A stretch of 59,525 nt of DNA. It comes from a virus. The notes under the pieces were generated by a model. It was not told where the DNA came from. It did not search any database and was given only the letters and a program-made list of their open reading frames with translations. The stretch is taken from positions 1 through 59,525 of IMG/VR virus record IMGVR_UViG_3300013126_002454; one strand, written 5' to 3'. The position numbers were made by a program, and so were the translations under genes. Positions 1-59,525 of the stretch are shown here, one piece after another (the first letter of the stretch is position 1; every line of letters starts with the position of its first letter).

Positions 1-11
1 AGTGGGCTTTT

Positions 12-209
12 ATGTTGGCAGCATTCCTACAGGGTGTGGGATGGACTCTAGGCGGAGAATGGGGTCCCTGGATCGCCGTGTTGGGCGGCGCGATTATTCT
101 GTCGTTTCTATTGAAATGGGCAGTGTGGGACACTACCAAAGATAATTGGACTAAGTATAAAAAATATAGAAATGGTGTGTTAACTATTATCAAAGAATCA
201 GACAAATGA
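12..209 (+). CDS. small single-pass membrane protein
   Basis: Predicted 65-residue protein. Residues about 18-38 are a hydrophobic segment (WIAVLGGAIILSFLLKWAVW) followed by a charged Lys-rich tail, which suggests one membrane span with a cytoplasmic basic end. No family is recognised. Its stop overlaps the start of the DksA-like gene by four bases, so the two are probably co-translated. The upstream sequence is cut by the window edge, so the true start could lie further left. Confidence 0.6.
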   Translation: MLAAFLQGVGWTLGGEWGPWIAVLGGAIILSFLLKWAVWDTTKDNWTKYKKYRNGVLTIIKESDK

Positions 210-484
210 GCGATCTAAATAAATTTGAATATAATAACGAAGAAGAGGCAGAATTAGCGCAGATACAAAGCCTACGAATGAACATGGATGCTTTGGCCGA
301 AGTTCAAAACAAGTTGGCGCAACAACGCCAACAACCTTCGGCTAAAATTTGCCAAGACTGCGGAGAAAAAGTTCCTGAGGCTAGAAGGAAAGCTATTCCA
401 GGTGTGCAACTTTGTGTTGAATGTCAGGTATTTGCTGAAAAAATTAAAGCCAACTATCGACAGCCTGGTGCGAGCACAGAGTAG
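206..484 (+). CDS. DksA/TraR-type zinc finger protein
   Basis: 92 residues. An N-terminal helical, acidic half (EEEAELAQIQSLRMNMDAL) is followed by a four-cysteine zinc finger, CQDCGEK about 15 residues before CVEC. This is the arrangement of the short TraR/DksA proteins of phages and plasmids, which bind in the RNA polymerase secondary channel and alter promoter choice without ppGpp. The family call rests on the Cys pattern and length. An effect on host transcription is inference. The 3' end overlaps the convergent YqgE gene by about 40 bases. Confidence 0.75.
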   Translation: MSDLNKFEYNNEEEAELAQIQSLRMNMDALAEVQNKLAQQRQQPSAKICQDCGEKVPEARRKAIPGVQLCVECQVFAEKIKANYRQPGASTE

Positions 485-1013
485 TAGCACTGGCCCATAG
501 GTCCTCGTGATCTTGATCTAACAACCACTCCGGTCCTAAATTACTGGCAACAAGCCAACTATGTTCCTTTTTCCAAGGAGCAGATCCTCCCAGTTCACCT
601 TCTAGCTGATTTGGACTCCAAGCGCAATATCCCATCAATATTCTAAAATATTTTGGTGTATCCCCGTCGGTGAGATTATGAAACATCTCTTTTGAAGAAG
701 TCATAGCCCATTCAGATGAAATACTGACAGAATTTTCAGTGATCCAATCTGACGAATGCAACATCCATAGACTATTAGAACTAACAGGCCCTCCCCAAAA
801 TACAGGTATGGCTGGCGGATGTGATACGTTTAAATTTGAATCTTCTAAGATTTCATCTAATCCAAAGCCTGTTGGTTTATTTGCACATAGAGCAAATGTT
901 CCAGATCTGTTCTTATGTGTCACCATAAGTACAGTATTTTTAAATCTTGGATCAGGTATGGCTGGAGGCGCTATTAATAAATTTGTAATGTTGATATCAG
1001 GTATCATGACCAA
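444..1013 (-). CDS. YqgE/AlgH (UPF0301) family protein
   Basis: 189 residues. Family hallmarks are visible in order: an N-terminal LLIAPPAIPDPRFKNTVLMV, then ALCANKPTG, the FWGGPV motif near the middle, and GYCAWSPNQLEGEL in the C-terminal third, followed by an SWLVA strand. Length matches bacterial YqgE (about 185 aa). The family's function is not settled; AlgH was linked to alginate regulation. It overlaps the upstream minus-strand gene by ten bases and the convergent DksA-like gene at its 3' end. A second start two codons downstream is possible. Confidence 0.85.
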   Translation of the reverse strand: MVMIPDINITNLLIAPPAIPDPRFKNTVLMVTHKNRSGTFALCANKPTGFGLDEILEDSNLNVSHPPAIPVFWGGPVSSNSLWMLHSSDWITENSVSISSEWAMTSSKEMFHNLTDGDTPKYFRILMGYCAWSPNQLEGELGGSAPWKKEHSWLVASNLGPEWLLDQDHEDLWASATTLCSHQAVDSWL

Positions 1014-1492
1014 TCTGGTAATGGTCCGCCGTATTTTTTTCCTTTAATACGTTTGCCGCGGACTTTGATTCTTTCTGAACCCACTTTGTGGCTTTTTCCA
1101 CCATCTCTACTTCTATACCCCTGACTTTTACAAGAAGCTAATTGACTGGCTCCGAGTGCAGAATCGGGTTTGCCTGAAGTACACAAATCTCGACTCGCTG
1201 GTTCTTCTGCCACTGCGGTTTCATCACTTTGAATACCGTACATAATTTCGTCGTTGAGAGGAAAGTCTAATTCAATAAAACGTTCCGGAAGTTCTGAAGT
1301 ATCGATGATGAAGTCGAGCTCGTCTTCTGTAGGGTGTTCTTTCATCAAAACCTTTGCGGCATCATCGTGGGCTTGAGCATTACTCCAAATGTCAATGTCA
1401 TAATGTTCTTGATAGAGTGCGGCCACAGCATCCATGACCTTGTGATAATCACAGGTAAAGATATTTTCGTTTAGGATTTCAGAAATTCTCAT
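1004..1492 (-). CDS. phage protein of unknown function, MRISEIL N-terminus
   Basis: 162 residues from the ATG at 1492. An in-frame TTG at 1498 is rejected because the late promoter at 1500-1507 would start transcription near 1494. The N-terminal half is acidic and mixed alpha/beta. The C-terminal 50 residues are strongly basic (KSHKVGSERIKVRGKRIKGKK). The opening MRISEILNEN resembles the opening of the nucleotidyltransferase-like gene at 29345-30058 (MRLRELNED). No domain recognised. Confidence 0.7.
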   Translation of the reverse strand: MRISEILNENIFTCDYHKVMDAVAALYQEHYDIDIWSNAQAHDDAAKVLMKEHPTEDELDFIIDTSELPERFIELDFPLNDEIMYGIQSDETAVAEEPASRDLCTSGKPDSALGASQLASCKSQGYRSRDGGKSHKVGSERIKVRGKRIKGKKYGGPLPDWS

Positions 1493-1499
1493 AGTCAAA

Positions 1500-1507
1500 T
1501 ATTTATC
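1500..1507 (-). promoter_or_regulatory. T4-type late promoter GATAAATA
   Basis: On the minus strand this reads GATAAATA, matching the T4-superfamily late promoter recognised by the gp55-type sigma factor. The ATG of the 1004-1492 gene follows after seven bases. It is back to back with the plus-strand late promoter at 1511-1518. Confidence 0.6.
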
Positions 1508-1510
1508 GGT

Positions 1511-1518
1511 TATAAATA
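1511..1518 (+). promoter_or_regulatory. T4-type late promoter TATAAATA
   Basis: Perfect match to the T4 late consensus TATAAATA. Only four bases separate it from the ATG at 1523, so the start codon would sit at about +1 and the transcript would be leaderless or nearly so. Confidence 0.65.
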
Positions 1519-1522
1519 AATC

Positions 1523-2452
1523 ATGTTAAAAACTGCTGTTGCTTTACCCGTTCCTTCTCACGGTGTGTTTACAATAACCTGTAATAGGGATCGCTGGTGT
1601 TTTGAACGTCAATATCGCAGCATGATCGCATTGTGTCTTCCAACAGATTGGTGGATCTTTGTAAATGAGCGAGATACTACCAGTTGGCATACCTGGTACG
1701 AAAGGTATATCCAGCCTCTTGGTACAGGAAAATTACGTGTCCATGTTTTAGATCAAACGGATCTTACGCATTCCGATCTGATAAATCAATATCCCGGATA
1801 TTGGAGACAACAATTCTTTAAACTTTGGCTCGCCCACGAAATTGATCGAGATTTTGTCGTGATCCTAGACAGCAAAAATTGGTTAGTCAAACCCTGGCAC
1901 CCATTAATGCATAGAATGCCTTTACGCACGGAAATAAAAAAAGATTGCGAACACTTTCTTAGTACAGAAATATTATGTAAACAGAAAGGTATTAATTCAA
2001 GTAAACTGTTTCGAAATCTCATGCCTCCTGTAGCCTGGGAGCCAAAACATGTTCGTGAACTTTTGCAATTTTGGGGAGGAATTCCTGACCTGCTGAATGA
2101 CATAGAGCGATTTTACGAATTTAAAAATGAAGGTACTAAGGAAAACAAAAAACTCGAACCTACCAATAATAAAAACTTCAGTGAATTTATGTTATATGAT
2201 CTATGGCAACAACATAACAATCATCAAGATATTCTTCCAGAAGAAGGTAATATCAATAGTATACAAAATATATGTATAGCATGGGATTTTGAAGATTTCT
2301 ATTGGGAGGGACTTTCAAATCATTTGTCCGAAAGTCAACATTATTGGTTTACTATCAAATGGCATCACTATGATGGTACCGAAGACTTGGCAGATAAGAT
2401 ATGGGAAGTAGTTGAACAACAATCAAAAAAATCTACAGGACACTGGTCTTAA
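1523..2452 (+). CDS. DUF6492-like glycosyltransferase
   Basis: 309 residues. The N-terminal domain has a GT-A-like layout: TITCNRDRWCFERQYRSM, then WWIFVNE, then GYWRQQFFKLWLA, then the strand VVILDSKNWLVKPW. The ILDSKN segment sits where a metal-binding DxD/DxN motif lies in DUF6492-type transferases, and GYWRQQ resembles the GYxxQQ of that group. The C-terminal third is less familiar. It is divergent from the minus-strand block and sits behind a perfect late promoter, so it is probably expressed late. Target unknown; glycan decoration of virion or cell surface is inference. Confidence 0.6.
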   Translation: MLKTAVALPVPSHGVFTITCNRDRWCFERQYRSMIALCLPTDWWIFVNERDTTSWHTWYERYIQPLGTGKLRVHVLDQTDLTHSDLINQYPGYWRQQFFKLWLAHEIDRDFVVILDSKNWLVKPWHPLMHRMPLRTEIKKDCEHFLSTEILCKQKGINSSKLFRNLMPPVAWEPKHVRELLQFWGGIPDLLNDIERFYEFKNEGTKENKKLEPTNNKNFSEFMLYDLWQQHNNHQDILPEEGNINSIQNICIAWDFEDFYWEGLSNHLSESQHYWFTIKWHHYDGTEDLADKIWEVVEQQSKKSTGHWS

Positions 2453-2490
2453 TCATCATAGTCTTTCATTGTACTACTGGTGGCATGCAA

Positions 2491-2730
2491 TTAAGCTAAT
2501 TTAGCTCCTATCATGATGCAGCTAACAAGAATATTTTTAATATCAATATCATCTGCTTCTTCATTCAGTCTGTCTGAACGTATTAGATCTCTCATCAGCT
2601 CTTGATATTCGCTTTCGTCTAGTCCACCGCCCTGATACTGCTCCATGATTGCCAAAGCCATCTGAGCACGTTGTTCAGCCCACGGGCGTCCACAGGTACT
2701 TAATGCTTGTAATTGTTCCATTCTTACCAT
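2491..2730 (-). CDS. hypothetical protein, 79 aa
   Basis: Small, mostly helical acidic protein (LDESEYQELMRDLIRSDRLNEEADDIDIKN). No family recognised. Its start overlaps the stop of the preceding lipoprotein gene by seven bases, which suggests translational coupling within the tail-fibre/lipoprotein operon. Confidence 0.6.
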   Translation of the reverse strand: MVRMEQLQALSTCGRPWAEQRAQMALAIMEQYQGGGLDESEYQELMRDLIRSDRLNEEADDIDIKNILVSCIMIGAKLA

Positions 2731-3113
2731 CTCCCTAGTATACCGGCAGCTGCTCTATCAGCCTGTTGTTGCATGATTTTCTTTTTAAGTTCGCAATAGG
2801 TAGCCGAACCTTTGCCTTCTGAGTTTCGTTTAAACATGTCTTCTACTGTTTCTTGCATAGGACCTATTAATCTCAGTACATCTTTCTGTAGTTTACCTTT
2901 GCTTTCTGAATACAGTTGAAACCAACGCAGATCATCACGTATTTCTTTGATCTGAGGTAATTGTTCAGATTTGCAGTCTAATCTATCTATTCGTAATCTA
3001 ACATCAATGATTCTAGCACTTTGATTATCATCCCAAAAGCTAGGAATCCAATTCTGTACGGTAGTACAACCAGTTAATAAAACCAATGAAAATAAAAGTA
3101 TGATTCGTTTCAT
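2724..3113 (-). CDS. phage lipoprotein
   Basis: 129 residues starting at the ATG at 3113, chosen because it gives a clean type II signal peptide: MKRIILLFSLVLLTGCTT, with lipobox LLTGC and the modified cysteine at residue 16. The mature part is charged and helical with two further Cys. Position after tail-fibre genes and the lipoprotein character would fit an outer-membrane spanin (Rz1-like) or superinfection-related lipoprotein, but neither can be shown. A Gram-negative host is implied by lipoprotein use. Confidence 0.7.
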   Translation of the reverse strand: MKRIILLFSLVLLTGCTTVQNWIPSFWDDNQSARIIDVRLRIDRLDCKSEQLPQIKEIRDDLRWFQLYSESKGKLQKDVLRLIGPMQETVEDMFKRNSEGKGSATYCELKKKIMQQQADRAAAGILGRW

Positions 3114-3154
3114 GAAAGTATTTAATTCAATCACGGTCTTACCCTGGAATATCA

Positions 3155-3586
3155 TTAGGAACTAGATCCGGCAATGGTGTTCCAGCTTGTAGCACCACGG
3201 ACTTGCATTCCTGTTCCAGTCACGTAAATCATCATACCTGGAGTCGGGCTGGGAATTGCTGTATCTCTTGCTATGGTAGTGGCATAAACAGCTAATTGTA
3301 CAGGACCAGTGAATGTAGGACTGGTGAACATAGTGGCTTTGCTTTCATTGGTAACATTACCCAGTCCCACCATGGCTGATGTGATGCCACTGACCGTGCC
3401 AGTGAATGTGGGGTTAGCGAACATGGTAGCTTTGCTTTCATTGGTAACATTTTCCAAACCCACTGTGGTCGCGGTTATACTAGCTGGCTGTGCTTCCCAG
3501 GCCAGCCCTGTCCATAGCCATGTGGTACTGCCCGACGTATATGTTGTTACATTGGCTGTGGGATTATTGGGGAAATTCAGTGGCAT
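3155..3586 (-). CDS. short tail-fibre-like protein with internal repeat
   Basis: 143 residues, Thr/Ser/Gly-rich. A block of about 24 residues is repeated twice (VGLENVTNESKATMFANPTF and VGLGNVTNESKATMFTSPTF), and the C-terminus (PGMMIYVTGTGMQVRGATSW) resembles fibre tip or attachment domains of T4-like marine phages. The matching DNA repeats are near 3320-3355 and 3413-3450. It lies ten bases downstream of the large fibre gene in the same orientation. It probably forms part of the same fibre or is a detached distal domain. Confidence 0.65.
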   Translation of the reverse strand: MPLNFPNNPTANVTTYTSGSTTWLWTGLAWEAQPASITATTVGLENVTNESKATMFANPTFTGTVSGITSAMVGLGNVTNESKATMFTSPTFTGPVQLAVYATTIARDTAIPSPTPGMMIYVTGTGMQVRGATSWNTIAGSSS

Positions 3587-3596
3587 TTTCTATCCT

Positions 3597-5714
3597 TTAG
3601 ATCGTGGCTATGTCTTTGATGCTGATTGTACCCTGCATGCCACCGTGTATAGAACACTGATATCTATAGCTGCCTGTGGTATTATAAGGTATCTTCCAAT
3701 ACAGTGTACCGCTGGTCTGGCCCTGGGCCAAAGATCCTGTCTGTACCGTGCCATTGGTGCTGACATGCACCAGACCCGTGTTGTAGTTAGAACCTCCGCT
3801 GGTCTGTATCAAAAATGGATGACCTGCGATGGCAGTGAGATTGAAAGCTATGGTAGTTCCGCTGATAGCATAGACAGTGGGGTTGGTCAGCGCACCATAC
3901 TGATCAAAGCTGTATGAGCTGCTGGCATTGTTGGACACAGTCAATCTGGTTATGGCTGGCAGATAGGCCTGATCTATGGTCATGGTAGTATTGGCCACAT
4001 CTGTAAGACCAGTGAATGCGCTGACACTGTTGGTTATGGTTATGGTGTCAGTGCTGGCATTGGTAGTGATAGTGATGCCGGTACCCGCTGACAGTGTTAA
4101 TGTATCAGTGCCGCTGTCAGCTACCACTGAGCTTTGCCCAGCTACCGCTATGGTTTCAAAACTGTTAGAACTGCCTCCCGAAGCGTTGATGGTTATGGTG
4201 TCAGTGCTGGCATTGGTGGTTATGGTTATGTTAGTGCCTGCTACCAGGGTCAGCGTATCAGTGCCGCTGTCAGCTACCACTGAGCTTTGCCCAGCTACCG
4301 CTATGGTTTCAAAACTGTTGCTGGCCACCCCCGCGCCTGTGGCATCTGTGTCATTGACCCAATTGGTGCCGTTATATTTCAACACTTGATTCAGCGAAGG
4401 TGCAGAGATGATCACATCAGTGAGATCATCCAGCGCACTGGCTCCCACGCTGACCGCGGCCCACGTATTGTCTCCCCTGAGATAAGTAGTAGCATCTCTA
4501 GTGCCAGACGCACCCAATCTTAACACAGGAACAGTACCCGATGTTAATTGTGTTGCGTTTAAAGCAGTGAGATTGACTCCGCTAGCCGCGGGCAGTGTTG
4601 CAGGTAATGCTGTGAGATTTGCTCCGCTTACTGCAGGCAGGGTGGCAGGAAAACGTGCATCGGGTATGGTACCTGATCCTAGATTGGCAGCATTCAGGGC
4701 TGTTATGGCTGCGCCACCCCCTGAGAAGTTCGTGGCTGTGAGCAGACCTCCATCTGTCAGTGTGGCAGTGCTGGTCTGTATGATAGTGCCCGTGGTTCCG
4801 TCATAGCGAACCAAGCTGTTGTCTACATAGCTCCCACCCGCACTGACCACATCACCTGTGCCTGCGCCTGTGGCGCCCGATGGACCCTGTGGCCCTGGAG
4901 GTCCCTGTACTCCCGTAGCTGAAAACAGCCTAGTACCATCGGGGAATATGATGTCGTTGCCCACGGTGATGTCGCTGTCAAATATCACTGGTCCAGTGAA
5001 TTCTATGGCTGAGCTGTCTGCGGTGCTGATCGCAGTGGCCGCGAACTCTATGCTGCCAAGATCCGGCAGTTCTGATTCTAAGGCCACGGGTATCCATGAT
5101 CCCGCATGTGCATAGTACAGTCGTCCTGTGTCGTGTACGTGTGCTACCATGCCATGCCATGTGGCTGCGGGAGCCTGTGAGTTGAGATCCGCCAGGGTAT
5201 CCCAATGGAACCTGATGTAGTTCTTTTGTCCGCTGACAGTGATCTGGCCCGTGAGGCTCAGTGTATCAGTGCCCGAGTTCCACGACAGCTGATTGAGATC
5301 GTTGACTTCTGTGCCCGTGGCAGGGTAGTAGGCTATGCGGCCCGCTGATCCTGACTGCACCCCACCCGATCCGCCCCCTCCACCCGCACTCACAGTGGGA
5401 CTCTGGGGCTGTATCCATTGTGTGCTGTTGCCATCGTTCCAGCGTATGTACAGACTGCCGTTGTTGGTATTGAACCAAAGATCTCCCACAGCGGGACTCA
5501 GTGGTGCTGTGTCTCCAGAAAAGAACTTGACCACTGGAACTTCGCTGTTGCTGAGATCTGCTCGCATGAGGCTGCGTCCCCCCTCCAGAACTCCATCATA
5601 GAGCCTCAGGGCATGTGTGCCTTCATCGTAGTAGATCTCTCCGCGAGCTCCTGTTCTGCCCTCCAGGAAATCGGAATCTCTGGGTGTGATTCTTAGTATT
5701 TTTAATGGTATCAT
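3597..5714 (-). CDS. large tail fibre protein with cupredoxin-like C-terminus
   Basis: 705 residues. Order of parts: N-terminal attachment-like region (GARGEIYYDEGTHALRLYDG, as in Mtd-type fibre N-termini), a WFNTNNGSLYIRW domain, a short collagen-like segment (GVQGPPGPQGPSGATGAG) near residue 270, beta repeats, and two near-identical copies of FETIAVAGQSSVVADSGTDT. The last 80 residues (KIPYNTTGSYRYQCSIHGGM) carry a Y.C..H..M cluster typical of cupredoxin-like fibre domains in marine phages. Probable receptor-binding fibre. Late promoter at 5736-5743. GC is higher and repeats stronger than in neighbours. Confidence 0.8.
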   Translation of the reverse strand: MIPLKILRITPRDSDFLEGRTGARGEIYYDEGTHALRLYDGVLEGGRSLMRADLSNSEVPVVKFFSGDTAPLSPAVGDLWFNTNNGSLYIRWNDGNSTQWIQPQSPTVSAGGGGGSGGVQSGSAGRIAYYPATGTEVNDLNQLSWNSGTDTLSLTGQITVSGQKNYIRFHWDTLADLNSQAPAATWHGMVAHVHDTGRLYYAHAGSWIPVALESELPDLGSIEFAATAISTADSSAIEFTGPVIFDSDITVGNDIIFPDGTRLFSATGVQGPPGPQGPSGATGAGTGDVVSAGGSYVDNSLVRYDGTTGTIIQTSTATLTDGGLLTATNFSGGGAAITALNAANLGSGTIPDARFPATLPAVSGANLTALPATLPAASGVNLTALNATQLTSGTVPVLRLGASGTRDATTYLRGDNTWAAVSVGASALDDLTDVIISAPSLNQVLKYNGTNWVNDTDATGAGVASNSFETIAVAGQSSVVADSGTDTLTLVAGTNITITTNASTDTITINASGGSSNSFETIAVAGQSSVVADSGTDTLTLSAGTGITITTNASTDTITITNSVSAFTGLTDVANTTMTIDQAYLPAITRLTVSNNASSSYSFDQYGALTNPTVYAISGTTIAFNLTAIAGHPFLIQTSGGSNYNTGLVHVSTNGTVQTGSLAQGQTSGTLYWKIPYNTTGSYRYQCSIHGGMQGTISIKDIATI
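4102..4166. repeat. 65-bp direct repeat, copy A
   Basis: By eye this is identical to 4255-4319. Both copies encode the FETIAVAGQSSVVADSGTDT block of the large tail fibre, so recombination between them could add or delete a fibre module. Confidence 0.85.
4255..4319. repeat. 65-bp direct repeat, copy B
   Basis: Second copy of the 65-bp repeat at 4102-4166 within the tail-fibre gene. Confidence 0.85.
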
Positions 5715-5735
5715 GAATTTTGATCTCTGACCCTT

Positions 5736-5743
5736 TATTTATG
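5736..5743 (-). promoter_or_regulatory. T4-type late promoter CATAAATA
   Basis: Minus-strand CATAAATA, 21 bases before the tail-fibre ATG at 5714. Fits the NATAAATA late consensus and the late expression expected for a fibre. Confidence 0.55.
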
Positions 5744-5769
5744 GGATTTTGTCAAAAGGTCAGAGAAGA

Positions 5770-5824
5770 TCTTAGGCCGCCGAAGGCACGCAAAATTTTC
5801 ACTGCGAAGCAGAGCGGTAGCGAT
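5770..5824. repeat. dispersed repeat with ACGCAAAATTTT core
   Basis: Non-coding stretch containing ACGCAAAATTTT and AGAGCGGTAGCG. The reverse complement of 24891-24950 shares the same two cores at nearly the same spacing (GCGCAAAATTTT and CAGCGGTAGCG). A third AAATTTTTTGCGC lies near 24380. Role unknown; possible regulatory or recombination element. Confidence 0.5.
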
Positions 5825-5848
5825 AAAAAATTGTGCAGCAGAATCCCG

Positions 5849-5856
5849 GATAAATA
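5849..5856 (+). promoter_or_regulatory. T4-type late promoter GATAAATA
   Basis: GATAAATA four bases upstream of the ATG at 5861. No ribosome-binding site precedes that ATG, so a leaderless late transcript is possible. Confidence 0.5.
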
Positions 5857-5860
5857 TTCG

Positions 5861-5971
5861 ATGATACAGTTTATCACAGGTCTGTGTGCTGCATTGAATA
5901 CGCTAGTGTTGGGCGTGATCATGATCCGCACGGTAATATGGATAACCCAAAGAGACGATGATGACGGATAA
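5861..5971 (+). CDS. small membrane protein, 36 aa
   Basis: Start chosen at ATG 5861, next to the late promoter, because the upstream in-frame codons run through non-coding repeat sequence. One hydrophobic helix (MIQFITGLCAALNTLVLGVI) ends in a short acidic tail (QRDDDDG). It overlaps the next gene by 14 bases. Function unknown. Confidence 0.5.
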   Translation: MIQFITGLCAALNTLVLGVIMIRTVIWITQRDDDDG

Positions 5972-6188
5972 ATCAGATTTGGACCGTTTCAAAGCCGATT
6001 TGAAAAAGAAGAAAAAATCTCGGTTAACCGTGCCAGAAGGATTCCTGGACGATGCCAAGAGCTATGATGATAAACTGGCCCTGGTAAAGATACTCAGTGA
6101 AAAAGAAAAATCACGTGTGGTGTTGATGTTTAAAAAGATGATACAGGCAGGCATGCAGGAAACTGCTAACAAGCGGGGTGTGAAGTAA
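5958..6188 (+). CDS. small basic hypothetical protein, 76 aa
   Basis: Lys-rich N-terminus (DLDRFKADLKKKKKSRLTVP) followed by an amphipathic helical region ending ANKRGVK. No family recognised. Its stop shares bases with the ATG of the next gene (TAATG), consistent with a tightly coupled operon of tiny proteins from 5861 to 6855. Confidence 0.6.
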   Translation: MMTDKSDLDRFKADLKKKKKSRLTVPEGFLDDAKSYDDKLALVKILSEKEKSRVVLMFKKMIQAGMQETANKRGVK

Positions 6189-6349
6189 TGTGGCTGCTGA
6201 GTGTACAGTTATGGTTAGCCAGCCAGACTGTGAATGTGTACACGAAAGAATACAGAAACTATGAAGACTGCTGGCAGGCCAGAGCTAGATGGATACAGCC
6301 CGAAATCCGAGAGTTTCAAGTACTGTGTCTAAGTAAAGGAGTGAAATAA
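6188..6349 (+). CDS. tiny two-cysteine protein with hydrophobic N-terminus
   Basis: 53 residues starting in the TAATG overlap with the previous gene. A short hydrophobic start (MWLLSVQLWLASQ) looks like a signal or anchor. The body has NYEDCWQARARW and a second Cys near the end (FQVLCLSKG). The same plan of signal, acidic-Cys-x4-Arg and late Cys recurs in the next two genes, which suggests a tandem family of exported, disulfide-linked peptides. Function unknown. Confidence 0.6.
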   Translation: MWLLSVQLWLASQTVNVYTKEYRNYEDCWQARARWIQPEIREFQVLCLSKGVK

Positions 6350-6350
6350 C

Positions 6351-6536
6351 ATGTGGATGCTGCTGATAAGTATGGCTATGACTGAGCCCGTGGGCAACAT
6401 AGAACAGAGCAGAGGTCTGCTGCAACTGCCGATGACCACACTGGAGCAGTGCCAGCAGCAGAGAGATCGTGTGCAGCGGGAGTTCAAAGTCGACAAGTTC
6501 CGAACTGCTGCACGTTGCGTAAGGATACCCAGATGA
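6351..6536 (+). CDS. tiny two-cysteine protein, second of a tandem set
   Basis: 61 residues. Hydrophobic start MWMLLISMAM, then TTLEQCQQQRDRV and a C-terminal AARCVRIPR. The Cys spacing and Arg pattern resemble the flanking genes at 6188 and 6533. Preceded by AAAGGAGTG, a good ribosome-binding site. The stop overlaps the next start (ATGATG). Confidence 0.6.
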   Translation: MWMLLISMAMTEPVGNIEQSRGLLQLPMTTLEQCQQQRDRVQREFKVDKFRTAARCVRIPR

Positions 6537-6700
6537 TGCTGTGGGTCTTGGTATTTTGGTTGCAGTATCCTGAGAACTCGGTAGAGCACAGTGTGTACAG
6601 CACAGAACGTGAGTGTAGAGATAATCAACAGTTATGGCAGAGACGCTTTGACATAGTTAAAAGCAAGCTGGTTTCAGAGTGTCGTAGGAGAGAACTATGA
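6533..6700 (+). CDS. tiny two-cysteine protein, third of a tandem set
   Basis: 55 residues. Hydrophobic start MMLWVLVFWLQ, then YSTERECRDNQQLWQRRF and a final SECRRREL. Same layout as the two preceding genes. Start taken at the ATGA overlap at 6533; the next ATG at 6536 is also possible. Confidence 0.6.
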   Translation: MMLWVLVFWLQYPENSVEHSVYSTERECRDNQQLWQRRFDIVKSKLVSECRRREL

Positions 6701-6855
6701 AATGGCTGATATTTGGGATATACTGGATCAGTCTTGTGTACACGATGCGACAGGGTGATCTGTGGATGTGGATCTTGTTGATGCCCACATTCTTATTGTT
6801 GTATGTATGGGCAGAAGACTGTGAAAACGCCAGCGGCCCCGCTGTGCGTGATTGA
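6697..6855 (+). CDS. small membrane protein, 52 aa
   Basis: MKWLIFGIYWISLVY and WMWILLMPTFLLLYVW are two hydrophobic segments separated by a short polar turn, so two membrane passes are likely. A GGAG site precedes the ATGA overlap with the previous gene. The last codons run through one copy of a GGCCCCGCTGTGCGTGAT repeat (6835-6852), which also occurs at 7086-7103. Confidence 0.5.
   Translation: MKWLIFGIYWISLVYTMRQGDLWMWILLMPTFLLLYVWAEDCENASGPAVRD
6835..6852. repeat. GGCCCCGCTGTGCGTGAT repeat, copy 1
   Basis: 18 bases identical to 7086-7103. A shorter core GGCCCCGCTG recurs at 7302-7311 and 15110-15119, and GACCCCGCTG at 22140-22149, each at or just after a gene end. Function unknown. Confidence 0.6.
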
Positions 6856-7038
6856 AATATTATTCAGTAAGTGTGATTTACTGTGGCCTGACCAGCGTGT
6901 AGAGGCCGCTGCGCAGGCCCGGGGGCGAGATAGAGTGCAGATTTGTGTGGTTCTGTGTGACAAAGTGTGGAATTGTGTGACTATTTGAGCTTAGCCTCTC
7001 AAACCACCGACCTCGACTCTAGCTCCACTGTGGAAATC
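6856..7038. other. non-coding stretch, no gene recognised
   Basis: About 180 bases without a convincing gene. It contains GC-rich inverted segments around 6890-6930 (GGCC..GGCC, GCAGGCCCGGGG) and a GT-rich run near 6940-6980. No promoter of the early type and no tRNA were seen. Confidence 0.4.
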
Positions 7039-7140
7039 ATGATAGAAACCACTGGGTCGCCACCATTCCCGGGGTTTCGTACAGTGGCCCCGCTGTGCGT
7101 GATCCTATCTATGGTAGCTATCATGATATATACAGTATAG
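7039..7140 (+). CDS. possible tiny membrane peptide, 33 aa
   Basis: Opens at ATG 7039 with a Pro/Gly-rich start (TTGSPPFPGFR) and ends in a hydrophobic helix (VAPLCVILSMVAIMIYTV). It contains the second copy of the GGCCCCGCTGTGCGTGAT repeat in frame. No ribosome-binding site is evident, so this may not be translated. Confidence 0.25.
   Translation: MIETTGSPPFPGFRTVAPLCVILSMVAIMIYTV
7086..7103. repeat. GGCCCCGCTGTGCGTGAT repeat, copy 2
   Basis: Exact copy of 6835-6852, read in a different coding frame from copy 1. This argues the conserved unit is the DNA or RNA and not a peptide. Confidence 0.6.
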
Positions 7141-7149
7141 GAGCGATCT

Positions 7150-7302
7150 ATGTCTGCTGTCAACACCGTGATCATAGCTGCCATACTGTTGCCATGGTTG
7201 ATCATATTGGGCGCAGAATTCATCACCAGCAGGGATCATGATGATCGCAGTATGATCTTGATCACCATGCTCAGTCTGATCACTACCGTTTTTTGGCTAT
7301 AG
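7150..7302 (+). CDS. small membrane protein, 50 aa
   Basis: Preceded by AGGAGCGATCT, the early-region ribosome-binding motif. Two hydrophobic segments (VIIAAILLPWLIILGAEF and MILITMLSLITTVFWL) flank a charged loop SRDHDDRS, so a hairpin membrane protein is likely. Function unknown. Confidence 0.6.
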   Translation: MSAVNTVIIAAILLPWLIILGAEFITSRDHDDRSMILITMLSLITTVFWL

Positions 7303-7322
7303 GCCCCGCTGCTAGACTATCC

Positions 7323-7532
7323 ATGGCTCCTTACTGTATAGCGACGATGATAGATCTACAGTATACCTATAGGGTCTATGACCACAGAGGCGGCCTCATG
7401 ATCAGCACTACCAGCAGATCCGTGGCCGCAGAGTTCCTAGATCTAGCCAATCAAGGCATATCAGCCCGTGTCTACTATTGGTTGCAGAAATGGAACTATC
7501 GTGTGCCCCAACAGTATCTAAGATCCAAATAG
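7323..7532 (+). CDS. conserved small phage protein, 69 aa
   Basis: Begins MAPYCIATMIDLQYTYRVYD; an alternative ATG at 7347 would give MIDLQYTYRV. The body (SRSVAAEFLDLANQGISARV) is a predicted helix-strand arrangement. No family recognised. No strong ribosome-binding site for either start. Confidence 0.5.
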   Translation: MAPYCIATMIDLQYTYRVYDHRGGLMISTTSRSVAAEFLDLANQGISARVYYWLQKWNYRVPQQYLRSK

Positions 7533-7535
7533 CGG

Positions 7536-7564
7536 TTGACAGGATCTCTGTTTGATCATATAAT
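7536..7564 (+). promoter_or_regulatory. early sigma70-type promoter
   Basis: TTGACA 7536-7541, 17-bp spacer, TATAAT 7559-7564: a perfect sigma70 consensus. The ATG at 7571 lies seven bases past the -10, at the expected transcription start, so the message is predicted to be leaderless. Confidence 0.85.
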
Positions 7565-7570
7565 ATATAC

Positions 7571-7870
7571 ATGCTTGAGAAACTGGCACTAGCAAGGAGC
7601 AGAGAGTTGACATTACCAGATGAACGATATAGAGCGGTTAATTATGCAGGGGATTTCTTGCAGCGGCTAGCCTCGGGTGAATATCCACGTGTGCCCAGCT
7701 CAGTGCGCGAAGAGGCTCGCAGCATTCTTAGACACTATCCCACAGACTGGGATCTACAACGTGCTGCTGAAGCTGCGCCCTCGGTGTTCCAGGAACACAT
7801 GGAACCCCTGCACAGGATGGTAGCAGCGTGGAATCCAGAAGTCACGCAGCCACACACTGACAAGGATTGA
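7571..7870 (+). CDS. BPSL0761-family protein
   Basis: 99 residues. The segment TLPDERYRAV, then FLQRLA, then VPSSVREEARSILRHYPT matches the pattern of the small BPSL0761 family found in proteobacteria and their mobile elements, whose function is unknown. No ribosome-binding site is present and the start falls at the predicted +1 of the promoter at 7536-7564. The last codons reach GGATTGACA, just before the tRNA cluster. Confidence 0.6.
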   Translation: MLEKLALARSRELTLPDERYRAVNYAGDFLQRLASGEYPRVPSSVREEARSILRHYPTDWDLQRAAEAAPSVFQEHMEPLHRMVAAWNPEVTQPHTDKD

Positions 7871-7884
7871 CAACACTAGTTATA

Positions 7885-7961
7885 GGGCCTTTAGCTTAAT
7901 TGGTTAAAGCAGCGGACTCATAATCCGTTGAGTCCGGGTTCAAGTCCCGGGGGGCCCACCA
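7885..7961 (+). tRNA. tRNA with CAU anticodon (Ile2 or Met)
   Basis: 77-nt cloverleaf with encoded CCA. Acceptor GGGCCTT pairs with the 3' strand through G-U pairs. Anticodon loop CTCATAA gives CAU, and the T-arm is CCGGGTTCAAGTCCCGG. The overall sequence is more like tRNA-Ile2 (lysidine-modified, reads AUA) than elongator Met, but identity cannot be settled by eye. First of three tRNA genes. Confidence 0.9.
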
Positions 7962-7966
7962 TAAAT

Positions 7967-8042
7967 CCGCCCTTAGCTCAGGGGATAGAGCAACAGCCTT
8001 CTAAGCTGTGGGCCGCAGGTTCGATTCCTGCAGGGCGGGCCA
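7967..8042 (+). tRNA. tRNA-Arg(UCU)
   Basis: 76-nt cloverleaf. Acceptor CCGCCCT pairs with AGGGCGG, anticodon stem ACAGC/GCTGT holds loop CTTCTAA (anticodon UCU), T-arm GCAGG-TTCGATT-CCTGC, discriminator G then CCA. Reads AGA, a codon common in AT-rich phage genes. Confidence 0.92.
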
Positions 8043-8062
8043 CATACGTAACAGCAGCATGT

Positions 8063-8147
8063 GGGACCGTGGTGAAATAGGTAGACACAAGGGACTTAAA
8101 ATCCCTCGCTGAAATGCATACCGGTTCGATTCCGGTCGGTCCTACCA
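8063..8147 (+). tRNA. tRNA-Leu(UAA)
   Basis: 85-nt class II tRNA with a long variable arm. Acceptor GGGACCG pairs with CGGTCCT, anticodon loop CTTAAAA (UAA), T-arm ACCGG-TTCGATT-CCGGT, encoded CCA. A short ACCCTT/AAGGGT hairpin follows at 8155-8173 and may mark transcript processing or termination. Confidence 0.92.
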
Positions 8148-8194
8148 CCCTACAACCCTTTTGCAGCAAGGGTCTTAGCTCAGTAAAAAAATGG

Positions 8195-8223
8195 TTGACA
8201 TTTTGGACAAAGGCTGCTATACT
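8195..8223 (+). promoter_or_regulatory. early sigma70-type promoter
   Basis: TTGACA 8195-8200, 17-bp spacer, TATACT 8218-8223. Followed by GAGGAGCGACACA and the ATG at 8251. Member of the repeated early promoter family. Confidence 0.85.
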
Positions 8224-8250
8224 ATGTTTTTACATGAGAGGAGCGACACA

Positions 8251-8502
8251 ATGTCAAAACGCTATACGCACAATTATTTGGCGCAATGGGAGCATGGACT
8301 GCACGGGGATTCTGACTCAACAGAGTTCTACACAGAGCAGTTCGAGACAGAAGCAGCAGAATACTTGAGGGGCTGCGACAGCGACAACGTGGGGGGCGTA
8401 GTGCTATACCTGCGTGGGGGAGATGAAGTGGCATTTTTTGACTATGAAAACTTAGTAGGCAGCATCTACGAGCTGGGGGGCCGGCGCTCGGACGAGATCT
8501 AA
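8251..8502 (+). CDS. small acidic early protein, 83 aa
   Basis: Start set at ATG 8251 by the GAGGAGCGA motif. Acidic, proline-free, with a predicted alpha/beta pattern (VGGVVLYLRGGDEVAFFDYE). No family recognised. It has its own promoter and a strong terminator at 8524-8558, so it is a single-gene transcription unit. Confidence 0.65.
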   Translation: MSKRYTHNYLAQWEHGLHGDSDSTEFYTEQFETEAAEYLRGCDSDNVGGVVLYLRGGDEVAFFDYENLVGSIYELGGRRSDEI

Positions 8503-8523
8503 GTAAGCACTAACCGACTTAGG

Positions 8524-8558
8524 GGGTGTTGCGTTTTCACAACACCCGTTTTTTTTTG
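8524..8558 (+). terminator. intrinsic terminator
   Basis: GGGTGTTG (8524-8531) pairs with CAACACCC (8540-8547) and is followed by a run of ten T. The same 8-bp stem recurs in the terminator at 11753-11785. Confidence 0.9.
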
Positions 8559-8559
8559 G

Positions 8560-8588
8560 TTGACAGCGTGTCTAGACGGTGCTATAAT
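8560..8588 (+). promoter_or_regulatory. early sigma70-type promoter
   Basis: TTGACA 8560-8565 directly after the terminator T-run, 17-bp spacer, TATAAT 8583-8588. The ATG at 8598 lies ten bases past the -10, leaving almost no leader. Confidence 0.85.
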
Positions 8589-8597
8589 ATACAAACT

Positions 8598-8918
8598 ATG
8601 AGAGCGAAAAGAACTGACCGTAATCACATCATCTACGAACTGCGGGTGCCGCAGGGCAACTACATCGGCGTCACTGCCAAGACAGAGAGCACTGTTAATA
8701 AGAGCGTTCGCGCTAGAGCAGCCAAGCACTGGTATCGTGCCAAAACTGAAACCAAGAATTGGCTCCTGTGCGCAGCATTGCGAGACATCGCGGACAAGGG
8801 CATGATCGAGATCATAGTGCATGAGATCGTCCGGGGCAAGGCTGCGGCCCACAAGCGTGAAGTAGAGATCCGACGCACTGTTCGCCCCACACTTAACACA
8901 GACATCAGAGGAGATTGA
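8598..8918 (+). CDS. GIY-YIG-like nuclease-fold protein
   Basis: 106 residues from ATG 8598, chosen from the promoter position. IIYELRVPQGNYIGVT matches the GIY-YIG start pattern (I-Y then YIG). RARAAKHWYRA supplies the usual Arg/His segment, AHKREVEIR the Glu helix, and RPTLNTD the closing Asn. All key positions of the fold are therefore present in a compact form. Small GIY-YIG proteins act as nicking or homing-like endonucleases, but single-domain forms without DNA-binding modules are poorly characterised. Activity is inferred. Confidence 0.65.
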   Translation: MRAKRTDRNHIIYELRVPQGNYIGVTAKTESTVNKSVRARAAKHWYRAKTETKNWLLCAALRDIADKGMIEIIVHEIVRGKAAAHKREVEIRRTVRPTLNTDIRGD

Positions 8919-8919
8919 T

Positions 8920-9225
8920 ATGTGGTACGTCTACGACAAAGAGACTACAGTGATCCAAAAGACCTGTAAGACTCCTCGGGCCGCCAAGGCCTGGATCACC
9001 CGTAAGCACAATCAGCATCTGCGCGGCAGCATCACCCATCACTTCCATGACATCAGCAACGATGGTCCTCTGTTCCAATTTGGCTACGCTGATGCTGAGT
9101 ACTTCCATCAGCATGTCGAAAAGACAGAGACTAAACGCAATCTTATCACTGGCAAAGAGTTCACACAAAGTGTCAACACCTGGCGATCCTGCGACCCTTC
9201 GACTGAAACCTACTGGTCAATGTAG
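8920..9225 (+). CDS. conserved phage protein of unknown function
   Basis: 101 residues. The opening MWYVYDKETTVIQKTCKTPR and closing LITGKEF, VNTWRSCDP and ETYWSM are recognisable from small proteins found widely in tailed phages of proteobacteria, none characterised. Mixed alpha/beta with a His-rich middle (HHFHD). Preceded by AGGAG and one base after the GIY-YIG gene stop, so co-transcribed with it. Confidence 0.65.
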   Translation: MWYVYDKETTVIQKTCKTPRAAKAWITRKHNQHLRGSITHHFHDISNDGPLFQFGYADAEYFHQHVEKTETKRNLITGKEFTQSVNTWRSCDPSTETYWSM

Positions 9226-9228
9226 GGG

Positions 9229-9257
9229 TTGACAGCCAGTGCCGAGAGTGCTATACT
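9229..9257 (+). promoter_or_regulatory. early sigma70-type promoter
   Basis: TTGACA 9229-9234, 17-bp spacer, TATACT 9252-9257. Leader carries AAGGAGCGAATGAA before the ATG at 9290. Confidence 0.85.
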
Positions 9258-9289
9258 AGAGGCTAAGTTAACTAAAAGGAGCGAATGAA

Positions 9290-9709
9290 ATGGGAACACG
9301 TTCACGAGTAGGTGTCATGCATGGCACCGTGTGCAAATCAGTGTACTGCCACTTTGACGGCTATCTAGATCACACAGGCGAGATCCTGCACAAGCATTAC
9401 GACTCTGTGGCTGCGAATGCCCTGGTCGCACGTGGGGATAATTCGGGTGTGCAGCCCACCATCGACGAGATGAACTTCTATAAGGATCGCGGCGAAGAGG
9501 ACGTGGGCTATCAGGTAGCACACACATTCGAAGAGTTCCTAGAGCAGGTCCGGGGCTGTGGCTGCGAGTATTACTATGTCATGCAGGAGGGGGTTTGGTA
9601 CGTGGGTGCCGTGTATCATGTGCCCGCGTTGATCAAAGGGGGACTGGTTCCCCTCGCAGATGCCCTGGCCCAAAACTGCATCGAAGCACTACTAGCAGAG
9701 GACGCTTAA
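9290..9709 (+). CDS. conserved phage protein, MGTRSRVGVMHG type
   Basis: 139 residues. The N-terminus (MGTRSRVGVMHG, SVYCHFDGYLDHTG, LHKHYDS) is a recurrent small-phage-protein pattern of unknown role; GTRSRIGV proteins are common among phage early genes. Two glycine-cysteine pairs (GCGCEYYY). Own promoter and a downstream hairpin at 9708-9728. Confidence 0.65.
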   Translation: MGTRSRVGVMHGTVCKSVYCHFDGYLDHTGEILHKHYDSVAANALVARGDNSGVQPTIDEMNFYKDRGEEDVGYQVAHTFEEFLEQVRGCGCEYYYVMQEGVWYVGAVYHVPALIKGGLVPLADALAQNCIEALLAEDA

Positions 9710-9728
9710 CCCTACGACCCGTAGGGTT
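9708..9728 (+). terminator. hairpin, possible terminator
   Basis: AACCCTAC (9708-9715) pairs with GTAGGGTT (9721-9728). No T-run follows. The stem recurs at 20354-20372, and the right half (TAGGGTTATTA) recurs alone after genes at 17796 and 20698. Confidence 0.5.
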
Positions 9729-9742
9729 ATTACTGTTTGGGG

Positions 9743-9771
9743 TTGACAACAGCCCCAAATGGTAATATACT
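9743..9771 (+). promoter_or_regulatory. early sigma70-type promoter
   Basis: TTGACA 9743-9748, 17-bp spacer, TATACT 9766-9771. Leader carries TTAGGAGCGAAGCAA before the ATG at 9806. Confidence 0.85.
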
Positions 9772-9805
9772 AGAGGCTATGTTAGATAACTTAGGAGCGA
9801 AGCAA

Positions 9806-10906
9806 ATGTACATCACTTTTACTGAAGGCTGGTACAACATCAAGGGCCAACCCACTAACGTCGGTGGGCTCACTTTCAAACTAGTAGAAGACTACAAAGT
9901 CTCCAAGAGTGGCGAAGGCTATGTCACTGTGGAAGGTGGCGGACAGCCAGGCTTCCCTGATCGCTCAATCCGTGTCCGTTGCCGCCAGGGTGCCTACAAT
10001 GTTGCGGGCTCTGCTAAGCCTATCCCTGCAGGAGTTTCTATGCTGACTGCTCTTAAGAGCAAATCCAAAAACGCCGCAGAAGTCACTGACTTCACTACGG
10101 TCAAGATCAGTGATGAGGCTGTAGCTCACGAAACTGATGAACAGATCATCGAGCGTACTCGTATGCGCTTTGACATACTCAAAGAGATGACCAAAGCAGT
10201 CAAACAGGGTGATGTTCGTGCTATGATCGTCACAGGCCCCCCGGGTGTGGGCAAGAGCTTTGGTGTCGAAGAAGTACTGGCCAAGGACGACCTGTTTGAC
10301 ATGATGGGTCAGCGCAAGCCCAAGTACGAGATCGTCAAGGGTGCTATGAGTGCCATTGGTTTATATAGCAAGCTCTACAAGTTTTCGGACGCCAAGAACA
10401 TCCTTGTGTTTGATGACTGCGACAGTATCCTTTTGGACGACATCGCACTGAACATCTTGAAGGCCGCTTTGGACAGTTCCAAGAAGCGTACTATCTCGTG
10501 GAACACTGACAGCCGCATCCTTAGAAGCGAGGGTATCCCTGACCGGTTTGAGTTCAAGGGTGGTGCTATCTTTATCACGAACTTGAAGTTCGAGAATGTA
10601 CGCTCTAAGAAACTGCAGGACCATTTGGCAGCTCTTGAGAGCCGTTGCCATTATATCGATCTCAAGATGGACACAGATCGCGAGAAGGTGCTCCGTATCC
10701 GTCAGATCGTCAAGGACGGTATGTTGGACTCATACGAGCTTGAAGACATCGCCAAAGATGAGGTCGTGTCGTTCATCGAAGAGCATCGTGCAACATTGCG
10801 TGAGCTGAGCCTGCGTACTGTTTTGAAGTGTGCAGACCTGCGCAAGAGCTTCCCCACTAACTGGCAGAATATGGCTCGTGTAACTATCATGAAGGGACAA
10901 GGCTAA
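9806..10906 (+). CDS. AAA+ ATPase
   Basis: 366 residues from ATG 9806 (early ribosome-binding motif). An N-terminal domain of about 110 residues, beta-rich and unfamiliar, precedes an AAA+ module. Walker A IVTGPPGVGKSFG is near residue 143, Walker B NILVFDDCDSILLDD near 200, and sensor-1-like AIFITNLKFEN near 255. The C-terminal helical lid ends in LSLRTVLKCADL. Phage AAA+ proteins of this sort remodel protein or nucleic acid complexes; the substrate is unknown. The next gene overlaps its stop by one base. Together with the MoxR-like gene at 12604 it makes two AAA+ ATPases in 4 kb. Confidence 0.8.
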   Translation: MYITFTEGWYNIKGQPTNVGGLTFKLVEDYKVSKSGEGYVTVEGGGQPGFPDRSIRVRCRQGAYNVAGSAKPIPAGVSMLTALKSKSKNAAEVTDFTTVKISDEAVAHETDEQIIERTRMRFDILKEMTKAVKQGDVRAMIVTGPPGVGKSFGVEEVLAKDDLFDMMGQRKPKYEIVKGAMSAIGLYSKLYKFSDAKNILVFDDCDSILLDDIALNILKAALDSSKKRTISWNTDSRILRSEGIPDRFEFKGGAIFITNLKFENVRSKKLQDHLAALESRCHYIDLKMDTDREKVLRIRQIVKDGMLDSYELEDIAKDEVVSFIEEHRATLRELSLRTVLKCADLRKSFPTNWQNMARVTIMKGQG

Positions 10907-11148
10907 TGGTTGACCTGCCGATCCTTGAGTGCCAGTGGGTTGGGCCGGAGCAGGACCCCCGCAAGGGTCCTATGCACTACTGTGGGGCTCCGGTGATCTC
11001 GGGCAAGAGCTACTGTGGTGATCATTACTGGCTGGTCTACAAAAGAGGCACAGCTATCGCTGGAAAGAAAAGAGAAAAGGCCATTGATGCTGAGATCGAA
11101 CAGCTGAAGCGGCAGCAAGAACTAGATGAGGCAGAATCTTATGAATAG
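10906..11148 (+). CDS. small zinc-ribbon protein resembling GcrA C-terminus
   Basis: 80 residues. CQWVG, then HYCGAPVISGKSYCGDHYWLVY, resembles the C-terminal zinc-like region of GcrA, the alphaproteobacterial sigma70-associated cell-cycle regulator (its pattern includes C-x-W, FCGAP and YC-x2-H). The DNA-binding N-terminal domain of GcrA is absent; the rest is a charged helix. A role as an RNA polymerase-binding decoy or regulator is speculative. Coupled to the AAA+ gene by an AATGG overlap. Confidence 0.45.
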   Translation: MVDLPILECQWVGPEQDPRKGPMHYCGAPVISGKSYCGDHYWLVYKRGTAIAGKKREKAIDAEIEQLKRQQELDEAESYE

Positions 11149-11332
11149 TCTAATCAAAATCGTAATAGCTGTGGTACTGATAGTGTTCTTGCTGGCTATC
11201 GGTCCATGGTTGGTGATTTGGGCTCTGAATACACTGTTTCCTACGCTGGCCATAGAGTTCACTATCTGGACCTGGGCTGCTGTGATCATCTTGGGCACAT
11301 TCCTTCGGGCGAATGTATCTGTAAAACGGTAA
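11141..11332 (+). CDS. conserved phage membrane protein, 63 aa
   Basis: Start set at ATG 11141, overlapping the previous stop. Two hydrophobic helices: IKIVIAVVLIVFLLAIGPWL and FTIWTWAAVIILGTFL. The motif WALNTLFPTL between them and a RANVSVKR tail are familiar from uncharacterised small membrane proteins in many tailed phages. Likely inner-membrane protein acting early. Confidence 0.65.
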   Translation: MNSLIKIVIAVVLIVFLLAIGPWLVIWALNTLFPTLAIEFTIWTWAAVIILGTFLRANVSVKR

Positions 11333-11340
11333 AATTAGTG

Positions 11341-11369
11341 TTGCATTTATTCAAACGATATGCTAATAT
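11341..11369 (+). promoter_or_regulatory. variant early promoter
   Basis: TTGCAT 11341-11346, 17-bp spacer, TAATAT 11364-11369. Weaker match than its relatives. Serves the gene at 11425, which uses AGAGGAAACAACA instead of the usual GGAGCGAA motif. Confidence 0.6.
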
Positions 11370-11424
11370 AATTGAACGCTGAATAAAAAGTAATCAGCTA
11401 TAACTAACTTTAGAGGAAACAACA

Positions 11425-11703
11425 ATGAAACGTTTTAACCCCGAATCCAAGACTTTTAAGGTCTTTAACGCACTGTACAATGGTGCCAGGCTGACTCCTG
11501 CCCAAGCTAAGAAAATGGGCATCAAGAACCTCTCAGCTGAAGTAAGCCGCATCCGCCACAATGGCTATGCTGTCTACGCCAACAGCCGTACCGCTAACAA
11601 CGGTGTGACTGTCACTGAGTACGTGATGGGCCAACCAAGCCGTGAAATCGTTGCTCTAGGCTATCGTGCCAAGGCAGCTGGTCTTACTTTAGAGACTATC
11701 TAA
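11425..11703 (+). CDS. conserved phage protein with winged-helix-like character
   Basis: 92 residues, basic. FKVFNALYNGARLTPAQAKKMGIKNLSAEVSRIRHNGYAVYAN reads like a helix-turn-helix: helix, turn, recognition helix, then a wing. Similar small proteins occur in many phages. A DNA-binding role is inferred. Its unit ends at the terminator at 11753-11785, and the untranslated region carries the CCGATTCGCTCCCGG motif. Confidence 0.6.
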   Translation: MKRFNPESKTFKVFNALYNGARLTPAQAKKMGIKNLSAEVSRIRHNGYAVYANSRTANNGVTVTEYVMGQPSREIVALGYRAKAAGLTLETI

Positions 11704-11724
11704 AGACCAGTTTCAAAGACCAAT

Positions 11725-11785
11725 CCGATTCGCTCCCGGGGCGGCCTTTGGGGGGTGTTGTGGAAACGCAACACCCTTTTCTCTT
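11725..11785 (+). ncRNA. candidate small RNA or regulatory 3' UTR with anti-RBS loop
   Basis: Begins with CCGATTCGCTCCCGG (11725-11739), identical to 20279-20293, and ends in an intrinsic terminator. CCG/CGG can close a loop displaying ATTCGCTCC, complementary to the GGAGCGAAT ribosome-binding motif of the early genes. Only the repetition, complementarity and terminator are seen; an RNA function is inferred. Confidence 0.45.
11753..11785 (+). terminator. intrinsic terminator
   Basis: GGGTGTTG (11753-11760) pairs with CAACACCC (11769-11776), followed by TTTTCTCTT. Same stem as at 8524-8558. Confidence 0.85.
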
Positions 11786-11830
11786 GACCGGCACTCCCAA
11801 ACCGTTGCAAAAAAGCAACAGAAATAATGG

Positions 11831-11859
11831 TTGACATCCTGCCCAAAAGATCGTACAAT
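11831..11859 (+). promoter_or_regulatory. early sigma70-type promoter
   Basis: TTGACA 11831-11836, 17-bp spacer, TACAAT 11854-11859. Leader has AGAGGAGCGAACCC before the ATG at 11893. Confidence 0.8.
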
Positions 11860-11892
11860 AGAGACTGTTAAATAGCAAAGAGGAGCGAACCC

Positions 11893-12525
11893 ATGCAGTT
11901 TACAGCAGACCAAGTTTGGGCCCTTGCGGTAGCCGCTGATCGTATCAACGGCGAATACCTCAAAGAGGACAAATGGGAAGAGCAGAATGGCGACATGGTG
12001 AAAACCAAAGAAGCCAACAAGCTCATGGTCAAGCGATGGCTGCGTGAGGGATCCAATCCTACCACAGAGAAAGATGTGGAGGAGGGCCGCCGGGTTCGCG
12101 GGTATTTCAACACCTTCATCATGCGAGAGCTAGCGGGCAAGCTCAATGACTTCGAGCGCCAGGCCCTTAAGTTAGCACAAAAGCAAGAGTTCACAGGGCG
12201 CGATCTCTATGACTTCGCTGTGATATCATGCCTGCCCTCTGTGGCCCGCCGCGATCTACAGCGTCAAGAGATCAAGCGGGATATCTACAACTCCGAGCAA
12301 CTGGTGGGCAACGTGGGCGAAACCGTAGTGGGTGAATTCACTGTGATCAACTGCTGGTCCAATCAGAACTACATGAAGTACCGCATCCAGGGCCGTATGG
12401 GAGAAGCTTTCGTGGACTTCTGGTTCTCCCAGGAGCTACGTGGGGAGCTACGCATCAAGGGCAAGATCAAGGCTGTCCGTGGCGATAAAACAACACAGCT
12501 CAATTATGTGAAAATCATCGGTTGA
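11893..12525 (+). CDS. conserved early phage protein, 210 aa
   Basis: No family recognised with certainty. The N-terminal 100 residues are helical and charged (WALAVAADRINGEYLKEDKW). The C-terminal 90 residues look like an all-beta fold ending GKIKAVRGDKTTQLNYVKII, a strand pattern reminiscent of small phage nucleic-acid-binding domains, though this is weak. Its TGA stop lies inside the -35 box of the next promoter. Confidence 0.6.
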   Translation: MQFTADQVWALAVAADRINGEYLKEDKWEEQNGDMVKTKEANKLMVKRWLREGSNPTTEKDVEEGRRVRGYFNTFIMRELAGKLNDFERQALKLAQKQEFTGRDLYDFAVISCLPSVARRDLQRQEIKRDIYNSEQLVGNVGETVVGEFTVINCWSNQNYMKYRIQGRMGEAFVDFWFSQELRGELRIKGKIKAVRGDKTTQLNYVKIIG

Positions 12526-12550
12526 CAACTGCGCCGAAAGGTGCTATACT
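12522..12550 (+). promoter_or_regulatory. early promoter overlapping a stop codon
   Basis: TTGACA 12522-12527 contains the TGA stop (12523-12525) of the preceding gene. 17-bp spacer, TATACT 12545-12550. Confidence 0.85.
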
Positions 12551-12603
12551 ATTGAAACTGGGAAAGCAATTTTGTTTGTAGTTTAATTTTTTAGCGAGGT
12601 CTT

Positions 12604-13689
12604 ATGTCAAAGCAAACTGATGTTTCTGTCCGCCAAGTAGGCCCTAAGGGTGCCAAAAAAGCGATCCGTAAGGCGATCAAAGTTCGCCGTCCTACTTTCT
12701 TGTGGGGCCCTCCGGGCATCGGCAAATCCGATGTGGTCAAGCAGATTGGCAACGAGTTAGGTCGTGAAGTCATTGACGTCCGCCTAGCCCTGTGGGAACC
12801 CACTGACATCAAGGGCATCCCTTATTACAATGCAGATCAAGGCAAGATGGTTTGGGCTCCTCCTTCAGAGCTTCCTACGGACTCAGAGTCCACCGCAGTG
12901 ATTTTCTTGGACGAGTTGAACTCCGCTCCTCCTGCGGTACAGGCCGCTGCCTACCAACTGATCCTTAACCGTCGAGTTGGTACCTATGTTCTACCTAAAG
13001 GTGTAGACATTGTTGCCGCTGGCAACCGCGAAGGCGATCGCGGTGTTACTTACCGTATGCCTGCTCCGCTGGCTAACCGCTTCGTCCACTTGGAGATGAA
13101 GGTAGACTTCGATGACTTCCAGGACTGGGCTACCCTTAACAAAGTCCACCCTGACGTGGTTGGTTATGTGGGTTTCGCCAAGCAGGACCTGTATGACTTC
13201 GATCCTAAGAGCCCTAGCAAGAGTTTCGCAACTCCTCGTTCGTGGGTGTTCGTCAGCGATCTCCTGCAGGACGATGATGTCGATACTGATACATTGGCGA
13301 CGCTGATCGCGGGTGCCGTTGGCGATGGACTTGCCAACAAGTTCATGGCTCACCGTAAGATCGCAGGCAAACTGCCCAAGGCAGAGGACATTCTTGATGG
13401 TAAGGTCAAGGATCTGCAGATCAAAGAAGTCAGTGCCATGTATTCCTTGACCGTTTCGCTCTGCTATGAACTCAAAGATCGTGCAGACAAGAAGACCAAG
13501 GGTTGGGATGATATGGCGGATCGCTTCTTCCGTTATATGATGGATAACTTCCCTACAGAACTGGTAGTCATGGGGGCTAAGACTGCGCTCACTAACTATG
13601 ACTTGCCTTTGGACGCTACTAAGATGGAATCCTTCGATGAGTTCCACAAGAAGTTCGGTAAGTATGTTTTGAGTGCCATGGAGAACTAA
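12604..13689 (+). CDS. MoxR-family AAA+ ATPase
   Basis: 361 residues. Walker A LWGPPGIGKSDV is near residue 38, Walker B AVIFLDELNSAPP near 100, sensor 1 IVAAGN near 137, and the arginine finger region PLANRFVHLEM near 157. Downstream is a MoxR-type lid. MoxR ATPases are chaperone-like and work with a VWA-domain partner; the next gene, 114 bases downstream, encodes such a partner. Each of the pair has its own promoter and a terminator separates them. It probably remodels a protein complex, target unknown. Confidence 0.85.
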   Translation: MSKQTDVSVRQVGPKGAKKAIRKAIKVRRPTFLWGPPGIGKSDVVKQIGNELGREVIDVRLALWEPTDIKGIPYYNADQGKMVWAPPSELPTDSESTAVIFLDELNSAPPAVQAAAYQLILNRRVGTYVLPKGVDIVAAGNREGDRGVTYRMPAPLANRFVHLEMKVDFDDFQDWATLNKVHPDVVGYVGFAKQDLYDFDPKSPSKSFATPRSWVFVSDLLQDDDVDTDTLATLIAGAVGDGLANKFMAHRKIAGKLPKAEDILDGKVKDLQIKEVSAMYSLTVSLCYELKDRADKKTKGWDDMADRFFRYMMDNFPTELVVMGAKTALTNYDLPLDATKMESFDEFHKKFGKYVLSAMEN

Positions 13690-13705
13690 GACCTCGCCCA
13701 TGGCC

Positions 13706-13747
13706 GGGCTAGAGCTCACCCAGGGCTCTAGCCCACCTATCTTTTTG
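13706..13747 (+). terminator. intrinsic terminator
   Basis: GGGCTAGAGC (13706-13715) pairs with GCTCTAGCCC (13725-13734), a ten-pair stem, followed by a T-run at 13742-13746. Ends the MoxR unit. Confidence 0.85.
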
Positions 13748-13748
13748 G

Positions 13749-13777
13749 TTGACAAGAATGCTAGAAGGTGCTATAAT
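13749..13777 (+). promoter_or_regulatory. early sigma70-type promoter
   Basis: TTGACA 13749-13754, 17-bp spacer, TATAAT 13772-13777. Leader TTAGGAGAGCGAAC before the ATG at 13804. Confidence 0.85.
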
Positions 13778-13803
13778 AGATACATACAGTTAGGAGAGCG
13801 AAC

Positions 13804-15012
13804 ATGAATGATCCCATTATCGAAAAACTAACCACTGCACGAGTAGGACTGCTACTAAAGGCGCCTTTCTTTGGCAACATGGCTACCCGTATGCGTTTGA
13901 TTGATGCATCGGACTGGTGCCCTACTGCGGCCACTAATGGTCGCGACTTCATGTATAACACCAAATTCATCGAGAAGCTCTCGGTTAAGAAACTAGAGTT
14001 CCTGTTCGCACATGAAATCCTCCACTGCGTGTTTGATCACTTTGGCCGTGTAGGATCGCGTGATCGTATGCTCAGCAACATCGCACAGGACTATGCTGTC
14101 AACCAGATCCTTATTGATGAACGAATCGGTGATAAGATCACCGAGGTTAAGATCTGCTATGATGCCAAATATCGTGGCAAGGCTTGGGAAGAGATCTACG
14201 ATGAGCTTTATGAAAAAGCAGAAAAGATCTCTATGCCTGAATTGTTGAAGCAATTAGGCGATCTGCTTGATGAACACATCAAAGAGCAGGAAGGAGCCGG
14301 TGCCGATGAAGATAAGACCAAGGACGGTAAGGGTAAGCCTAGCCTTTCTAAAGAAGAAGCAGAGAAACTGCGCCAAGAGATCAAAGAAGCAATGATCCAG
14401 AGTGCCGCGGCCGCTGGTGCAGGTAAGACTCCTGCAGGTATCATGCGTATGATCAAGAACTTGACTGAGCCTAAGATGGATTGGCGCCAATTGGTTCAGC
14501 AAGAGATCCAAAGTATCGTTCGCAATGACTACTCCTTTACTCGCGTGAATCGTAAGAGTATGCACTCGGGTGCCATACTACCGGGCATGAAAGAAGCCAC
14601 CACCATCGACGTGGCCATTGCCATAGATATGAGTGGTTCTATCGGCGACGAAGATGCCACTACATTCTTAAGTGAGATCAAGGGCATCATGGACCAGTAT
14701 GAGGACTTCAAGATCAACCTGTGGTGCTTTGACACAGAGATCTACAACTGGAAACAGATCACACATGACGAAGCTCATGAGCTGGTAGAGTATGAGCCTC
14801 AAGGTGGAGGCGGTACAGACTTTGAAGTGAACTGGACCTTTATGGAAGAGAATGGTATTCAACCCAAGAAGTTCATCATGTTCACTGATGGATACCCTTG
14901 CGGTAGTTGGGGTCCAGAGGACTTCTGCGACACGATCTTCATAGTCAAAGGCAACCAACAGGCCAATGCTCCGTTTGGTCAGACTGTGATCTACGAGAAG
15001 GAGGCAGCGTGA
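13804..15012 (+). CDS. VWA-like protein with putative metallopeptidase domain (DUF2201 type)
   Basis: 402 residues. The N-terminal domain has a zinc-binding HEILHCVFDH motif at residues 70-79, as in the putative metallopeptidase domain paired with VWA-like proteins. A charged linker (EQEGAGADEDKTKDGKGKPS) follows. The C-terminal VWA-like domain carries the MIDAS pattern DMSGS near 275, then FDTEIYNW, a Gly-rich GGGGTDF and MFTDGYP. This pairs with the upstream MoxR ATPase, a known two-component arrangement for metal-dependent protein remodelling or maturation. Whether the peptidase is active is unknown. Confidence 0.85.
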   Translation: MNDPIIEKLTTARVGLLLKAPFFGNMATRMRLIDASDWCPTAATNGRDFMYNTKFIEKLSVKKLEFLFAHEILHCVFDHFGRVGSRDRMLSNIAQDYAVNQILIDERIGDKITEVKICYDAKYRGKAWEEIYDELYEKAEKISMPELLKQLGDLLDEHIKEQEGAGADEDKTKDGKGKPSLSKEEAEKLRQEIKEAMIQSAAAAGAGKTPAGIMRMIKNLTEPKMDWRQLVQQEIQSIVRNDYSFTRVNRKSMHSGAILPGMKEATTIDVAIAIDMSGSIGDEDATTFLSEIKGIMDQYEDFKINLWCFDTEIYNWKQITHDEAHELVEYEPQGGGGTDFEVNWTFMEENGIQPKKFIMFTDGYPCGSWGPEDFCDTIFIVKGNQQANAPFGQTVIYEKEAA

Positions 15013-15104
15013 GCCCTACTACACCTAGGTTCCCCAACGACCCTATGGACTATGACTTACCTCCACATACAGATTGGCGAGTGCCGGCGGATGTGGCATT
15101 TTAG
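15009..15104 (+). CDS. possible 31-aa peptide with GTG start
   Basis: GTG at 15009 overlaps the VWA gene stop (GTGA) and is preceded by AAGGAGGCAGC, a strong ribosome-binding site. The peptide is Pro/Asp-rich (PTTPRFPNDPMDYDLPPHTD). The site and overlap support translation, but size leaves doubt. Confidence 0.45.
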   Translation: MSPTTPRFPNDPMDYDLPPHTDWRVPADVAF

Positions 15105-15109
15105 CCACA

Positions 15110-15119
15110 GGCCCCGCTG
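15110..15119. repeat. GGCCCCGCTG repeat copy
   Basis: Core of the dispersed repeat also at 6835, 7086 and 7302, placed between a gene end and the next promoter. Confidence 0.5.
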
Positions 15120-15144
15120 CTACGTGTGTGCGTGTAGATAGGTA

Positions 15145-15173
15145 TTGACAACTAGATAGATTGGTGCTATACT
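15145..15173 (+). promoter_or_regulatory. early sigma70-type promoter
   Basis: TTGACA 15145-15150, 17-bp spacer, TATACT 15168-15173. Leader AAAGGAGCGGTAAG before ATG 15202. Drives four overlapping small genes up to 15956. Confidence 0.85.
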
Positions 15174-15201
15174 ATAGGTATAGTAAGAAAGGAGCGGTAA
15201 G

Positions 15202-15345
15202 ATGGAACTGTTAATCGCATTCGTTGTAGGACTTGTAGTAATGGATTTTATGTGGGCCTGGCGTCTGGGCATTCCGCAGGCTCTGTGGTATCGTTGGAAA
15301 ACTCGCAATGACCCGAAACCCGAATCCTTTGAGGAGCAACTATGA
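15202..15345 (+). CDS. small membrane protein, 47 aa
   Basis: One hydrophobic helix (MELLIAFVVGLVVMDFMWAW) then a basic, Pro-containing tail ending KPESFEEQL. ATGA overlap with the next gene. Function unknown. Confidence 0.6.
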   Translation: MELLIAFVVGLVVMDFMWAWRLGIPQALWYRWKTRNDPKPESFEEQL

Positions 15346-15467
15346 AGATCCTACTAGCGTTCATCGCAGGTATGTTCGTGGCTACAGTGGGCATCACTGG
15401 AGTAGCCAGTGCCGTAGATAAGGCTGTTGGTAAAACACAGACTATTATGAAAGAGAGTGTAAAATGA
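15342..15467 (+). CDS. small exported or membrane peptide, 41 aa
   Basis: MKILLAFIAGMFVATVGITG looks like a signal peptide or membrane anchor, followed by VASAVDKAVGKTQTIMKESVK; an AXA-like cleavage site is possible at VASA. Overlaps both neighbours by four bases (ATGA). Preceded by GAGGAG. Confidence 0.6.
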   Translation: MKILLAFIAGMFVATVGITGVASAVDKAVGKTQTIMKESVK

Positions 15468-15628
15468 CTTTTCATCGTATCAATGAAGATCCTACCTACG
15501 ACGATGATGGCAACTGCGTAGATGAGGATTATATCGATCCTGCAGAATGGGACAAAGCATTTCCTAAAGAAAAACCCGAAGATTGCTACATCATAGACTG
15601 TGATCCGTATGGGACGGTAAATAGCTAG
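15464..15628 (+). CDS. very acidic small protein, 54 aa
   Basis: Asp/Glu-rich (EDPTYDDDGNCVDEDYIDP) with three cysteines and no hydrophobic segment. ATGA overlap with the preceding gene. A DNA-mimic or regulatory role is possible for such acidic phage proteins, but nothing specific is visible. Confidence 0.55.
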   Translation: MTFHRINEDPTYDDDGNCVDEDYIDPAEWDKAFPKEKPEDCYIIDCDPYGTVNS

Positions 15629-15629
15629 A

Positions 15630-15956
15630 ATGAGCAAACTTGAATACCTTTGCAGACCGTTAGTGGCATTTGATCCTACTAACAAAGATCACAGACGTTA
15701 TTACGCAGAGTTCTTAGAATACGGCGGATGGGGTAAATGCCCTGTCCGTTTTATTTGTCCAGAAGATGTCGGTATGGACCTTCCTACGATGATCAAGAAC
15801 AGGTTGGTTGAATACTATGTCTTCAGAGAATTTGGGGGCTCTGATCTCACAGATGCCAGAGCAGCTGAACTTCGTAGGAATGCTGACGAGCTTTACAAAA
15901 AAGCAGGACGACTACGCAAAGAAGCTGAGCATCTACAATACCCTAGAAGATCATAG
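15630..15956 (+). CDS. hypothetical early protein, 108 aa
   Basis: Mixed N-terminal half (WGKCPVRFICPEDVGMDLP) and a C-terminal helical tail that is probably coiled (AAELRRNADELYKKAGRLRK). Last of a four-gene operon. No family recognised. Confidence 0.6.
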   Translation: MSKLEYLCRPLVAFDPTNKDHRRYYAEFLEYGGWGKCPVRFICPEDVGMDLPTMIKNRLVEYYVFREFGGSDLTDARAAELRRNADELYKKAGRLRKEAEHLQYPRRS

Positions 15957-15974
15957 GGTCTTTAAACGTTTCGG

Positions 15975-16003
15975 TTGACATTTTGATTCCTTGGTGCTAT
16001 ACT
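15975..16003 (+). promoter_or_regulatory. early sigma70-type promoter
   Basis: TTGACA 15975-15980, 17-bp spacer, TATACT 15998-16003. Leader ACGGAGCGAAGT before ATG 16034. Confidence 0.85.
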
Positions 16004-16033
16004 ATGGGTACAGTGAACGAAACGGAGCGAAGT

Positions 16034-16351
16034 ATGATTACTGATCAAAAAACAACTCTTAAAGCCCCCTGCGCATGGTGGGCAGCGCAGGATGCTCGCA
16101 TGAAGAGCATCGCCAACAAGAGCCGTTGGAGTGCCTCTGTGCAACTGCAGGTGGACCGTATGATGGTTGCTCTGGGAGAGCTCTATGCGGGCAAGATCTA
16201 CGAAGCCTATAACGTCAAGCGAGTGTCAATCAAGATTGACAAACCCGTTGTAAAAAATCTCAAACAACTGCGGGAAATGGAAGCCTACTGGGCAGAGCAG
16301 GGAGTAACAAAGACCCAGACCAGCACAGGGTTATTATATCGAATCGCTTGA
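16034..16351 (+). CDS. hypothetical early protein, 105 aa
   Basis: Start set by the promoter and GGAGCGAAGT motif. CAWWAAQDARMKSIANKSRW is an aromatic, basic helix; the C-terminal half alternates basic and hydrophobic residues. No family recognised. Its stop TGA is inside the -35 box of the next promoter. Confidence 0.6.
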   Translation: MITDQKTTLKAPCAWWAAQDARMKSIANKSRWSASVQLQVDRMMVALGELYAGKIYEAYNVKRVSIKIDKPVVKNLKQLREMEAYWAEQGVTKTQTSTGLLYRIA

Positions 16352-16376
16352 CAATTTGGGCGATCGGTGCTATACT
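16348..16376 (+). promoter_or_regulatory. early promoter overlapping a stop codon
   Basis: TTGACA 16348-16353 contains the stop TGA at 16349-16351. 17-bp spacer, TATACT 16371-16376. Confidence 0.85.
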
Positions 16377-16401
16377 ATAGACTAATTGTTAAGGAGCGAA
16401 G

Positions 16402-16668
16402 ATGTATATTAAACTAAAAACCGAAACAGAGCAAGAGCAGATCGTCCGAGCCCTGCGTGGCTGGCAGTTTGATCGCAAGCGGCACGGGTGCCTGTTTGAT
16501 CGCGGCTCGGCAGATTCTTACTACGGTCGTGGCAGTGATCCGCACTATGGTGGAGTAGGTGGGGATTCGGGTCCGCGTGTGGATAACCTAACTCCAGAAG
16601 AAGTCCGCGAGTATGCCGCAGGCTATGAATACAATGAGCGGTTTGGGGACAAGAAGGATTGGCGCTAA
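16402..16668 (+). CDS. conserved phage protein, DRGSADSYYGR type
   Basis: 88 residues. DRGSADSYYGRGSDPHYGGV followed by GPRVDNLT and GYEYNERFGDKKDW is a highly characteristic motif of a small protein found in many tailed phages; its function is unknown. Overlaps the SWIM gene by one base (TAATG). Confidence 0.7.
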   Translation: MYIKLKTETEQEQIVRALRGWQFDRKRHGCLFDRGSADSYYGRGSDPHYGGVGGDSGPRVDNLTPEEVREYAAGYEYNERFGDKKDWR

Positions 16669-17015
16669 TGGAGGCTGTGCGTGAAATCACTGTTTGGACG
16701 GGCGTTGACTACCGGCAACCCAACCACGACTACCTGCTCGACGGCGATCGAGTGGTTGCCTACAGGCCTTGGGGCACAGGTGAAATCATCCGTGGCTCAG
16801 GCAAACTCAAGATCGACCGCCGTGGCCGTAAGTTCGAAAAACTCGAACCCAACCCCTTCGAATGCATCACAGAATGCAAGGATGAAAAGCCAATGGTTCT
16901 AGAAGTCCAAGGATCTAAGGGCAACTCGTACTGGGTAAATGTCCTGGACAAGACCTGCACCTGCCCGGGCTTCACATTCCGAGGCAAATGTAAGCACGTG
17001 GAATCTGTGGCATAA
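16668..17015 (+). CDS. SWIM-type zinc finger protein
   Basis: 115 residues. ITVWTGVDYRQPNHDYLLDG forms an N-terminal beta region. The C-terminus, NVLDKTCTCPGFTFRGKCKH, is a SWIM finger (C-x-C, then C-x-H), usually a DNA- or protein-binding zinc site. Start at the TAATG overlap with the preceding gene. Known as an uncharacterised conserved phage family. A role in early takeover is inference from position. Confidence 0.75.
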   Translation: MEAVREITVWTGVDYRQPNHDYLLDGDRVVAYRPWGTGEIIRGSGKLKIDRRGRKFEKLEPNPFECITECKDEKPMVLEVQGSKGNSYWVNVLDKTCTCPGFTFRGKCKHVESVA

Positions 17016-17033
17016 AAGCCACATCCAAAGTGG

Positions 17034-17062
17034 TTGACAGATTGGGCTAGAGGTGCTATACT
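17034..17062 (+). promoter_or_regulatory. early sigma70-type promoter
   Basis: TTGACA 17034-17039, 17-bp spacer, TATACT 17057-17062. Leader nearly identical to that at 17816 (ATAGGTATAGT, then AAGGAGCGA). Confidence 0.85.
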
Positions 17063-17092
17063 ATAGGTATAGTAAATGATAAGGAGCGATAA

Positions 17093-17344
17093 ATGGGATA
17101 CTTCAACAGACTAGAGCAAGACATTATGAGCATGGCCCACGACATGGGCGATGACTTCGGCGAGGATGCTGAGACCATCCTAGTTATCAGCCATGCGCTG
17201 GACGTGACCCCTGAAGAGGTTCAGCGTGTGTTAGAAGGGGACCCGGACTGCGATCCTGGTGATATGGACGGGGACTTTGACAGTGCCATGGCCAGTGCCG
17301 GCTACGGTACTGATGAGGACTACGGCTACTACGGGGACGAATAG
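17093..17344 (+). CDS. very acidic early protein, 83 aa
   Basis: Asp/Glu/Gly/Tyr-rich, with a helical middle (AETILVISHALDVTPEEVQR) that could be a small winged or UBA-like domain, and a disordered acidic end (DPDCDPGDMDGDFDSAM). No basic patch. Function unknown. The next gene starts in its stop codon (TAGTG). Confidence 0.6.
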   Translation: MGYFNRLEQDIMSMAHDMGDDFGEDAETILVISHALDVTPEEVQRVLEGDPDCDPGDMDGDFDSAMASAGYGTDEDYGYYGDE

Positions 17345-17556
17345 TGCCTAAGAAATTTACCTTCTGGCGCAACTGCATCGTGGCTGAGACCTTTGAGGTT
17401 GTGGCAGAATCCGAAGAGGAAGCACGTGATCTGGTCCGGGATGAAAACCCAGTTCGTGAGGAATGGGTTGATTGGTTATCCGATGATTACGAACTTGAGA
17501 ACATTGAAGAATTAGACCCTTTGTACCGTATGGTTAAAGACTATGGATCAGTTTAG
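17344..17556 (+). CDS. small acidic early protein, GTG start, 70 aa
   Basis: Starts at GTG inside the previous stop (TAGTG). KFTFWRNCIVAETFEVVAES then EEEARDLVRDE resembles small phage proteins with a beta-hairpin and helix in which a xVxAxSEEEA motif introduces the helix. Overlaps the next gene by 14 bases. Confidence 0.55.
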   Translation: MPKKFTFWRNCIVAETFEVVAESEEEARDLVRDENPVREEWVDWLSDDYELENIEELDPLYRMVKDYGSV

Positions 17557-17791
17557 TTTCTTTTGTTTGGCCAACGAGGACAAACAGTTCTTGGGACAGT
17601 ATGTCAGCCCTCGAGGTGAGAGTTCTACATTCAAGCAGATCCCTATACAGCAACTTGATAGGACTAAATCACTGCTGCGTAAGCTAGGATACAGGGGCAG
17701 GATCGTGTACAGGGGCCCGAGGATTGATCAGATCGATCCTAGCTTCACCCGTAAGAGGGATGCTGTTGCGTTTTCTGTATACCCGGCCTAA
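17543..17791 (+). CDS. conserved small phage protein, 82 aa
   Basis: FSFFCLANEDKQFLGQYVSP and LRKLGYRGRIVYRGPR suggest a compact alpha/beta fold; the ending DAVAFSVYPA is typical of small phage proteins of this kind. Unknown function. Last gene of a three-gene unit. Confidence 0.55.
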   Translation: MDQFSFFCLANEDKQFLGQYVSPRGESSTFKQIPIQQLDRTKSLLRKLGYRGRIVYRGPRIDQIDPSFTRKRDAVAFSVYPA

Positions 17792-17815
17792 GTGTAGGGT
17801 TATTATAGATTTTGG

Positions 17816-17844
17816 TTGACAGTTTGGGCTAGAGGTGCTATACT
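17816..17844 (+). promoter_or_regulatory. early sigma70-type promoter
   Basis: TTGACA 17816-17821, 17-bp spacer, TATACT 17839-17844. Leader TAAGGAGCGAAAG before ATG 17875. TAGGGTTATTATAG lies between the preceding stop and this promoter. Confidence 0.85.
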
Positions 17845-17874
17845 ATAGGTATAGTGAATAGTAAGGAGCGAAAG

Positions 17875-18165
17875 ATGGAAAAAGGATGTTGTCCAGTTTG
17901 CAACGGTAGCGGTCGAGTACCTGTGCCCGAGAGCATGGAGAAGTATAAGACCTTTATCGCTGGCTACGATGCAGCCACTGACACCTTTGACTGCACCAAT
18001 TGTGGTGGTCAGTATATGTTCGGTCGCCCTACAGGTGAGGTGCGTTTGAACAAAGATGGAGTACCTTGTACACACAAATATACCAGTAAGACTGTAGGAC
18101 GCTGTCTTACAGAATACACCTGCTCAGAGTGTGGAGATCGATATCAGATTGATTCGGGTGATTGA
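17875..18165 (+). CDS. CxxC zinc-ribbon phage protein
   Basis: 96 residues from ATG 17875. CCPVCNGSGRVP and CTNCGG give a DnaJ-like zinc centre. The C-terminal GRCLTEYTCSECGDRYQIDS supplies a second pair and is a recognisable end of a widespread small phage protein. It has no J domain. Possibly a protein- or nucleic-acid-binding zinc protein. The stop lies within the next promoter -35. Confidence 0.7.
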   Translation: MEKGCCPVCNGSGRVPVPESMEKYKTFIAGYDAATDTFDCTNCGGQYMFGRPTGEVRLNKDGVPCTHKYTSKTVGRCLTEYTCSECGDRYQIDSGD

Positions 18166-18190
18166 CACTTTGGCAGAATGGTAGTATAAT
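18162..18190 (+). promoter_or_regulatory. early promoter overlapping a stop codon
   Basis: TTGACA 18162-18167 contains TGA 18163-18165. 17-bp spacer, TATAAT 18185-18190. Confidence 0.85.
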
Positions 18191-18219
18191 ATACAGATAC
18201 TGAAAAACAAGGAGCGAAT

Positions 18220-18576
18220 ATGCCTAAATCAGCACAAGAGAAGTTTAACGAATACCTAGAGGAGTGCCGGGAGACCCGGGATGCTATCAATGAGCTAGAG
18301 AAGTCAGCTCGTGAGAATCACAATGGTTCCTATGCCTATGCCTGCGGTGTCTACTCTATGCTGCTGGGAGATGTCATAGCAGAACTGCCTAAGAAGCGTC
18401 GTGCAGAAATCCGTGAGCGACTGCTACGCTCAGCACAGAAGCAGAAGAACGAACTGTTGGCTAAACAGATCAAAGACAGCGATATCCAGCGTATCTTCGA
18501 TCCGGCAGGAGTGATGCGATGGCCCCACAAGAGTTTGAATACATTCGTCGGGCTGTTGATGCTCTGGAGAATATAG
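18220..18576 (+). CDS. helical early protein, 118 aa
   Basis: Highly charged helical protein (KFNEYLEECRETRDAINELE, ELPKKRRAEIRERLLRSAQK). The last 20 residues (WPHKSLNTFVGLLMLWRI) look unlike the rest and overlap the next gene by 58 bases in another frame. The natural end may be different, for example through a frameshift. Preceded by AAGGAGCGAAT. No family recognised. Confidence 0.55.
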   Translation: MPKSAQEKFNEYLEECRETRDAINELEKSARENHNGSYAYACGVYSMLLGDVIAELPKKRRAEIRERLLRSAQKQKNELLAKQIKDSDIQRIFDPAGVMRWPHKSLNTFVGLLMLWRI

Positions 18577-18743
18577 AGATGACTCCTATGACCGAACGCA
18601 AGGTTCTTAGGACCATTGAACAGATCTGTGGCAAAAATGCCACAGAAATCGAATCCAACCTCATCGGCAGTGTAGATGCTCGGATCACACGCAACTATCA
18701 GGATCTGCAGAATCAGAAATTGGTTGACACATTGAGCAAATGA
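18519..18743 (+). CDS. helical early protein, 74 aa
   Basis: MAPQEFEYIRRAVDALENIE followed by a second helical block. Lies +2 relative to the upstream gene and overlaps it, so it may be a separate gene or the C-terminal half of a frameshifted larger protein. Its last codons (LVDTLSK) are read through the -35 box and spacer of the next promoter. Confidence 0.5.
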   Translation: MAPQEFEYIRRAVDALENIEMTPMTERKVLRTIEQICGKNATEIESNLIGSVDARITRNYQDLQNQKLVDTLSK

Positions 18744-18752
18744 TCGTATAAT
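18724..18752 (+). promoter_or_regulatory. early promoter embedded in a coding end
   Basis: TTGACA 18724-18729, 17-bp spacer, TATAAT 18747-18752. The -35 and part of the spacer encode the end of the upstream protein. Leader AAAAGGAGCGAATT before ATG 18783. Confidence 0.85.
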
Positions 18753-18782
18753 ATACACATACTGATAGAAAAGGAGCGAATT

Positions 18783-19418
18783 ATGCCTAATTGGTGTTCA
18801 AATCATATTACTGTGCGTGGCACAAACTCTGCAGAGATCCAGCGACTCTCAGACGCATTCAAGCGTGGTGAGTTCTGCGATGCAGTTATTCCAGTGCCAG
18901 AGATTCTAAAGAATCCAGAAACTACCACTAACTACGGCGATGATAGCAAGCAGGCAGAAGCAGATCGCGTCCGTGCTGAGGCCGTGGCCGCAACTGGCTA
19001 TCAAAGTTGGTATGACTTCTGCACCAACCGTTGGGGAACCAAATGGGATGTGGGTGATGAGTACAGTATCGAAGTTGATGAAGACGGTCTAGGGTTCTCT
19101 GCTCCGTTTGAGAGCGCCTGGGCTCCTCCTATGGGAGTAGTTGAAGAGTTGGTTGAACAGGGTTTGGAAGTCACACTTTATTACTATGAACCAGGTATGG
19201 CATTCGTAGGCAAGTTCGAAGATGGCTACGACGATATGTATGAGTTGGGCGGAGAGACTTCTAAGACCGTGCGGGCCTCGATCGGTGATGAACTGGACGA
19301 TATGTTTGGTATCTCTGAGTCGATGGCTGACTACGAAGCAGACAACGAAGAAACGGAAGAGCTCACAGAATGGATCAAGGACGGCGCTGAGAAGCGTGCC
19401 GAATTGAAAACCCTGTGA
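18783..19418 (+). CDS. DUF1281 / YubB ferredoxin-like domain protein
   Basis: 211 residues. Opens MPNWCSNHITVRG, the diagnostic start of the DUF1281 ferredoxin-like family seen on plasmids and phages. Later motifs YDFCTNRWGTKWDVGDE and FSAPFESAWAPPMGVVEEL fit the same family. The C-terminal tail is long and acidic (ESMADYEADNEETEEL). The family's role is unknown. GTGA overlap with the next gene. Confidence 0.8.
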   Translation: MPNWCSNHITVRGTNSAEIQRLSDAFKRGEFCDAVIPVPEILKNPETTTNYGDDSKQAEADRVRAEAVAATGYQSWYDFCTNRWGTKWDVGDEYSIEVDEDGLGFSAPFESAWAPPMGVVEELVEQGLEVTLYYYEPGMAFVGKFEDGYDDMYELGGETSKTVRASIGDELDDMFGISESMADYEADNEETEELTEWIKDGAEKRAELKTL

Positions 19419-19711
19419 GGATAGTTAAACTGACCAGGAACTATAACGGCTACGGTGTGTTTACACACCGAATCGAGTTCCTAGGTGGTCCAAGGCAGAA
19501 CAGAGTCCAGCAGTGGATTTCTGTTCGCAACTGGCTGTGGAGCCAATTTGGTCCCAGTGCCGAACAATTCCTGGCCCGACCAGAGCTATTCGATGGTGTC
19601 CAACCTCAGTGGGCTTGGGATTCGGATAAGAGTGCTATCTATCTTAGAGATCAAGCACTGGTTATGTTTCAATTGAAAAAGGAGTTTTGGGAAAATGAAG
19701 AAAACCTTTAA
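19415..19711 (+). CDS. conserved phage protein, GTG start, 98 aa
   Basis: GTG at 19415 overlaps the previous stop. IVKLTRNYNGYGVFTHRIEF, FLGGPRQNRVQQW and YLRDQALVMFQLK form a pattern familiar from small phage proteins of unknown function. Mixed alpha/beta, no zinc or membrane feature. Confidence 0.6.
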   Translation: MRIVKLTRNYNGYGVFTHRIEFLGGPRQNRVQQWISVRNWLWSQFGPSAEQFLARPELFDGVQPQWAWDSDKSAIYLRDQALVMFQLKKEFWENEENL

Positions 19712-19901
19712 TTTCCGATTCGAAGTTATCTGCGCTGACGCCGGAGACACAGATCATGATCGGGTTGAACAACTGATAGATCTCGCCATGCAGGATCTGA
19801 TCTACGATGATGAATTCATCTCTGCTGTAGGCGAGAAGCAAGCATTGACCATTCGAGTGTCTAGATTGGACGAACGGATGGTTGACAACAGCATCGAATG
19901 A
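19695..19901 (+). CDS. small acidic early protein, 68 aa
   Basis: KTFNFRFEVICADAGDTDHD then helical LIDLAMQDLIYDDEF and a strand ALTIRVSRLDERM. Overlaps the previous gene by 17 bases. The last codons (MVDNSIE) are encoded by the -35 and spacer of the next promoter. Confidence 0.55.
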   Translation: MKKTFNFRFEVICADAGDTDHDRVEQLIDLAMQDLIYDDEFISAVGEKQALTIRVSRLDERMVDNSIE

Positions 19902-19910
19902 TGCTACATT
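19882..19910 (+). promoter_or_regulatory. early promoter embedded in a coding end
   Basis: TTGACA 19882-19887, 17-bp spacer, TACATT 19905-19910. Weaker -10. It serves the gene at 19966 through a longer leader without GGAGCGAA. Confidence 0.7.
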
Positions 19911-19965
19911 TAAAGCATACCAATAAACGGTATATCACTTTTACACACACTTTGGAGATTTAGAA

Positions 19966-20277
19966 ATGGCTACAGAAAAGAAATTTGCGGTTGCTGGTGT
20001 TTCCACCCTTGAAGGCAAGACCAAGATCCGCTTTGCCAACGATACCATGCGTATCAAGATCCTGGCCAAGAACGGCCACACCAATATCGAGTTGGTGGAC
20101 CTGCCACATGAAATGACCAAAGGCGAGATCGCTCAGCACATGATCGACACAGACTTCGCCCACGGTCGCGCAGATGTACAAGCTGCCATCGACTACGTGG
20201 CCAAGAAGAACCCTGTGGCCGCAAAGGCCAAGGTAAGTAAAACGACTGTCGTGAAGGCAGAAACTGTCGCTGAATAA
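19966..20277 (+). CDS. conserved early phage protein, 103 aa
   Basis: Alternating beta/alpha start (KKFAVAGVSTLEGKTKIRFA, MRIKILAKNGHTNIELVDLP), a helix, then a basic Ala/Lys tail (AKAKVSKTTVVKAETVAE). Similar proteins occur in other phages without known function. Ends the unit before the RNA and terminator at 20279-20341. Confidence 0.6.
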   Translation: MATEKKFAVAGVSTLEGKTKIRFANDTMRIKILAKNGHTNIELVDLPHEMTKGEIAQHMIDTDFAHGRADVQAAIDYVAKKNPVAAKAKVSKTTVVKAETVAE

Positions 20278-20278
20278 A

Positions 20279-20341
20279 CCCGATTCGCTCCCGGTGTCAG
20301 CGGCCCTAGGCCCACTGTATGCATGTACAGTGGGCTTTTTT
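20279..20341 (+). ncRNA. candidate small RNA or regulatory 3' UTR with anti-RBS loop
   Basis: Starts one base after the stop with CCGATTCGCTCCCGG, identical to 11725-11739, and ends in a strong terminator. The predicted CCG/CGG-closed loop ATTCGCTCC complements GGAGCGAAT upstream of many early genes, perfectly for those at 18220, 18783, 9290 and 21942. Function is inferred. Confidence 0.5.
20310..20341 (+). terminator. intrinsic terminator
   Basis: GCCCACTGTA (20310-20319) pairs with TACAGTGGGC (20326-20335), followed by a run of T. Ten-pair stem. Confidence 0.9.
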
Positions 20342-20353
20342 TGATCTCGAATA

Positions 20354-20372
20354 ACCCTACAGGCTGTAGGGT
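20354..20372 (+). terminator. hairpin, possible second terminator
   Basis: ACCCTAC (20354-20360) pairs with GTAGGGT (20366-20372). Same stem as 9708-9728. No clear T-run. Confidence 0.4.
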
Positions 20373-20387
20373 CTTTAGGCATTTTGG

Positions 20388-20416
20388 TTGACATTTTGGA
20401 CAAAGTGTGCTATTAT
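20388..20416 (+). promoter_or_regulatory. early promoter with inverted repeat
   Basis: TTGACA 20388-20393, 17-bp spacer, TATTAT 20411-20416. AAGTGTG (20403-20409) and CACACTT (20420-20426) flank the -10 as an inverted repeat, a candidate operator. Confidence 0.8.
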
Positions 20417-20443
20417 ACACACACTTAAACAAAGGAGCGCAAC

Positions 20444-20695
20444 ATGCAAAACACTTACAAAGCAGCAGCACTAGCACAAAAAGCATTTGCTAAATTTGTA
20501 ATTAACAAAAAGCTAAACACTATCCGTATGCTAGTAAGTTTTAACAACACAGTAAATGTGCGCACAGCAAATTACAGCACAGGAGACTTATGTAATTTGC
20601 AAGACAGCGCAGATTATAAACAGTTAACAATTAACAAAGCGTTGCAAAATGCACAACAAACACTGCGCACTAATAATATTGTATTTGTTGACTAA
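20444..20695 (+). CDS. proline-free early protein in the YC-free tract, 83 aa
   Basis: Gln/Asn/Ala-rich (NTYKAAALAQKAFAKFVINK, TINKALQNAQQTLRTNNIV), with no proline. Preceded by AAAGGAGCGCAAC. No family recognised. Codon choice differs from genes before 20280: GCA, ACA and AGC replace GCC, ACC and TCN. The single TCC in the surrounding 1.76 kb is at 20523-20525 inside this gene. Confidence 0.6.
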   Translation: MQNTYKAAALAQKAFAKFVINKKLNTIRMLVSFNNTVNVRTANYSTGDLCNLQDSADYKQLTINKALQNAQQTLRTNNIVFVD

Positions 20696-20719
20696 ACTGT
20701 AGGGTTATTAGCATAGTGC

Positions 20720-20748
20720 TTGACATTTTGGACAGTATGTGCTATTAT
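20720..20748 (+). promoter_or_regulatory. early promoter with inverted repeat
   Basis: TTGACA 20720-20725, 17-bp spacer, TATTAT 20743-20748. GTATGTG and CACACACT flank the -10 as an imperfect inverted repeat, and the core GTGCTATTATACACACACTT is shared with the promoter at 20388. Confidence 0.8.
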
Positions 20749-20782
20749 ACACACACTTAAACAGTAATTGTAAGGAGCGATA

Positions 20783-21010
20783 ATGCGTAACTTAACACTA
20801 GCACAACACGCAGCACAACAAGCACAGCAAGCAGCAGTAGACGCAGCAGGCATTGCGATGACGCTGCAAGACGCTATTGCAGAACGTGGGAGACAGCAAC
20901 ACGCAACACAAATTAAAAACTGGTACAAGCAGGGCTATTACAAGAAAACTAACGGGCTGTGGTACAGCAACGTAGGTGGCAAGGAATACAGAAAGTACAC
21001 TACAATTTAA
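20783..21010 (+). CDS. proline-free early protein in the YC-free tract, 75 aa
   Basis: N-terminal Ala/Gln-rich helix (LTLAQHAAQQAQQAAVDAAG), C-terminal aromatic and basic part (NWYKQGYYKKTNGLWYSNVG). No proline and no TC/CC in its DNA. Ribosome-binding site TAAGGAGCGATA. No family recognised. Confidence 0.6.
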   Translation: MRNLTLAQHAAQQAQQAAVDAAGIAMTLQDAIAERGRQQHATQIKNWYKQGYYKKTNGLWYSNVGGKEYRKYTTI

Positions 21011-21011
21011 C

Positions 21012-21040
21012 TTGACATTTTGGGCAGCGTATGTTATAAT
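21012..21040 (+). promoter_or_regulatory. early promoter with perfect inverted repeat around the -10
   Basis: TTGACA 21012-21017, 17-bp spacer, TATAAT 21035-21040. CAGCGTATG (21025-21033) and CATACGCTG (21042-21050) are exact inverted repeats either side of the -10, as expected of a repressor operator. Confidence 0.85.
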
Positions 21041-21050
21041 GCATACGCTG
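21025..21050. promoter_or_regulatory. 9-bp palindromic candidate operator
   Basis: CAGCGTATG and CATACGCTG separated by eight bases that hold the -10 box. Also could form a 5' hairpin only if transcription began upstream, which is unlikely; a protein-binding operator is the simpler reading. Confidence 0.6.
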
Positions 21051-21080
21051 TTTAATTAACTTAACTTGTTAGGAGCGTAT

Positions 21081-21563
21081 ATGTTTAATGCACAAAAAAT
21101 TGCACAATTTTGCGAAGTAGAAAAAGACGGGATTAGCTTTAGCGTAGACGTTAGCGACAGAGGCTTGACTGTTGCAGGCGTTAAAGTGCTAGAGGTAGGC
21201 ATGTATGCTAGCACAGATAACGATGCAGACGAAGGCGAAGAGGCTAGCTATTGCGACGGCGACATGTATGTTGCTTGGGACATGGAGGGCTTGCAAAACG
21301 ACGAGACTGCACAGACTACGGGCGTACTGCTGTTGCGCAACATACACAGCGAAGACGACGTTACAGCAGTGATGGGACAGTTTTATTGGGAACATGCTTT
21401 TGACGAACAACTTAGAGACATACTTATAGACTGCGGCTTTAGTGCAGAGACAGCAGGCAATGTGCATACTAGCGAATGGGGTATGCAGGACGAGGGACGT
21501 GCTAGCTACGACGCTTTTGGCATAGCAGACGAGATACGCAAAGCAATAACACTGACAGCATAA
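21081..21563 (+). CDS. proline-free acidic protein in the YC-free tract, 160 aa
   Basis: Start at ATG 21081 by the TAGGAGCGTAT motif. Strongly acidic (STDNDADEGEEASYCDGDMY), five cysteines, mixed alpha/beta with GVLLLRNIHSEDDVTAVMGQ. Not a single proline in 160 residues, unusual for a protein this long. Its DNA has no TC or CC. No family recognised; it is the largest gene of the tract. Confidence 0.6.
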   Translation: MFNAQKIAQFCEVEKDGISFSVDVSDRGLTVAGVKVLEVGMYASTDNDADEGEEASYCDGDMYVAWDMEGLQNDETAQTTGVLLLRNIHSEDDVTAVMGQFYWEHAFDEQLRDILIDCGFSAETAGNVHTSEWGMQDEGRASYDAFGIADEIRKAITLTA

Positions 21564-21582
21564 GGGTTTTTAGCACAGCAGG

Positions 21583-21611
21583 TTGACATTTTGGGCAGGC
21601 TGTGCTATACT
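21583..21611 (+). promoter_or_regulatory. early sigma70-type promoter
   Basis: TTGACA 21583-21588, 17-bp spacer, TATACT 21606-21611. TAAGGGTTTTTAGCACAG precedes it, as at 21871. Leader TAGGAGCGACACA before ATG 21639. Confidence 0.85.
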
Positions 21612-21638
21612 TTGTTTTTAGTTAATAGGAGCGACACA

Positions 21639-21872
21639 ATGTTTGCAAACACTAAACAAGTACGTGCTGTGGGTAATGCTGTTATGGGATTTAGCGCAAA
21701 TTGGACTGAGAAGACTAGCAAGCAGAACACGCAGAGGCGCAGTGTGTGCTGGATGGTGGGGGACAGCGAACGTGCGGCTAAACGCATGAAGGCTGCTTTT
21801 GCTGCTGCGGGCTATGCTAACAGGGTGAACGCACGTGGTATATATGTGCGTGTAATAGCTGACTTAGCGTAA
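21639..21872 (+). CDS. proline-free basic protein in the YC-free tract, 77 aa
   Basis: Basic and Ala-rich: WTEKTSKQNTQRRSVCWMVG, then ERAAKRMKAAFAAAGYANRV. Could bind nucleic acid, but no motif settles it. No proline. Start at the GGAGCGACACA motif. Confidence 0.6.
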   Translation: MFANTKQVRAVGNAVMGFSANWTEKTSKQNTQRRSVCWMVGDSERAAKRMKAAFAAAGYANRVNARGIYVRVIADLA

Positions 21873-21890
21873 GGGTTTTTAGCACAGTGC

Positions 21891-21919
21891 TTGCATTTTG
21901 GCTAGCATTGTGCTATAAT
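21891..21919 (+). promoter_or_regulatory. early promoter, TTGCAT variant
   Basis: TTGCAT 21891-21896, 17-bp spacer, TATAAT 21914-21919. Leader AATAGGAGCGAAT before ATG 21942. Confidence 0.75.
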
Positions 21920-21941
21920 GTGTTTTTAAATAGGAGCGAAT

Positions 21942-22100
21942 ATGACTACATTTTATTTTACGCAAACAGTTACATATTACTTAACAGTAAAAGCAGATAC
22001 TTGGGAGCAAGCAGACGCTATTGCTGAAAGCACAGATGTTAACAGCGCAGGCGTTAACGCAGACTACACGGGCTGGGAAGAAGACGGCGAAGCAGAATAA
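21942..22100 (+). CDS. proline-free small acidic protein in the YC-free tract, 52 aa
   Basis: MTTFYFTQTVTYYLTVKADT (beta-rich start) followed by WEQADAIAE and an acidic end WEEDGEAE. Resembles the small phage proteins with a xVxAxxWEQA strand-helix motif (compare the 17344 gene). No proline. Last gene of the tract. Confidence 0.6.
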   Translation: MTTFYFTQTVTYYLTVKADTWEQADAIAESTDVNSAGVNADYTGWEEDGEAE

Positions 22101-22157
22101 TTTGGTTGACAGTAATACGCACGTTAGTAAGTACTTACCGACCCCGCTGCTAAGGGG

Positions 22158-22186
22158 TTGACAAATTGGGCTGATGCTGTTATAAT
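22158..22186 (+). promoter_or_regulatory. early sigma70-type promoter
   Basis: TTGACA 22158-22163, 17-bp spacer, TATAAT 22181-22186. Its leader contains two alternative hairpins and lacks GGAGCGAA. Confidence 0.85.
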
Positions 22187-22202
22187 TAGATACATACTTA
22201 AC

Positions 22203-22233
22203 CGGGGGCCTGTCCCCCCATAGTCTATGGGGT
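22203..22233 (+). promoter_or_regulatory. 5' leader with competing hairpins
   Basis: GGGGG-CCTGT-CCCCC can form one stem; the same C-run can instead pair in CCCCATA-GTC-TATGGGG. The final GGGG is the only ribosome-binding-like sequence before the starts at 22237/22240, so the second fold would hide it. Switch-like behaviour is inferred. Confidence 0.4.
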
Positions 22234-22239
22234 AATGTG

Positions 22240-22632
22240 ATGTTAGATATCGTTCTCAGCCTAGTATTGGGATTCGTCATAGGATGGCGGATCAATCAGT
22301 TCCTGCAACTGATCGCCTTCAAGCGCATCCTACAAGAGCTGGGCATTTCCGAAGTAGACATGCGCCGGCTGGCCAAGAAGAACGGTATAGAATTGCCCGA
22401 CGAACCCAGAGATCCGGAGCCCGCAGCGCCAGGTCCCCAACCAGTGATCGAGATACGCATCGAGCAACATCAGGGCCAATTATTCGCTTGGCGATTGGAT
22501 ACGGACCAATTCCTAGCACAGGGACAGGACAGCGAAGGTCTACAGCAGATCTTACAGGAACGCTTCAGTGATTCTCGGATCGTGGTACGAAGGGATCAGG
22601 GCGGAGATCTGTTGCAAAAAAACAACGGATAA
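22240..22632 (+). CDS. membrane-anchored phage protein, 130 aa
   Basis: MLDIVLSLVLGFVIGWRINQ is an N-terminal membrane anchor; a GTG one codon upstream is also possible. A cytoplasmic region follows with a helix (ILQELGISEVDMRRLAKKNG), a Pro-rich linker (DEPRDPEPAAPGPQP) and a beta-rich end with a LFAWRLDTDQFLAQG motif. Conserved in outline among phage proteins. Function unknown. Pro and YC content return to normal here, directly after the tract. Confidence 0.65.
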   Translation: MLDIVLSLVLGFVIGWRINQFLQLIAFKRILQELGISEVDMRRLAKKNGIELPDEPRDPEPAAPGPQPVIEIRIEQHQGQLFAWRLDTDQFLAQGQDSEGLQQILQERFSDSRIVVRRDQGGDLLQKNNG

Positions 22633-22637
22633 ATTGG

Positions 22638-22666
22638 TTGACATTTTGGGCTAGAGATCGTATAAT
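22638..22666 (+). promoter_or_regulatory. early promoter giving a leaderless message
   Basis: TTGACA 22638-22643, 17-bp spacer, TATAAT 22661-22666. The ATG at 22673 lies seven bases past the -10, the same geometry as at 7559/7571. Confidence 0.85.
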
Positions 22667-22672
22667 ACGACT

Positions 22673-22903
22673 ATGAAGACTGCAAATGACATGATACAAT
22701 GGGTGGGCACGGTGTTCGTGCTGCTGATGTACACCGTGATGAACTTCTTTCCGGAACTCACTCCGTGGAACATCACATTCGGACTGCTGGGGGCCTTGAG
22801 CTATTTCGCCTGGACCGTGCGTGTCCGCAACTACCCGCAGATGCTGATCAACATCGTGGCAATAACCCTATGCACCGGCGGGTTGATCCGTCATTTTGGT
22901 TGA
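22673..22903 (+). CDS. conserved three-helix membrane protein, 76 aa
   Basis: Hydrophobic segments WVGTVFVLLMYTVMNFF, FGLLGALSYFAWTV and MLINIVAITLCTGGLI. Small membrane proteins with this layout recur in tailed phages. No ribosome-binding site; the start codon coincides with the predicted +1. The stop is in the next -35 box. Confidence 0.65.
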   Translation: MKTANDMIQWVGTVFVLLMYTVMNFFPELTPWNITFGLLGALSYFAWTVRVRNYPQMLINIVAITLCTGGLIRHFG

Positions 22904-22928
22904 CAGCCGGGCCAAAAGATCGTATACT
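22900..22928 (+). promoter_or_regulatory. early promoter overlapping a stop codon
   Basis: TTGACA 22900-22905 contains TGA 22901-22903. 17-bp spacer, TATACT 22923-22928. Leader ACGGAGCGCAAA before ATG 22956. Confidence 0.85.
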
Positions 22929-22955
22929 GTAAACACTAACTAAACGGAGCGCAAA

Positions 22956-23129
22956 ATGATCAACAATGATCTCAAAGTAATAGCAGGAATACAAGAACGC
23001 CTGGGCCAAATGCCCATCCTGGAAACCCTGTTCTATATCGAGAACAACACCCAAGAATTCACCATCTCAGAACTGCGTAGTTTCTATGCAGTGATGAGCC
23101 AGTTCCGCGCCATGTTCTCAGCGGCATAA
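22956..23129 (+). CDS. small helical early protein, 57 aa
   Basis: MINNDLKVIAGIQERLGQMP, then ETLFYIENN and ELRSFYAVMSQFRAM: all helical, amphipathic. Own promoter. No family recognised. Confidence 0.55.
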   Translation: MINNDLKVIAGIQERLGQMPILETLFYIENNTQEFTISELRSFYAVMSQFRAMFSAA

Positions 23130-23134
23130 ATCGG

Positions 23135-23163
23135 TTGACAAAGATCCCAAAAGATCGTATACT
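23135..23163 (+). promoter_or_regulatory. early sigma70-type promoter
   Basis: TTGACA 23135-23140, 17-bp spacer, TATACT 23158-23163. Shares AAAAGATCGTATACTGTAAACACT with the promoter at 22900. Drives the genes from 23197 to 24254. Confidence 0.85.
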
Positions 23164-23196
23164 GTAAACACTGAAACAACAACTTAGGAGAGCGAA

Positions 23197-23310
23197 ATGT
23201 TTAAACTCATAGGAATGGCCACAGTGGCATATGTAGCATGGATCACTGGTCTAATCCAAGCTACCATGTTGATCACAGCCGGTGTACTGACCACTATCGC
23301 AGGAGTGTAA
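23197..23310 (+). CDS. tiny membrane protein, 37 aa
   Basis: Almost wholly hydrophobic (LIGMATVAYVAWITGLIQAT). Preceded by TAGGAGAGCGAA. The next gene starts one base after its stop. Confidence 0.55.
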   Translation: MFKLIGMATVAYVAWITGLIQATMLITAGVLTTIAGV

Positions 23311-23311
23311 T

Positions 23312-23497
23312 ATGACTACTAAATCATCCGTGTTCATGTTCTTCTTTGGTCTGCTGCTGACATTTGGTGCCGTGGGCGGAGTTGAAAACTCTATCACAGA
23401 CACAGAGCTGTTGAGCGCAGTGGCAGTCGCAGCCATGGGCTTGGCTTTGATGTATGTGGGCACATTAGGCATTCGCAATGGTGCATACTACGACTAA
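23312..23497 (+). CDS. conserved two-helix membrane protein, 61 aa
   Basis: SVFMFFFGLLLTFGAVGGVE and LLSAVAVAAMGLALMYVGTL are membrane helices separated by NSITDTE. The FFFG..LTFGAVGG...T...L pattern is familiar from many tailed phages, function unknown. Confidence 0.65.
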   Translation: MTTKSSVFMFFFGLLLTFGAVGGVENSITDTELLSAVAVAAMGLALMYVGTLGIRNGAYYD

Positions 23498-23506
23498 GGA
23501 GCGAAA

Positions 23507-23848
23507 ATGAACTACACTCAAGACCAAATCAATGCAATCGTCCAAGAAGCTAAGACTGAGGCTTTCCAGGCCGCAGACAAGTTCTTCAAGGAGCGGCTGG
23601 GTGGCAAGGACCAGTACGCCTGTGGCTTTGCCTGGACCAACATCTACGGTGTCAAAGGCAACACCAAGGTAGGCAAGATGCTGAAAGCCGCTGGTGTGCG
23701 TCAGGACTACACCAAGGCGTTCCAGATTTGGAATCCTGCGGGCTACGGGTGCCAGAACGTGGATACCTTAGAAGCAGGTGCTGAGGCTGCGGCCCAGGTG
23801 TTCAAGCGGTATGGCTTTGAAGCCTACGCAGGATCGAGGTTAGACTGA
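23507..23848 (+). CDS. conserved phage protein, 113 aa
   Basis: Helical start (DQINAIVQEAKTEAFQAADK), then DQYACGFAWTNIYGVKGNTK, FQIWNPAGYGCQNVD and a closing AYAGSRLD. This is one of the most widely shared small proteins of tailed phages and is uncharacterised. AAGGAGCGAAA ribosome-binding site. Confidence 0.7.
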   Translation: MNYTQDQINAIVQEAKTEAFQAADKFFKERLGGKDQYACGFAWTNIYGVKGNTKVGKMLKAAGVRQDYTKAFQIWNPAGYGCQNVDTLEAGAEAAAQVFKRYGFEAYAGSRLD

Positions 23849-23851
23849 GTC

Positions 23852-24085
23852 ATGGACGAACTAACCATACAGGTCCGCAGCCCATTCCAGAAAGCCCTGC
23901 TGGAAGTGCTGTGGAATCTAGACACAGTAGAACAATGCTGGGCGTTCAGGGACAGCCTGCCCAACCCACAGCAGAGAGATATATGCACAGCTATGATCAT
24001 GCTGCTGAGCATAGAGTATTTGGATAAACAGATCAACACGGAGGCAGACTGTGAGCAAGCTCGCGATATTATTAGCAGTTATTAG
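23852..24085 (+). CDS. small helical acidic protein, 77 aa
   Basis: Helices LLEVLWNLDTVEQCWAFRD and DICTAMIMLLSIEYLDK; acidic C-terminus. Overlaps the following lipoprotein gene by 35 bases. No family recognised. Confidence 0.55.
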   Translation: MDELTIQVRSPFQKALLEVLWNLDTVEQCWAFRDSLPNPQQRDICTAMIMLLSIEYLDKQINTEADCEQARDIISSY

Positions 24086-24254
24086 CCTACAGGGCTGTTC
24101 GCTGCTGCATGATCCTAGGGACGCACCCTGGGATCCCAAGGCTGGCTCAGGTCGTGCCTTGATAGATCAGATCCCTGCTTGGGAAGGCGCGGCCAATCGT
24201 GTCTGCTGTGGACACCTGAGAAGTTGTGAGCCTCATCAGACACCGAGGTGTTGA
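24051..24254 (+). CDS. small phage lipoprotein, GTG start
   Basis: 67 residues. GTG start preceded by GGAGGCAGACT. Lipoprotein signal MSKLAILLAVISLQGC with the acylated Cys at 16. The mature part contains PRDAPWDPK and ends RVCCGHLRSCEPHQTPRC, a Cys/His-rich end seen in other phage lipoproteins of similar size. An Rz1-like or surface-exclusion role is possible but unproven. Confidence 0.65.
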   Translation: MSKLAILLAVISLQGCSLLHDPRDAPWDPKAGSGRALIDQIPAWEGAANRVCCGHLRSCEPHQTPRC

Positions 24255-24438
24255 TGGTCGGTCGGTGAACCATCAGGAGGTGGTGTGGTGGCCGGTATAT
24301 AGCTGTATATGCGTACAGTAGTTTTAAAGAGGTAGGGGTCAAAATTCACCACCCTGAAATGAAAAGTACTCCACCCAAATTTTTTGCGCAGCTGGTTTTT
24401 AGGCCTGCAGACCCATTTTGTCTGCTGTTAAATAGTCT
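24255..24438. other. intergenic, no gene recognised
   Basis: Contains small inverted repeats near 24258-24275 (GGTCGG..GAACC) and an AAATTTTTTGCGC core at 24376-24393 related to the dispersed repeat at 5770-5824 and 24891-24950. No convincing promoter. Confidence 0.4.
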
Positions 24439-24669
24439 ATGCTATTACGATACCGTGCCTATCAACACAGCCTTATAGATCTATCGCGATTAAGTGCAGA
24501 AGTTCTCCGTCTAGGCGGCCACACATATCAAGGCACATACTACATGGATATATCAGTGGATCATCAGTATCATTGTTGGCTATTGCTGCGCTGGCCAGAA
24601 CTACGGCTCTTCTCTATACCCCGCACCAACGAATTATCCGATATCACTGTGAAGATCGCGCACAGATAA
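24439..24669 (+). CDS. hypothetical protein, 76 aa
   Basis: YRAYQHSLIDLSRLSAEVLR helix followed by strands (TYYMDISVDHQYHCWLLLRW). No family recognised. TTAAATAG upstream is only a weak late-promoter match. Its stop abuts the minus-strand terminator. Confidence 0.5.
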   Translation: MLLRYRAYQHSLIDLSRLSAEVLRLGGHTYQGTYYMDISVDHQYHCWLLLRWPELRLFSIPRTNELSDITVKIAHR

Positions 24670-24691
24670 AAAAGCCCCAATTTATTGAGGC
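24668..24691 (-). terminator. intrinsic terminator, minus strand
   Basis: Read on the minus strand, GCCTCAAT pairs with ATTGGGGC (one G-U) and is followed by six T. It would end the transcript of the 24956-25747 gene. Confidence 0.75.
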
Positions 24692-24955
24692 TGGTACGAT
24701 CTAGTCGTTTATGGTTCATTTTGCAGAGAATCTGTCAATCAGTGATTAGGGGGATTCTCTAAGGTGCACATCTGTTTCACACGCTTGTACTGTGTACTGT
24801 GTAGATTCATACAGTTGCCTCCTTCTGCACAGTATTTACTCCCGGGTCATAAGACTTCGGGAGTTATCAGGGGATTTTGGCCATTCTTACCGATCTTGCG
24901 CTACCGCTGTTCGCTGCGCTCTAAAAAAATTTTGCGCGGCTCTGCCGTGTTTAAA
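24692..24955. other. intergenic with hairpin and dispersed repeat
   Basis: No gene seen in about 260 bases. ACTCCCG (24838-24844) pairs with CGGGAGT (24858-24864), and the dispersed repeat lies at 24891-24950. Confidence 0.5.
24891..24950. repeat. dispersed repeat, inverted copy of 5770-5824
   Basis: Contains CGCTACCGCTG and AAAATTTTGCGC, the reverse complement of cores in 5770-5824, in the same order and spacing. Lies just downstream of a minus-strand gene. Confidence 0.5.
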
Positions 24956-25747
24956 TCATCGCTGAGATGATCTAGGATCGCAGTCTACCCATATTAGATT
25001 GTTGTATCTATCATACAGCCATGAGCCTTTGGGCAGCACACAGACTCCCAACTCCGGATGGCGCTCTTTGCGTATTTCCACTGTGGCCCATATCAACCAC
25101 ACTAGGTATAAGATCGCGGTAATGCTCAAGCTCCAGCACAGTATCTTATACTGTATGCGTTTTTTCCTTCGAGCTCGTTGTTTGCTTAATACTTCATTGC
25201 GCTGCATCTGTATCCTGATCGCGCCCGCTTGTTCTTTGCCCACACGCTGCATCATTTCTTCAACTTCTGTCCACAGTGCGCCCAGTTCTGGCGGGCTTTG
25301 ATAGACCATGATTTCCCGAAGTTCTGTGCCCATTTGATCCAGCTGTTTGCGCATCAATACTCGTTGCAGTGCTCTGCGTCCTAGGCTTTCTTCTCCGGTA
25401 TAGACTTCAGTCTTGGATCTGCGTTCTTCTTCGTCGAACACTGCCTTGCACTTGTAGTAGTTGTCGAAGTAGGTACCTAAGTGATTACCTATGTCTTGAT
25501 AGATGTTTACAGTTTCACCATCTCGTTTGTTGAGATCGATGATTCGATTTTTTTCTTGTATGTATTGATTGCGTTCTTGAACAGTGGGTTCGCGATTTTT
25601 GAACCTAACATGGAACTGATCGTCAAGGTCTTTGAGTACATCCTTGACGTCCCCGGCTGCTCCTTTGATATCTTTATAGAGTTTACAGCCTTCTTTGACT
25701 AGTTTAACCGCGCCGTTGGCCAGCGCGAACAGCGTTACTGGATCCAT
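24956..25747 (-). CDS. coiled-coil membrane protein, possible virion component
   Basis: 263 residues. N-terminal MDPVTLFALANGAVKLVKEG, then about 130 residues of charged helix, a basic stretch (SKQRARRKKRIQYK) and one membrane helix (LCWSLSITAILYLVWLIWATV) near 205-225, with a short exposed C-terminus holding two Cys. Similar proteins lie near structural genes in marine phages, so a virion or ejection role is possible. Its leader carries GAGAGCGAC at the start and an upstream AGGAGCGAAAAT followed by a six-codon open frame at 25803-25783. Confidence 0.6.
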   Translation of the reverse strand: MDPVTLFALANGAVKLVKEGCKLYKDIKGAAGDVKDVLKDLDDQFHVRFKNREPTVQERNQYIQEKNRIIDLNKRDGETVNIYQDIGNHLGTYFDNYYKCKAVFDEEERRSKTEVYTGEESLGRRALQRVLMRKQLDQMGTELREIMVYQSPPELGALWTEVEEMMQRVGKEQAGAIRIQMQRNEVLSKQRARRKKRIQYKILCWSLSITAILYLVWLIWATVEIRKERHPELGVCVLPKGSWLYDRYNNLIWVDCDPRSSQR

Positions 25748-25883
25748 GTCGCTCTCGTGTTGTTATTCTTGGATCGCTGAGACTAGCTGTTTACAGTCTT
25801 CATATTTTCGCTCCTGGCCTTGATTATCAGTCCTTTGATTTATGGCTTATAGATATTTAATGATTTTTGTAAATAACTAAGCT

Positions 25884-26081
25884 ATGAGATATCTTTATCA
25901 ATTCCTAACATTGGCTCCTGCTCCGGCCTTTCTAGCAGGACTATTATATAGTCTGTTTACTCCCAGCACAGTCTGTGCAGTATGGCCCTATGAAATGACC
26001 TTGATGTGGGCTGTGATGTTTCTAGCGCATTTGTCGCCCTGGCTATTGTTTTATCAGCAGCACTTTACCAGGAATAGATAA
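25884..26081 (+). CDS. small two-helix membrane protein, 65 aa
   Basis: FLTLAPAPAFLAGLLYSLFT and MTLMWAVMFLAHLSPWLLFY are membrane segments; basic end FTRNR. Converges with the 26043-26252 gene over 39 bases, so one of the two could be wrong. Confidence 0.5.
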   Translation: MRYLYQFLTLAPAPAFLAGLLYSLFTPSTVCAVWPYEMTLMWAVMFLAHLSPWLLFYQQHFTRNR

Positions 26082-26252
26082 GCAGCAGTGATAAGCTCCC
26101 TGCAGAACCGCCCAAGATTCCCAGTAGTAGATCTCAAGTATGTCCTGTCGATCATCGATCCATATAAGATCATGTATTTCGATAGTGCCTTGAGGTCCTG
26201 TGATCTGAGCTGTGTAAGATCTTTCCACAGTCCAAAATTTCACGGTTAACAT
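26043..26252 (-). CDS. hypothetical protein, 69 aa
   Basis: Beta-rich start (LTVKFWTVERSYTAQITGPQ) typical of small phage proteins, with IEIHDLIWIDDRQDILEIYY. Function unknown. Overlaps the convergent membrane-protein gene. Confidence 0.5.
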   Translation of the reverse strand: MLTVKFWTVERSYTAQITGPQGTIEIHDLIWIDDRQDILEIYYWESWAVLQGAYHCCLSIPGKVLLIKQ

Positions 26253-26264
26253 GTAAATACTTAT

Positions 26265-26507
26265 GTGCTGATAGTTTACTTAGAACAATTCCAACGACAG
26301 CAGGAACAGTTGTTGATCAGTTGGCGCCAGTTCGTCAGCTATTGGCCTAGATCTTGGGCGCACACAGATAATTACAACGCTGGTATACCTGTAGATTGGT
26401 GGCTGCTTTTTAACAATGCCATGTACGCAGATATTTGGCTGATGAAATATCCAGAAAATTCTAGGATCATACGCACACTATTTGAAGATCAAGAACAGGA
26501 TAAATAA
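26265..26507 (+). CDS. hypothetical protein, probable GTG start, 80 aa
   Basis: Aromatic-rich (WRQFVSYWPRSWAHTDNYNA, PVDWWLLFNNAMYADIWLMK). The nearby ATG at 26263 is out of frame and stops at once, so GTG 26265 is taken. No ribosome-binding site is seen. The end contains the late promoter for the next gene. Confidence 0.5.
   Translation: MLIVYLEQFQRQQEQLLISWRQFVSYWPRSWAHTDNYNAGIPVDWWLLFNNAMYADIWLMKYPENSRIIRTLFEDQEQDK
26499..26506 (+). promoter_or_regulatory. T4-type late promoter GATAAATA
   Basis: GATAAATA inside the end of the preceding gene, five bases before the ATG at 26512. Same close geometry as 1511/1523. Confidence 0.55.
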
Positions 26508-26511
26508 CAAT

Positions 26512-26706
26512 ATGGCACAATATATCTTACCCGCTGCTCGCAACACTAAAACTGGACAAACTGTAAAACACCAAGATCTCAAAGGTATTCGATACCAGCC
26601 ACATCAGATCACGGAATGCCAGCTCATGGCACAACGACTGGCCAACAATATGACCACTCGTGGCACTGATCTTTGGGTTCCTGTGATTAAAAACTACACT
26701 GCTTGA
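26512..26706 (+). CDS. small conserved phage protein, 64 aa
   Basis: Start at ATG 26512 next to the late promoter. QYILPAARNTKTGQTVKHQD, then a helix and DLWVPVIKNYTA. Small proteins with AQY.LP.ARN...GQ recur in tailed phages and may be virion-associated. Function unknown. Confidence 0.55.
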   Translation: MAQYILPAARNTKTGQTVKHQDLKGIRYQPHQITECQLMAQRLANNMTTRGTDLWVPVIKNYTA

Positions 26707-27141
26707 TTATTTGTACAGATAATTCACAGAAGTTTCGTTTTCTCTGAATACCTCAGCTCCGTTTTTCAGATGGAATTTTCTAGCCATTTCTGTTTTAGGA
26801 CTTAGAGTTACATAAGTTTCTACATCAGGATTGGTATCTCGGATGTGTTGTTGTGCCGCTTGTATCAATTGACGGCCTGCTCCATTGGCATAACTCCAAA
26901 TGCTGTAAAATACTGCTGTATTAGTATGCACTGCTACCTCGGCCAATTCATCCACGCTGTGAGGAATACGTTCAAGAAACTTCACACACGTAACTGCCAA
27001 AGGTTCATCGTTATCACCTTTCAGCACAAAGATCCTGCTGTTCGAATTCACTCGCTGTTCAACGGGAATTTCTGGACGAACTGGATCGTCTTTGATTAGA
27101 TTTAAAAGATTATCCGAAAGATCTTTAATTACATGCAACAT
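26707..27141 (-). CDS. GNAT-family acetyltransferase
   Basis: 144 residues. The acetyl-CoA loop appears as YANGAGRQLIQAAQQHIRD (a R/Q-x-x-G-x-G/A variant), followed by strand VETYVTLSPKTEMARKFHLK and NGAEVFRENETSVNYLYK, the usual C-terminal helix-strand of GNAT enzymes. Related short GNAT proteins are encoded by T4-like marine phages. The substrate is unknown. Late promoter at 27164-27171, ribosome-binding site AAGGAAATAAC. Confidence 0.75.
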   Translation of the reverse strand: MLHVIKDLSDNLLNLIKDDPVRPEIPVEQRVNSNSRIFVLKGDNDEPLAVTCVKFLERIPHSVDELAEVAVHTNTAVFYSIWSYANGAGRQLIQAAQQHIRDTNPDVETYVTLSPKTEMARKFHLKNGAEVFRENETSVNYLYK

Positions 27142-27163
27142 GTTATTTCCTTAATTATATGCG

Positions 27164-27171
27164 TATTTATA
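27164..27171 (-). promoter_or_regulatory. T4-type late promoter TATAAATA
   Basis: Minus-strand TATAAATA, 22 bases before the GNAT start. Perfect late consensus. Confidence 0.65.
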
Positions 27172-27209
27172 TACCAACCAAAAAAACCTATTTTAATAAA
27201 ATGTATAGG

Positions 27210-27238
27210 TTGACCAAATAAATATTATACTGTAAAAT
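27210..27238 (+). promoter_or_regulatory. sigma70-type promoter
   Basis: TTGACC 27210-27215, 17-bp spacer, TAAAAT 27233-27238, ahead of AAAGGAG and the ATG at 27270. Distinct leader from the early family. Confidence 0.55.
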
Positions 27239-27269
27239 ATAATTGTTTACAACTTAAAGGAGTTCAAAT

Positions 27270-27956
27270 ATGTTCGATACTACGTTAGACCAATATGTAA
27301 TTCGTTCTGCTACGCAAATCAATGATGCTATGGGTCGCGTTTATGCACAGATGGGTCTGGCTGTTTTAACGTCCATGATAGTCAGTGCTCTGGTCAGTTC
27401 CAGTCCTGCATTAATGGCTTTATTGTTTGGCACAGCGTTAAAATGGGTAGTGATTTTCGCACCGTTGGTTGCTGTACTGGGTATCAGTCTTGCCTATGAA
27501 AAGATGAGCAAATCCACATTACAGATCTTACTGCACGGATTCGCGGCCCTAATGGGTCTCAGCTTCGCTACTATCTTTATCGTTTACACCCTCGGTAGCA
27601 TTTTTAGCGCATTCATGGGTGCTGCTGTATTGTTTGGCGTCATGAGTTTTTATGGATATTTTACCAAACGAAGTTTAGATAGTTTTGGTAAATTCTTATT
27701 TGTAGGATTGATCGCCATAGTAATTGCCAGCATAGTGAATATCTTTATTGGATCAACTGTGATGCAAATGGTGATCAGTACATTGGCTATCATTATTTTT
27801 CTAGGTTTGACCGCTTATGATACACAGCGAATACGTGAAATGGTCAGCTATGAAAATGATGGCAAGATGGAAATCATGGGTGCCTTAAGTCTTTACTTGA
27901 ATTTTATCAACATCTTCCTGAGCCTACTGCAATTGTTTGGGAATAAAAACGACTGA
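27270..27956 (+). CDS. Bax inhibitor-1 / YccA family membrane protein
   Basis: 228 residues, seven hydrophobic segments. Family signs: N-terminal RVYAQMGLAVLTSMIVSALV, central FITKRSL-like YFTKRSLDSFGKF, and the end LTAYDTQRIRE followed by GALSLYLNFINIFLSLLQLF, matching the BI-1 pattern (YDTQ near the sixth segment, LYLDFINLF). Bacterial members act in the inner membrane and affect protease FtsH and ion leak. In a phage it might modulate membrane stability or lysis timing. It sits alone on the plus strand with its own promoter. Confidence 0.85.
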   Translation: MFDTTLDQYVIRSATQINDAMGRVYAQMGLAVLTSMIVSALVSSSPALMALLFGTALKWVVIFAPLVAVLGISLAYEKMSKSTLQILLHGFAALMGLSFATIFIVYTLGSIFSAFMGAAVLFGVMSFYGYFTKRSLDSFGKFLFVGLIAIVIASIVNIFIGSTVMQMVISTLAIIIFLGLTAYDTQRIREMVSYENDGKMEIMGALSLYLNFINIFLSLLQLFGNKND

Positions 27957-28202
27957 CTACCTCTTCCTGCGCCATGCAGGAAGATTAGCTCTCCATACCA
28001 ACGCAAACTGAAACAGATCTAATTCTGACACAAACTCAACAGTAATGATCTGTCCTTGTCTGTGCTGAGTAAATTTTATCTGAGGATATTGATTTCGTAT
28101 AGATCTAAGTGCGTTTCTAATACGCCGTATCCTGCTCCAGCGTCGATAGGCCAGCACTAGATCTATAGTAATATCATCAAAGATTATTGAAACTGTATCC
28201 AA
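27957..28202 (-). CDS. small basic protein, 81 aa
   Basis: VLAYRRWSRIRRIRNALRSI basic helix, then IKFTQHRQGQIITVEFVSEL. The end (NLPAWRRKR) is encoded by a hairpin CTTCCTGC/GCAGGAAG that may serve convergent termination. No family recognised. Overlaps the next gene upstream by 19 bases. Confidence 0.5.
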   Translation of the reverse strand: MDTVSIIFDDITIDLVLAYRRWSRIRRIRNALRSIRNQYPQIKFTQHRQGQIITVEFVSELDLFQFALVWRANLPAWRRKR

Positions 28203-28384
28203 TATTGGACCCAGAAATAGAATCCTATGCAGATCGCTGCAAACTCAAAGTAATCGCGATAATAGCTCAAGGGTTTAGATTCTTTCTTAGTTTTTTCTTT
28301 GATAGATTCTACTGCCTTGCGGACATTTACGATCTTTGGCTGTGCATACTGCCAGGGTGGTCTAGGTTTATCTGGAAATATCAT
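28184..28384 (-). CDS. small protein with C-terminal membrane helix, 66 aa
   Basis: Pro-rich start MIFPDKPRPPWQYAQP, basic helix VRKAVESIKEKTKKESK, then FEFAAICIGFYFWVQYWIQF as a membrane tail. ATGA overlap with the upstream gene. Function unknown. Confidence 0.55.
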   Translation of the reverse strand: MIFPDKPRPPWQYAQPKIVNVRKAVESIKEKTKKESKPLSYYRDYFEFAAICIGFYFWVQYWIQFQ

Positions 28385-29247
28385 TTTGACGGAGCGATAC
28401 GATTAGCGATACGTTTCTGCGTACCATCGACCTTTTCACGCAAGTTGATAACTTCGTCACGAAGCTCGTTACCGTGTTCTTGACATTCTTGTAAATGCTC
28501 ACCTAGACTATCTGCCAATCCTGCCAAAGCTCGAATCTCTAACTTATTGAGCTCTGCGGCTTTGAGTAAGATATCGGTTTCAGTTTCCGATAATTCTACA
28601 CGCAGACTGTTTCCATCTTGTGTGGCTGAGTTCATCATATCTGCTAGCTCACCATCGAACCAACGAGCATTTTCATCCGATACTTCATCGCAATGTTCTA
28701 ACATGTGATCATTGAGTTCGTAAAAGCGTTCTGATACATCTCCAATAGAACGTATAGCAGCAGCCATCTCCTGAATGATTGCCACCATTTCTTGATTAAC
28801 ATGATTTCGATGATGTAGATAATCTAATTTAGTTTTAGTAATAATCGAATCTTGAAACAACGCCTGCATTGGTGTAGAAGGTTGTAGTTGAGTCAACATC
28901 ATCATACGATTACGATAAACATCATCGGTAGTGCGCATAATCAACTCACGATTACCACCTGCATTGATAGTATAACTCTGCATAGCATCAGTGACGTTTT
29001 CTTCTACGATTGAACGAGCTACTTGCACTTGTGCTACATTGAATTGAACTAATGCTTCGCTGTCCCAGGCACGTCTGGTATTCTTGGCAATCAATTCTTG
29101 TTGCTTTTGAATCTGTTCAGGATCGGCTGATTTAGCCGTACGCTGTTCACGTAAAAAGCGTAGTTCGTCTTGCAGCTCTTTGATCATATCCATTTCGGAT
29201 TTTGTTTCAGGGGCTGCTGCCTGTTCTTTCTTTGTTCTGGCTTGCAT
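28381..29247 (-). CDS. coiled-coil phage protein, 288 aa
   Basis: Almost entirely helical and charged. ETKSEMDMIKELQDELRFLR starts a coiled coil, and similar heptad-like blocks run to the end (NELRDEVINLREKVDGTQKR). No membrane segment or enzyme motif. Strong TAAAGGAG ribosome-binding site. Starts a unit with the two small genes downstream. A structural or scaffolding role is a guess. Confidence 0.65.
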   Translation of the reverse strand: MQARTKKEQAAAPETKSEMDMIKELQDELRFLREQRTAKSADPEQIQKQQELIAKNTRRAWDSEALVQFNVAQVQVARSIVEENVTDAMQSYTINAGGNRELIMRTTDDVYRNRMMMLTQLQPSTPMQALFQDSIITKTKLDYLHHRNHVNQEMVAIIQEMAAAIRSIGDVSERFYELNDHMLEHCDEVSDENARWFDGELADMMNSATQDGNSLRVELSETETDILLKAAELNKLEIRALAGLADSLGEHLQECQEHGNELRDEVINLREKVDGTQKRIANRIAPSK

Positions 29248-29271
29248 CTAAATCTCCTTTAAAGTAGACAG

Positions 29272-29291
29272 AAAAACACTTGAATCAAGTG
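29272..29291 (-). terminator. intrinsic terminator, minus strand
   Basis: Minus-strand CACTTG-ATT-CAAGTG hairpin followed by five T. It would end the 31703-29345 block before the coiled-coil gene. Confidence 0.65.
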
Positions 29292-29344
29292 CGTTTCTGA
29301 AATTGATTTAGGTCCAGCTCAGATCACCTCACACGCAGGGATAT

Positions 29345-30058
29345 TTAGTTAAGAATATTTGATTGTTGTTCTAGACTGAGTTCTTGATCTTCTAGTTCAC
29401 GGATTTTATCCGTGATCTGATCAATAAGCCCTAGATTACGTAGAATTTTGAATACTAGATTTTCTACTGACCATTCACCTGCTCGAGCCAATCCCGCTTT
29501 ACGCATCTGTGTGATTTTATCTTTTACTGTACGTAATTTCTCAAGATCTTTGCTGAGAAGAGCATGTTCGATAGAAGCCAGTATGGCATCTTTCTTGGCT
29601 TCGACTGCTGCATCATCTACTTCTGGTTTGATTTTTCTAGGTTCGACCAACCAGGAATCATTTACTAGACTATATACTCCGGTGCTGTGATGAGGTTCGT
29701 CGGAGCCTTGTACATAACATTCTACCGGAAGTCCTTTGATCGAAATATCGTGCTGCTCACTCCAAAGAGCTTTCTTAGCATTGAATAGTTCTCTCTGTTC
29801 GTCGGTGGGCGTACCGGGAATAATAAGATGTAGGTCCAAATCACTGTATTCTGTCCACGTAAAATTAGCATTTGAACCAGTTATGGTATAATCTTCTACA
29901 TCTAATTCAATACCAACAAAATCTTCAAACGCTCTTGCGATTTCTATCAGTTTTTGTTTGACTTCTAGTTTGAGACGACTGTCTTCCCAAAGTTTGGGAT
30001 TCAATTGTCGATTTACTGTAATGAAGTCGTGATCTTCGTTTAATTCTCTTAGACGCAT
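29345..30058 (-). CDS. nucleotidyltransferase-superfamily protein
   Basis: 237 residues. TITGSNANFTWTEYSDLDLHL is the Pol-beta-type nucleotidyltransferase signature (GS, then two Asp in SDLDLHL). The C-terminal half is helical. The opening MRLRELNEDHDFITVN resembles the start of the gene at 1004-1492. Such phage proteins are common in T4-like genomes; substrate unknown. The third catalytic acidic residue may be in PVECYVQG but cannot be fixed. Confidence 0.7.
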   Translation of the reverse strand: MRLRELNEDHDFITVNRQLNPKLWEDSRLKLEVKQKLIEIARAFEDFVGIELDVEDYTITGSNANFTWTEYSDLDLHLIIPGTPTDEQRELFNAKKALWSEQHDISIKGLPVECYVQGSDEPHHSTGVYSLVNDSWLVEPRKIKPEVDDAAVEAKKDAILASIEHALLSKDLEKLRTVKDKITQMRKAGLARAGEWSVENLVFKILRNLGLIDQITDKIRELEDQELSLEQQSNILN

Positions 30059-30061
30059 TCA

Positions 30062-30301
30062 TTATTTAGCCCACATCAAATGATAATTTAACAATGTGTG
30101 TTCGTCATAGAATTCCGCTATTAGCTTGTATTCCTGATCAACTTTATCCACCACTAACTGGCATTTATCTTTAGGCTGTCTAACGATCCAATTAATCAAA
30201 TCAGTGCCTACTTTTTTATGTACTTTGGGCCAATCAATTTCTATTGTATCTGGCTCAGCCTTAAATCGCCAGTTGTACAATTCTAATCTATCATTCTTCA
30301 T
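30062..30301 (-). CDS. conserved T4-like protein, 79 aa
   Basis: LYNWRFKAEPDTIEIDWPKV, then KVGTDLINWIVRQPKDKCQL and ending LLNYHLMWAK. Immediately follows the helicase gene, overlapping it by 11 bases, as does a similar small gene in T4-like marine phages. Function unknown. Confidence 0.6.
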   Translation of the reverse strand: MKNDRLELYNWRFKAEPDTIEIDWPKVHKKVGTDLINWIVRQPKDKCQLVVDKVDQEYKLIAEFYDEHTLLNYHLMWAK

Positions 30302-31703
30302 CTGTATTCATACTGTTTAAAATCTCGCGCAATTTTGTACTTTCAACTTGTGCTCTAACTTTTGGTGCCGTAGATCCTTCTCTTGGATCTTCACGTTGTA
30401 TTTCAGTTTTACGCTTAATTGTATCTATAATACTGCTTGATCCTCGACTTGCGCCGTTGTGGCTTTCTTGTTCATCTTCTGGAAGATCGCTGATCTTTAA
30501 TGTTTCTAGATTGAACTCTAGATCAACCTTTTGACCTACACCACTAGATGAACGAGTCTTCATCAATTGTATTTGATATCTGCCACGTTCTCGCATGGCT
30601 CGGCTGGTAAAAATACCAAACACGTTATCTGCTGTTTGAATCTTACTTAGACCACCGGAAATATGACTATGATCAAACTCAACTTCTTCAACTGCTCCTC
30701 TATTTAATTGTGAAGCTGTTACGAGTATACAATTTTTTTCTACTGCAAGATTCCTTAGTTCTTCTGATACATATTTGTCTTTGATGAATAGATCTGCAGG
30801 AGATATCTTTCGACTCATTGGCATCAATAAATCTAGATAGTCAACTAATAGTACATCTACTCTTCGACCTGTTTTAATTTCATACTCTTTGAGATAAGCA
30901 CGAAGATCGTTGGCGGTCTTACCACTAGGCATATACTTGATCTGCAATGATCCTGACTTCTTACCAATGATACGAACTTTCATTTCGACATCGTCGAGAT
31001 CTTTAAAGATCTCTTTAGTTGGGATACCTGTAGTCATAGCGTCAATACGCATTGCTACTAGATCTTCGGAAAGTTCTAAAGTTAGATAGACAACATTGAG
31101 TCCTTGCAAGCACCAGTTAACACCTAGGTTGGCAAGGAATAGAGATTTTCCTGCACCGCTACCACCAGCAAAAATATTAAGCTCGCCGCGATTCATACCT
31201 CCAAACAGTCTGCGATCTAAACTAGGCCAACCTGTTGATATTTGACCATTTTTATCTTTAATTCTAAGTAATCTTTGTCTAGGATCTTCAAAATAATCAG
31301 TGCCCATATCCTTCGTAAGACTGATCTGCACTGCTTCTTTGATCTTTGTTTCTACCTGTCCATAATCTTTCTTTTCTAATAAATCTGCCGATTCAATAAT
31401 AGCACGTTCCAATGCTTTATGTCTAATAAATGATTCAAATTCATCCATTAGCCAATCATTATGTCCTTCTTTTATTTCTTCTGGTTTTTTCAGATCAACT
31501 CTACAACTGGCATTTACCATATCATATTCAGGTAGTACAGAATATTCTTTAGCATATGCGTTTATGAATTCGGCAGCATCTTGTAGTTTGCGATCAAATA
31601 ATGTATGATCAAAAATACCTTGACATCGAACGAATATCTCAGCATCCGCTAACATCAGTTCAAGATATAATTTTTGTATTTCGTATCCGTAATCTTTTAT
31701 CAT
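30291..31703 (-). CDS. 41: replicative DNA helicase, gp41 / DnaB type
   Basis: 470 residues. The N-terminal helical domain is followed by a RecA-like core: Walker A NIFAGGSGAGKSLFLA near residue 177, then the motif 1a-type LNVVYLTLELSEDLVAMRID, Walker B VDVLLVDYLDLLMP near 275, and the DnaB-type QLNRGAVEEVEFDHSHISGG. The length and layout match T4 gp41, the hexameric 5'-3' helicase of the primosome. The primase gene lies two genes upstream, separated by the carbamoyltransferase. Confidence 0.92.
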   Translation of the reverse strand: MIKDYGYEIQKLYLELMLADAEIFVRCQGIFDHTLFDRKLQDAAEFINAYAKEYSVLPEYDMVNASCRVDLKKPEEIKEGHNDWLMDEFESFIRHKALERAIIESADLLEKKDYGQVETKIKEAVQISLTKDMGTDYFEDPRQRLLRIKDKNGQISTGWPSLDRRLFGGMNRGELNIFAGGSGAGKSLFLANLGVNWCLQGLNVVYLTLELSEDLVAMRIDAMTTGIPTKEIFKDLDDVEMKVRIIGKKSGSLQIKYMPSGKTANDLRAYLKEYEIKTGRRVDVLLVDYLDLLMPMSRKISPADLFIKDKYVSEELRNLAVEKNCILVTASQLNRGAVEEVEFDHSHISGGLSKIQTADNVFGIFTSRAMRERGRYQIQLMKTRSSSGVGQKVDLEFNLETLKISDLPEDEQESHNGASRGSSSIIDTIKRKTEIQREDPREGSTAPKVRAQVESTKLREILNSMNTDEE

Positions 31704-31720
31704 AGTAATTATTATACATT

Positions 31721-33193
31721 CTAATTAAACACAGGTAAACCATAGATTTTAGACCAAGTAAAAGAATCGCCGATATCATTCACCATAGGTTGCCCTTTCA
31801 CATTCAAACTAGTGTTCAGCAACATAGGACATCCGGTCTTTTCGTACCAAATTTCTAAAAGTTTTCTAAATTCATGATTATCATTTTTGCCAACAGTTTG
31901 TATTCTGCTAGATCCGTCTTTGTGTACTATAGCAGGAAATTTTTCTGGGTATTTACAGTTAACTACAAATTGCATAAATGGGCTTTTATTATTAGGCATA
32001 CAAAAAAATTTCTCAGCATGTTCTTCTAAAATTGCAGGCGCGAATGGTCTAAATTGCTCTCTTTGTTTTATATTATTCACTACTTCTTTTATATTGGGAT
32101 CTCTTGGATCTGCAAGTAAACTTCTATTCCCTAACGCCCTGGGACCAAATTCTGCACGGCCTCTAGCTACTCCGCAGATTTTATTTTTTAATAAATGATC
32201 TACTATCTGTTGATTTGAAGTCTTAGGTGTTATATTTGTTCCTAAAAGCGGTGTAAAATTTTTTATATGTTTTTTGTGGTGGGCTAATACTGCACCAATA
32301 CTACTGCCATTATCACCGGGTGCCGGTGGGATCCATACATTGTTAAAATAATCAAAGGCTATTGGATTCGCAACACAATTAAGGGCACAACCACCGCCTA
32401 AAATTAAATTATTACTAGGAACAAGTTCTCTTGCTATCTGTAATATTCTTGTAAATGATTGTTCGTATATAAACTGTGTAGCTGCGGCAATATCAAATTT
32501 GTCTTGTTCTGATCGTAAATCAGGAGCCCACCAATCACATCCTCGATGTAAATTATGTTTGAACATAATAGGACGATGTGCTTCTGCATGAGGAAAAATA
32601 ATAAAATCGTCAACTATTCTTTTATAAAGGCGTTTTCGATCTCCGTAGGCAGACATTCCCATCAAGATATATTCTTCCTCGTTTGGTTTAAGATTACATC
32701 TTTTGGTCATAGCACTATAAAACAACCCTAGACTATCTGGATATGCACAGCTATAAATTTTTTTTAAACTAGTACCCTGTGCTCGCCAAATAGTTAATGT
32801 TTCAAATTCTCCAATGGCATCTATGATGACAATACAGGCAGAATCAAAAGGGCTGGTAAAATATGCTCCTGCTGCGTGAGTATGATGGTGTTTATATGTA
32901 GTAATAGGAGAATAGATTTCATATTTTGCAAGATACCGTTTAACACTATTATCTTGCCATCCTTGGCCGGCAAATAGTTGTCGTAAAGTTTTTAACCAAG
33001 GTTTTTCATACCAGCATATAAGATCTGGAGATCCCCCAGTCATTCTCGCATATTCAATTAGATCATCATTTAAATGAGGATCGTTTTTTATTTTGCTAAA
33101 TCGTTCAGAATCACTAGCAAATAATAAATTGCTATCTTCAAATACGGCTAATGAAGCATTGTGACTATTAGCTGATATTCCCCAAGTAATCAT
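31721..33193 (-). CDS. carbamoyltransferase, NodU/TobZ family
   Basis: 490 residues. N-terminal ISANSHNASLAVFEDSNLLF and HHHTHAAGAYFTSPFDSACI match the YrdC-like/kinase-fold part that makes carbamoyl-adenylate. The C-terminal ARGRAEFGPRALGNRSLLAD is the family signature, followed by REQFRPFAPAI and NTSLNVKGQP. This family carbamoylates sugars or antibiotic glycans from carbamoyl phosphate and ATP. In T4-like marine phages it is a known auxiliary gene. Here it sits between helicase and primase. Carbamoylation of a phage or host glycan is inferred. Slightly shorter than TobZ (about 570 aa). Confidence 0.9.
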   Translation of the reverse strand: MITWGISANSHNASLAVFEDSNLLFASDSERFSKIKNDPHLNDDLIEYARMTGGSPDLICWYEKPWLKTLRQLFAGQGWQDNSVKRYLAKYEIYSPITTYKHHHTHAAGAYFTSPFDSACIVIIDAIGEFETLTIWRAQGTSLKKIYSCAYPDSLGLFYSAMTKRCNLKPNEEEYILMGMSAYGDRKRLYKRIVDDFIIFPHAEAHRPIMFKHNLHRGCDWWAPDLRSEQDKFDIAAATQFIYEQSFTRILQIARELVPSNNLILGGGCALNCVANPIAFDYFNNVWIPPAPGDNGSSIGAVLAHHKKHIKNFTPLLGTNITPKTSNQQIVDHLLKNKICGVARGRAEFGPRALGNRSLLADPRDPNIKEVVNNIKQREQFRPFAPAILEEHAEKFFCMPNNKSPFMQFVVNCKYPEKFPAIVHKDGSSRIQTVGKNDNHEFRKLLEIWYEKTGCPMLLNTSLNVKGQPMVNDIGDSFTWSKIYGLPVFN

Positions 33194-33303
33194 TTATATA
33201 TAAAAGGGTCTCTTTTTCTAAGTTCTTTTAATTTTTTTTGTAATTTGTAGTAATCAATCAATTTTGTAATAGGTGATATTAATATTCTAAAAATTTTTCT
33301 CAT
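33190..33303 (-). CDS. small basic protein, 37 aa
   Basis: MRKIFRILISPITKLIDYYK then LQKKLKELRKRDPFIYK. Short but plausible: it overlaps the primase end by 17 bases and the next start by four (ATGA), and its ending KKRDPFIY type resembles a tiny protein in T4-like marine phages. Amphipathic, probably helical. Function unknown. Confidence 0.6.
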   Translation of the reverse strand: MRKIFRILISPITKLIDYYKLQKKLKELRKRDPFIYK

Positions 33304-34318
33304 ATTGTAATCTCTTTATCAATTGTTTTTTCTGCATAGTGATTTTAATATCTCCTTGTTGAGAAGTTTTTATAATATCAACTACAGTAAATAATTTTCC
33401 ATATTTTTGAACAGCCTCAGCAACATCTTTTACATCTGATCCCCATGTAGGAAAAGCCACTGACCAATTGTAATACATAGCTTTATCTATTAATTGTAAA
33501 CCGGCAGAATCTTGGTCGGGTATTACTATTACCTCTGCACCTAAGCTGTTAATGATTCTAGCCTGTTGATCTGCAATATCATTAGTAAGCAGAGCGACTC
33601 CATTAATTGAAAGAGCATCGAACGGCCCTTCACATACAAATATATACTTTTGATCTTCTTTTTGTTTATCAAAATTGAAAACAAAATGAGGATGTTGATC
33701 TGATATGTATTTGGGTTTTCCGTCTGTAATTTTTCTAGCAGTATTGCCTACTATGCGTCCTTGCCATCGAAAAGGCACAATGACTCTGTCGATATATCCT
33801 GGAGTTGGGCTCCAGTAAAAATCATATTCAAAGGGATTGTCATATCCTCTGTTCATTAGGTATCGTAATACTTCAATAAACTGAGATCCTATTTGTTCTT
33901 TTATTTCGCCTTCGATAATATTGCTCCAATCCATCAAACTCATTGAGTATTCGGGTAAGGCTTTATCTTCAAAATCTACCTTAGCTATGTATTCCTGTTC
34001 TTGAAAATCTTCAGCCTCAGTTTTTAATGCTTCAAACACCATTTGTTTGATAACATCTTCACCGGCTCCCATCCATCGACTTAGGCTTTTCATCTTTTCG
34101 CCAAACGGTGATCCGGGTTGCCACCCTGTAGAGAATTTACAGTTGAAACAATTATAGACTATGCCGTTGCCGTCAAATCGAAGGCCACCCCGTTTACGAG
34201 TATCTGGACTATGGCCGCGATGCTGGCAACAGGGTGCATTGAATGATGTCCACCCAGACGGGCTTTGTTTTGATCTTGATGGTAAAAGAGAACAAAATTT
34301 ATCTACGACTAATGTCAT
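33287..34318 (-). CDS. 61: DNA primase, gp61 / DnaG type
   Basis: 343 residues. N-terminal zinc site: NAPCCQHRGH then YNCFNCKF (C-x2-H and C-x2-C). A TOPRIM domain follows: YIFVCEGPFDALSINGVALL (catalytic Glu) and VIVIPDQDSAG (Asp pair). Length matches T4 gp61 (342 aa). Works with the gp41-like helicase to lay down RNA primers. Expressed from the minus-strand core. Confidence 0.9.
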   Translation of the reverse strand: MTLVVDKFCSLLPSRSKQSPSGWTSFNAPCCQHRGHSPDTRKRGGLRFDGNGIVYNCFNCKFSTGWQPGSPFGEKMKSLSRWMGAGEDVIKQMVFEALKTEAEDFQEQEYIAKVDFEDKALPEYSMSLMDWSNIIEGEIKEQIGSQFIEVLRYLMNRGYDNPFEYDFYWSPTPGYIDRVIVPFRWQGRIVGNTARKITDGKPKYISDQHPHFVFNFDKQKEDQKYIFVCEGPFDALSINGVALLTNDIADQQARIINSLGAEVIVIPDQDSAGLQLIDKAMYYNWSVAFPTWGSDVKDVAEAVQKYGKLFTVVDIIKTSQQGDIKITMQKKQLIKRLQYEKNF

Positions 34319-34330
34319 AGATATATTGTA

Positions 34331-35410
34331 CTATCTATAAAGTATCTTGTCAATAGTTCCAATTTCAGATGCTGTTCCGGACAGAATAAAAGTTTTAACT
34401 CCCGGATAAGATAATCCGGACCAAGTTATACTAGTAACTTTACCATCTCCGTCTACACCAGCTACTGTGATAGTTAAATCGTTCGTATCTAATTCTCCAC
34501 CCAATTTATTACCTTCTATGGTAATTACGTTGCCTACGGTGTAGGATGTTCCTCCTATATATATTTCAACATCGTAAGTGAAATCCATGTTTTGATTAAT
34601 AACAAATGATGCGGTATTAGACGATCCTGTCGGAATGTGTTTAATCCTAAACCAATTATATTTGCCAACAATATTTTTAAACGATTCTGTTTCTAAATCA
34701 ACAGAAACTATATCTATCCATTTTGATTCTCTAGGTGTGGCTCCTTGATTATCAGAATTACCTTGAATGACAACTGAACCTGTATAATTTGTGCTATAGA
34801 ATTGAAAGGTATGTAAAGCATTGCCGGTTTTCGAGAACGGTTTAGCATCTATTATCGAACTAGTAAACCATTTCGGAGTCGAATCTCCTGTAGTGAAAGG
34901 ATTTGTATAATTGAAAGCACCAATAATTAGACTAGTATCAACGTCTCCATATACATCTCCAGAAATTTCTAATGTTCCCACAGCATCGTATTGACTATCC
35001 ATATAAAGAGGAATTTTAGAATTTACTACATAGTCGGTTGAATCTACAGTTGTTCTTATTTCTTTAATTATACTGTAATTGTAAAATCCATTGGTGATAT
35101 CTAATAGTTCAGTATCAGTTAAAATTACGGTACATTTTCCAGTTGTTAGATCCATTGCCGTACAATCTTTCTTTAACACTAATTTTTTTTCATCTCTAGA
35201 AATAAGATTAAATACCAATATAGAGCCATTAATGTTGCTGGTTTTTTGATCTGGGTTTCTAACCTGAATATCGATGCGATTATCAACGCCTCTATATATT
35301 TTAAGATTGCGATTATACACTCTGCGATACCTCTCCGTTGGCCAAGATCCTAGCATTTCTGTGTATACGTCTAATTTATTAAAGTATAAATAAACTGGAT
35401 TATATTGCAT
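34331..35410 (-). CDS. virion structural protein of T4-like marine phages
   Basis: 359 residues, beta-rich with Thr/Ser/Asn/Gly bias. The opening (YNPVYLYFNKLDVYTEMLGS, then ERYRRVYNRNLKIYRGVDNR) is a recognisable start of baseplate or tail-associated proteins of T4-like marine phages, and the middle reads as repeated jelly-roll-like strands. No enzyme motif. It stands alone among replication genes with its own late promoter at 35430-35437, consistent with late expression. Confidence 0.65.
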   Translation of the reverse strand: MQYNPVYLYFNKLDVYTEMLGSWPTERYRRVYNRNLKIYRGVDNRIDIQVRNPDQKTSNINGSILVFNLISRDEKKLVLKKDCTAMDLTTGKCTVILTDTELLDITNGFYNYSIIKEIRTTVDSTDYVVNSKIPLYMDSQYDAVGTLEISGDVYGDVDTSLIIGAFNYTNPFTTGDSTPKWFTSSIIDAKPFSKTGNALHTFQFYSTNYTGSVVIQGNSDNQGATPRESKWIDIVSVDLETESFKNIVGKYNWFRIKHIPTGSSNTASFVINQNMDFTYDVEIYIGGTSYTVGNVITIEGNKLGGELDTNDLTITVAGVDGDGKVTSITWSGLSYPGVKTFILSGTASEIGTIDKILYR

Positions 35411-35429
35411 TTTGTCGGACCTTTAGCTT

Positions 35430-35437
35430 TATTTATC
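35430..35437 (-). promoter_or_regulatory. T4-type late promoter GATAAATA
   Basis: Minus-strand GATAAATA, 19 bases before the structural gene start at 35410. Confidence 0.6.
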
Positions 35438-35439
35438 GA

Positions 35440-35811
35440 ATGAGAATAACACAAAATCTACAAGAAAATCTTCCGTTCATAAGCGTAATTACTCATGTAA
35501 ATCAAGAGTATGTAGGCATCATAATTAATCAGGATGCGCAAGTGACGAGTCTTTATGACTATTCAGCAATACGTTCTGATATGGAAAAACAAAGATTCTT
35601 AGAACTAGGAGAAGCTTGGTGGTGGGAATCTAATAGACAGATTCCTATAAACATATTTTTAGCTAGAGAAATAGTAGAATTTAAATACGTAATTAAAAAT
35701 TTTAGCACAAAGGATGTAAAATTAATACACGGCCCTTGTACAAGTTTAAATGATATTATTGTAAAAAGAATAAAAAGAAAATCAATTACCTTAATTAGGA
35801 AACCAAGTTAG
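35440..35811 (+). CDS. conserved T4-like phage protein, 123 aa
   Basis: RITQNLQENLPFISVITHVN, QEYVGIIINQDAQVTSLYDY and GEAWWWESNRQIPINIFLAR: alpha/beta with a Trp cluster. Orthologue-like proteins are found in T4-like marine phages, function unknown. A lone plus-strand gene inside the minus-strand core. Its stop overlaps the convergent DnaE-like gene by four bases. Confidence 0.65.
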   Translation: MRITQNLQENLPFISVITHVNQEYVGIIINQDAQVTSLYDYSAIRSDMEKQRFLELGEAWWWESNRQIPINIFLAREIVEFKYVIKNFSTKDVKLIHGPCTSLNDIIVKRIKRKSITLIRKPS

Positions 35812-36386
35812 AAATACTCATAACTTATTTGTTCGCAGATTAAATTCATTTGGACCACAATAGCAACAGCATAGGCAGTTGCGTGACTTTTCTTAAAATA
35901 ATATTCATCGTTTCCTGGTTTTGTCCAAACCTCGTTCAATACGGTCGACCAGTTCTTGCCAACTAGATAACGTTTGGCTGGCCGGATCATCGCTAGTATC
36001 GCTGCCAATTGTTCCACTGTTTTGGGTTTCATTTGTCGTAATATAGAACCATGCCCGTTTACGTGAAAGAGCAAGTTGATGAACTCGTCTTGATCTAGAA
36101 GTTCCCATAGTGGTTCCTTATTCATTAATTCAACCAGATGATTTTCATCTCTGATTCCTTTATAGATTCCTACGTTAAGAAAATCTATTTTAAAAAATCC
36201 AAGTTCTTCCGCTTCGTTATAGGGAACTGCACATACATTTTTTTCTGCATTAATTGGAACAGAATGAAGATATACACCTGTATTATGTTTAACCAAATTA
36301 TCATTTTCAGATCTGCTAGCCGCTATATGTTTGAAATGTTTTAAGGCTACATCTCTATCAATAAAATCTATATCTATATCAGGCAT
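35808..36386 (-). CDS. DnaE (Pol III alpha)-like fragment
   Basis: 192 residues from ATG 36386; a TTG eight codons upstream is less likely. MPDIDIDFIDRD matches the DnaE palm motif (P-D-x-D-x-D-F) with both catalytic Asp. TGVYLHSVPIN, then LGFFKIDFLNVGIYKGI matches the KxDFLG motif with the third Asp. VEQLAAILAMIRPAKR and YYFKKSHATAYAVAIVVQM match later DnaE motifs (the RP and FxKSHAxAYA segments). PHP, most fingers and tail domains are missing. Known as a conserved gene in T4-like marine phages. A polymerase is unlikely at this size. Confidence 0.7.
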   Translation of the reverse strand: MPDIDIDFIDRDVALKHFKHIAASRSENDNLVKHNTGVYLHSVPINAEKNVCAVPYNEAEELGFFKIDFLNVGIYKGIRDENHLVELMNKEPLWELLDQDEFINLLFHVNGHGSILRQMKPKTVEQLAAILAMIRPAKRYLVGKNWSTVLNEVWTKPGNDEYYFKKSHATAYAVAIVVQMNLICEQISYEYF

Positions 36387-36387
36387 A

Positions 36388-36618
36388 CTATTGTAATCTC
36401 GTGCTTTCAAATAATAATAATGGTAATGTTTCGGCTAAAAAATTTGCATAATCTTCAGCATCTTCAGCATCATCAAATCCTGTAAATTTAACATATACTG
36501 CTGGTTCGTCATCTGTGGTAGACATGACTTCAATGTCGATATCGTCTCTAGAAATAAATTCTTCGTTGTCTTTTAAATCTTCGTATACAATTTCCGGTTC
36601 GGGTCTTTTCTTAGGCAT
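36388..36618 (-). CDS. conserved acidic T4-like protein, 76 aa
   Basis: PEPEIVYEDLKDNEEFISRD acidic start, then VYVKFTGFDDAEDAEDYANF. Shares one base with the upstream gene stop. Similar small proteins occupy this position in T4-like marine phages; function unknown. Confidence 0.6.
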   Translation of the reverse strand: MPKKRPEPEIVYEDLKDNEEFISRDDIDIEVMSTTDDEPAVYVKFTGFDDAEDAEDYANFLAETLPLLLFESTRLQ

Positions 36619-37301
36619 TATATTATTTTAGCCTCCTTGACGATATCTTTAACTAATTCTAAATCGGCCGGAGACGATTTAAATTTTTTCATCCAATATG
36701 CGGGATCTATTATTTGTCCAATTATCTCGAGTTGCTCATCATTCATCTTTTGCAACATTTCTTTACCAGCTTTGGTATTTAACAACACCCACGGACTTAT
36801 TAAACCCTCTTTAATATCGTGAGTAGCTCTATTTAAATTTACATATGCAAAATAATGTTCCCATACACTATCGTTTTTTTCCGCCCATTCCATCATAGTA
36901 TTAATAGTTCTTTGTATTGCTCCGTCTGCAGGTTCAATTTTTATTAATTCCATAACATACACATTATACAAATCATCTCTACACCAATGATCTAATTTCA
37001 CACCACTTTTAATTACAAAATCAATAAATCTCTCAGGATAAATTGGTGCAGTGTTTACTAAAAAACTACCAAATTTTACAAATGCTGTGTAATAAGGACT
37101 AACTGCAAATTCGTCAAATGTTTTTTTATTTTTTGCTTTCTGTGTAATTTCAAAAAATCTTTGAAATGTTATTAATCCCATTTGTACATGTTTCTCATTT
37201 TTGCTTAGATGTCTTCGCTTTTGTTCACATATATGTACAAATAAGGTTTTTTCTTTAGCGAAAAATTTTCCGCAAAATTCACATTTAAAGTTTAATTCCA
37301 T
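36618..37301 (-). CDS. C2H2-zinc-finger T4-like protein
   Basis: 227 residues from ATG 37301, which overlaps the upstream gene by 17 bases. FKCEFCGKFFAKEKTLFVHI is a C2H2-type finger (C-x2-C, then H-x2-C with the next Cys). QKRRHLSKNEKHVQMGLITF, FVKFGSFLVNTAPIYPERFI and KLDHWCRDDLYNVYVMEL are conserved stretches of a T4-like marine phage protein. Probably binds DNA or polymerase partners; role unknown. Adjacent to possible clamp-loader and DnaE-like genes. Confidence 0.7.
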   Translation of the reverse strand: MELNFKCEFCGKFFAKEKTLFVHICEQKRRHLSKNEKHVQMGLITFQRFFEITQKAKNKKTFDEFAVSPYYTAFVKFGSFLVNTAPIYPERFIDFVIKSGVKLDHWCRDDLYNVYVMELIKIEPADGAIQRTINTMMEWAEKNDSVWEHYFAYVNLNRATHDIKEGLISPWVLLNTKAGKEMLQKMNDEQLEIIGQIIDPAYWMKKFKSSPADLELVKDIVKEAKII

Positions 37302-37752
37302 TGATCTGTTTCTTATCCCAGCCGAGGTTTTCACAGTATTGTTTGATTTCTTTGTCTGTGGTGATTGTAGCAAGTGTCTCAATATCTGACCTTTTTGTAT
37401 TTGGAAATAGCTCTGCTAGAAATTCAACTTTTTTATTTTTTTCTTTTTTTAATGGCAACCATTCATGATGTTGAATTTTACGACTTTCATGACTACAACT
37501 ACAGGCAAGTTGCCATGTGAGCTTTGGGTGTTTGCTCATTATTGCGAACAGATTTTTATTAAATCTTTCATTACCAACTAATAGATAATGTTCTTTTAGT
37601 TCTCTTGATCCTTGCACATTAGAAATATAACGATTTAGGGTAAAAAATGTTACACTTTTTTTCTGGCTATCAGTTAATTCGTCCCATGCTTCTTTTCCAT
37701 CTAAATCGACAGCGGCCAGTACATCTTTTAATTTCAATTCATCATTCATCAT
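37285..37752 (-). CDS. conserved T4-like protein, possible clamp-loader small subunit
   Basis: 155 residues, helical. LKLKDVLAAVDLDGKEAWDE, VTFFTLNRYISNVQGSRELK, HPKLTWQLACSC and HEWLPLKKEK form the pattern of a small protein annotated as clamp-loader subunit gp62 in some T4-like marine phages. Similarity to T4 gp62 itself is not visible by eye, so the function is tentative. Confidence 0.45.
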   Translation of the reverse strand: MMNDELKLKDVLAAVDLDGKEAWDELTDSQKKSVTFFTLNRYISNVQGSRELKEHYLLVGNERFNKNLFAIMSKHPKLTWQLACSCSHESRKIQHHEWLPLKKEKNKKVEFLAELFPNTKRSDIETLATITTDKEIKQYCENLGWDKKQINGIKL

Positions 37753-38005
37753 TTATAGATTTTTTACTTAGTTCGTATATAAGTTTAACACGATCTAATT
37801 CTAATTGCAACCTTGAATCTTTTTTCGCAGCTCTTCTGATCTCTCCCCATAGTTTATCTTCTTTAATAGATTCAAGCATAGATTTTTTTTCTTCAGAATA
37901 GCCAACTATCCATCTTTCATTTGATCCGGCATATCGTCCGTAAATGGTTCCGCCGTTATCGGGACTTTCATAGATAATTTTTTGATTTGATTTCAAGGTA
38001 CCCAT
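37742..38005 (-). CDS. conserved small T4-like protein, 87 aa
   Basis: NQKIIYESPDNGGTIYGRYA then helical KKDSRLQLELDRVKLIYELS. Overlaps both neighbours by about a dozen bases. Similar small genes precede the putative gp62 gene in T4-like marine phages. Function unknown. Confidence 0.6.
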   Translation of the reverse strand: MGTLKSNQKIIYESPDNGGTIYGRYAGSNERWIVGYSEEKKSMLESIKEDKLWGEIRRAAKKDSRLQLELDRVKLIYELSKKSINDE

Positions 38006-38832
38006 TTATCGACTTTCAGTAAATCTTCCATCGTATATAATTTTTGCATAAATTTGCTTGGGTTGTCAAGCACACTTCGTTCTAAATCACCTTCTCTTCT
38101 AGGACAAACTTTTACTTCAAATTCACATTGGTTTACTTTTTTATATAGGTCAACCATCTGTTTAACTGTGGTACCTACTCCGTGTCCTAGATTTTCGATC
38201 TGATCCGTGCTTTGATCTATCGCCTGTGCTAATGAATTACAAATTTCATTTACATGAGTATAATCTCGAACAGCAGAGCCATCCTCTGTAACATAATCAT
38301 CCCCAAACAAATTAAAAATTCCAGAAACTTGAGCATTCATTAAGTTCCACATTAATCCGTCGGGATTGGTAGGGTCATAACCTGCTGTTCCAGTTACATT
38401 GTAAAACCTAAAAGTAGTAAAAGGTATAGTATTGTCTGTGCAATATTGTTTAACTATATCTTCTGCTCCTCGTTTACTGATACCATAAGGATTGTTCATT
38501 GGTCCGGCCGAACCTGTGCTACCGTGAACAAATCTTTTGGTAGTTATATTTTTTAATACATTTAACGTACCTTGGGTATTTGTTGTGTAGTACAGGATAG
38601 GATTTGATACACTTCGACCTACAGCTACCTCGGCAGCTAGATGAATGATACAATCATAACTGTCTTGCATTTCCCATTGATGACTTCTTATATCTTGATA
38701 ATATTGTTTTGCCAATGAAACCTGTGGACGTTTCTTATCTAATCCGTGGATTTCGTATTTGTTCATTTCTAACAGCATCTGGCTGAGATGCGATCCGATG
38801 TATCCTGCATTACCTGTAATTAAAATTTTCAT
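37993..38832 (-). CDS. NAD-dependent sugar epimerase/dehydratase
   Basis: 279 residues from ATG 38832 (TAATG overlap). Rossmann motif ILITGNAGYIGSHL (GxxGxxG), DCIIHLAAEVAVG, HGSTGSAGPMNNPYGISKRG (active-site Ser and Y-x3-K), and FRFYNVTGTAGYD. This is the extended SDR family, closest in layout to GalE/GMD types, converting nucleotide sugars. First of the sugar-nucleotide genes in the glycan cassette. Confidence 0.88.
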   Translation of the reverse strand: MKILITGNAGYIGSHLSQMLLEMNKYEIHGLDKKRPQVSLAKQYYQDIRSHQWEMQDSYDCIIHLAAEVAVGRSVSNPILYYTTNTQGTLNVLKNITTKRFVHGSTGSAGPMNNPYGISKRGAEDIVKQYCTDNTIPFTTFRFYNVTGTAGYDPTNPDGLMWNLMNAQVSGIFNLFGDDYVTEDGSAVRDYTHVNEICNSLAQAIDQSTDQIENLGHGVGTTVKQMVDLYKKVNQCEFEVKVCPRREGDLERSVLDNPSKFMQKLYTMEDLLKVDKWVP

Positions 38833-39419
38833 TACCAATTCTCCACGGGAATGTTATATGATTTAAACGCTGTCATTAGTTTATCTTCTCTTTCTTTGTA
38901 TTTGGCAGGATCGCTGAACATATGACTGTGCCATTCGATATAGATTCTATCTATATATTTTATTGCATCTGTATTGACGATTTTTTCTAATACATCATAT
39001 TCTGCACCTTCTATGTCCATTTTAAGAATTATAAAATCATCTTGCTCAAGATTTTTTATGATCCATTCACTTAGATCTATTCTAGGGACTTCGACTTCTT
39101 CAACGAATTCTCCACCTTTACAATGCCATTCATCTAGAGACATAACGCTTGATCCAGTTCCGGACTTGGCGGTACCTCCTTTTTTATCAGACGAAGATTG
39201 TACATTAAACTTGATCGTTCCATTTTCATTACTAACTGCTGCATGAAAGGCTGTGAGATCAAGATGTACGAATCTATCACTACCTAAAAAATGTTGATAG
39301 GTATAAGGATTAGCTTCCCAAGAATATACTTTCCAAGTTTGATCAATTTTGTTTATTTCCATTTGTTTACGTAATCCCTTACCATAATGAGATCCGCAAT
39401 CTAGTAGTATTTTTTTCAT
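38832..39419 (-). CDS. FkbM-family methyltransferase
   Basis: 195 residues. ILLDCGSHYGKGLRKQM gives the SAM-binding start, WEANPYTYQHF the acidic loop, and DDFIILKMDIEGAEYDVLEK is the FkbM signature (K-x-D-x-E-G-x-E). Usually O-methylates sugars. ATGA-type overlap with the neighbouring glycosyltransferase. Confidence 0.82.
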   Translation of the reverse strand: MKKILLDCGSHYGKGLRKQMEINKIDQTWKVYSWEANPYTYQHFLGSDRFVHLDLTAFHAAVSNENGTIKFNVQSSSDKKGGTAKSGTGSSVMSLDEWHCKGGEFVEEVEVPRIDLSEWIIKNLEQDDFIILKMDIEGAEYDVLEKIVNTDAIKYIDRIYIEWHSHMFSDPAKYKEREDKLMTAFKSYNIPVENW

Positions 39420-40036
39420 AGTGGATATAAGTGTCTTAATTTAGATTTGTAGTGCTTAATTTTAATTCCTGGTCTATCTTTTTTAGCAAAATAAAAATTA
39501 TTATATGTGGCACAAGGATAGACTTTTATTTTAACATTATTTCGTACTACAGTTGATCCGATATCTGCACAGACAACCGATGCTAACTTGTTTAATGGTG
39601 GTTGATCGCTGACATCGTTATCACACAGATCGATCCATTCCTGTATGAATTTAATCGCATTGGGTGTTTTTTTCACGAAAACGATACCGGCATTAACAGG
39701 TAACGTATTTTCGATTGCTTTTGGTTGTCTAACAGTAACAGCGATATCATAATCTTCTTCAATTTCATCTATATTGTCTATGATCAATGCATCTGCATCT
39801 AACCACACCACATATTCGTTATCATTGACATCGTTTAGAGCATCCAGTATGATATGAGGCTTACAAGGTATTTTAGCATTCACAGCCTCACTAATTCTAC
39901 CTTTAAATGGTTTTCCGTAACCTAAACCTCCAAGGTCATAGACTAATACTTCATAACCTAATGCCAACGTCGTATCTCTTCCCTTAGTAACATAAGATTC
40001 AAAATTTTTATCTCCTGCAATAACGACTTTAATCAT
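39416..40036 (-). CDS. glycosyltransferase, GT-A fold
   Basis: 206 residues. IKVVIAGDKNFESYVTKGRD opening, then EYVVWLDADALIIDNI with a DxD metal site (LDAD), and PVNAGIVFVKKTP, a GT8-like acceptor-side motif. Four-base overlaps with both neighbours. Donor sugar unknown. Confidence 0.7.
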   Translation of the reverse strand: MIKVVIAGDKNFESYVTKGRDTTLALGYEVLVYDLGGLGYGKPFKGRISEAVNAKIPCKPHIILDALNDVNDNEYVVWLDADALIIDNIDEIEEDYDIAVTVRQPKAIENTLPVNAGIVFVKKTPNAIKFIQEWIDLCDNDVSDQPPLNKLASVVCADIGSTVVRNNVKIKVYPCATYNNFYFAKKDRPGIKIKHYKSKLRHLYPL

Positions 40037-41349
40037 GCTCGTTTACTCTTTCCACCTTTTTCAGTGACGTGAAATCCACGTTTTTCACCAGCCTCATAAG
40101 GAAAATTATTCACCTTAAGATACTCATCTAGGCAACTTTTATATTTGCTATTCTTTAATGTAGGTGTCAACCAAAGAAATTCCTGAACCAGATCTCCATC
40201 TAAGAACGGGTACCTAGTCTCGATCCCAAAATGTCCAGCTACATATTCTTCTTTGTTAAGATATTTAATTTGAGTTCCATCCCAAAAACTGTGCCAAGGC
40301 CAAAATCTCTCTAATTGGTCTGGAAACAATCCTCCGAAGCCACTGTGCTTATAAATTTTATGACCTCTAAATCCGTAGTCGCTGATTATTTCATCTGCGC
40401 CTTGGCCAGAAAAGTATATTCTACGATTTTCTCTATTTGCTCTATGACATATAGATGATAGTCCCATAGATGCTTGATCTCCTTTGATATCATAGCCGTC
40501 ATAGGTAAAGTTTTCGCAGTTATCAGATAATTCTCTCTTCCACTTTTTAAATTCTTCACTGCTTAATTCAAAAGCTTCTACATTACGTATGATCTTCATA
40601 CGGTCTTTAAGAATATCAGAATTTTCGTTATTTAAGATTGTATAGGCTTTGTAATTTGCGCCTTGTTTTTGCAATTCTAATGAAATAGCTCCGCTATCAT
40701 AACCAGAACTCATTCCGCAAAACATTTTATAAGGAGTATTTTTTGTTCTTTTTTCGATGCTCTTGGAAAATGCAGAAATCCAATCATCAAAAGAATTTTT
40801 ATGCTGTCTAATATCAAAAGTTCTGTTAGAATAAGATGAGACTAATCTTAAACTTTTTAAATCATAAATTTCAGTGGTGTTTGATTTTAACTTCTTTCCT
40901 TTGTTAAAACCTAGGCCTAAAAGTTGACTGTTATATGATGCTACACAAAATTTGTTATCTACGAAATCGTACCATAAAGGTTTACAGGCAAAGGTATCCG
41001 TAGAAATTATTAATTTATTTTTCTTAAAATCTATAAGACAGATGGCGAATTCTGCGTCTAATTCTTTTACAAACGATTCTCCTAATTTTTCATATAGATC
41101 TATTAGGCATTGTCCGTCGCTGTCATAAGAGCCAAATGCTTGATAATTATAGATTTCACCATTAAACACGCAGACAATGTCATTTTTAATAAATGGCTGC
41201 GGTTTCATGTCTCCAGTTATGTGTAAAAGATTATGTAAAAATTCAACTCCGTTGATTATTTTCGACGTGGTAAGATCAGGACCCCGCCTTTGACAAAAAC
41301 GATTTACTGTAGTTAATCCTAATTTATTGCTGGCTGCAAATCCACACAT
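40033..41349 (-). CDS. asparagine-synthase-like class II amidotransferase
   Basis: 438 residues. MCGFAASNKLG carries the N-terminal Cys nucleophile, then RRGPDLT, FNGEIYNYQAFG and TDTFACKPLWYDF, all glutaminase motifs. The synthetase half has MSSGYDSGAISLELQK (SGGxDS variant), YFSGQGADEIISDYGF and RYPFLDGDLVQEF. Shorter than AsnB (about 550 aa). Such proteins amidate amino acids or sugar carboxyls (surface polysaccharide amidation) and are often found in glycan clusters. The substrate is inferred, not shown. Confidence 0.82.
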   Translation of the reverse strand: MCGFAASNKLGLTTVNRFCQRRGPDLTTSKIINGVEFLHNLLHITGDMKPQPFIKNDIVCVFNGEIYNYQAFGSYDSDGQCLIDLYEKLGESFVKELDAEFAICLIDFKKNKLIISTDTFACKPLWYDFVDNKFCVASYNSQLLGLGFNKGKKLKSNTTEIYDLKSLRLVSSYSNRTFDIRQHKNSFDDWISAFSKSIEKRTKNTPYKMFCGMSSGYDSGAISLELQKQGANYKAYTILNNENSDILKDRMKIIRNVEAFELSSEEFKKWKRELSDNCENFTYDGYDIKGDQASMGLSSICHRANRENRRIYFSGQGADEIISDYGFRGHKIYKHSGFGGLFPDQLERFWPWHSFWDGTQIKYLNKEEYVAGHFGIETRYPFLDGDLVQEFLWLTPTLKNSKYKSCLDEYLKVNNFPYEAGEKRGFHVTEKGGKSKRA

Positions 41350-41350
41350 T

Positions 41351-41956
41351 TTATTTTACTAAATTTCTCTGCTCTATATGAGATAAGAATAAAGACTTAT
41401 CAGTCATAAATGGAGAGTCGTTTTGTTTCTGTAAGGCAGCACACCTTAAATTGTCAATTATCGTATTATCTAATAATTTGTAATTACATTCTTTAGCTAA
41501 CATGTCAAAAAATTCTTTAGAATAATAAAAATAACAATGATTCAACCAAGCTCCGTTAGTATCTCTTTCAACTACGTCTGGTATAAGATGAACAAATACG
41601 CCCCCCGGTTTCACAACATCATGCAAAATTTTATAGCAATCGTATTGAGTTTCAAATGGTTCAACATGTTCAGTTGTACCAGAATTGGTTAGAACATCAA
41701 AAAAATCTTGCCATTCCTTAAAATCATTCGGATTTCTTAAATCTTTAACAAGAGCGCCGCTAAAACCATTTAAATCCACTGATACATGATTATAACCTAT
41801 GTTAGAGAAATATTCTTTACCAGTGCTTTCTATGTATCCTTGTTTCTTTTTTATCTTTTGATTACCTAATTCTAACATATTTCGGCCGTTAGTCGAATCA
41901 AAAACTTTTTTAATATTAGATTCAATAAAATCTATATACATTTTTTTAAGTGCCAT
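41351..41956 (-). CDS. class I SAM methyltransferase-like protein
   Basis: 201 residues. NMLELGNQ replaces the usual ExGxGxG loop, then SVDLNGFSGALVKDL, DVLTNSGTTEHV (motif IV-like) and DVVKPGGVFVHLIPD. The glycine-poor first motif is unusual. Part of a run of three methyltransferase genes. Confidence 0.65.
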   Translation of the reverse strand: MALKKMYIDFIESNIKKVFDSTNGRNMLELGNQKIKKKQGYIESTGKEYFSNIGYNHVSVDLNGFSGALVKDLRNPNDFKEWQDFFDVLTNSGTTEHVEPFETQYDCYKILHDVVKPGGVFVHLIPDVVERDTNGAWLNHCYFYYSKEFFDMLAKECNYKLLDNTIIDNLRCAALQKQNDSPFMTDKSLFLSHIEQRNLVK

Positions 41957-41958
41957 AA

Positions 41959-42522
41959 TTAAATCTTTACGAACAACATGCCCGTTTCTCTAATGTGCTT
42001 ACCTGTGCCTGATAATTTTTTAATTTCTACGCTGTCTTGTTCCAAATGTTTATAACCTCTTGCAGCGAGATGATCGATCCAATACGAAGTTGGTTGATTA
42101 TTAACATGATGATGACCTCTTTGTCCCGGTTGACCGTGAGTCATAAAAATATATTTTCCGTTGCAAAGTGTATCTAAAACATTGTGAACATATTTTCCAT
42201 CGACATGTTCTACTACTTCAACACAATGTACCATGTCTACTTCTGTTCTGTAGCTACTTTCCGTTAAATCAACTTTAGTTGTTGGATAGATAGCATTGTC
42301 TACATTTTTCTGTAGGCCTTCTATGGCTATTGACTTTAAACCTTGTTCTGCAAACCACTTAGCTGCATGACCATATCCGCTGCCAACATCTAACACAGAC
42401 TTAATATTGTATTTGTTGATAACATATGACCACGAATCAGGACTAAATGTATTCGGATTACATTCTACTGAATTCCCTCCTAGGTGAGGCTTACTTTCAT
42501 CTAATACCACGGTTAATTTCAT
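41959..42522 (-). CDS. class I SAM methyltransferase
   Basis: 187 residues. IKSVLDVGSGYGHAAKWFAE is a clear SAM-binding motif I, IAIEG the acidic loop, VDMVHCVEVVEHV motif IV. Ends with HIRETGMLFVKI. Probably modifies a sugar or small precursor. Confidence 0.75.
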   Translation of the reverse strand: MKLTVVLDESKPHLGGNSVECNPNTFSPDSWSYVINKYNIKSVLDVGSGYGHAAKWFAEQGLKSIAIEGLQKNVDNAIYPTTKVDLTESSYRTEVDMVHCVEVVEHVDGKYVHNVLDTLCNGKYIFMTHGQPGQRGHHHVNNQPTSYWIDHLAARGYKHLEQDSVEIKKLSGTGKHIRETGMLFVKI

Positions 42523-42523
42523 T

Positions 42524-43390
42524 TTAATCTCCTTTTTTCAGTATTCCGGTAAAGTTCCCGCCACCATTTCTGTCTTGAAAATACAATACCTTAAATCCAT
42601 ACTTGTCTTTGAGCCAACTGAATAATACTTCAGGATCGGCTACATCATAAGGCAGTCCACCGAGCCAATCAAGGGCATCGTGGAACTTATTCATGCCTCT
42701 ACCTTTTTTCACACTAAAGATTTTTTGTCCTGCTCTATCATAGAGCATTTGAATTTTTTCTTCTTTGTTTGCATATTTAAATCTATGTTTTTCATCTAAC
42801 GATTTGGGAAATTTAGATCCAGACCTATATAGAGCTACATGAAATAATCCACCCGGTTTTACAGCTCTTACACTGTTACGAATTGCGTTCCACATATCTC
42901 CTGTATGGTGTAATACACCCCACGAGTAAACGATATCGTGGGAGTTATCTGGTACCAGCATTGTTTCGTCTAGAATACTATGTTGATAGACATTCCAATC
43001 AAGCCCATTACCTTTCCAAAAATTCTTTTTAGTAAACTCTGTAGCTTGAACAGAATATGGATCGATATCCATGCTGGTTATTTTATTGCAGCCTAGTCTA
43101 GCAAAAGAAAGAGAACTTAATCCTGATCCACATCCGATATCAAATAAAGATTTTCCCTGCAAAGATACACCAATTTGGCCATACAGTTCGTTTAGATTGT
43201 TCACATGCATGGAGATGATATCTTCTCCCATGCGTGTTTTAACAAAGTCTAACCAATTAAATCCAAAAGAGAAATCCCCGTCATCTCTAACTACAACACC
43301 GCTACCTTCGTTGCCTAGATTTGATAGATGTGTCTTAAACTCTTCTAGTGTAATTAACCTAGTTTCTTCTGTGTTTCCTTTTTTAGACAT
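42524..43390 (-). CDS. class I SAM methyltransferase
   Basis: 288 residues. GKSLFDIGCGSGLSSLSFAR motif I, SMDIDPYSV acidic loop, VYSWGVLHHTGDMWNAI motif IV, VKPGGLFHVALYR motif V. An N-terminal extension of about 60 residues (LITLEEFKTHLSNLG) and a C-terminal domain lie around it. Third of the methyltransferase run. Confidence 0.8.
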   Translation of the reverse strand: MSKKGNTEETRLITLEEFKTHLSNLGNEGSGVVVRDDGDFSFGFNWLDFVKTRMGEDIISMHVNNLNELYGQIGVSLQGKSLFDIGCGSGLSSLSFARLGCNKITSMDIDPYSVQATEFTKKNFWKGNGLDWNVYQHSILDETMLVPDNSHDIVYSWGVLHHTGDMWNAIRNSVRAVKPGGLFHVALYRSGSKFPKSLDEKHRFKYANKEEKIQMLYDRAGQKIFSVKKGRGMNKFHDALDWLGGLPYDVADPEVLFSWLKDKYGFKVLYFQDRNGGGNFTGILKKGD

Positions 43391-44159
43391 GATCTTTACC
43401 TTTATTCAATAATTCTTCGTTGTAAGCAAGCAGAGACTTAGTTGCTGCCGGATCTATTCCCACGCTTTCTGCCCATGCACACCAAGCATAAACATCTTTA
43501 GGAATACATTTGCTATTTGCACCTCGTTTATCAGGATATACAAAAGTCCACCAGAGATTCATTCTAGGATCATCTCCGTATACTGCCTCTCTCACTGTAT
43601 AATAATCTACTCCGGCTGCCTCGCAAGCATCATACAATTCTTGACATTGTATCACTTTATAAAAAATTGCTCTATTCTCGCTGAATTTAATTATTTCTGC
43701 TTCTAATCTTGAAACTTGTCTAATTGATACATTAGCGTTATATGCCTGTTGGTAACACTCAATTACTTTTCTTCGATCCCGAGGATCTCCGCCTATGACC
43801 ATAAACTGCCTTGACTCCATCGCAAGGAATGGGTGGTTGGGTGTTTCACCTAGGTATTCTGGTTGTACGACAATTCTTTTATTAGGAAATTTTTTTGCCA
43901 TCTTATCAGCGAATCCTGGCTGTGTTGCTGACCTAATCACGATAAAATCACAACCACAATGTTCTATGGCATCTTCTACAGCAGAACAGTCTAGTTCAGT
44001 GCCACCTACCCAAGGTGTGGGTACCGCTAAAAATGCGATATCGCAGTTCTCTAGAGATTTGTTAAAATTACTTTGATATTTGTCATAAATTTGTGCATCA
44101 GGAAACAATCTTTTAGTAGCTTTGCCTATCCAACCGTAACCTATTATTCCTACCTTCAT
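43383..44159 (-). CDS. truncated UDP-sugar 6-dehydrogenase-like protein
   Basis: 258 residues versus about 390-450 for typical UDP-glucose/GDP-mannose dehydrogenases. Rossmann start VGIIGYGWIGKATKRL, AFLAVPTPW, IVIRSATQPG, VQPEYLGE and the Lys segment EAEIIKFSENRAIFYK. The catalytic Cys is in SKCIPKDVYAW. The C-terminal UDP-binding domain is absent. A dehydrogenase of reduced size or altered substrate is likely. Confidence 0.72.
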   Translation of the reverse strand: MKVGIIGYGWIGKATKRLFPDAQIYDKYQSNFNKSLENCDIAFLAVPTPWVGGTELDCSAVEDAIEHCGCDFIVIRSATQPGFADKMAKKFPNKRIVVQPEYLGETPNHPFLAMESRQFMVIGGDPRDRRKVIECYQQAYNANVSIRQVSRLEAEIIKFSENRAIFYKVIQCQELYDACEAAGVDYYTVREAVYGDDPRMNLWWTFVYPDKRGANSKCIPKDVYAWCAWAESVGIDPAATKSLLAYNEELLNKGKDHV

Positions 44160-44845
44160 TGGGCCTCCTGTGTTTTTAACCAGTCTAAATATTCTTGGGT
44201 GACAATGTTGCGTTTATGTCCACCTTTCCATTGTCCTGAATATCTGCATTTATGTCTTGATGCATACCAACCGTAGGGACGAAGTTCTACGTCGAGATTG
44301 TTCCATTTAAAAAGTCCTACTGATTGTGGACTACCTAATTGTCTGTGGATCTCAATCCACGCTGGACTGTCACCGTGCCACTCTTTATGAGTCATATCAA
44401 AGTGTTTGAATGATTCTTCAAAAATAGGTAGAGCAGATTTTTTTGCTAATCGCCATGCCGGTGTCATAGGCATAGGATCCTGACGGTATAACATACACAG
44501 GTCAGTGGTCAATGGAGGAAAAGGATTCAACATTCTAAAATCTGGTTCACAAAACCAATATATCGTAGTATCGTCTGCATCCCTTCTCATAAATTCTAAA
44601 AGACACTTTTCTCTGTTGTAAATTACTTCTTGTACGTTTTCTACATCATAGAAGTAATTTTCATCGCCCCAGCCTTCATGACCGGTCACTGTTATATGAA
44701 TCAATGAAACATTAAAACTATGAAGATTTTTTCTTAATTCTTCTATGAGGTGTTTGTAAATACCTTTACCGTGCCTTAGCCCGAAATGAGCATCGGCATG
44801 ATATAAAACTGCTTTCATTGCCGGATTAGATAATTTTTTATTCAT
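44156..44845 (-). CDS. hypothetical glycan-cassette protein, 229 aa
   Basis: KAVLYHADAHFGLRHGKGIY, then TIYWFCEPDFRMLNPFPPLT and YRQDPMPMTPAWRLAKKSAL. Layout hints at a GT-A-like fold (FCEPDFRM where a DxD-type loop could be) but no clear signature. Ends with WKGGHKRNIVTQEYLDWL. Four-base overlaps with both neighbours. Confidence 0.55.
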   Translation of the reverse strand: MNKKLSNPAMKAVLYHADAHFGLRHGKGIYKHLIEELRKNLHSFNVSLIHITVTGHEGWGDENYFYDVENVQEVIYNREKCLLEFMRRDADDTTIYWFCEPDFRMLNPFPPLTTDLCMLYRQDPMPMTPAWRLAKKSALPIFEESFKHFDMTHKEWHGDSPAWIEIHRQLGSPQSVGLFKWNNLDVELRPYGWYASRHKCRYSGQWKGGHKRNIVTQEYLDWLKTQEAQ

Positions 44846-45186
44846 TTTGTGTATCCTACGTTTTCTCTTTCTATGTCTTCGTGATCAAATTCTGCCCAAT
44901 ATAATTCGAATGCCACAGTATCTTCTAACGCCTCAAATTGGTGATATTCTCCAGGAGCCACCTTGGTGTACATACCATCCATTAATACCGTTTCGTCTAT
45001 CAGCTCGTAATTATTTTTCCATACTCTAATAACCAAGGCTCCTTTTTCTACAAAGAAACCGTTCCATTTAAATTTATGTCTGTGCTTAGAACAAACTCCA
45101 CCTTTTTTAATATCAATTCGGTGAAATTCTAAAACACCGTTGGCTTCTAATAATTCAGTTTGACCCCAAACTTTTCCTGCAATCAT
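44842..45186 (-). CDS. cupin-domain protein
   Basis: 114 residues from ATG 45186. KHRHKFKWNGFFVEKGALVI and PGEYHQFEALEDTVAFELYW are cupin motifs 1 and 2 with metal-binding His/Glu (HRH-x-E-type, then H). Similar to the phosphomannose-isomerase-type cupin at the end of the 56249 gene. Possible sugar isomerase or sensor. Confidence 0.72.
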   Translation of the reverse strand: MIAGKVWGQTELLEANGVLEFHRIDIKKGGVCSKHRHKFKWNGFFVEKGALVIRVWKNNYELIDETVLMDGMYTKVAPGEYHQFEALEDTVAFELYWAEFDHEDIERENVGYTK

Positions 45187-45791
45187 AATTTCTCCAATTG
45201 TATATCTCTTTGTTTTTTTGTAGCCCAAGAAACTATATAATCAAGTTTTGTAAACTCTACTATTAATTTATCTAATTTATTAACATGGCCAAATTCTTCT
45301 CGATATTCGAAGATTATTCTATCAATCTTAACAGTATTTTTAACATATTCAAGGACATCGGTTAGAATTATGTGTTCGTGTCCTTCGGTATCAATTTTCA
45401 GTTGAAAAATACTGCTGATATCGTATTTTTTAACTAATGATCCAAATGTTAATGTATTAACATCGACGGTTATTAGATCACTTTCTGTAATTTTATTTTC
45501 TCGTAGTAATTTTAAAATTAAAGGATGCTTCTCTCCTATTTTACTAGATCCCCCAACCCACGATTTAAATTTCTTGTTTTTTATTAATTGCGGATTTATA
45601 TATGTTATTTTTTTTGTGCTGTTTATTTCGTCTATTGCACAATTTTCTTTAACGATATTGATACTGGAAGGTAAATCATCTAAATATTCTTTAATAGGAT
45701 CTACCAGTATTATTTTTTCATTAGCTTTGAGAATATCAAGGCTAGTTTTAAAATTACAAGTTCCTATGTCAACATAATTATAAAACATCAA
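45183..45791 (-). CDS. FkbM-family methyltransferase
   Basis: 202 residues. YVDIGTCNFKTSLDILK SAM-binding start, VDPIKEYLDDLP, and SSIFQLKIDTEGHEHIILTD, the FkbM signature. Second FkbM gene of the cassette. Four-base overlap with the adjacent glycosyltransferase. Confidence 0.78.
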   Translation of the reverse strand: MMFYNYVDIGTCNFKTSLDILKANEKIILVDPIKEYLDDLPSSINIVKENCAIDEINSTKKITYINPQLIKNKKFKSWVGGSSKIGEKHPLILKLLRENKITESDLITVDVNTLTFGSLVKKYDISSIFQLKIDTEGHEHIILTDVLEYVKNTVKIDRIIFEYREEFGHVNKLDKLIVEFTKLDYIVSWATKKQRDIQLEKL

Positions 45792-46522
45792 ATAAGTTCC
45801 GTATCTATCTTTCTGCCACTTTGTGCGTTAAAGGATGAATTCGTAAATTTATTTTTACCTACATCGTGTATTAACCAGTGATTTCTAGAGTTTGATTTTC
45901 CAATTAGATCAACATTTGACCAAGCTACATTGCCAGCGGTTAATAAAGATGCCATCCATATTCCATCCCAGGGTTTGTTTATATCTAAAATTTTAAATTC
46001 TTCATACCCTTCTTTTATCCATGATGTAACTTTGTCAGTGTCTATATGATCGGTGTCGATCAGTATTGCTCCTGTTTCAATGTGATCTCCAACTTTTAAT
46101 TTTTCTAATTTACAAGCAATGCATTTTTTGTTAAGTTTTGTTAACCAATCTTCTGAAATCGTTGACATAGCCCTGACATCACTGTCTAGCCATAAAACAA
46201 ATCTTTCATTTTTGTTTTTTAATGCATCTAATAAGGCAAACATTTTAAAACTCCAACGAAGAGCTTTTTTATATCTATTAAGTTCTCTGCCTTCTAATCC
46301 TCTGGCTTGCTTTTTAACCTCATTGTGAAAATTTGTCCATTTTGAACATTTTTGTAAAAAGTCTACAACTTTAATTCTTCTAGGAAATATCGGCGAATGA
46401 CCTTCAGCATAATAAGTTATAGACCATTCTGCAGGAAAGAAATCATTCCACGTATTGATATTTTGTTTACCGAATAATTCGTACCCGTCATTGTGTAATG
46501 TAGTAATTACGTGTACTCTCAT
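45788..46522 (-). CDS. glycosyltransferase, GT-A fold
   Basis: 244 residues. VHVITTLHNDGYELFGKQNI, then RFVLWLDSDVRAMSTISED with the metal site LDSD, and IETGAILIDTDH. Related in outline to the gene at 51175-52017 (FAVITTFNQDGLTTYGQ opening and WMDADT site). Confidence 0.75.
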   Translation of the reverse strand: MRVHVITTLHNDGYELFGKQNINTWNDFFPAEWSITYYAEGHSPIFPRRIKVVDFLQKCSKWTNFHNEVKKQARGLEGRELNRYKKALRWSFKMFALLDALKNKNERFVLWLDSDVRAMSTISEDWLTKLNKKCIACKLEKLKVGDHIETGAILIDTDHIDTDKVTSWIKEGYEEFKILDINKPWDGIWMASLLTAGNVAWSNVDLIGKSNSRNHWLIHDVGKNKFTNSSFNAQSGRKIDTELI

Positions 46523-46758
46523 ACAGTGCCTTTTATTTTAAGAAAAAGAAATTCTTTGGCATGTACCCAACGATAATCGAAGATCGGTTCGCCCGGACCA
46601 GTTAACATTGAAGTACCTATGTAGGCTTTTCTTAACCACAAAGATTTATTAGTATAATAGCATTTTCTTGGCCATAAGCACAATTTTATTTCCCATCCTA
46701 TGCATCTTCTTTTAAATGCAGCGTCTGCGCTTTCGTACATGATGTTGTCTAATGGCAT
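46519..46758 (-). CDS. conserved T4-like protein, 79 aa
   Basis: LWPRKCYYTNKSLWLRKAYI, GTSMLTGPGEPIFDYRW: a conserved small protein of T4-like marine phages. Cys-x-y aromatic pattern, function unknown. Marks the return from the cassette to the core. Confidence 0.65.
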   Translation of the reverse strand: MPLDNIMYESADAAFKRRCIGWEIKLCLWPRKCYYTNKSLWLRKAYIGTSMLTGPGEPIFDYRWVHAKEFLFLKIKGTV

Positions 46759-47264
46759 TAAAATATTTTGTGTAATTGTAAAATTTCGCTTTGGCGACTA
46801 ACTTCTTTTACGAAGAAAACACATGGAGGTTTCTCTTCAGTGTGCAGCGGTACGGTTAATAGTTGACCGTTTTTCATTTTAGGAAAATACCATCTAACGT
46901 CTTGATATATGTTAACGATTTCGATAGGCATAAATTCTGCTTTAAACCCGCTAATAGGATTAAAAATAAATGCATCAAATCCTCTTTCATTTATTGATGT
47001 CAAAGGCAAGACTTCTGGATCTAATCCGCATTCTTTATCTCCTACTATCATACACCAATCTAATGGCATTTGTATTTCATATCCGCCTATGTTTAATAAT
47101 ATTGCCGGACTGTTGAAGGATTCTAAAAAAATCAAAGGCATAAAGTAAAAGTCAGGATCTTGGGGATTAGAATTATCTAAAACACTGAATCTTGTATCTT
47201 CATCTACTTCGTCAGGCAGTTCGTTTAGATCGAATGCCATGTTGTTTAATGTTAAAATTCTCAT
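46758..47264 (-). CDS. conserved T4-like protein, 168 aa
   Basis: FMPLIFLESFNSPAILLNIG, GYEIQMPLDWCMIVGDKECG, VLPLTSINERGFDAFIFNPI: beta-rich conserved protein of T4-like marine phages usually next to uvsW. No enzyme motif recognised. Overlaps the uvsW stop by four bases. Confidence 0.7.
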   Translation of the reverse strand: MRILTLNNMAFDLNELPDEVDEDTRFSVLDNSNPQDPDFYFMPLIFLESFNSPAILLNIGGYEIQMPLDWCMIVGDKECGLDPEVLPLTSINERGFDAFIFNPISGFKAEFMPIEIVNIYQDVRWYFPKMKNGQLLTVPLHTEEKPPCVFFVKEVSRQSEILQLHKIF

Positions 47265-48715
47265 ATTTTCACCTTGGTTATTGTAAAAGGATATTTGGCT
47301 TCTTTATAAAATTTCTTTCTCTCTGTAAGATGCCTCTTAGCATACTTGCAGGTGCTTGTTATATCCCAGATTTGGACGAAGTCTTTGTCTTCTGCTTTTC
47401 TAATGCCTCTCCCAATAGATTGTATAACCCTGACAAAGCTTTTTCCGGGTTCAATAAGAACCAAATTAAAAATCCTTGGAATATTAATACCCACAGCGGC
47501 CACACCATAAGTCGCCACAATAATCTTATCATCACTAGTTTTAATTTCGTCATATTCTTCTTTCCTATCATCTAGTTTTACAGCGCCCGAAATAAAAACG
47601 GCGTCCTTTATTTTTTTAATCAGCTTATTGCCGGTTTCAATTCTGTTCACTAATACTAGTGTGTTCCCAGTCTCTGTTATTTTTGTAATGTAGTTAGAAA
47701 TCCAATCTAATCTATTTTCGTTGCTAACTAACCACGTGTATTCTTCTCGATAATTTCTAAAAACTTCTATGTCTTGTGTTTGTAAAATTTGAATATCTAG
47801 TTTAGCTAATACATCTTTTTGTTGTAAATCGTGAGCAGTAATTTGATTAATTACCGGCCCTATACTAGCCAATAAGCCATAATATTCCCATTTTTCTTTT
47901 GGTATGGTTCCGGTGAGTCCCCAACGAATAGAACAATTTTTAAAATTTTGTGTTAACAATTTTGTTAAGACATCTGCTTTGGCTTGATGGACTTCGTCTA
48001 CTATGACAGCTACTACACCCTCACAAAATTCTGCTAGCGTTAATGTATCATTGTCGTAGCTTTTTTTATCTAAAACATTTAAACTTTGCCATGTGCAGAT
48101 AGTATGTGTTTTGTTTAGTTCTTTCCGATCACCGAAATAAACGCCTACATCTAATCCTAAATTTTTATAATCTTCTTCTGTTTGAACGACTAGACTTTTG
48201 TTAGGAACAATGACCATAGTTCTGCCATATGGTTCACAAAGATGACTGAGTGTTGCAGTTGTTATGGTTTTACCTGCTCCGGTAGCTACTTCTTGCAATG
48301 CTTGAGGATTATTCAAGAACTTATTAATGACCTCGTATTGATAATCTCTTAATACAATTGGTTGTCCTTGCATTGGATGTCCTGTTGGCCACGTTTTTTC
48401 TTGATCACTCCAGTAAGATTCGTTGATTTCAGGGAAACTAAATGAGTTATGATTACGTAAATCTTGTATTTCTATATCATATCCATCATCTTCAATCACA
48501 GGAAGTATAGTATCTAAGTGAGCCAGATATCCAGTGCCACCTATGCCGAAGTATGTTTTTGTTCCGTCCCATCTACCTAACTTATATGCTGGCATGTGTC
48601 TAGCGTATGGTAAATCAAATTTAAGTTTATTAGCAATTTTTCGTCTAGTTTCAACGGCTAGCCCTTCAAACTTTATATTAACTTCGTCTTTTATTATTAA
48701 TTTACAATTCGACAA
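47261..48715 (-). CDS. uvsW: UvsW helicase
   Basis: 484 residues, superfamily 2 helicase. N-terminal RNA/DNA-binding domain, then YQYEVINKFLNN (Q-like), Walker A EVATGAGKTITTATL near residue 145, Walker B VVAVIVDEVHQAKA near 235, motif III IRWGLTGTIPKE. C-terminal NTLVLVNRIETG and VIQSIGRGIRKAEDKDFVQI. Length matches T4 UvsW (502 aa), which unwinds branched DNA and R-loops and shifts origin to recombination-dependent replication. Confidence 0.93.
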   Translation of the reverse strand: MSNCKLIIKDEVNIKFEGLAVETRRKIANKLKFDLPYARHMPAYKLGRWDGTKTYFGIGGTGYLAHLDTILPVIEDDGYDIEIQDLRNHNSFSFPEINESYWSDQEKTWPTGHPMQGQPIVLRDYQYEVINKFLNNPQALQEVATGAGKTITTATLSHLCEPYGRTMVIVPNKSLVVQTEEDYKNLGLDVGVYFGDRKELNKTHTICTWQSLNVLDKKSYDNDTLTLAEFCEGVVAVIVDEVHQAKADVLTKLLTQNFKNCSIRWGLTGTIPKEKWEYYGLLASIGPVINQITAHDLQQKDVLAKLDIQILQTQDIEVFRNYREEYTWLVSNENRLDWISNYITKITETGNTLVLVNRIETGNKLIKKIKDAVFISGAVKLDDRKEEYDEIKTSDDKIIVATYGVAAVGINIPRIFNLVLIEPGKSFVRVIQSIGRGIRKAEDKDFVQIWDITSTCKYAKRHLTERKKFYKEAKYPFTITKVKI

Positions 48716-49889
48716 TCTTATGTCCTCTCTGTTCCGTAGGTTTTGTATCTCCCAGATATATCACACAAGGATGACCATTAAGATAGTCTTTAGTAAGATT
48801 ATTTGCGGGAGGATAAACATTGTTAGTAATTAATAGTTTAACATGTTCTTCATGTTTAAACAACCATTTTGCTGGTTTGGCTTCAAAAATTAATATCCTA
48901 CCATTTTCGACACTGCCTCCGACACCAGCCAGACGAATCCATTCATTTAATCCTAAGTTTGTTTCTTTAGATTCTCTAAAACAAACTTTTATCTCTTCTC
49001 TAGATACAGAGAATTTATCGGCTGATTGTACGAAATATTTAAGCCAATCTAATATGTTTAGAGTTCGATCTAATATAATACAAACTTTTCCTGTGATTTG
49101 TTTATATAGAGAAAAAAATGTTTCATGAGACTTGATCCAAAAAGTGGTATTTCCGCTGGATATTAATTTTTCGATGGATGTTTGAGGAATGATGTCCAGC
49201 GGATATCCCATTGATTTAGCAAGTAAAGCATCGTCTATGACATAACCACTTCGATTAGATTCAAAAAAATTATATGCATCTGGATTAGCGTTGATGAGGC
49301 AGATTTTAGAATCTATTATTTCAGACCTTGGGCTAAAATTTTCAGATTCTTGCCAAATTTCTTCGACGGTGGATAGTGCATCGAGAAAGGAATCGTCTAT
49401 TGTAAATGCGTGTTTATTAGCAAATTCAAAAATAGATATCAAATTATAATCATAAAAACTTAGTCTTCGTACTTTGCTCTCAAAATCCCAATAATTATTT
49501 TTCCCTGTATAATCGAATCGTGCAATTATTTCTTGTTCAAACTCTTTTTTCAGTTGATATGGAAATTTTAGACAAATTTCTAAATCACCGTCTTTTGTTT
49601 CTATATAAAGTTTTTTGGATAGGTCTAAAACTCTAAATTCTTGATCCCATCTAAAATTATTTAAAACGTCGGTGTAATCAAATCCTGCTTGAAGGCATAC
49701 ATTTTTATATTTTTCTAATAATTTTTCTATATAGTTGGCCTGATTTCTAGTTAACTGATCTTTATTATATACTTTTGTAAAAAAACTTGTCAAAGGAGAC
49801 CAGTCGTGCGGCTGTATATTGATTTTTCCATTATCAACTAAATCATAAAATATTAAAAAGATTTCTTCTGCAGAAAGAGATGATATCAT
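48702..49889 (-). CDS. hypothetical protein next to uvsW, 395 aa
   Basis: Not recognised with certainty. Segment FPYQLKKEFEQEIIARFDYT and NNYWDFESKVRRLSFYD reads like the HARP-type motif (pinch of a replication-fork-binding domain: Y, W, basic residues). Its position before uvsW suggests a helicase partner. The C-terminal 200 residues have alternating strands and helices without a Walker motif. Overlaps uvsW by 14 bases. Confidence 0.55.
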   Translation of the reverse strand: MISSLSAEEIFLIFYDLVDNGKINIQPHDWSPLTSFFTKVYNKDQLTRNQANYIEKLLEKYKNVCLQAGFDYTDVLNNFRWDQEFRVLDLSKKLYIETKDGDLEICLKFPYQLKKEFEQEIIARFDYTGKNNYWDFESKVRRLSFYDYNLISIFEFANKHAFTIDDSFLDALSTVEEIWQESENFSPRSEIIDSKICLINANPDAYNFFESNRSGYVIDDALLAKSMGYPLDIIPQTSIEKLISSGNTTFWIKSHETFFSLYKQITGKVCIILDRTLNILDWLKYFVQSADKFSVSREEIKVCFRESKETNLGLNEWIRLAGVGGSVENGRILIFEAKPAKWLFKHEEHVKLLITNNVYPPANNLTKDYLNGHPCVIYLGDTKPTEQRGHKIVEL

Positions 49890-49920
49890 GCTACTATTTT
49901 ATAGCAATGTAAGATAAAAG

Positions 49921-50745
49921 TCAAGAAAATAATCTGATTAACGGAACACCTTTAGAAATTTCTTCTATGGTGTATTCGGTATGACACAGTTTAAGGAACC
50001 AGTCTTGTCTATCAGGCACATACGGATTATCTAATTCATTCCACGTCATAGACATTGGATAAGCCAAACTAGACATATCTGTAAGTACAGGAACACCTTT
50101 TATAGATGCTTGAACAGCTGGACCACTATTATGATTAATAACACAATGATAATTATAGTTAATATCAAAATCATCGTAGGTGTTAGCAATTTTTTTGGGT
50201 TTTTCTACTAAAATATTTGGTATGGCGCAAGGAAACGGGGATCTTGGATGTGGTCTAATTATAATTCTTCGATGTGTATAGTTTTTTATTTTTGTAATTA
50301 TGTCTTCACACCATACTCTGGCTGGAGGCATCCCGTCCCACTGTAAACTTTCCTGGTGTTGACAGGCAATGAGTATTTCTCCTCGACGCTTTTGCGGTAG
50401 CGGCATAAGACTTACTCCTAGCCTATGTGGTCTATCCGGATCTAGATCGAAGGAATTAGCGAAGTTTCCGAGATTATTGATATGGTCCAATGAAATTCTC
50501 CAAGTAATCCCCCTTCGCAAGTTTCCTACTTCGATAATACAAATTTGTCTACCCTCATTTTTAGCTTTTAAATAGACAGATTTATTATTTTTCATCCTAC
50601 CAGACCATAGAACAGACCAAATAACAGAAACTTCTTCATTGTCATTGACTGTTTCGTGCCCAAGATGGCGCATCCCTTGTTCGAAAGCATCAAAGATCGG
50701 ACCGCTATTAAGAGCACCGTATTCGCGATAAAGTTTGAAACGCAT
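49921..50745 (-). CDS. GT-B-like capsule/Kdo-transferase-family protein (paralogue 1)
   Basis: 274 residues. RRIIIRPHPRSPFPCAIPN, then NYHCVINHNSGPAVQASIKGVPV and NPYVPDRQDWFLKLCHTEYT: the HP and NSGPAVxA-x-GVPV motifs resemble capsule polysaccharide GT-B transferases (KpsC-like). Ends with EISKGVPLIR. Weakly but clearly related to the four genes at 52014-55584. Substrate unknown. Confidence 0.6.
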   Translation of the reverse strand: MRFKLYREYGALNSGPIFDAFEQGMRHLGHETVNDNEEVSVIWSVLWSGRMKNNKSVYLKAKNEGRQICIIEVGNLRRGITWRISLDHINNLGNFANSFDLDPDRPHRLGVSLMPLPQKRRGEILIACQHQESLQWDGMPPARVWCEDIITKIKNYTHRRIIIRPHPRSPFPCAIPNILVEKPKKIANTYDDFDINYNYHCVINHNSGPAVQASIKGVPVLTDMSSLAYPMSMTWNELDNPYVPDRQDWFLKLCHTEYTIEEISKGVPLIRLFS

Positions 50746-50751
50746 TTTTAT

Positions 50752-50759
50752 AATAAATA
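50752..50759 (+). promoter_or_regulatory. possible late promoter AATAAATA
   Basis: AATAAATA 20 bases before ATG 50780, matching NATAAATA. A possible minus-strand partner ATTAAATA is at 50767-50774, so the divergent genes may share a late promoter pair. Confidence 0.4.
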
Positions 50760-50779
50760 ATATACGTATTTAATGAATT

Positions 50780-51178
50780 ATGTCAAAATTCGAAAAAAGA
50801 TTAAGAAAAATTTCGCATTCTACCAATAATTGTATAATTTTAGGCACGGCTTTTGGTTATCTGGAACAGATTCTTAAAAATTACAAAACAATTTTTGTAT
50901 TAGGCGAACCAATGCCCACAATAAAGGCGAAAAATTTGATTTATAAAGAAGAATTTGTTGATCTAACCAGTTTTACCGAAATCGGTAGTATCTTTATCGA
51001 CCTTGAAAAACTAAATCATCTAGATGAAATAAAAATAATATGGCAAAGAAATGAATCAAAGGTGTTTGTACAAGGAAATGATTGTATAGAAAGGAATTTT
51101 AGTAAGCCTTTTTATGATACAGGGTGGGGTTGCACAAGTTTACAAGGGTTTTTTCATGTATGGGAAAAAATAAAATGA
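50780..51178 (+). CDS. hypothetical glycan-cassette protein, 132 aa
   Basis: NCIILGTAFGYLEQILKNYK, IFVLGEPMPTIKAKNLIYKE and RNESKVFVQGNDCIERNF: alpha/beta Rossmann-like strands. The ending PFYDTGWGCTSLQGFFHVWE is distinctive. ATGA overlap with the next gene. Function unknown. Confidence 0.55.
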   Translation: MSKFEKRLRKISHSTNNCIILGTAFGYLEQILKNYKTIFVLGEPMPTIKAKNLIYKEEFVDLTSFTEIGSIFIDLEKLNHLDEIKIIWQRNESKVFVQGNDCIERNFSKPFYDTGWGCTSLQGFFHVWEKIK

Positions 51179-52017
51179 AATTCGCAGTAATAACTACTTT
51201 CAATCAAGATGGGTTGACCACGTACGGTCAGCGCATGATAGATTCTTACATCAAGAATTGGCCTAAAGAAGTAAAACTATACGTATATCCGGAGAAATGC
51301 ACACCGATCATATCCGATGCTTCGAATATCTCAGTAATTAATTTAGAATCAGTCAATGAATTAATGAATTTTAAAGAAAAATGGAAAAATGTTCCTAAAG
51401 CCAATGGCGATGTTAGCAACGACCCGGTTCGTAGTAAAAGAAAAGATGCCGGAAAGGGATTTAAATGGCACGCTATTAGATTTGCTCATAAAGTTTATGC
51501 AATATTCCATTGCGCCAAGGAAACCGACGCAGATATTTTAATTTGGATGGACGCAGATACGGTATGTCATAGTTCTATTTCGATTTCGGACATCGAAAAA
51601 ATGATTCCGGGAAATAAAGATTTGTGTTTTTTAGGAAGAAAAGGAAAATATTCCGAATGCGGGTTATATTCTTTGAATTTGAGATCTGAACAGACTAAAA
51701 TGTTCTTGATGGAATTCCAAAGAATGTACGATAAGGCCGAAGCTGGCATATTTCAGCTAGAGGAGTGGCACGATAGCTTTGTGTTTGATGCTGTTCGTAA
51801 GAAATTTCCATTTTTAAAACAATTAGACTGGGCAGAACATCTAAATGATTTGAGACCTGCTTCTGGAAACAGTAAAGGTGAAGGACATCCGTTGATCAAC
51901 AGCGATTGGGGTGCATGGCTCGATCACCTAAAAGGATCTAGAAAAAATTTAGGAAGAAGTAAACGAGAAGATTTGAAAATACAACGAAAAGAACCTTATT
52001 GGCAACAATTCATCTAA
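51175..52017 (+). CDS. glycosyltransferase, GT-A fold
   Basis: 280 residues from ATG 51175 (overlaps the previous stop). FAVITTFNQDGLTTYGQRMI, ILIWMDADTVCHSS with the metal site MDAD, FLGRKGKYSECGLYSLNLRS. Converges with the minus-strand GT-B-like gene by four bases. Donor unknown. Confidence 0.75.
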   Translation: MKFAVITTFNQDGLTTYGQRMIDSYIKNWPKEVKLYVYPEKCTPIISDASNISVINLESVNELMNFKEKWKNVPKANGDVSNDPVRSKRKDAGKGFKWHAIRFAHKVYAIFHCAKETDADILIWMDADTVCHSSISISDIEKMIPGNKDLCFLGRKGKYSECGLYSLNLRSEQTKMFLMEFQRMYDKAEAGIFQLEEWHDSFVFDAVRKKFPFLKQLDWAEHLNDLRPASGNSKGEGHPLINSDWGAWLDHLKGSRKNLGRSKREDLKIQRKEPYWQQFI

Positions 52018-52940
52018 ATATATTTTCTAAAAAAATTCCACGCTTCACCAGATTTCAATTCATTGAAGTCCCAGTGGCACATTGATAATCTCTCTATCCA
52101 ATTTTGTCTATCCGGCATCGATGGTGATTCTAATAATCTTAGTTCTGTATTAGATATTCCATATGTCTGACTATATTGCGGGGTAGGATCAGTTAAAAAC
52201 ACCGGTACTCCTTCAATAAGGCTAGCCACACTAGGGCTACTGTTATAAACTATAGTTGCCCATGCTCCTGTTAAATCATCTATCAATCTTTCATTTTTAC
52301 TTACGCTTACATTTTTAAAGTTTGTTTGTAAAATAGCTTTTGTTTTTTTATCGCCTGGATGTGCTCGTACAATAATGTGTCTTTTTTTAGAAAATTGCCT
52401 TACTTGATTGATAGTTTGATTCATCCATTCGATCACATTGAAACCTCTCATACTCCACCCACCATTTCTTTGAAGACAGATTAATATGTGTTCTCCATGT
52501 GTTCTATAAGGTTTAAGAGATATGTTTAAATTTTTGCTAATTTTAGTCCATCTGCTAGGATCTACATCTTTATCAAAATAAAATCCTGTAGTTGGGAATA
52601 CTCCGTCGAAACTATATCTAAGATACGTTTTTGTATTACCCGGATCTGCATAAAGAAATAAATTACTATCAACAATTAAAGATCGTTTATTATTTTTTTT
52701 CTGTAGTTCTATAGCGGATCTACGTAATTTAAGATGAGGAAGATCTTTTCCCTTATCGTGAACAAATCCTTGTATCAACGCTACATCACACGGAATAGCG
52801 GTCATATCTTTATGCGATATGCCAATATCTCCTGTTATATTAACTCCAGATATAAAATTATCTAATATTGCTGGTTTTTCTAAATTTTTATTTCCAGGAG
52901 GTATTCCAGCATAATAGGCAACTGCGGTATACTTAGACAT
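52014..52940 (-). CDS. GT-B-like capsule/Kdo-transferase-family protein (paralogue 2)
   Basis: 308 residues. RHIIVRAHPGDKKTKAILQT (HP motif), WATIVYNSSPSVASLIEGVP (acceptor/donor Ser motif), then SPSMPDRQNWIERLSMCHWD and ELKSGEAWNFF. Same domain plan as its neighbours. Overlaps the next gene by eight bases. Confidence 0.65.
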   Translation of the reverse strand: MSKYTAVAYYAGIPPGNKNLEKPAILDNFISGVNITGDIGISHKDMTAIPCDVALIQGFVHDKGKDLPHLKLRRSAIELQKKNNKRSLIVDSNLFLYADPGNTKTYLRYSFDGVFPTTGFYFDKDVDPSRWTKISKNLNISLKPYRTHGEHILICLQRNGGWSMRGFNVIEWMNQTINQVRQFSKKRHIIVRAHPGDKKTKAILQTNFKNVSVSKNERLIDDLTGAWATIVYNSSPSVASLIEGVPVFLTDPTPQYSQTYGISNTELRLLESPSMPDRQNWIERLSMCHWDFNELKSGEAWNFFRKYI

Positions 52941-54033
52941 GATATTCTTTTACTATTCTTGCCGCCTTGCCTGACAGTAATTCATCATAAGTAAACTGGC
53001 TATAACTTAACATCGCTAACCAGGAAGCTAAAGATCCAGTATATAAATTATTAATTTCTGAAATTTTATTTTTTGAGACTGGATTAGAAATGTGTCTATC
53101 TAAAGTTATAGTTGGGATTCCTGCCCATATCGATTCTGTAGCTGCGTTTGAATTTATTGATACAACGCAATAATAGTCTTCATCTAATAAATGTTTGTAG
53201 AGAGGAGATCTTTGTTTCTTTGGAGTTTTTTCTCTAAAAATAATCTTTTTATTTGTATACTGCTCTAATTCTTTCTCTAAATTATATTTCCATTCTTGAA
53301 TATTAATCTTAAATATTTTAGCAGCAAATTCCCCCGGCTCGATTATAAGTATTTTATCTCCAGAGGTTCTCCATTTATTCGGATATGTGTTAAAAATTCC
53401 TAATCTGTCTACAGGAGCTTCAAATAAATTTCCGGTATGTAAATGATTCCGAACTAATCTATGCCATTTTTTATTTGGTTCGATAAAATTTGTATATCCG
53501 CTGTCTATAAACCAAAACGGAAAATTTCCTTCGAGTTTATCAACTAAAAATGATTCATTGCCCACCGTGTTTCTTAACAAACAATTAGTTTTTATATCGT
53601 TAAAATTTTTTCTACGTACTAAAACGCTAGTTGGATCAATATGCAATCCTGTAGATTTTATAAACCCTTCTAAATCGCTATTTTTATAATATTCTAGAAC
53701 TTTATCTTCTCCTATTTTTTCTAGAATGAAATCTGTATGCTTATGAATATTTAAATAATATTTTTTTCTATATATATCAACAGTTTCTTTAACTTTGTTT
53801 GTATACGTTCTTAAATCTTTACTTACAGCATGATGAATTTTATCTTGCAGTTTGTCAGAAAGTACTAAAATATCATCGCCCTTGCCTATTTTTTTTTCTT
53901 TCTTTAAAAGAAACCAGCTGATCACTGATTCTAAATGTTCGTCTTTTATCTCAATATCTTTAATTAAATCTTTAAGATTTAAAACTGATGAAAGATAATT
54001 TGCTATCTCTTTATCGTTAAGCAGTAGTTTCAT
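52933..54033 (-). CDS. GT-B-like capsule/Kdo-transferase-family protein (paralogue 3)
   Basis: 366 residues; an extra N-terminal helical region of about 110 residues is followed by WFIDSGYTNF, KKWHRLVRNHLHTG, NKKIIFREKTPKKQRS and VVSINSNAATESIWAGIPTI, then SQFTYDELLSGKAARIV. Closest to paralogues 4 and 5, sharing the DSGY...KWHR..RN.L motif. Overlaps the next gene by 17 bases. Confidence 0.65.
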   Translation of the reverse strand: MKLLLNDKEIANYLSSVLNLKDLIKDIEIKDEHLESVISWFLLKKEKKIGKGDDILVLSDKLQDKIHHAVSKDLRTYTNKVKETVDIYRKKYYLNIHKHTDFILEKIGEDKVLEYYKNSDLEGFIKSTGLHIDPTSVLVRRKNFNDIKTNCLLRNTVGNESFLVDKLEGNFPFWFIDSGYTNFIEPNKKWHRLVRNHLHTGNLFEAPVDRLGIFNTYPNKWRTSGDKILIIEPGEFAAKIFKINIQEWKYNLEKELEQYTNKKIIFREKTPKKQRSPLYKHLLDEDYYCVVSINSNAATESIWAGIPTITLDRHISNPVSKNKISEINNLYTGSLASWLAMLSYSQFTYDELLSGKAARIVKEYHV

Positions 54034-54796
54034 TAATTATTTTCCAAGTTATACCTTTGAGAATTTCTTCTTGTGTAAATTGCCCGTAGGCTATAGTATG
54101 ACATACTTTTAAAATATCTTTTTGATCTGGTTTATGTAAATTTTTTAATAAAGAAAGATCTGTAGGACATAAACTAGATGCAGCACATGGTACAGAAACA
54201 AATGCGGGTATACCATATAATACCGATTCTAGAGAAGCAATACTATTAAAAGAAATCGTAGCATATACACCGCTATCAAATGCCGAATATATAGAATATC
54301 CTATATTTCTTTCACTTCTCGATCCTTTCACTCTTATTTCGATCGGAAGGTCTATATAAGTTTTAATTTTTTCTGTTGTTTCTTTAACCCATTTATCACA
54401 ATCTATATCATAAAATCTAGTTGCTTTTGGATTAGGAAGTACCAGCAAAATTTTATTTTTATAATTTTTCCAACCCTGCCACCGTAATCTTGAATCCTGT
54501 TCTAATAGTTTATTCCATCGATCGGCTGGTAAATTTTTCGGTAGAGTGTGTTGTAAATCATTCTTTACTACTCTATGCCAAAGTTTTTTGCCGGAAGGAT
54601 TCCCTCCGCTAGGAAAATTTCCTACATATCCAGTATCAATGTAAAAGTAATCTCTATTAGAATTCTTACATTCTAATATTTCTGTTTTACTCGTAACTCC
54701 TCTTACTACCATCGGTTTAGAAAGATCGTTGATATCCTGGGTGCATGAAAAATTTGATCCTTGTATAAAACTTTGTTCTAAAGATAAATCTTTCAT
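54017..54796 (-). CDS. GT-B-like capsule/Kdo-transferase-family protein (paralogue 4)
   Basis: 259 residues. YFYIDTGYVGNF, KLWHRVVKNDLQHT, IEIRVKGSRSERNIG, ATISFNSIASLESVLYGIPA, CHTIAYGQFTQEEILKG. Aligns along most of its length with paralogue 5, so a tandem duplication is likely. Four-base overlap with it. Confidence 0.68.
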   Translation of the reverse strand: MKDLSLEQSFIQGSNFSCTQDINDLSKPMVVRGVTSKTEILECKNSNRDYFYIDTGYVGNFPSGGNPSGKKLWHRVVKNDLQHTLPKNLPADRWNKLLEQDSRLRWQGWKNYKNKILLVLPNPKATRFYDIDCDKWVKETTEKIKTYIDLPIEIRVKGSRSERNIGYSIYSAFDSGVYATISFNSIASLESVLYGIPAFVSVPCAASSLCPTDLSLLKNLHKPDQKDILKVCHTIAYGQFTQEEILKGITWKIINETTA

Positions 54797-55584
54797 GATT
54801 TTAACATCTCCATAGCCTTACCATTTTTTAATTCAGAAGTGTGAAACTGACCATAAGACAGATGACAGGCCCAGGCATATAAAGTATCTTTATCTGGATA
54901 ATACGGGTCATTAATTCTTGATAAATCCTGTAGACTTACAGGACTTGCAGCATTAGCAGGTGCTAGTGTAAAAGTTGGTATACCATGAAAGATTGATTCT
55001 GTTGCAGCCACACTGTTAAATGTAACTAATGCAAATACATCGTCATCAAGTGCTTCCTGCAAAGTATTTGTAGCAATCCTATCAATTCTTTTTGGAGATC
55101 TATCTCTAATTATTACTGGTCGATCTGTATGATTTTGAATCTCTTTTATAGTATGTGCTAACCATGTGTCTAAGTCGTAATCATAAAATCTCATAGGTTT
55201 ATCATCTGGTTTAGCGATTAAGATTTTCCTTCCAGTTTTTTTCCACGGTTGAAATTTTTTTTTAAAATGTTTAAACCTGTCGTCTGGTCTAGGAATTATT
55301 TCACCATGCTGTAAATCGTTTTTTACTATCCTATGCCAATATTTCCAACCATTTGGATTAGTTGCCGTTCTTTCATTTCCAAAATATCCAGTATCCATAT
55401 AGTAAAACGTTCTTTTTTCTTCCCAACATTTATGAATGATTTTTTTCTTAAGAATACCTCTTAAAATTATTGGCTTATCACTATCTTCGAAAATAAAATC
55501 ATCTGTCGATGTAATTGATTGCTTGCATCCTTTAGCAAACATATTGATATATTCATCTTGACCGTCTTTGCTTAAAAAAATCAT
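54793..55584 (-). CDS. GT-B-like capsule/Kdo-transferase-family protein (paralogue 5)
   Basis: 263 residues. FYYMDTGYFGNERTATNPNG, WHRIVKNDLQHGEIIPRPDD, PVIIRDRSPKRIDR, ALVTFNSVAATESIFHGIPT, YGQFHTSELKNGKAMEML. DTGY..N...KNDLQH is shared with T4-like marine phage proteins of unknown function. Probably transfers a sugar to a surface glycan; not shown. Confidence 0.68.
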   Translation of the reverse strand: MIFLSKDGQDEYINMFAKGCKQSITSTDDFIFEDSDKPIILRGILKKKIIHKCWEEKRTFYYMDTGYFGNERTATNPNGWKYWHRIVKNDLQHGEIIPRPDDRFKHFKKKFQPWKKTGRKILIAKPDDKPMRFYDYDLDTWLAHTIKEIQNHTDRPVIIRDRSPKRIDRIATNTLQEALDDDVFALVTFNSVAATESIFHGIPTFTLAPANAASPVSLQDLSRINDPYYPDKDTLYAWACHLSYGQFHTSELKNGKAMEMLKS

Positions 55585-56252
55585 TTTAACATTTCTTTAA
55601 GATATTTTTTCCAAATTTTATGATATTCACAACGTCTATATTCTTGGAACCACGGACCGCCTTCGGTATAATGTATAGCAGAAGGAACTCCGTCGTTCGG
55701 ATCCTTATACCATCCTGCTAACCAATTCCAACTGGGACTAAGTGTTCCGATCTCGCTATCATCTAACCATTGAAATCTATGAAGAAATTGTCCTGTTTGA
55801 GAATTAATAACATCTGGAGTTAATTGTTTGTTTTTAGGGTGTCCGCAATTCCATAATATTGCAGAGCTCCAATTTTTTCTAGGATAAGGCAATTGTTTGC
55901 AGCCATCCATTTTAAATCCTTCTTTGGGAGTATAATCATGTTTGACTACTTTCACCGCATAATCATCATTGGCATGTTCAAATAAATTTTTTATGTCTTC
56001 TACTAATACAAAATCACAATCTATAAATACTGCCCAACCTTTATAATCAGTTAGATACGGCACTAAAAATCTAGTGAATGTAAATTCAGTTGAACTAAGA
56101 GGATCAACCTCTCTTGTATAGATTCCACTTTGTCTTAATTCTTTTTGTTTAAGAGGAATAACTTCTGCTTTAGGCTGGTGCTTTTTAATACTATATTCGC
56201 ACACTTGATATGCGATATCTTCCCTAATGTCATAGCCTACAAAAACTTTCAT
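55581..56252 (-). CDS. glycosyltransferase, GT8-like GT-A fold
   Basis: 223 residues. KVFVGYDIREDIAYQVCEYS opening, FTFTRFLVPYL, WAVFIDCDFVLVEDI with the metal site DCD, SSAILWNCGHPKNKQL and the ending AIHYTEGGPWFQEYRRCEYH. A standard small glycosyltransferase of T4-like marine phages. Four-base overlaps on both sides. Confidence 0.82.
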   Translation of the reverse strand: MKVFVGYDIREDIAYQVCEYSIKKHQPKAEVIPLKQKELRQSGIYTREVDPLSSTEFTFTRFLVPYLTDYKGWAVFIDCDFVLVEDIKNLFEHANDDYAVKVVKHDYTPKEGFKMDGCKQLPYPRKNWSSAILWNCGHPKNKQLTPDVINSQTGQFLHRFQWLDDSEIGTLSPSWNWLAGWYKDPNDGVPSAIHYTEGGPWFQEYRRCEYHKIWKKYLKEMLK

Positions 56253-57010
56253 TTTCTTTCTATATCCTCTTCTTTACAATCTTGGCCATATTGTATCTCT
56301 ACAATTTTTAAAGGTTCATTAGTACCATTGCAAAGCTGATGCCATTCATTTTTACTAATAAACAGAAATTGATGTTTATGATAAACACCCATTAACTCCG
56401 AATCTGTACTACGATTTATTGTATAGACTTCTGCGCTTCCTTCTGAGATAAACCAATATTCTGCCCTGTCTTTATGCCGTTGCATACTTAGACACATGCC
56501 TGGCTCAACAGTTAATTCTTTAACTTTGACTTCTTTATTATTTTCGTGTAAAACTCTGTAATATCCCCAAGGTCTTGAAGTTTTAGGGGCTTTCCATTCT
56601 TCTAAAATCCAAGAGCTGGAATTTTTCTTATTATCTCCTCCAACACCAAAGGCAAACTCTATGTTATTATCTATGACATCCATTTCTGGAATATTTGATG
56701 CTGTACGGTCGCCGCCATTAGCAAAAATTAAATGAGCATCGGAGTAGTGCGCTCTGACTTGTTGAATAAAATGTTTAGCTGATCCATCTGAATCATCGAA
56801 GGTGTAGACTTCATCTACCATCGATAGATTATTGATAATACATAGTCGTTCATTCCATGGCATGAATGCGCGACCTTTTTTACGTTCAAGCCACTCGTCA
56901 GAATTTAATCCAACTATTAACATATCACCTAGTGTTTTAGCTGCTTTGAAGTAGGCAATGTGCCCGGAGTGTATAGGGTCAAAGCCCCCTGTGACTAAGA
57001 CTATTTTCAT
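56249..57010 (-). CDS. nucleotidyltransferase-cupin fusion
   Basis: 253 residues. N-terminal half: VTGGFDPIHSGHIAYFKAAK (HxGH), VGLNSDEWL, then FANGGDRTASNIPEMDVI, a cytidylyl/adenylyltransferase fold (TagD or heptose adenylyltransferase type). C-terminal half: KTSRPWGYYRVL, VEPGMCLSMQRHKDRAEYWF and FISKNEWHQLCNGTNEPLKI, a phosphomannose-isomerase type 2 cupin. Likely makes an activated sugar. Late promoter at 57016-57023. Confidence 0.85.
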   Translation of the reverse strand: MKIVLVTGGFDPIHSGHIAYFKAAKTLGDMLIVGLNSDEWLERKKGRAFMPWNERLCIINNLSMVDEVYTFDDSDGSAKHFIQQVRAHYSDAHLIFANGGDRTASNIPEMDVIDNNIEFAFGVGGDNKKNSSSWILEEWKAPKTSRPWGYYRVLHENNKEVKVKELTVEPGMCLSMQRHKDRAEYWFISEGSAEVYTINRSTDSELMGVYHKHQFLFISKNEWHQLCNGTNEPLKIVEIQYGQDCKEEDIERK

Positions 57011-57015
57011 AGTCT

Positions 57016-57023
57016 TATTTATA
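57016..57023 (-). promoter_or_regulatory. T4-type late promoter TATAAATA
   Basis: Minus-strand TATAAATA, five bases before the ATG at 57010. Perfect consensus. It would drive the fusion gene and the downstream glycan genes with almost no leader. Confidence 0.65.
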
Positions 57024-57043
57024 TGCCCAGTTTATCGTGCTAC

Positions 57044-57499
57044 TTAAAGAGTGGCGTCTTCAAGACCGGCTGTTCTTAATTTAACAATGTTGGAAACCTG
57101 CCATTGCTTTATGTCTAATGCTTTAATAATGCCTAACCATTTGTTTCTTAATAGGGCAAAATCGTTGATAATTTTTTCAAAGTCTACGACATCAGCCTCG
57201 CCTTCTACAAACTTTTCACAGTCTCTAGAAGACAAAGCTCGTTGATAGTTTTCAAGATATTTTCGGAAATGTTGACTGCGAAGTCTACGAAGTTCGATAT
57301 TGAGATATTCTAAAATACCTTCAATCTCTTGAAGTTGATTAAATCGATTTTCTACGATGCCGGGCATATTGGCAGCAGCCTTTTCTATATTTCCCGCTAT
57401 GCGAGTATCTGCTTTCGCCGCCAAGAGTTCAGATTCATAGTATGCTACAGCATCTGGTATCTGAGAGATATCCTTAGAAACTCGATCATACCAATTCAT
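57044..57499 (-). CDS. uvsY: UvsY recombination mediator
   Basis: 151 residues, helical. NIEKAAANMPGIVENRFNQL, RRLRSQHFRKYLENYQRALS, FEKIINDFALLRNKWLGIIK and ALDIKQWQVSNIVKLRTAGL match the T4-like marine phage UvsY pattern. UvsY loads UvsX onto gp32-coated ssDNA; uvsX lies two genes upstream. T4 UvsY is 137 aa. Confidence 0.88.
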   Translation of the reverse strand: MNWYDRVSKDISQIPDAVAYYESELLAAKADTRIAGNIEKAAANMPGIVENRFNQLQEIEGILEYLNIELRRLRSQHFRKYLENYQRALSSRDCEKFVEGEADVVDFEKIINDFALLRNKWLGIIKALDIKQWQVSNIVKLRTAGLEDATL

Positions 57500-57733
57500 T
57501 TAATCCTCATCTTCGTAATAATCTTCATCATTCGAAATATCATCACCGTCAATTACATATTCTATCGCATTGTCCAGATATGGGTCTACACCTAGCAAAC
57601 TATCCAGGGTAGATTCTTTAATACCATAATCCATTAGTGTGTTTATAAAATCGCTAGCTACCAATGCACGTTGTTTTTCTGGTATGTGTTCGACAATCAC
57701 TGACCACAAGTCTGCAATTAAATCTTCTTTCAT
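57500..57733 (-). CDS. conserved acidic protein between uvsX and uvsY, 77 aa
   Basis: MKEDLIADLWSVIVEHIPEK, RALVASDFINTLMDYGIKES and a very acidic end (DGDDISNDEDYYEDED). Found at the same place in T4-like marine phages. One-base overlap with uvsX. May contact UvsX; unproven. Confidence 0.7.
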   Translation of the reverse strand: MKEDLIADLWSVIVEHIPEKQRALVASDFINTLMDYGIKESTLDSLLGVDPYLDNAIEYVIDGDDISNDEDYYEDED

Positions 57734-58809
57734 TAAGCTTCCTCCGTTTCTGACTCAACTGTATTAATTATCTCAGAAACGGTTTTTTCACCGTGATTGG
57801 AAATGTCTGACATCACAGTATCAAGACATTTGTTTTCATTTCTTTCCCATTCTTTTCGATATGCCTTAATAATTTCTCCGTCTTTGCTAGTATATGATAA
57901 TCTATTGCCATCTTTAGACAAAAGTCCTTTTGCTTCACATAGATCAGTTAGTCCAGAATAAGGATTCATGCCAGTCTCATAGGGAATCTTTACCTGCACA
58001 CTTTCAAACGGTTTAGCATACCTTGTTTTCATAACTTTACAAGCAGCACGGATGCCTTTGACTTCGGAGATCTTGTTGCCATCTTCATCTTCTTTTAGCT
58101 TGAGCTTGCGCATGGCTACGACAATCGAGCTTGCATAGATAAATCCTTGACCTCCCGAGATCTTATCATCTGGGTCAAACATATCTTGGCTAGCGTATGT
58201 GTGATTTGTGGCAATTAATCCAACATTATGGCTACCAAACATATTAACACAATTACGGACCAACGCCGTAAGAGCCTTAGGCTTTCTACCCATATCACCT
58301 TTTAAATCTCCCGCTTCAAATTGATTTACATCTGTCGGTGTAAGCAACATACCTAAACTATCAATTACAAACAGAATCTTCGGTCTATCTTGTTCAGGCA
58401 TTGCTTTGTATTCGCCCATGAATTCTGTGATAGTTTTAGCAACATCGTCAATCATCGCCATATTAAGTTTCAATAGCTTATCTTCTGAAGTGTCTACACC
58501 CAATGCTTTAAGCCATTCTTCATCCAAAGCATTTTCACTATCAATTAATATAGGATAAATTCCTTGTTGTTGTGCATGTCGGATTAAATTTCCTGAACAA
58601 ATATACGATTTTCCTGCACCGGATTCTCCAGCAAATACTGTCACCTTGCCCAGCGGTACACCCTTGTTGAAATCTCCGCTTATTAGATAATTTAAAGCAT
58701 AGTTTCCAGTGGAGATCCAATCGGTGGGATCGTTAAAACCTATACTTAGACCTTCTATGTTTTTTGTTATTGATTTTCTAAATTTACTAATATCAAATGC
58801 TTTGGCCAT
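57733..58809 (-). CDS. uvsX: UvsX recombinase (RecA-like)
   Basis: 358 residues. Walker A TVFAGESGAGKSYICSGNLI near residue 58, ILIDSENALDEEWL, Walker B ILFVIDSLGMLLTP near 148, and GLIATNHTYASQDMFDPDDK near 205, all in the UvsX order. Length is close to T4 UvsX (391 aa). Strand exchange in recombination-dependent replication. Start MAKAFDISKFRK. Confidence 0.93.
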   Translation of the reverse strand: MAKAFDISKFRKSITKNIEGLSIGFNDPTDWISTGNYALNYLISGDFNKGVPLGKVTVFAGESGAGKSYICSGNLIRHAQQQGIYPILIDSENALDEEWLKALGVDTSEDKLLKLNMAMIDDVAKTITEFMGEYKAMPEQDRPKILFVIDSLGMLLTPTDVNQFEAGDLKGDMGRKPKALTALVRNCVNMFGSHNVGLIATNHTYASQDMFDPDDKISGGQGFIYASSIVVAMRKLKLKEDEDGNKISEVKGIRAACKVMKTRYAKPFESVQVKIPYETGMNPYSGLTDLCEAKGLLSKDGNRLSYTSKDGEIIKAYRKEWERNENKCLDTVMSDISNHGEKTVSEIINTVESETEEA

Positions 58810-59304
58810 TTATTCTTCCTTATAATCTATTACATTGCCGGTTTCATCTGCGACGATGATACGAATTTGGTTGCCGTTTTCATCTTCGATTAAGATTGGG
58901 CCCCATATCCATGCTTCTGTTTCGTAATTACTCCATCCTTCGTTGCCTTCTAGGACTTCATAGACGCCTTCTTCTTCAAACAGCTCTTGGAGACGTTCTT
59001 GTTCTTCTTCATCCATATCTTCTGGAAATTCAATATCTTCCCAGCAGCCGTCCCACATACTTTCTAATTCTACGTTTTCAATATTGGAACCTAGACAGTC
59101 GTACATATTAATACTGTCTTTACGACCATCACCGCCAGGCACAAAATCAAATTCAAATTCTGGAGAATTGTCGTCTGTGGTTTCAACGTAGAAACTAGCA
59201 CCCCGGTATCCAGTTTTTCTTCTGATAGTAAGATCATCTTTAGTATAGATCTCATGTTCTTCGCAGGATTTTTTGAAGTAAGGTGATACTTTCCAGTTAG
59301 CCAT
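58810..59304 (-). CDS. conserved T4-like protein upstream of uvsX, 164 aa
   Basis: ANWKVSPYFKKSCEEHEIYT, FEFDFVPGGDGRKDSINMYD, WDGCWEDIEFPEDMDEEEQE and WGPILIEDENGNQIRIIV. Acidic. A protein of this sort sits next to uvsX in T4-like marine phages; function unknown. TAGGAG ribosome-binding site. Starts the uvsX transcript segment after the 59318-59362 hairpin. Confidence 0.7.
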   Translation of the reverse strand: MANWKVSPYFKKSCEEHEIYTKDDLTIRRKTGYRGASFYVETTDDNSPEFEFDFVPGGDGRKDSINMYDCLGSNIENVELESMWDGCWEDIEFPEDMDEEEQERLQELFEEEGVYEVLEGNEGWSNYETEAWIWGPILIEDENGNQIRIIVADETGNVIDYKEE

Positions 59305-59317
59305 AATTATCTCCTAA

Positions 59318-59362
59318 AGTAAAGAACCCGGACGATGAGAATTATGTCTCAGAGGTCCGGGT
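59318..59362 (-). terminator. probable terminator, minus strand
   Basis: On the minus strand ACCCGGAC (59362-59355) pairs with GTCCGGGT (59333-59326), with extra pairs inside, and is followed by TCTTTACTTT. It would end the upstream ssDNA-binding-protein transcript. Confidence 0.65.
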
Positions 59363-59369
59363 CATATTA

Positions 59370-59525
59370 TTACTGCTTTTGACGATTGCGAATCATTGCC
59401 AAGATATCTTGCGCACGACTAGGAGAATCACTGCTAGATGTCTCTGGGGTAGGTTGAGCTGAAGCTGGATTAGTTGACGACTGTTCAGCTGAATGATCGT
59501 CATCTGATACATTAGCTTTTCTGGC
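59370..59525 (-). CDS. 32: single-stranded DNA-binding protein gp32, C-terminal part (partial)
   Basis: Only the last 51 residues are in the window; the start is cut off. VSDDDHSAEQSSTNPASAQP is an acidic, disordered Ser/Pro/Thr linker, and the end SRAQDILAMIRNRQKQ is the short conserved helix at the C-terminus of gp32 in T4-like marine phages, a protein-interaction tail. Position directly upstream of uvsX supports the call, but the OB fold is not visible. Confidence 0.6.
   Translation of the reverse strand, partial: ARKANVSDDDHSAEQSSTNPASAQPTPETSSSDSPSRAQDILAMIRNRQKQ

Follow-up and report, generated by a model that had tools for sequence, protein, structure and literature searches.

A Bax-inhibitor-1 family gene in uncultured relatives of jumbo phage PA5oct, and its possible part in holding together the infected cell's envelope

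Proteins of the Bax-inhibitor-1 (BI-1) family have been studied as suppressors of cell death in eukaryotes, with their role in bacteria being poorly understood. Viral members of the TMBIM kind have been described, i.e., the GAAPs of poxviruses and the US12-type proteins of betaherpesviruses (PMC6163359), but these belong to viruses of eukaryotes. GAAPs, that is, act on apoptosis and on Ca2+ stores (PMC4416878), which is unlike the bacterial-virus setting considered here. GAAPs as well as human BI-1 also form ion channels and, with camelpox GAAP, a D219N substitution results in increased conductance along with loss of the anti-apoptotic effect (PMC4416878). Mitochondrial TMBIM5 acts as a Ca2+/H+ exchanger and in addition inhibits the FtsH-like AFG3L2, with YccA inhibiting FtsH itself (PMC9379554), and the BI-1 of Brucella affects membrane homeostasis (PMC7876416). 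On the phage side, a paper on phage MIJ3 reports a phage FtsH and, by a term search of its text, mentions neither YccA nor Bax (PMC6892783). A search of the literature on phage or viral BI-1, YbhL and YetJ, outside of which lay most subscription papers, surfaced the poxvirus GAAPs along with the FtsH of MIJ3, but nothing describing a gene of the present type.

That gene is found within a 59,525-base IMG/VR record, the whole of which is referred to here as the window. It is an open reading frame at 27270-27956 on the plus strand, with an ATG start and encoding 228 amino acids, which an earlier note on this DNA had read as specifying a seven-span BI-1 family protein. This reading is confirmed. 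The Pfam Bax1-I profile PF01027 matches over its whole model (profile positions 3-207 of 207) at 187.2 bits, i.e., versus a cut-off of 34.1 (E = 4.2e-55), and an AlphaFold2 model based on 54 alignment rows is a confident one (mean pLDDT 91.7) that displays seven long helices plus one short helix. Using this model, Foldseek returned ten matches to solved structures at E <0.001, all of them YetJ (best E 1.1e-6). VIA-align superposed the model on B. subtilis YetJ with Z 24.3 and an rmsd of 2.0 A over 198 residues, at 23% identity, with YetJ entries spanning Z 19.8-24.3 and the next, unrelated row reaching Z 6.2. The model, in other words, has the seven-helix fold of YetJ. A previous AlphaFold model (pLDDT 78.6), for which 23 viral rows were used, showed poor packing (YetJ Z 10.9, rmsd 6.1) and is superseded by the one from the 54-row alignment. 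It was with this weaker model that a viral library was searched by Foldseek, with no row reaching E 0.001 and herpesvirus membrane proteins among the rows found above that value. No PHROG match to the protein was seen at E 0.001. The gene's G+C content is 0.403 versus 0.405 for the window.

Within the family, the protein is best described as YbhL-type. Here that term is one devised for this analysis, no curated YbhL model in NCBIfam matching, and it refers to possession of Y130, K133, T181 and D184 at columns where YccA differs. The window protein possesses all four. E. coli YbhL is like it at these positions and also at T132, while E. coli YccA, which shares a family name and a fold class with it and which, as in the window, has 24 residues before the aligned tyrosine, is unlike it, with L, R, I and E at columns 130, 133, 181 and 184. 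YbhL of E. coli and the YbhL-type proteins of alphaproteobacteria and Bacteroidota are full-length homologues, though without a glutamate, E201, that is fixed in the main viral clade. The predicted product is thus a full Bax1-I/TMBIM family seven-helix membrane protein of YbhL type. As a YccA ortholog it is rejected, scoring just 29.2 bits on the YccA equivalog model (NF007765), for which the cut-off is 353 and E. coli YccA itself scores 455.8. Also considered, but not adopted, was a short N-terminal tail resembling that of the degradation-resistant YccA11: the median number of residues before the aligned tyrosine is 25 among viral proteins (204), 30 among bacterial ones (97 of 130 loci) and 24 in YccA, and as start codons are guesses, no claim is made regarding this tail.

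The earlier note took the gene to be that of a phage, and this too is borne out, with the window's DnaB nearest to that of PA5oct-type jumbo phages and with relatives of BI-1 encoded by 592 of 593 stretches from a scan of viral contigs (IMG/VR; not dereplicated), of which the best 80 were retained. The window encodes as well a primase, a UvsX-like recombinase, a DNA helicase (PHROG 16) and a baseplate/tail-fibre protein. Its DnaB-type helicase is 54.6% identical to that of PA5oct, 50.8% to that of Phosso and 44.3% to that of SCTP-2, along with 54.7%, though over a shorter stretch, to that of Atu_ph07. Primase adjoins DnaB in PA5oct and Phosso, and is separated from it in the window by one gene, which specifies a Nol-like carbamoyltransferase (31721-33193, minus strand). 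By core gene similarity and by primase-DnaB order the window is that of a PA5oct/SCTP-2-like jumbo phage. An identical BI-1 (100%) is carried by a 195-kb contig. A terminase family match was found in 11 of 19 BI-1-bearing records (90-347 kb), one of these matches being weak, but as the same family also matches 11 of 14 control genomes this lends only mild support to a phage origin. BI-1 is a phage gene, then, of a jumbo phage group related to PA5oct.

Not every member of that group carries it. A sample chosen independently of BI-1, i.e., the best 80 of at least 598 DnaB-encoding stretches and as such biased towards the window's own lineage, has BI-1 near DnaB in 29 of 80. Where the sequence continues for 5 kb or more on the downstream side of DnaB, the count is 22 of 39, with BI-1 absent from the site in the remaining 17. 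Of nine DnaB-chosen records of at least 100 kb, PF01027 scores above cut-off in five (one cut by a contig end) and not in the other four; these were part of a survey of 18 records, nine of which were hand-picked, in part for known BI-1. Records of 51-139 kb chosen instead via UvsX have the gene in 2 of 12 cases and lack it in 10. Among four isolated phages, SCTP-2 encodes a Bax1-I protein that is above cut-off, PA5oct one that is below, and Phosso and Atu_ph07 none. Small unannotated 'phage' records with 31-39% matches were excluded, as they may be bacterial DNA. BI-1 is thus kept in many, though not all, PA5oct-related jumbo phages.

Where present beside DnaB, the gene is found downstream and on the opposite strand in 29 of 29 stretches, at what appears to be one site. 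One edge of this site is formed by a divergent neighbour (26707-27141, minus strand) encoding 144 amino acids and matching Pfam MCD (PF05292) at 37.7 bits, cut-off 23.2, which we take to have an acetyltransferase-like fold. The other edge is a nucleotidyltransferase-like gene (29345-30058, minus strand) with a match to PHROG 36119, of unknown function, and with NTP_transf_2 at 20 bits versus a cut-off of 21. Both edge genes were detected flanking BI-1 in 21 of the 29 stretches. Between them in the window is also a small convergent ORF (27957-28202, minus strand), the stop of which abuts that of BI-1, i.e., BI-1 stops one base before this ORF's end, and which has homologues in L002 (the 195-kb contig), L374 and L375. 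In three stretches (L353, L354 and L394) the site is empty, with edge genes adjacent and no BI-1 between. The 270-kb record containing the last of these, G729, nevertheless possesses a Bax1-I gene elsewhere, which points to retention of the gene after moving.

The viral proteins form a group of their own. Prior to tree building, viral rows at least 88% and bacterial rows at least 80% identical to a kept row were removed, taking 203 plus 130 rows to 73 plus 77 (with reference rows). The resulting 150-row tree, made by a quick method and midpoint rooted, places 70 main viral rows on one side (SH-aLRT 95), 77 bacterial rows on one side (99) and three rows in a second viral lineage (100). The latter (L356, L358 and L404) are 43-45% identical to the window protein, sit on a branch of 2.09, and occupy the same genomic site, accounting for 3 of the 29 stretches; they may represent either a replacement or else an old divergence. 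A first tree that also took in PA5oct, SCTP-2 and YccA was marked by very long branches, without a single viral side, and those three rows were then removed. For every viral row, the best bacterial match (out of 130 bacterial loci plus E. coli YbhL) shows 47-56% identity, and a wider survey of two phyla, in which 312 of 398 genomes of one and 85 of 296 of the other had a match, yielded none above 55% among the matches listed. Three residues set the main viral rows apart: K58 (199/200 versus 66/131 bacterial), R189 (200/200 versus 3/131) and E201, close to where the last helix begins (200/200 versus 0/131), with the 200 viral rows not dereplicated and some contigs entering twice. One locus, L170, was left out of the ORF-based sets as no picked ORF matched. 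The viral set was assembled from sequences resembling one of two viral proteins, a bacterial protein or DnaB, so that very different viral BI-1 proteins are under-sampled. Over 218 close, non-independent pairs, dN/dS has a median of 0.057 and a maximum of 0.12 (median dS 1.04), i.e., the gene is under purifying selection.

As to expression, the earlier note had posited a sigma70 promoter serving a plus-strand gene standing alone among minus-strand genes. The candidate promoter, at 27210-27238 on the plus strand, consists of a -35 hexamer TTGACC (27210-27215) and a -10 hexamer TAAAAT (27233-27238) with a 17-bp spacer, i.e., 10 of 12 consensus positions, and is followed by a Shine-Dalgarno-like AAAGGAG (27256-27262). 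Taken by itself this site is not above chance, there being four promoter-like sites in 26700-28500 versus a mean of 6.0 in shuffles. The call is supported instead by the site's recurrence, in the same position, upstream of the BI-1 of relatives. That is, a score of at least 10/12 is reached by 39 of the 134 distinct upstream regions versus about 5% of Markov shuffles. With a divergent upstream neighbour the promoter is seen in 8 of 13 cases, the window counted, always with a spacer of 17 bp and with its start 55-60 bp upstream of the ATG; with a co-directional upstream gene, 13 of 89 reach 10/12. Among the relatives listed, TATAAT is found in 12 of 13 and AAGGAG likewise in 12 of 13. The promoter claim thereby holds up. 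That of a lone plus-strand gene does so in part: its immediate flanks (26707-27141 and 27957-28202) are minus, but plus-strand ORFs resume two genes upstream. Homologues of three small ones, at 25884, 26265 and 26482, occur in relatives, leaving just one minus gene between BI-1 and further plus genes. Across the window there are 28 matches to TTGACN-N17-TATAAT with at most one mismatch, versus 2.5 expected. Twenty-three of these near-perfect sigma70 sites lie within 7536-23163 on the plus strand, among many small plus ORFs, and eight of these sites have GGTGCTATA(C/A)T as a core. Since this block, from 7.5 to 23.2 kb, has the same type of site, BI-1 shares a host-type promoter with it, and from promoter type early expression of BI-1 may be expected.

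The earlier note had also suggested a link to the protease FtsH, and here the evidence is mixed, making the idea plausible if indirect. On the positive side, besides the inhibition of FtsH-type proteases by YccA and TMBIM5, is phage PA5oct, in which EST35_0265, named 'FtsH-interacting integral membrane protein' in GenBank, is located 41 bp before EST35_0266, an FtsH (M41 154.7 bits). EST35_0265 is found in 11 Pseudomonas phage records, two of which are the same genome. This is a Bax1-I-like protein of a related jumbo phage, but its Bax1-I score is 21.4 bits, under the cut-off of 34.1, and, unlike the window's BI-1, it sits beside its own ftsH and is not close in sequence; when the two were compared by profile, with a single sequence on the PA5oct side, the window family did not align with it. 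On the negative side, the window protein is not YccA-like, and an FtsH peptidase was found in none of 19 large BI-1-bearing viral records (0/19), which may be fragments. Band_7 (the HflK/C fold) is present in 2 of 10 BI-1-bearing viral records, as lipoprotein-like genes, and not in PA5oct. In two BI-1-bearing phages (L485 and L486) the lipoprotein-like Band_7 genes stand beside a gene that by eye is RIIB-like. In PA5oct (172500-177000) the Bax1-I-like gene and ftsH have clpS nearby, a possible phage proteolysis module. The third type of protein, gp332 of SCTP-2 (7605-8276 of locus L086), is from an isolated, related jumbo phage of 440 kb, is annotated as hypothetical, and scores 98.7 bits on Bax1-I. 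It exceeds the window protein on the YccA model, at 54 bits, but is not close to that protein, has no relative among the viral contigs, and in a search of the phage records recovered only itself.

Since a copy is retained in many related virus fragments, BI-1 probably helps to hold together the membrane of the infected cell. A more specific reading, which we favour tentatively and would stop short of calling probable, is of an envelope-holding protein, made early, that would act by restraining host FtsH/HflKC, with a cation leak perhaps contributing. BI-1, that is, would be produced early from its host-type sigma70 promoter, would be situated in the inner membrane, as its family suggests, and there would keep the infected cell's envelope working. 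It would bind and restrain host FtsH/HflKC in the manner of YccA and TMBIM5 with FtsH-type proteases, which in turn would spare membrane proteins, SecY among them, along with phage membrane proteins, over the course of a long infection, and a leak of cations, as with YetJ and GAAP, may contribute as well. It is the family and PA5oct that suggest such a role, with FtsH restraint the first choice of route and cation leak the second. Favouring this envelope reading are family and fold, distribution, low dN/dS, the recurrent promoter, retention after moving and the ftsH link in PA5oct; weakening it are the lack of YccA equivalence, the FtsH count of zero in 19, the scarcity of Band_7, the unaligned PA5oct protein and the absence of BI-1 from many relatives.

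From a different perspective, the protein could serve mainly as a leak for cations (Ca2+/H+/K+), tuning host membrane potential or ion balance and doing so without action on FtsH, a possibility that we view as rather unlikely. The close fit to YetJ (Z 24.3) is in keeping with a leak, as are the channels formed by GAAPs and human BI-1 (PMC4416878) and the Ca2+/H+ exchange of TMBIM5 (PMC9379554). So too is the dyad's first aspartate, D171 in YetJ and D184 in the window, which all 200 main viral rows keep, and so is the acidic E201, fixed in the main viral clade and seen in none of 131 bacterial rows. B. subtilis YetJ, however, while sharing with the window protein both the fold and this first aspartate, differs at the second: its D195, equivalent to D219 of GAAP, is N211 in the window. 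Main viral rows have D there in 167 of 200 cases and N in 33; all three rows of the second lineage have N, as do 41 of the 131 from bacteria. The classical di-aspartyl dyad is incomplete in the window protein as a consequence. YetJ R60, in addition, has no clearly conserved counterpart, being K78 in the window and varied in relatives, and the equivalent change in GAAP, D219N, raised conductance yet abolished the anti-apoptotic effect (PMC4416878). Whether by way of FtsH or of ion leak, it is possible, if doubtful, that the BI-1 proteins of uncultured jumbo phages are a dedicated viral clade which suppresses premature failure of the infected cell's envelope, in parallel to poxvirus GAAP.

Improbable, in our estimation, is counter-defence, i.e., that BI-1 blunts membrane-damaging effectors of abortive infection as a phage counterpart of poxvirus GAAP. 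Variable sites are common for accessory anti-host genes, and the BI-1 site is found variously empty, occupied and occupied by the second lineage. The family, furthermore, repeatedly suppresses cell death, poxvirus GAAP included (PMC4416878). A host gene acquired by chance and of little function to the phage, or else contamination of assemblies, is disfavoured and very unlikely, since, despite the gene's absence from many relatives, dN/dS is low, the promoter recurs, certain residues are fixed in viruses only, the viral side of the tree is supported (SH-aLRT 95), the window's neighbouring genes are those of a phage, BI-1 recurs at one DnaB-side site, and 11 of 19 BI-1-bearing records have a terminase match, albeit as do 11 of 14 controls.

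Should the envelope-holding reading be true, then the three dissimilar BI-1 types, i.e., of the window, of PA5oct and of SCTP-2, would mean that the function was acquired more than once, though their branches are too long to place. A widespread viral clade that is under selection, and that often has its own promoter, represents a natural experiment on how BI-1 acts in a bacterial membrane. In PA5oct, an isolated phage whose Bax1-I-like gene adjoins its own ftsH, the link to FtsH is open to a direct test. As to what else is found near BI-1, among 149 loci (L002-L237), with genes named by eye, there are ClpP-like genes in 26 and MazG-like genes in 45, the latter directly upstream in 38. Look-alikes of DNA ligase, FolE and QueD/QueE, also named by eye, are found near BI-1 among these same loci.
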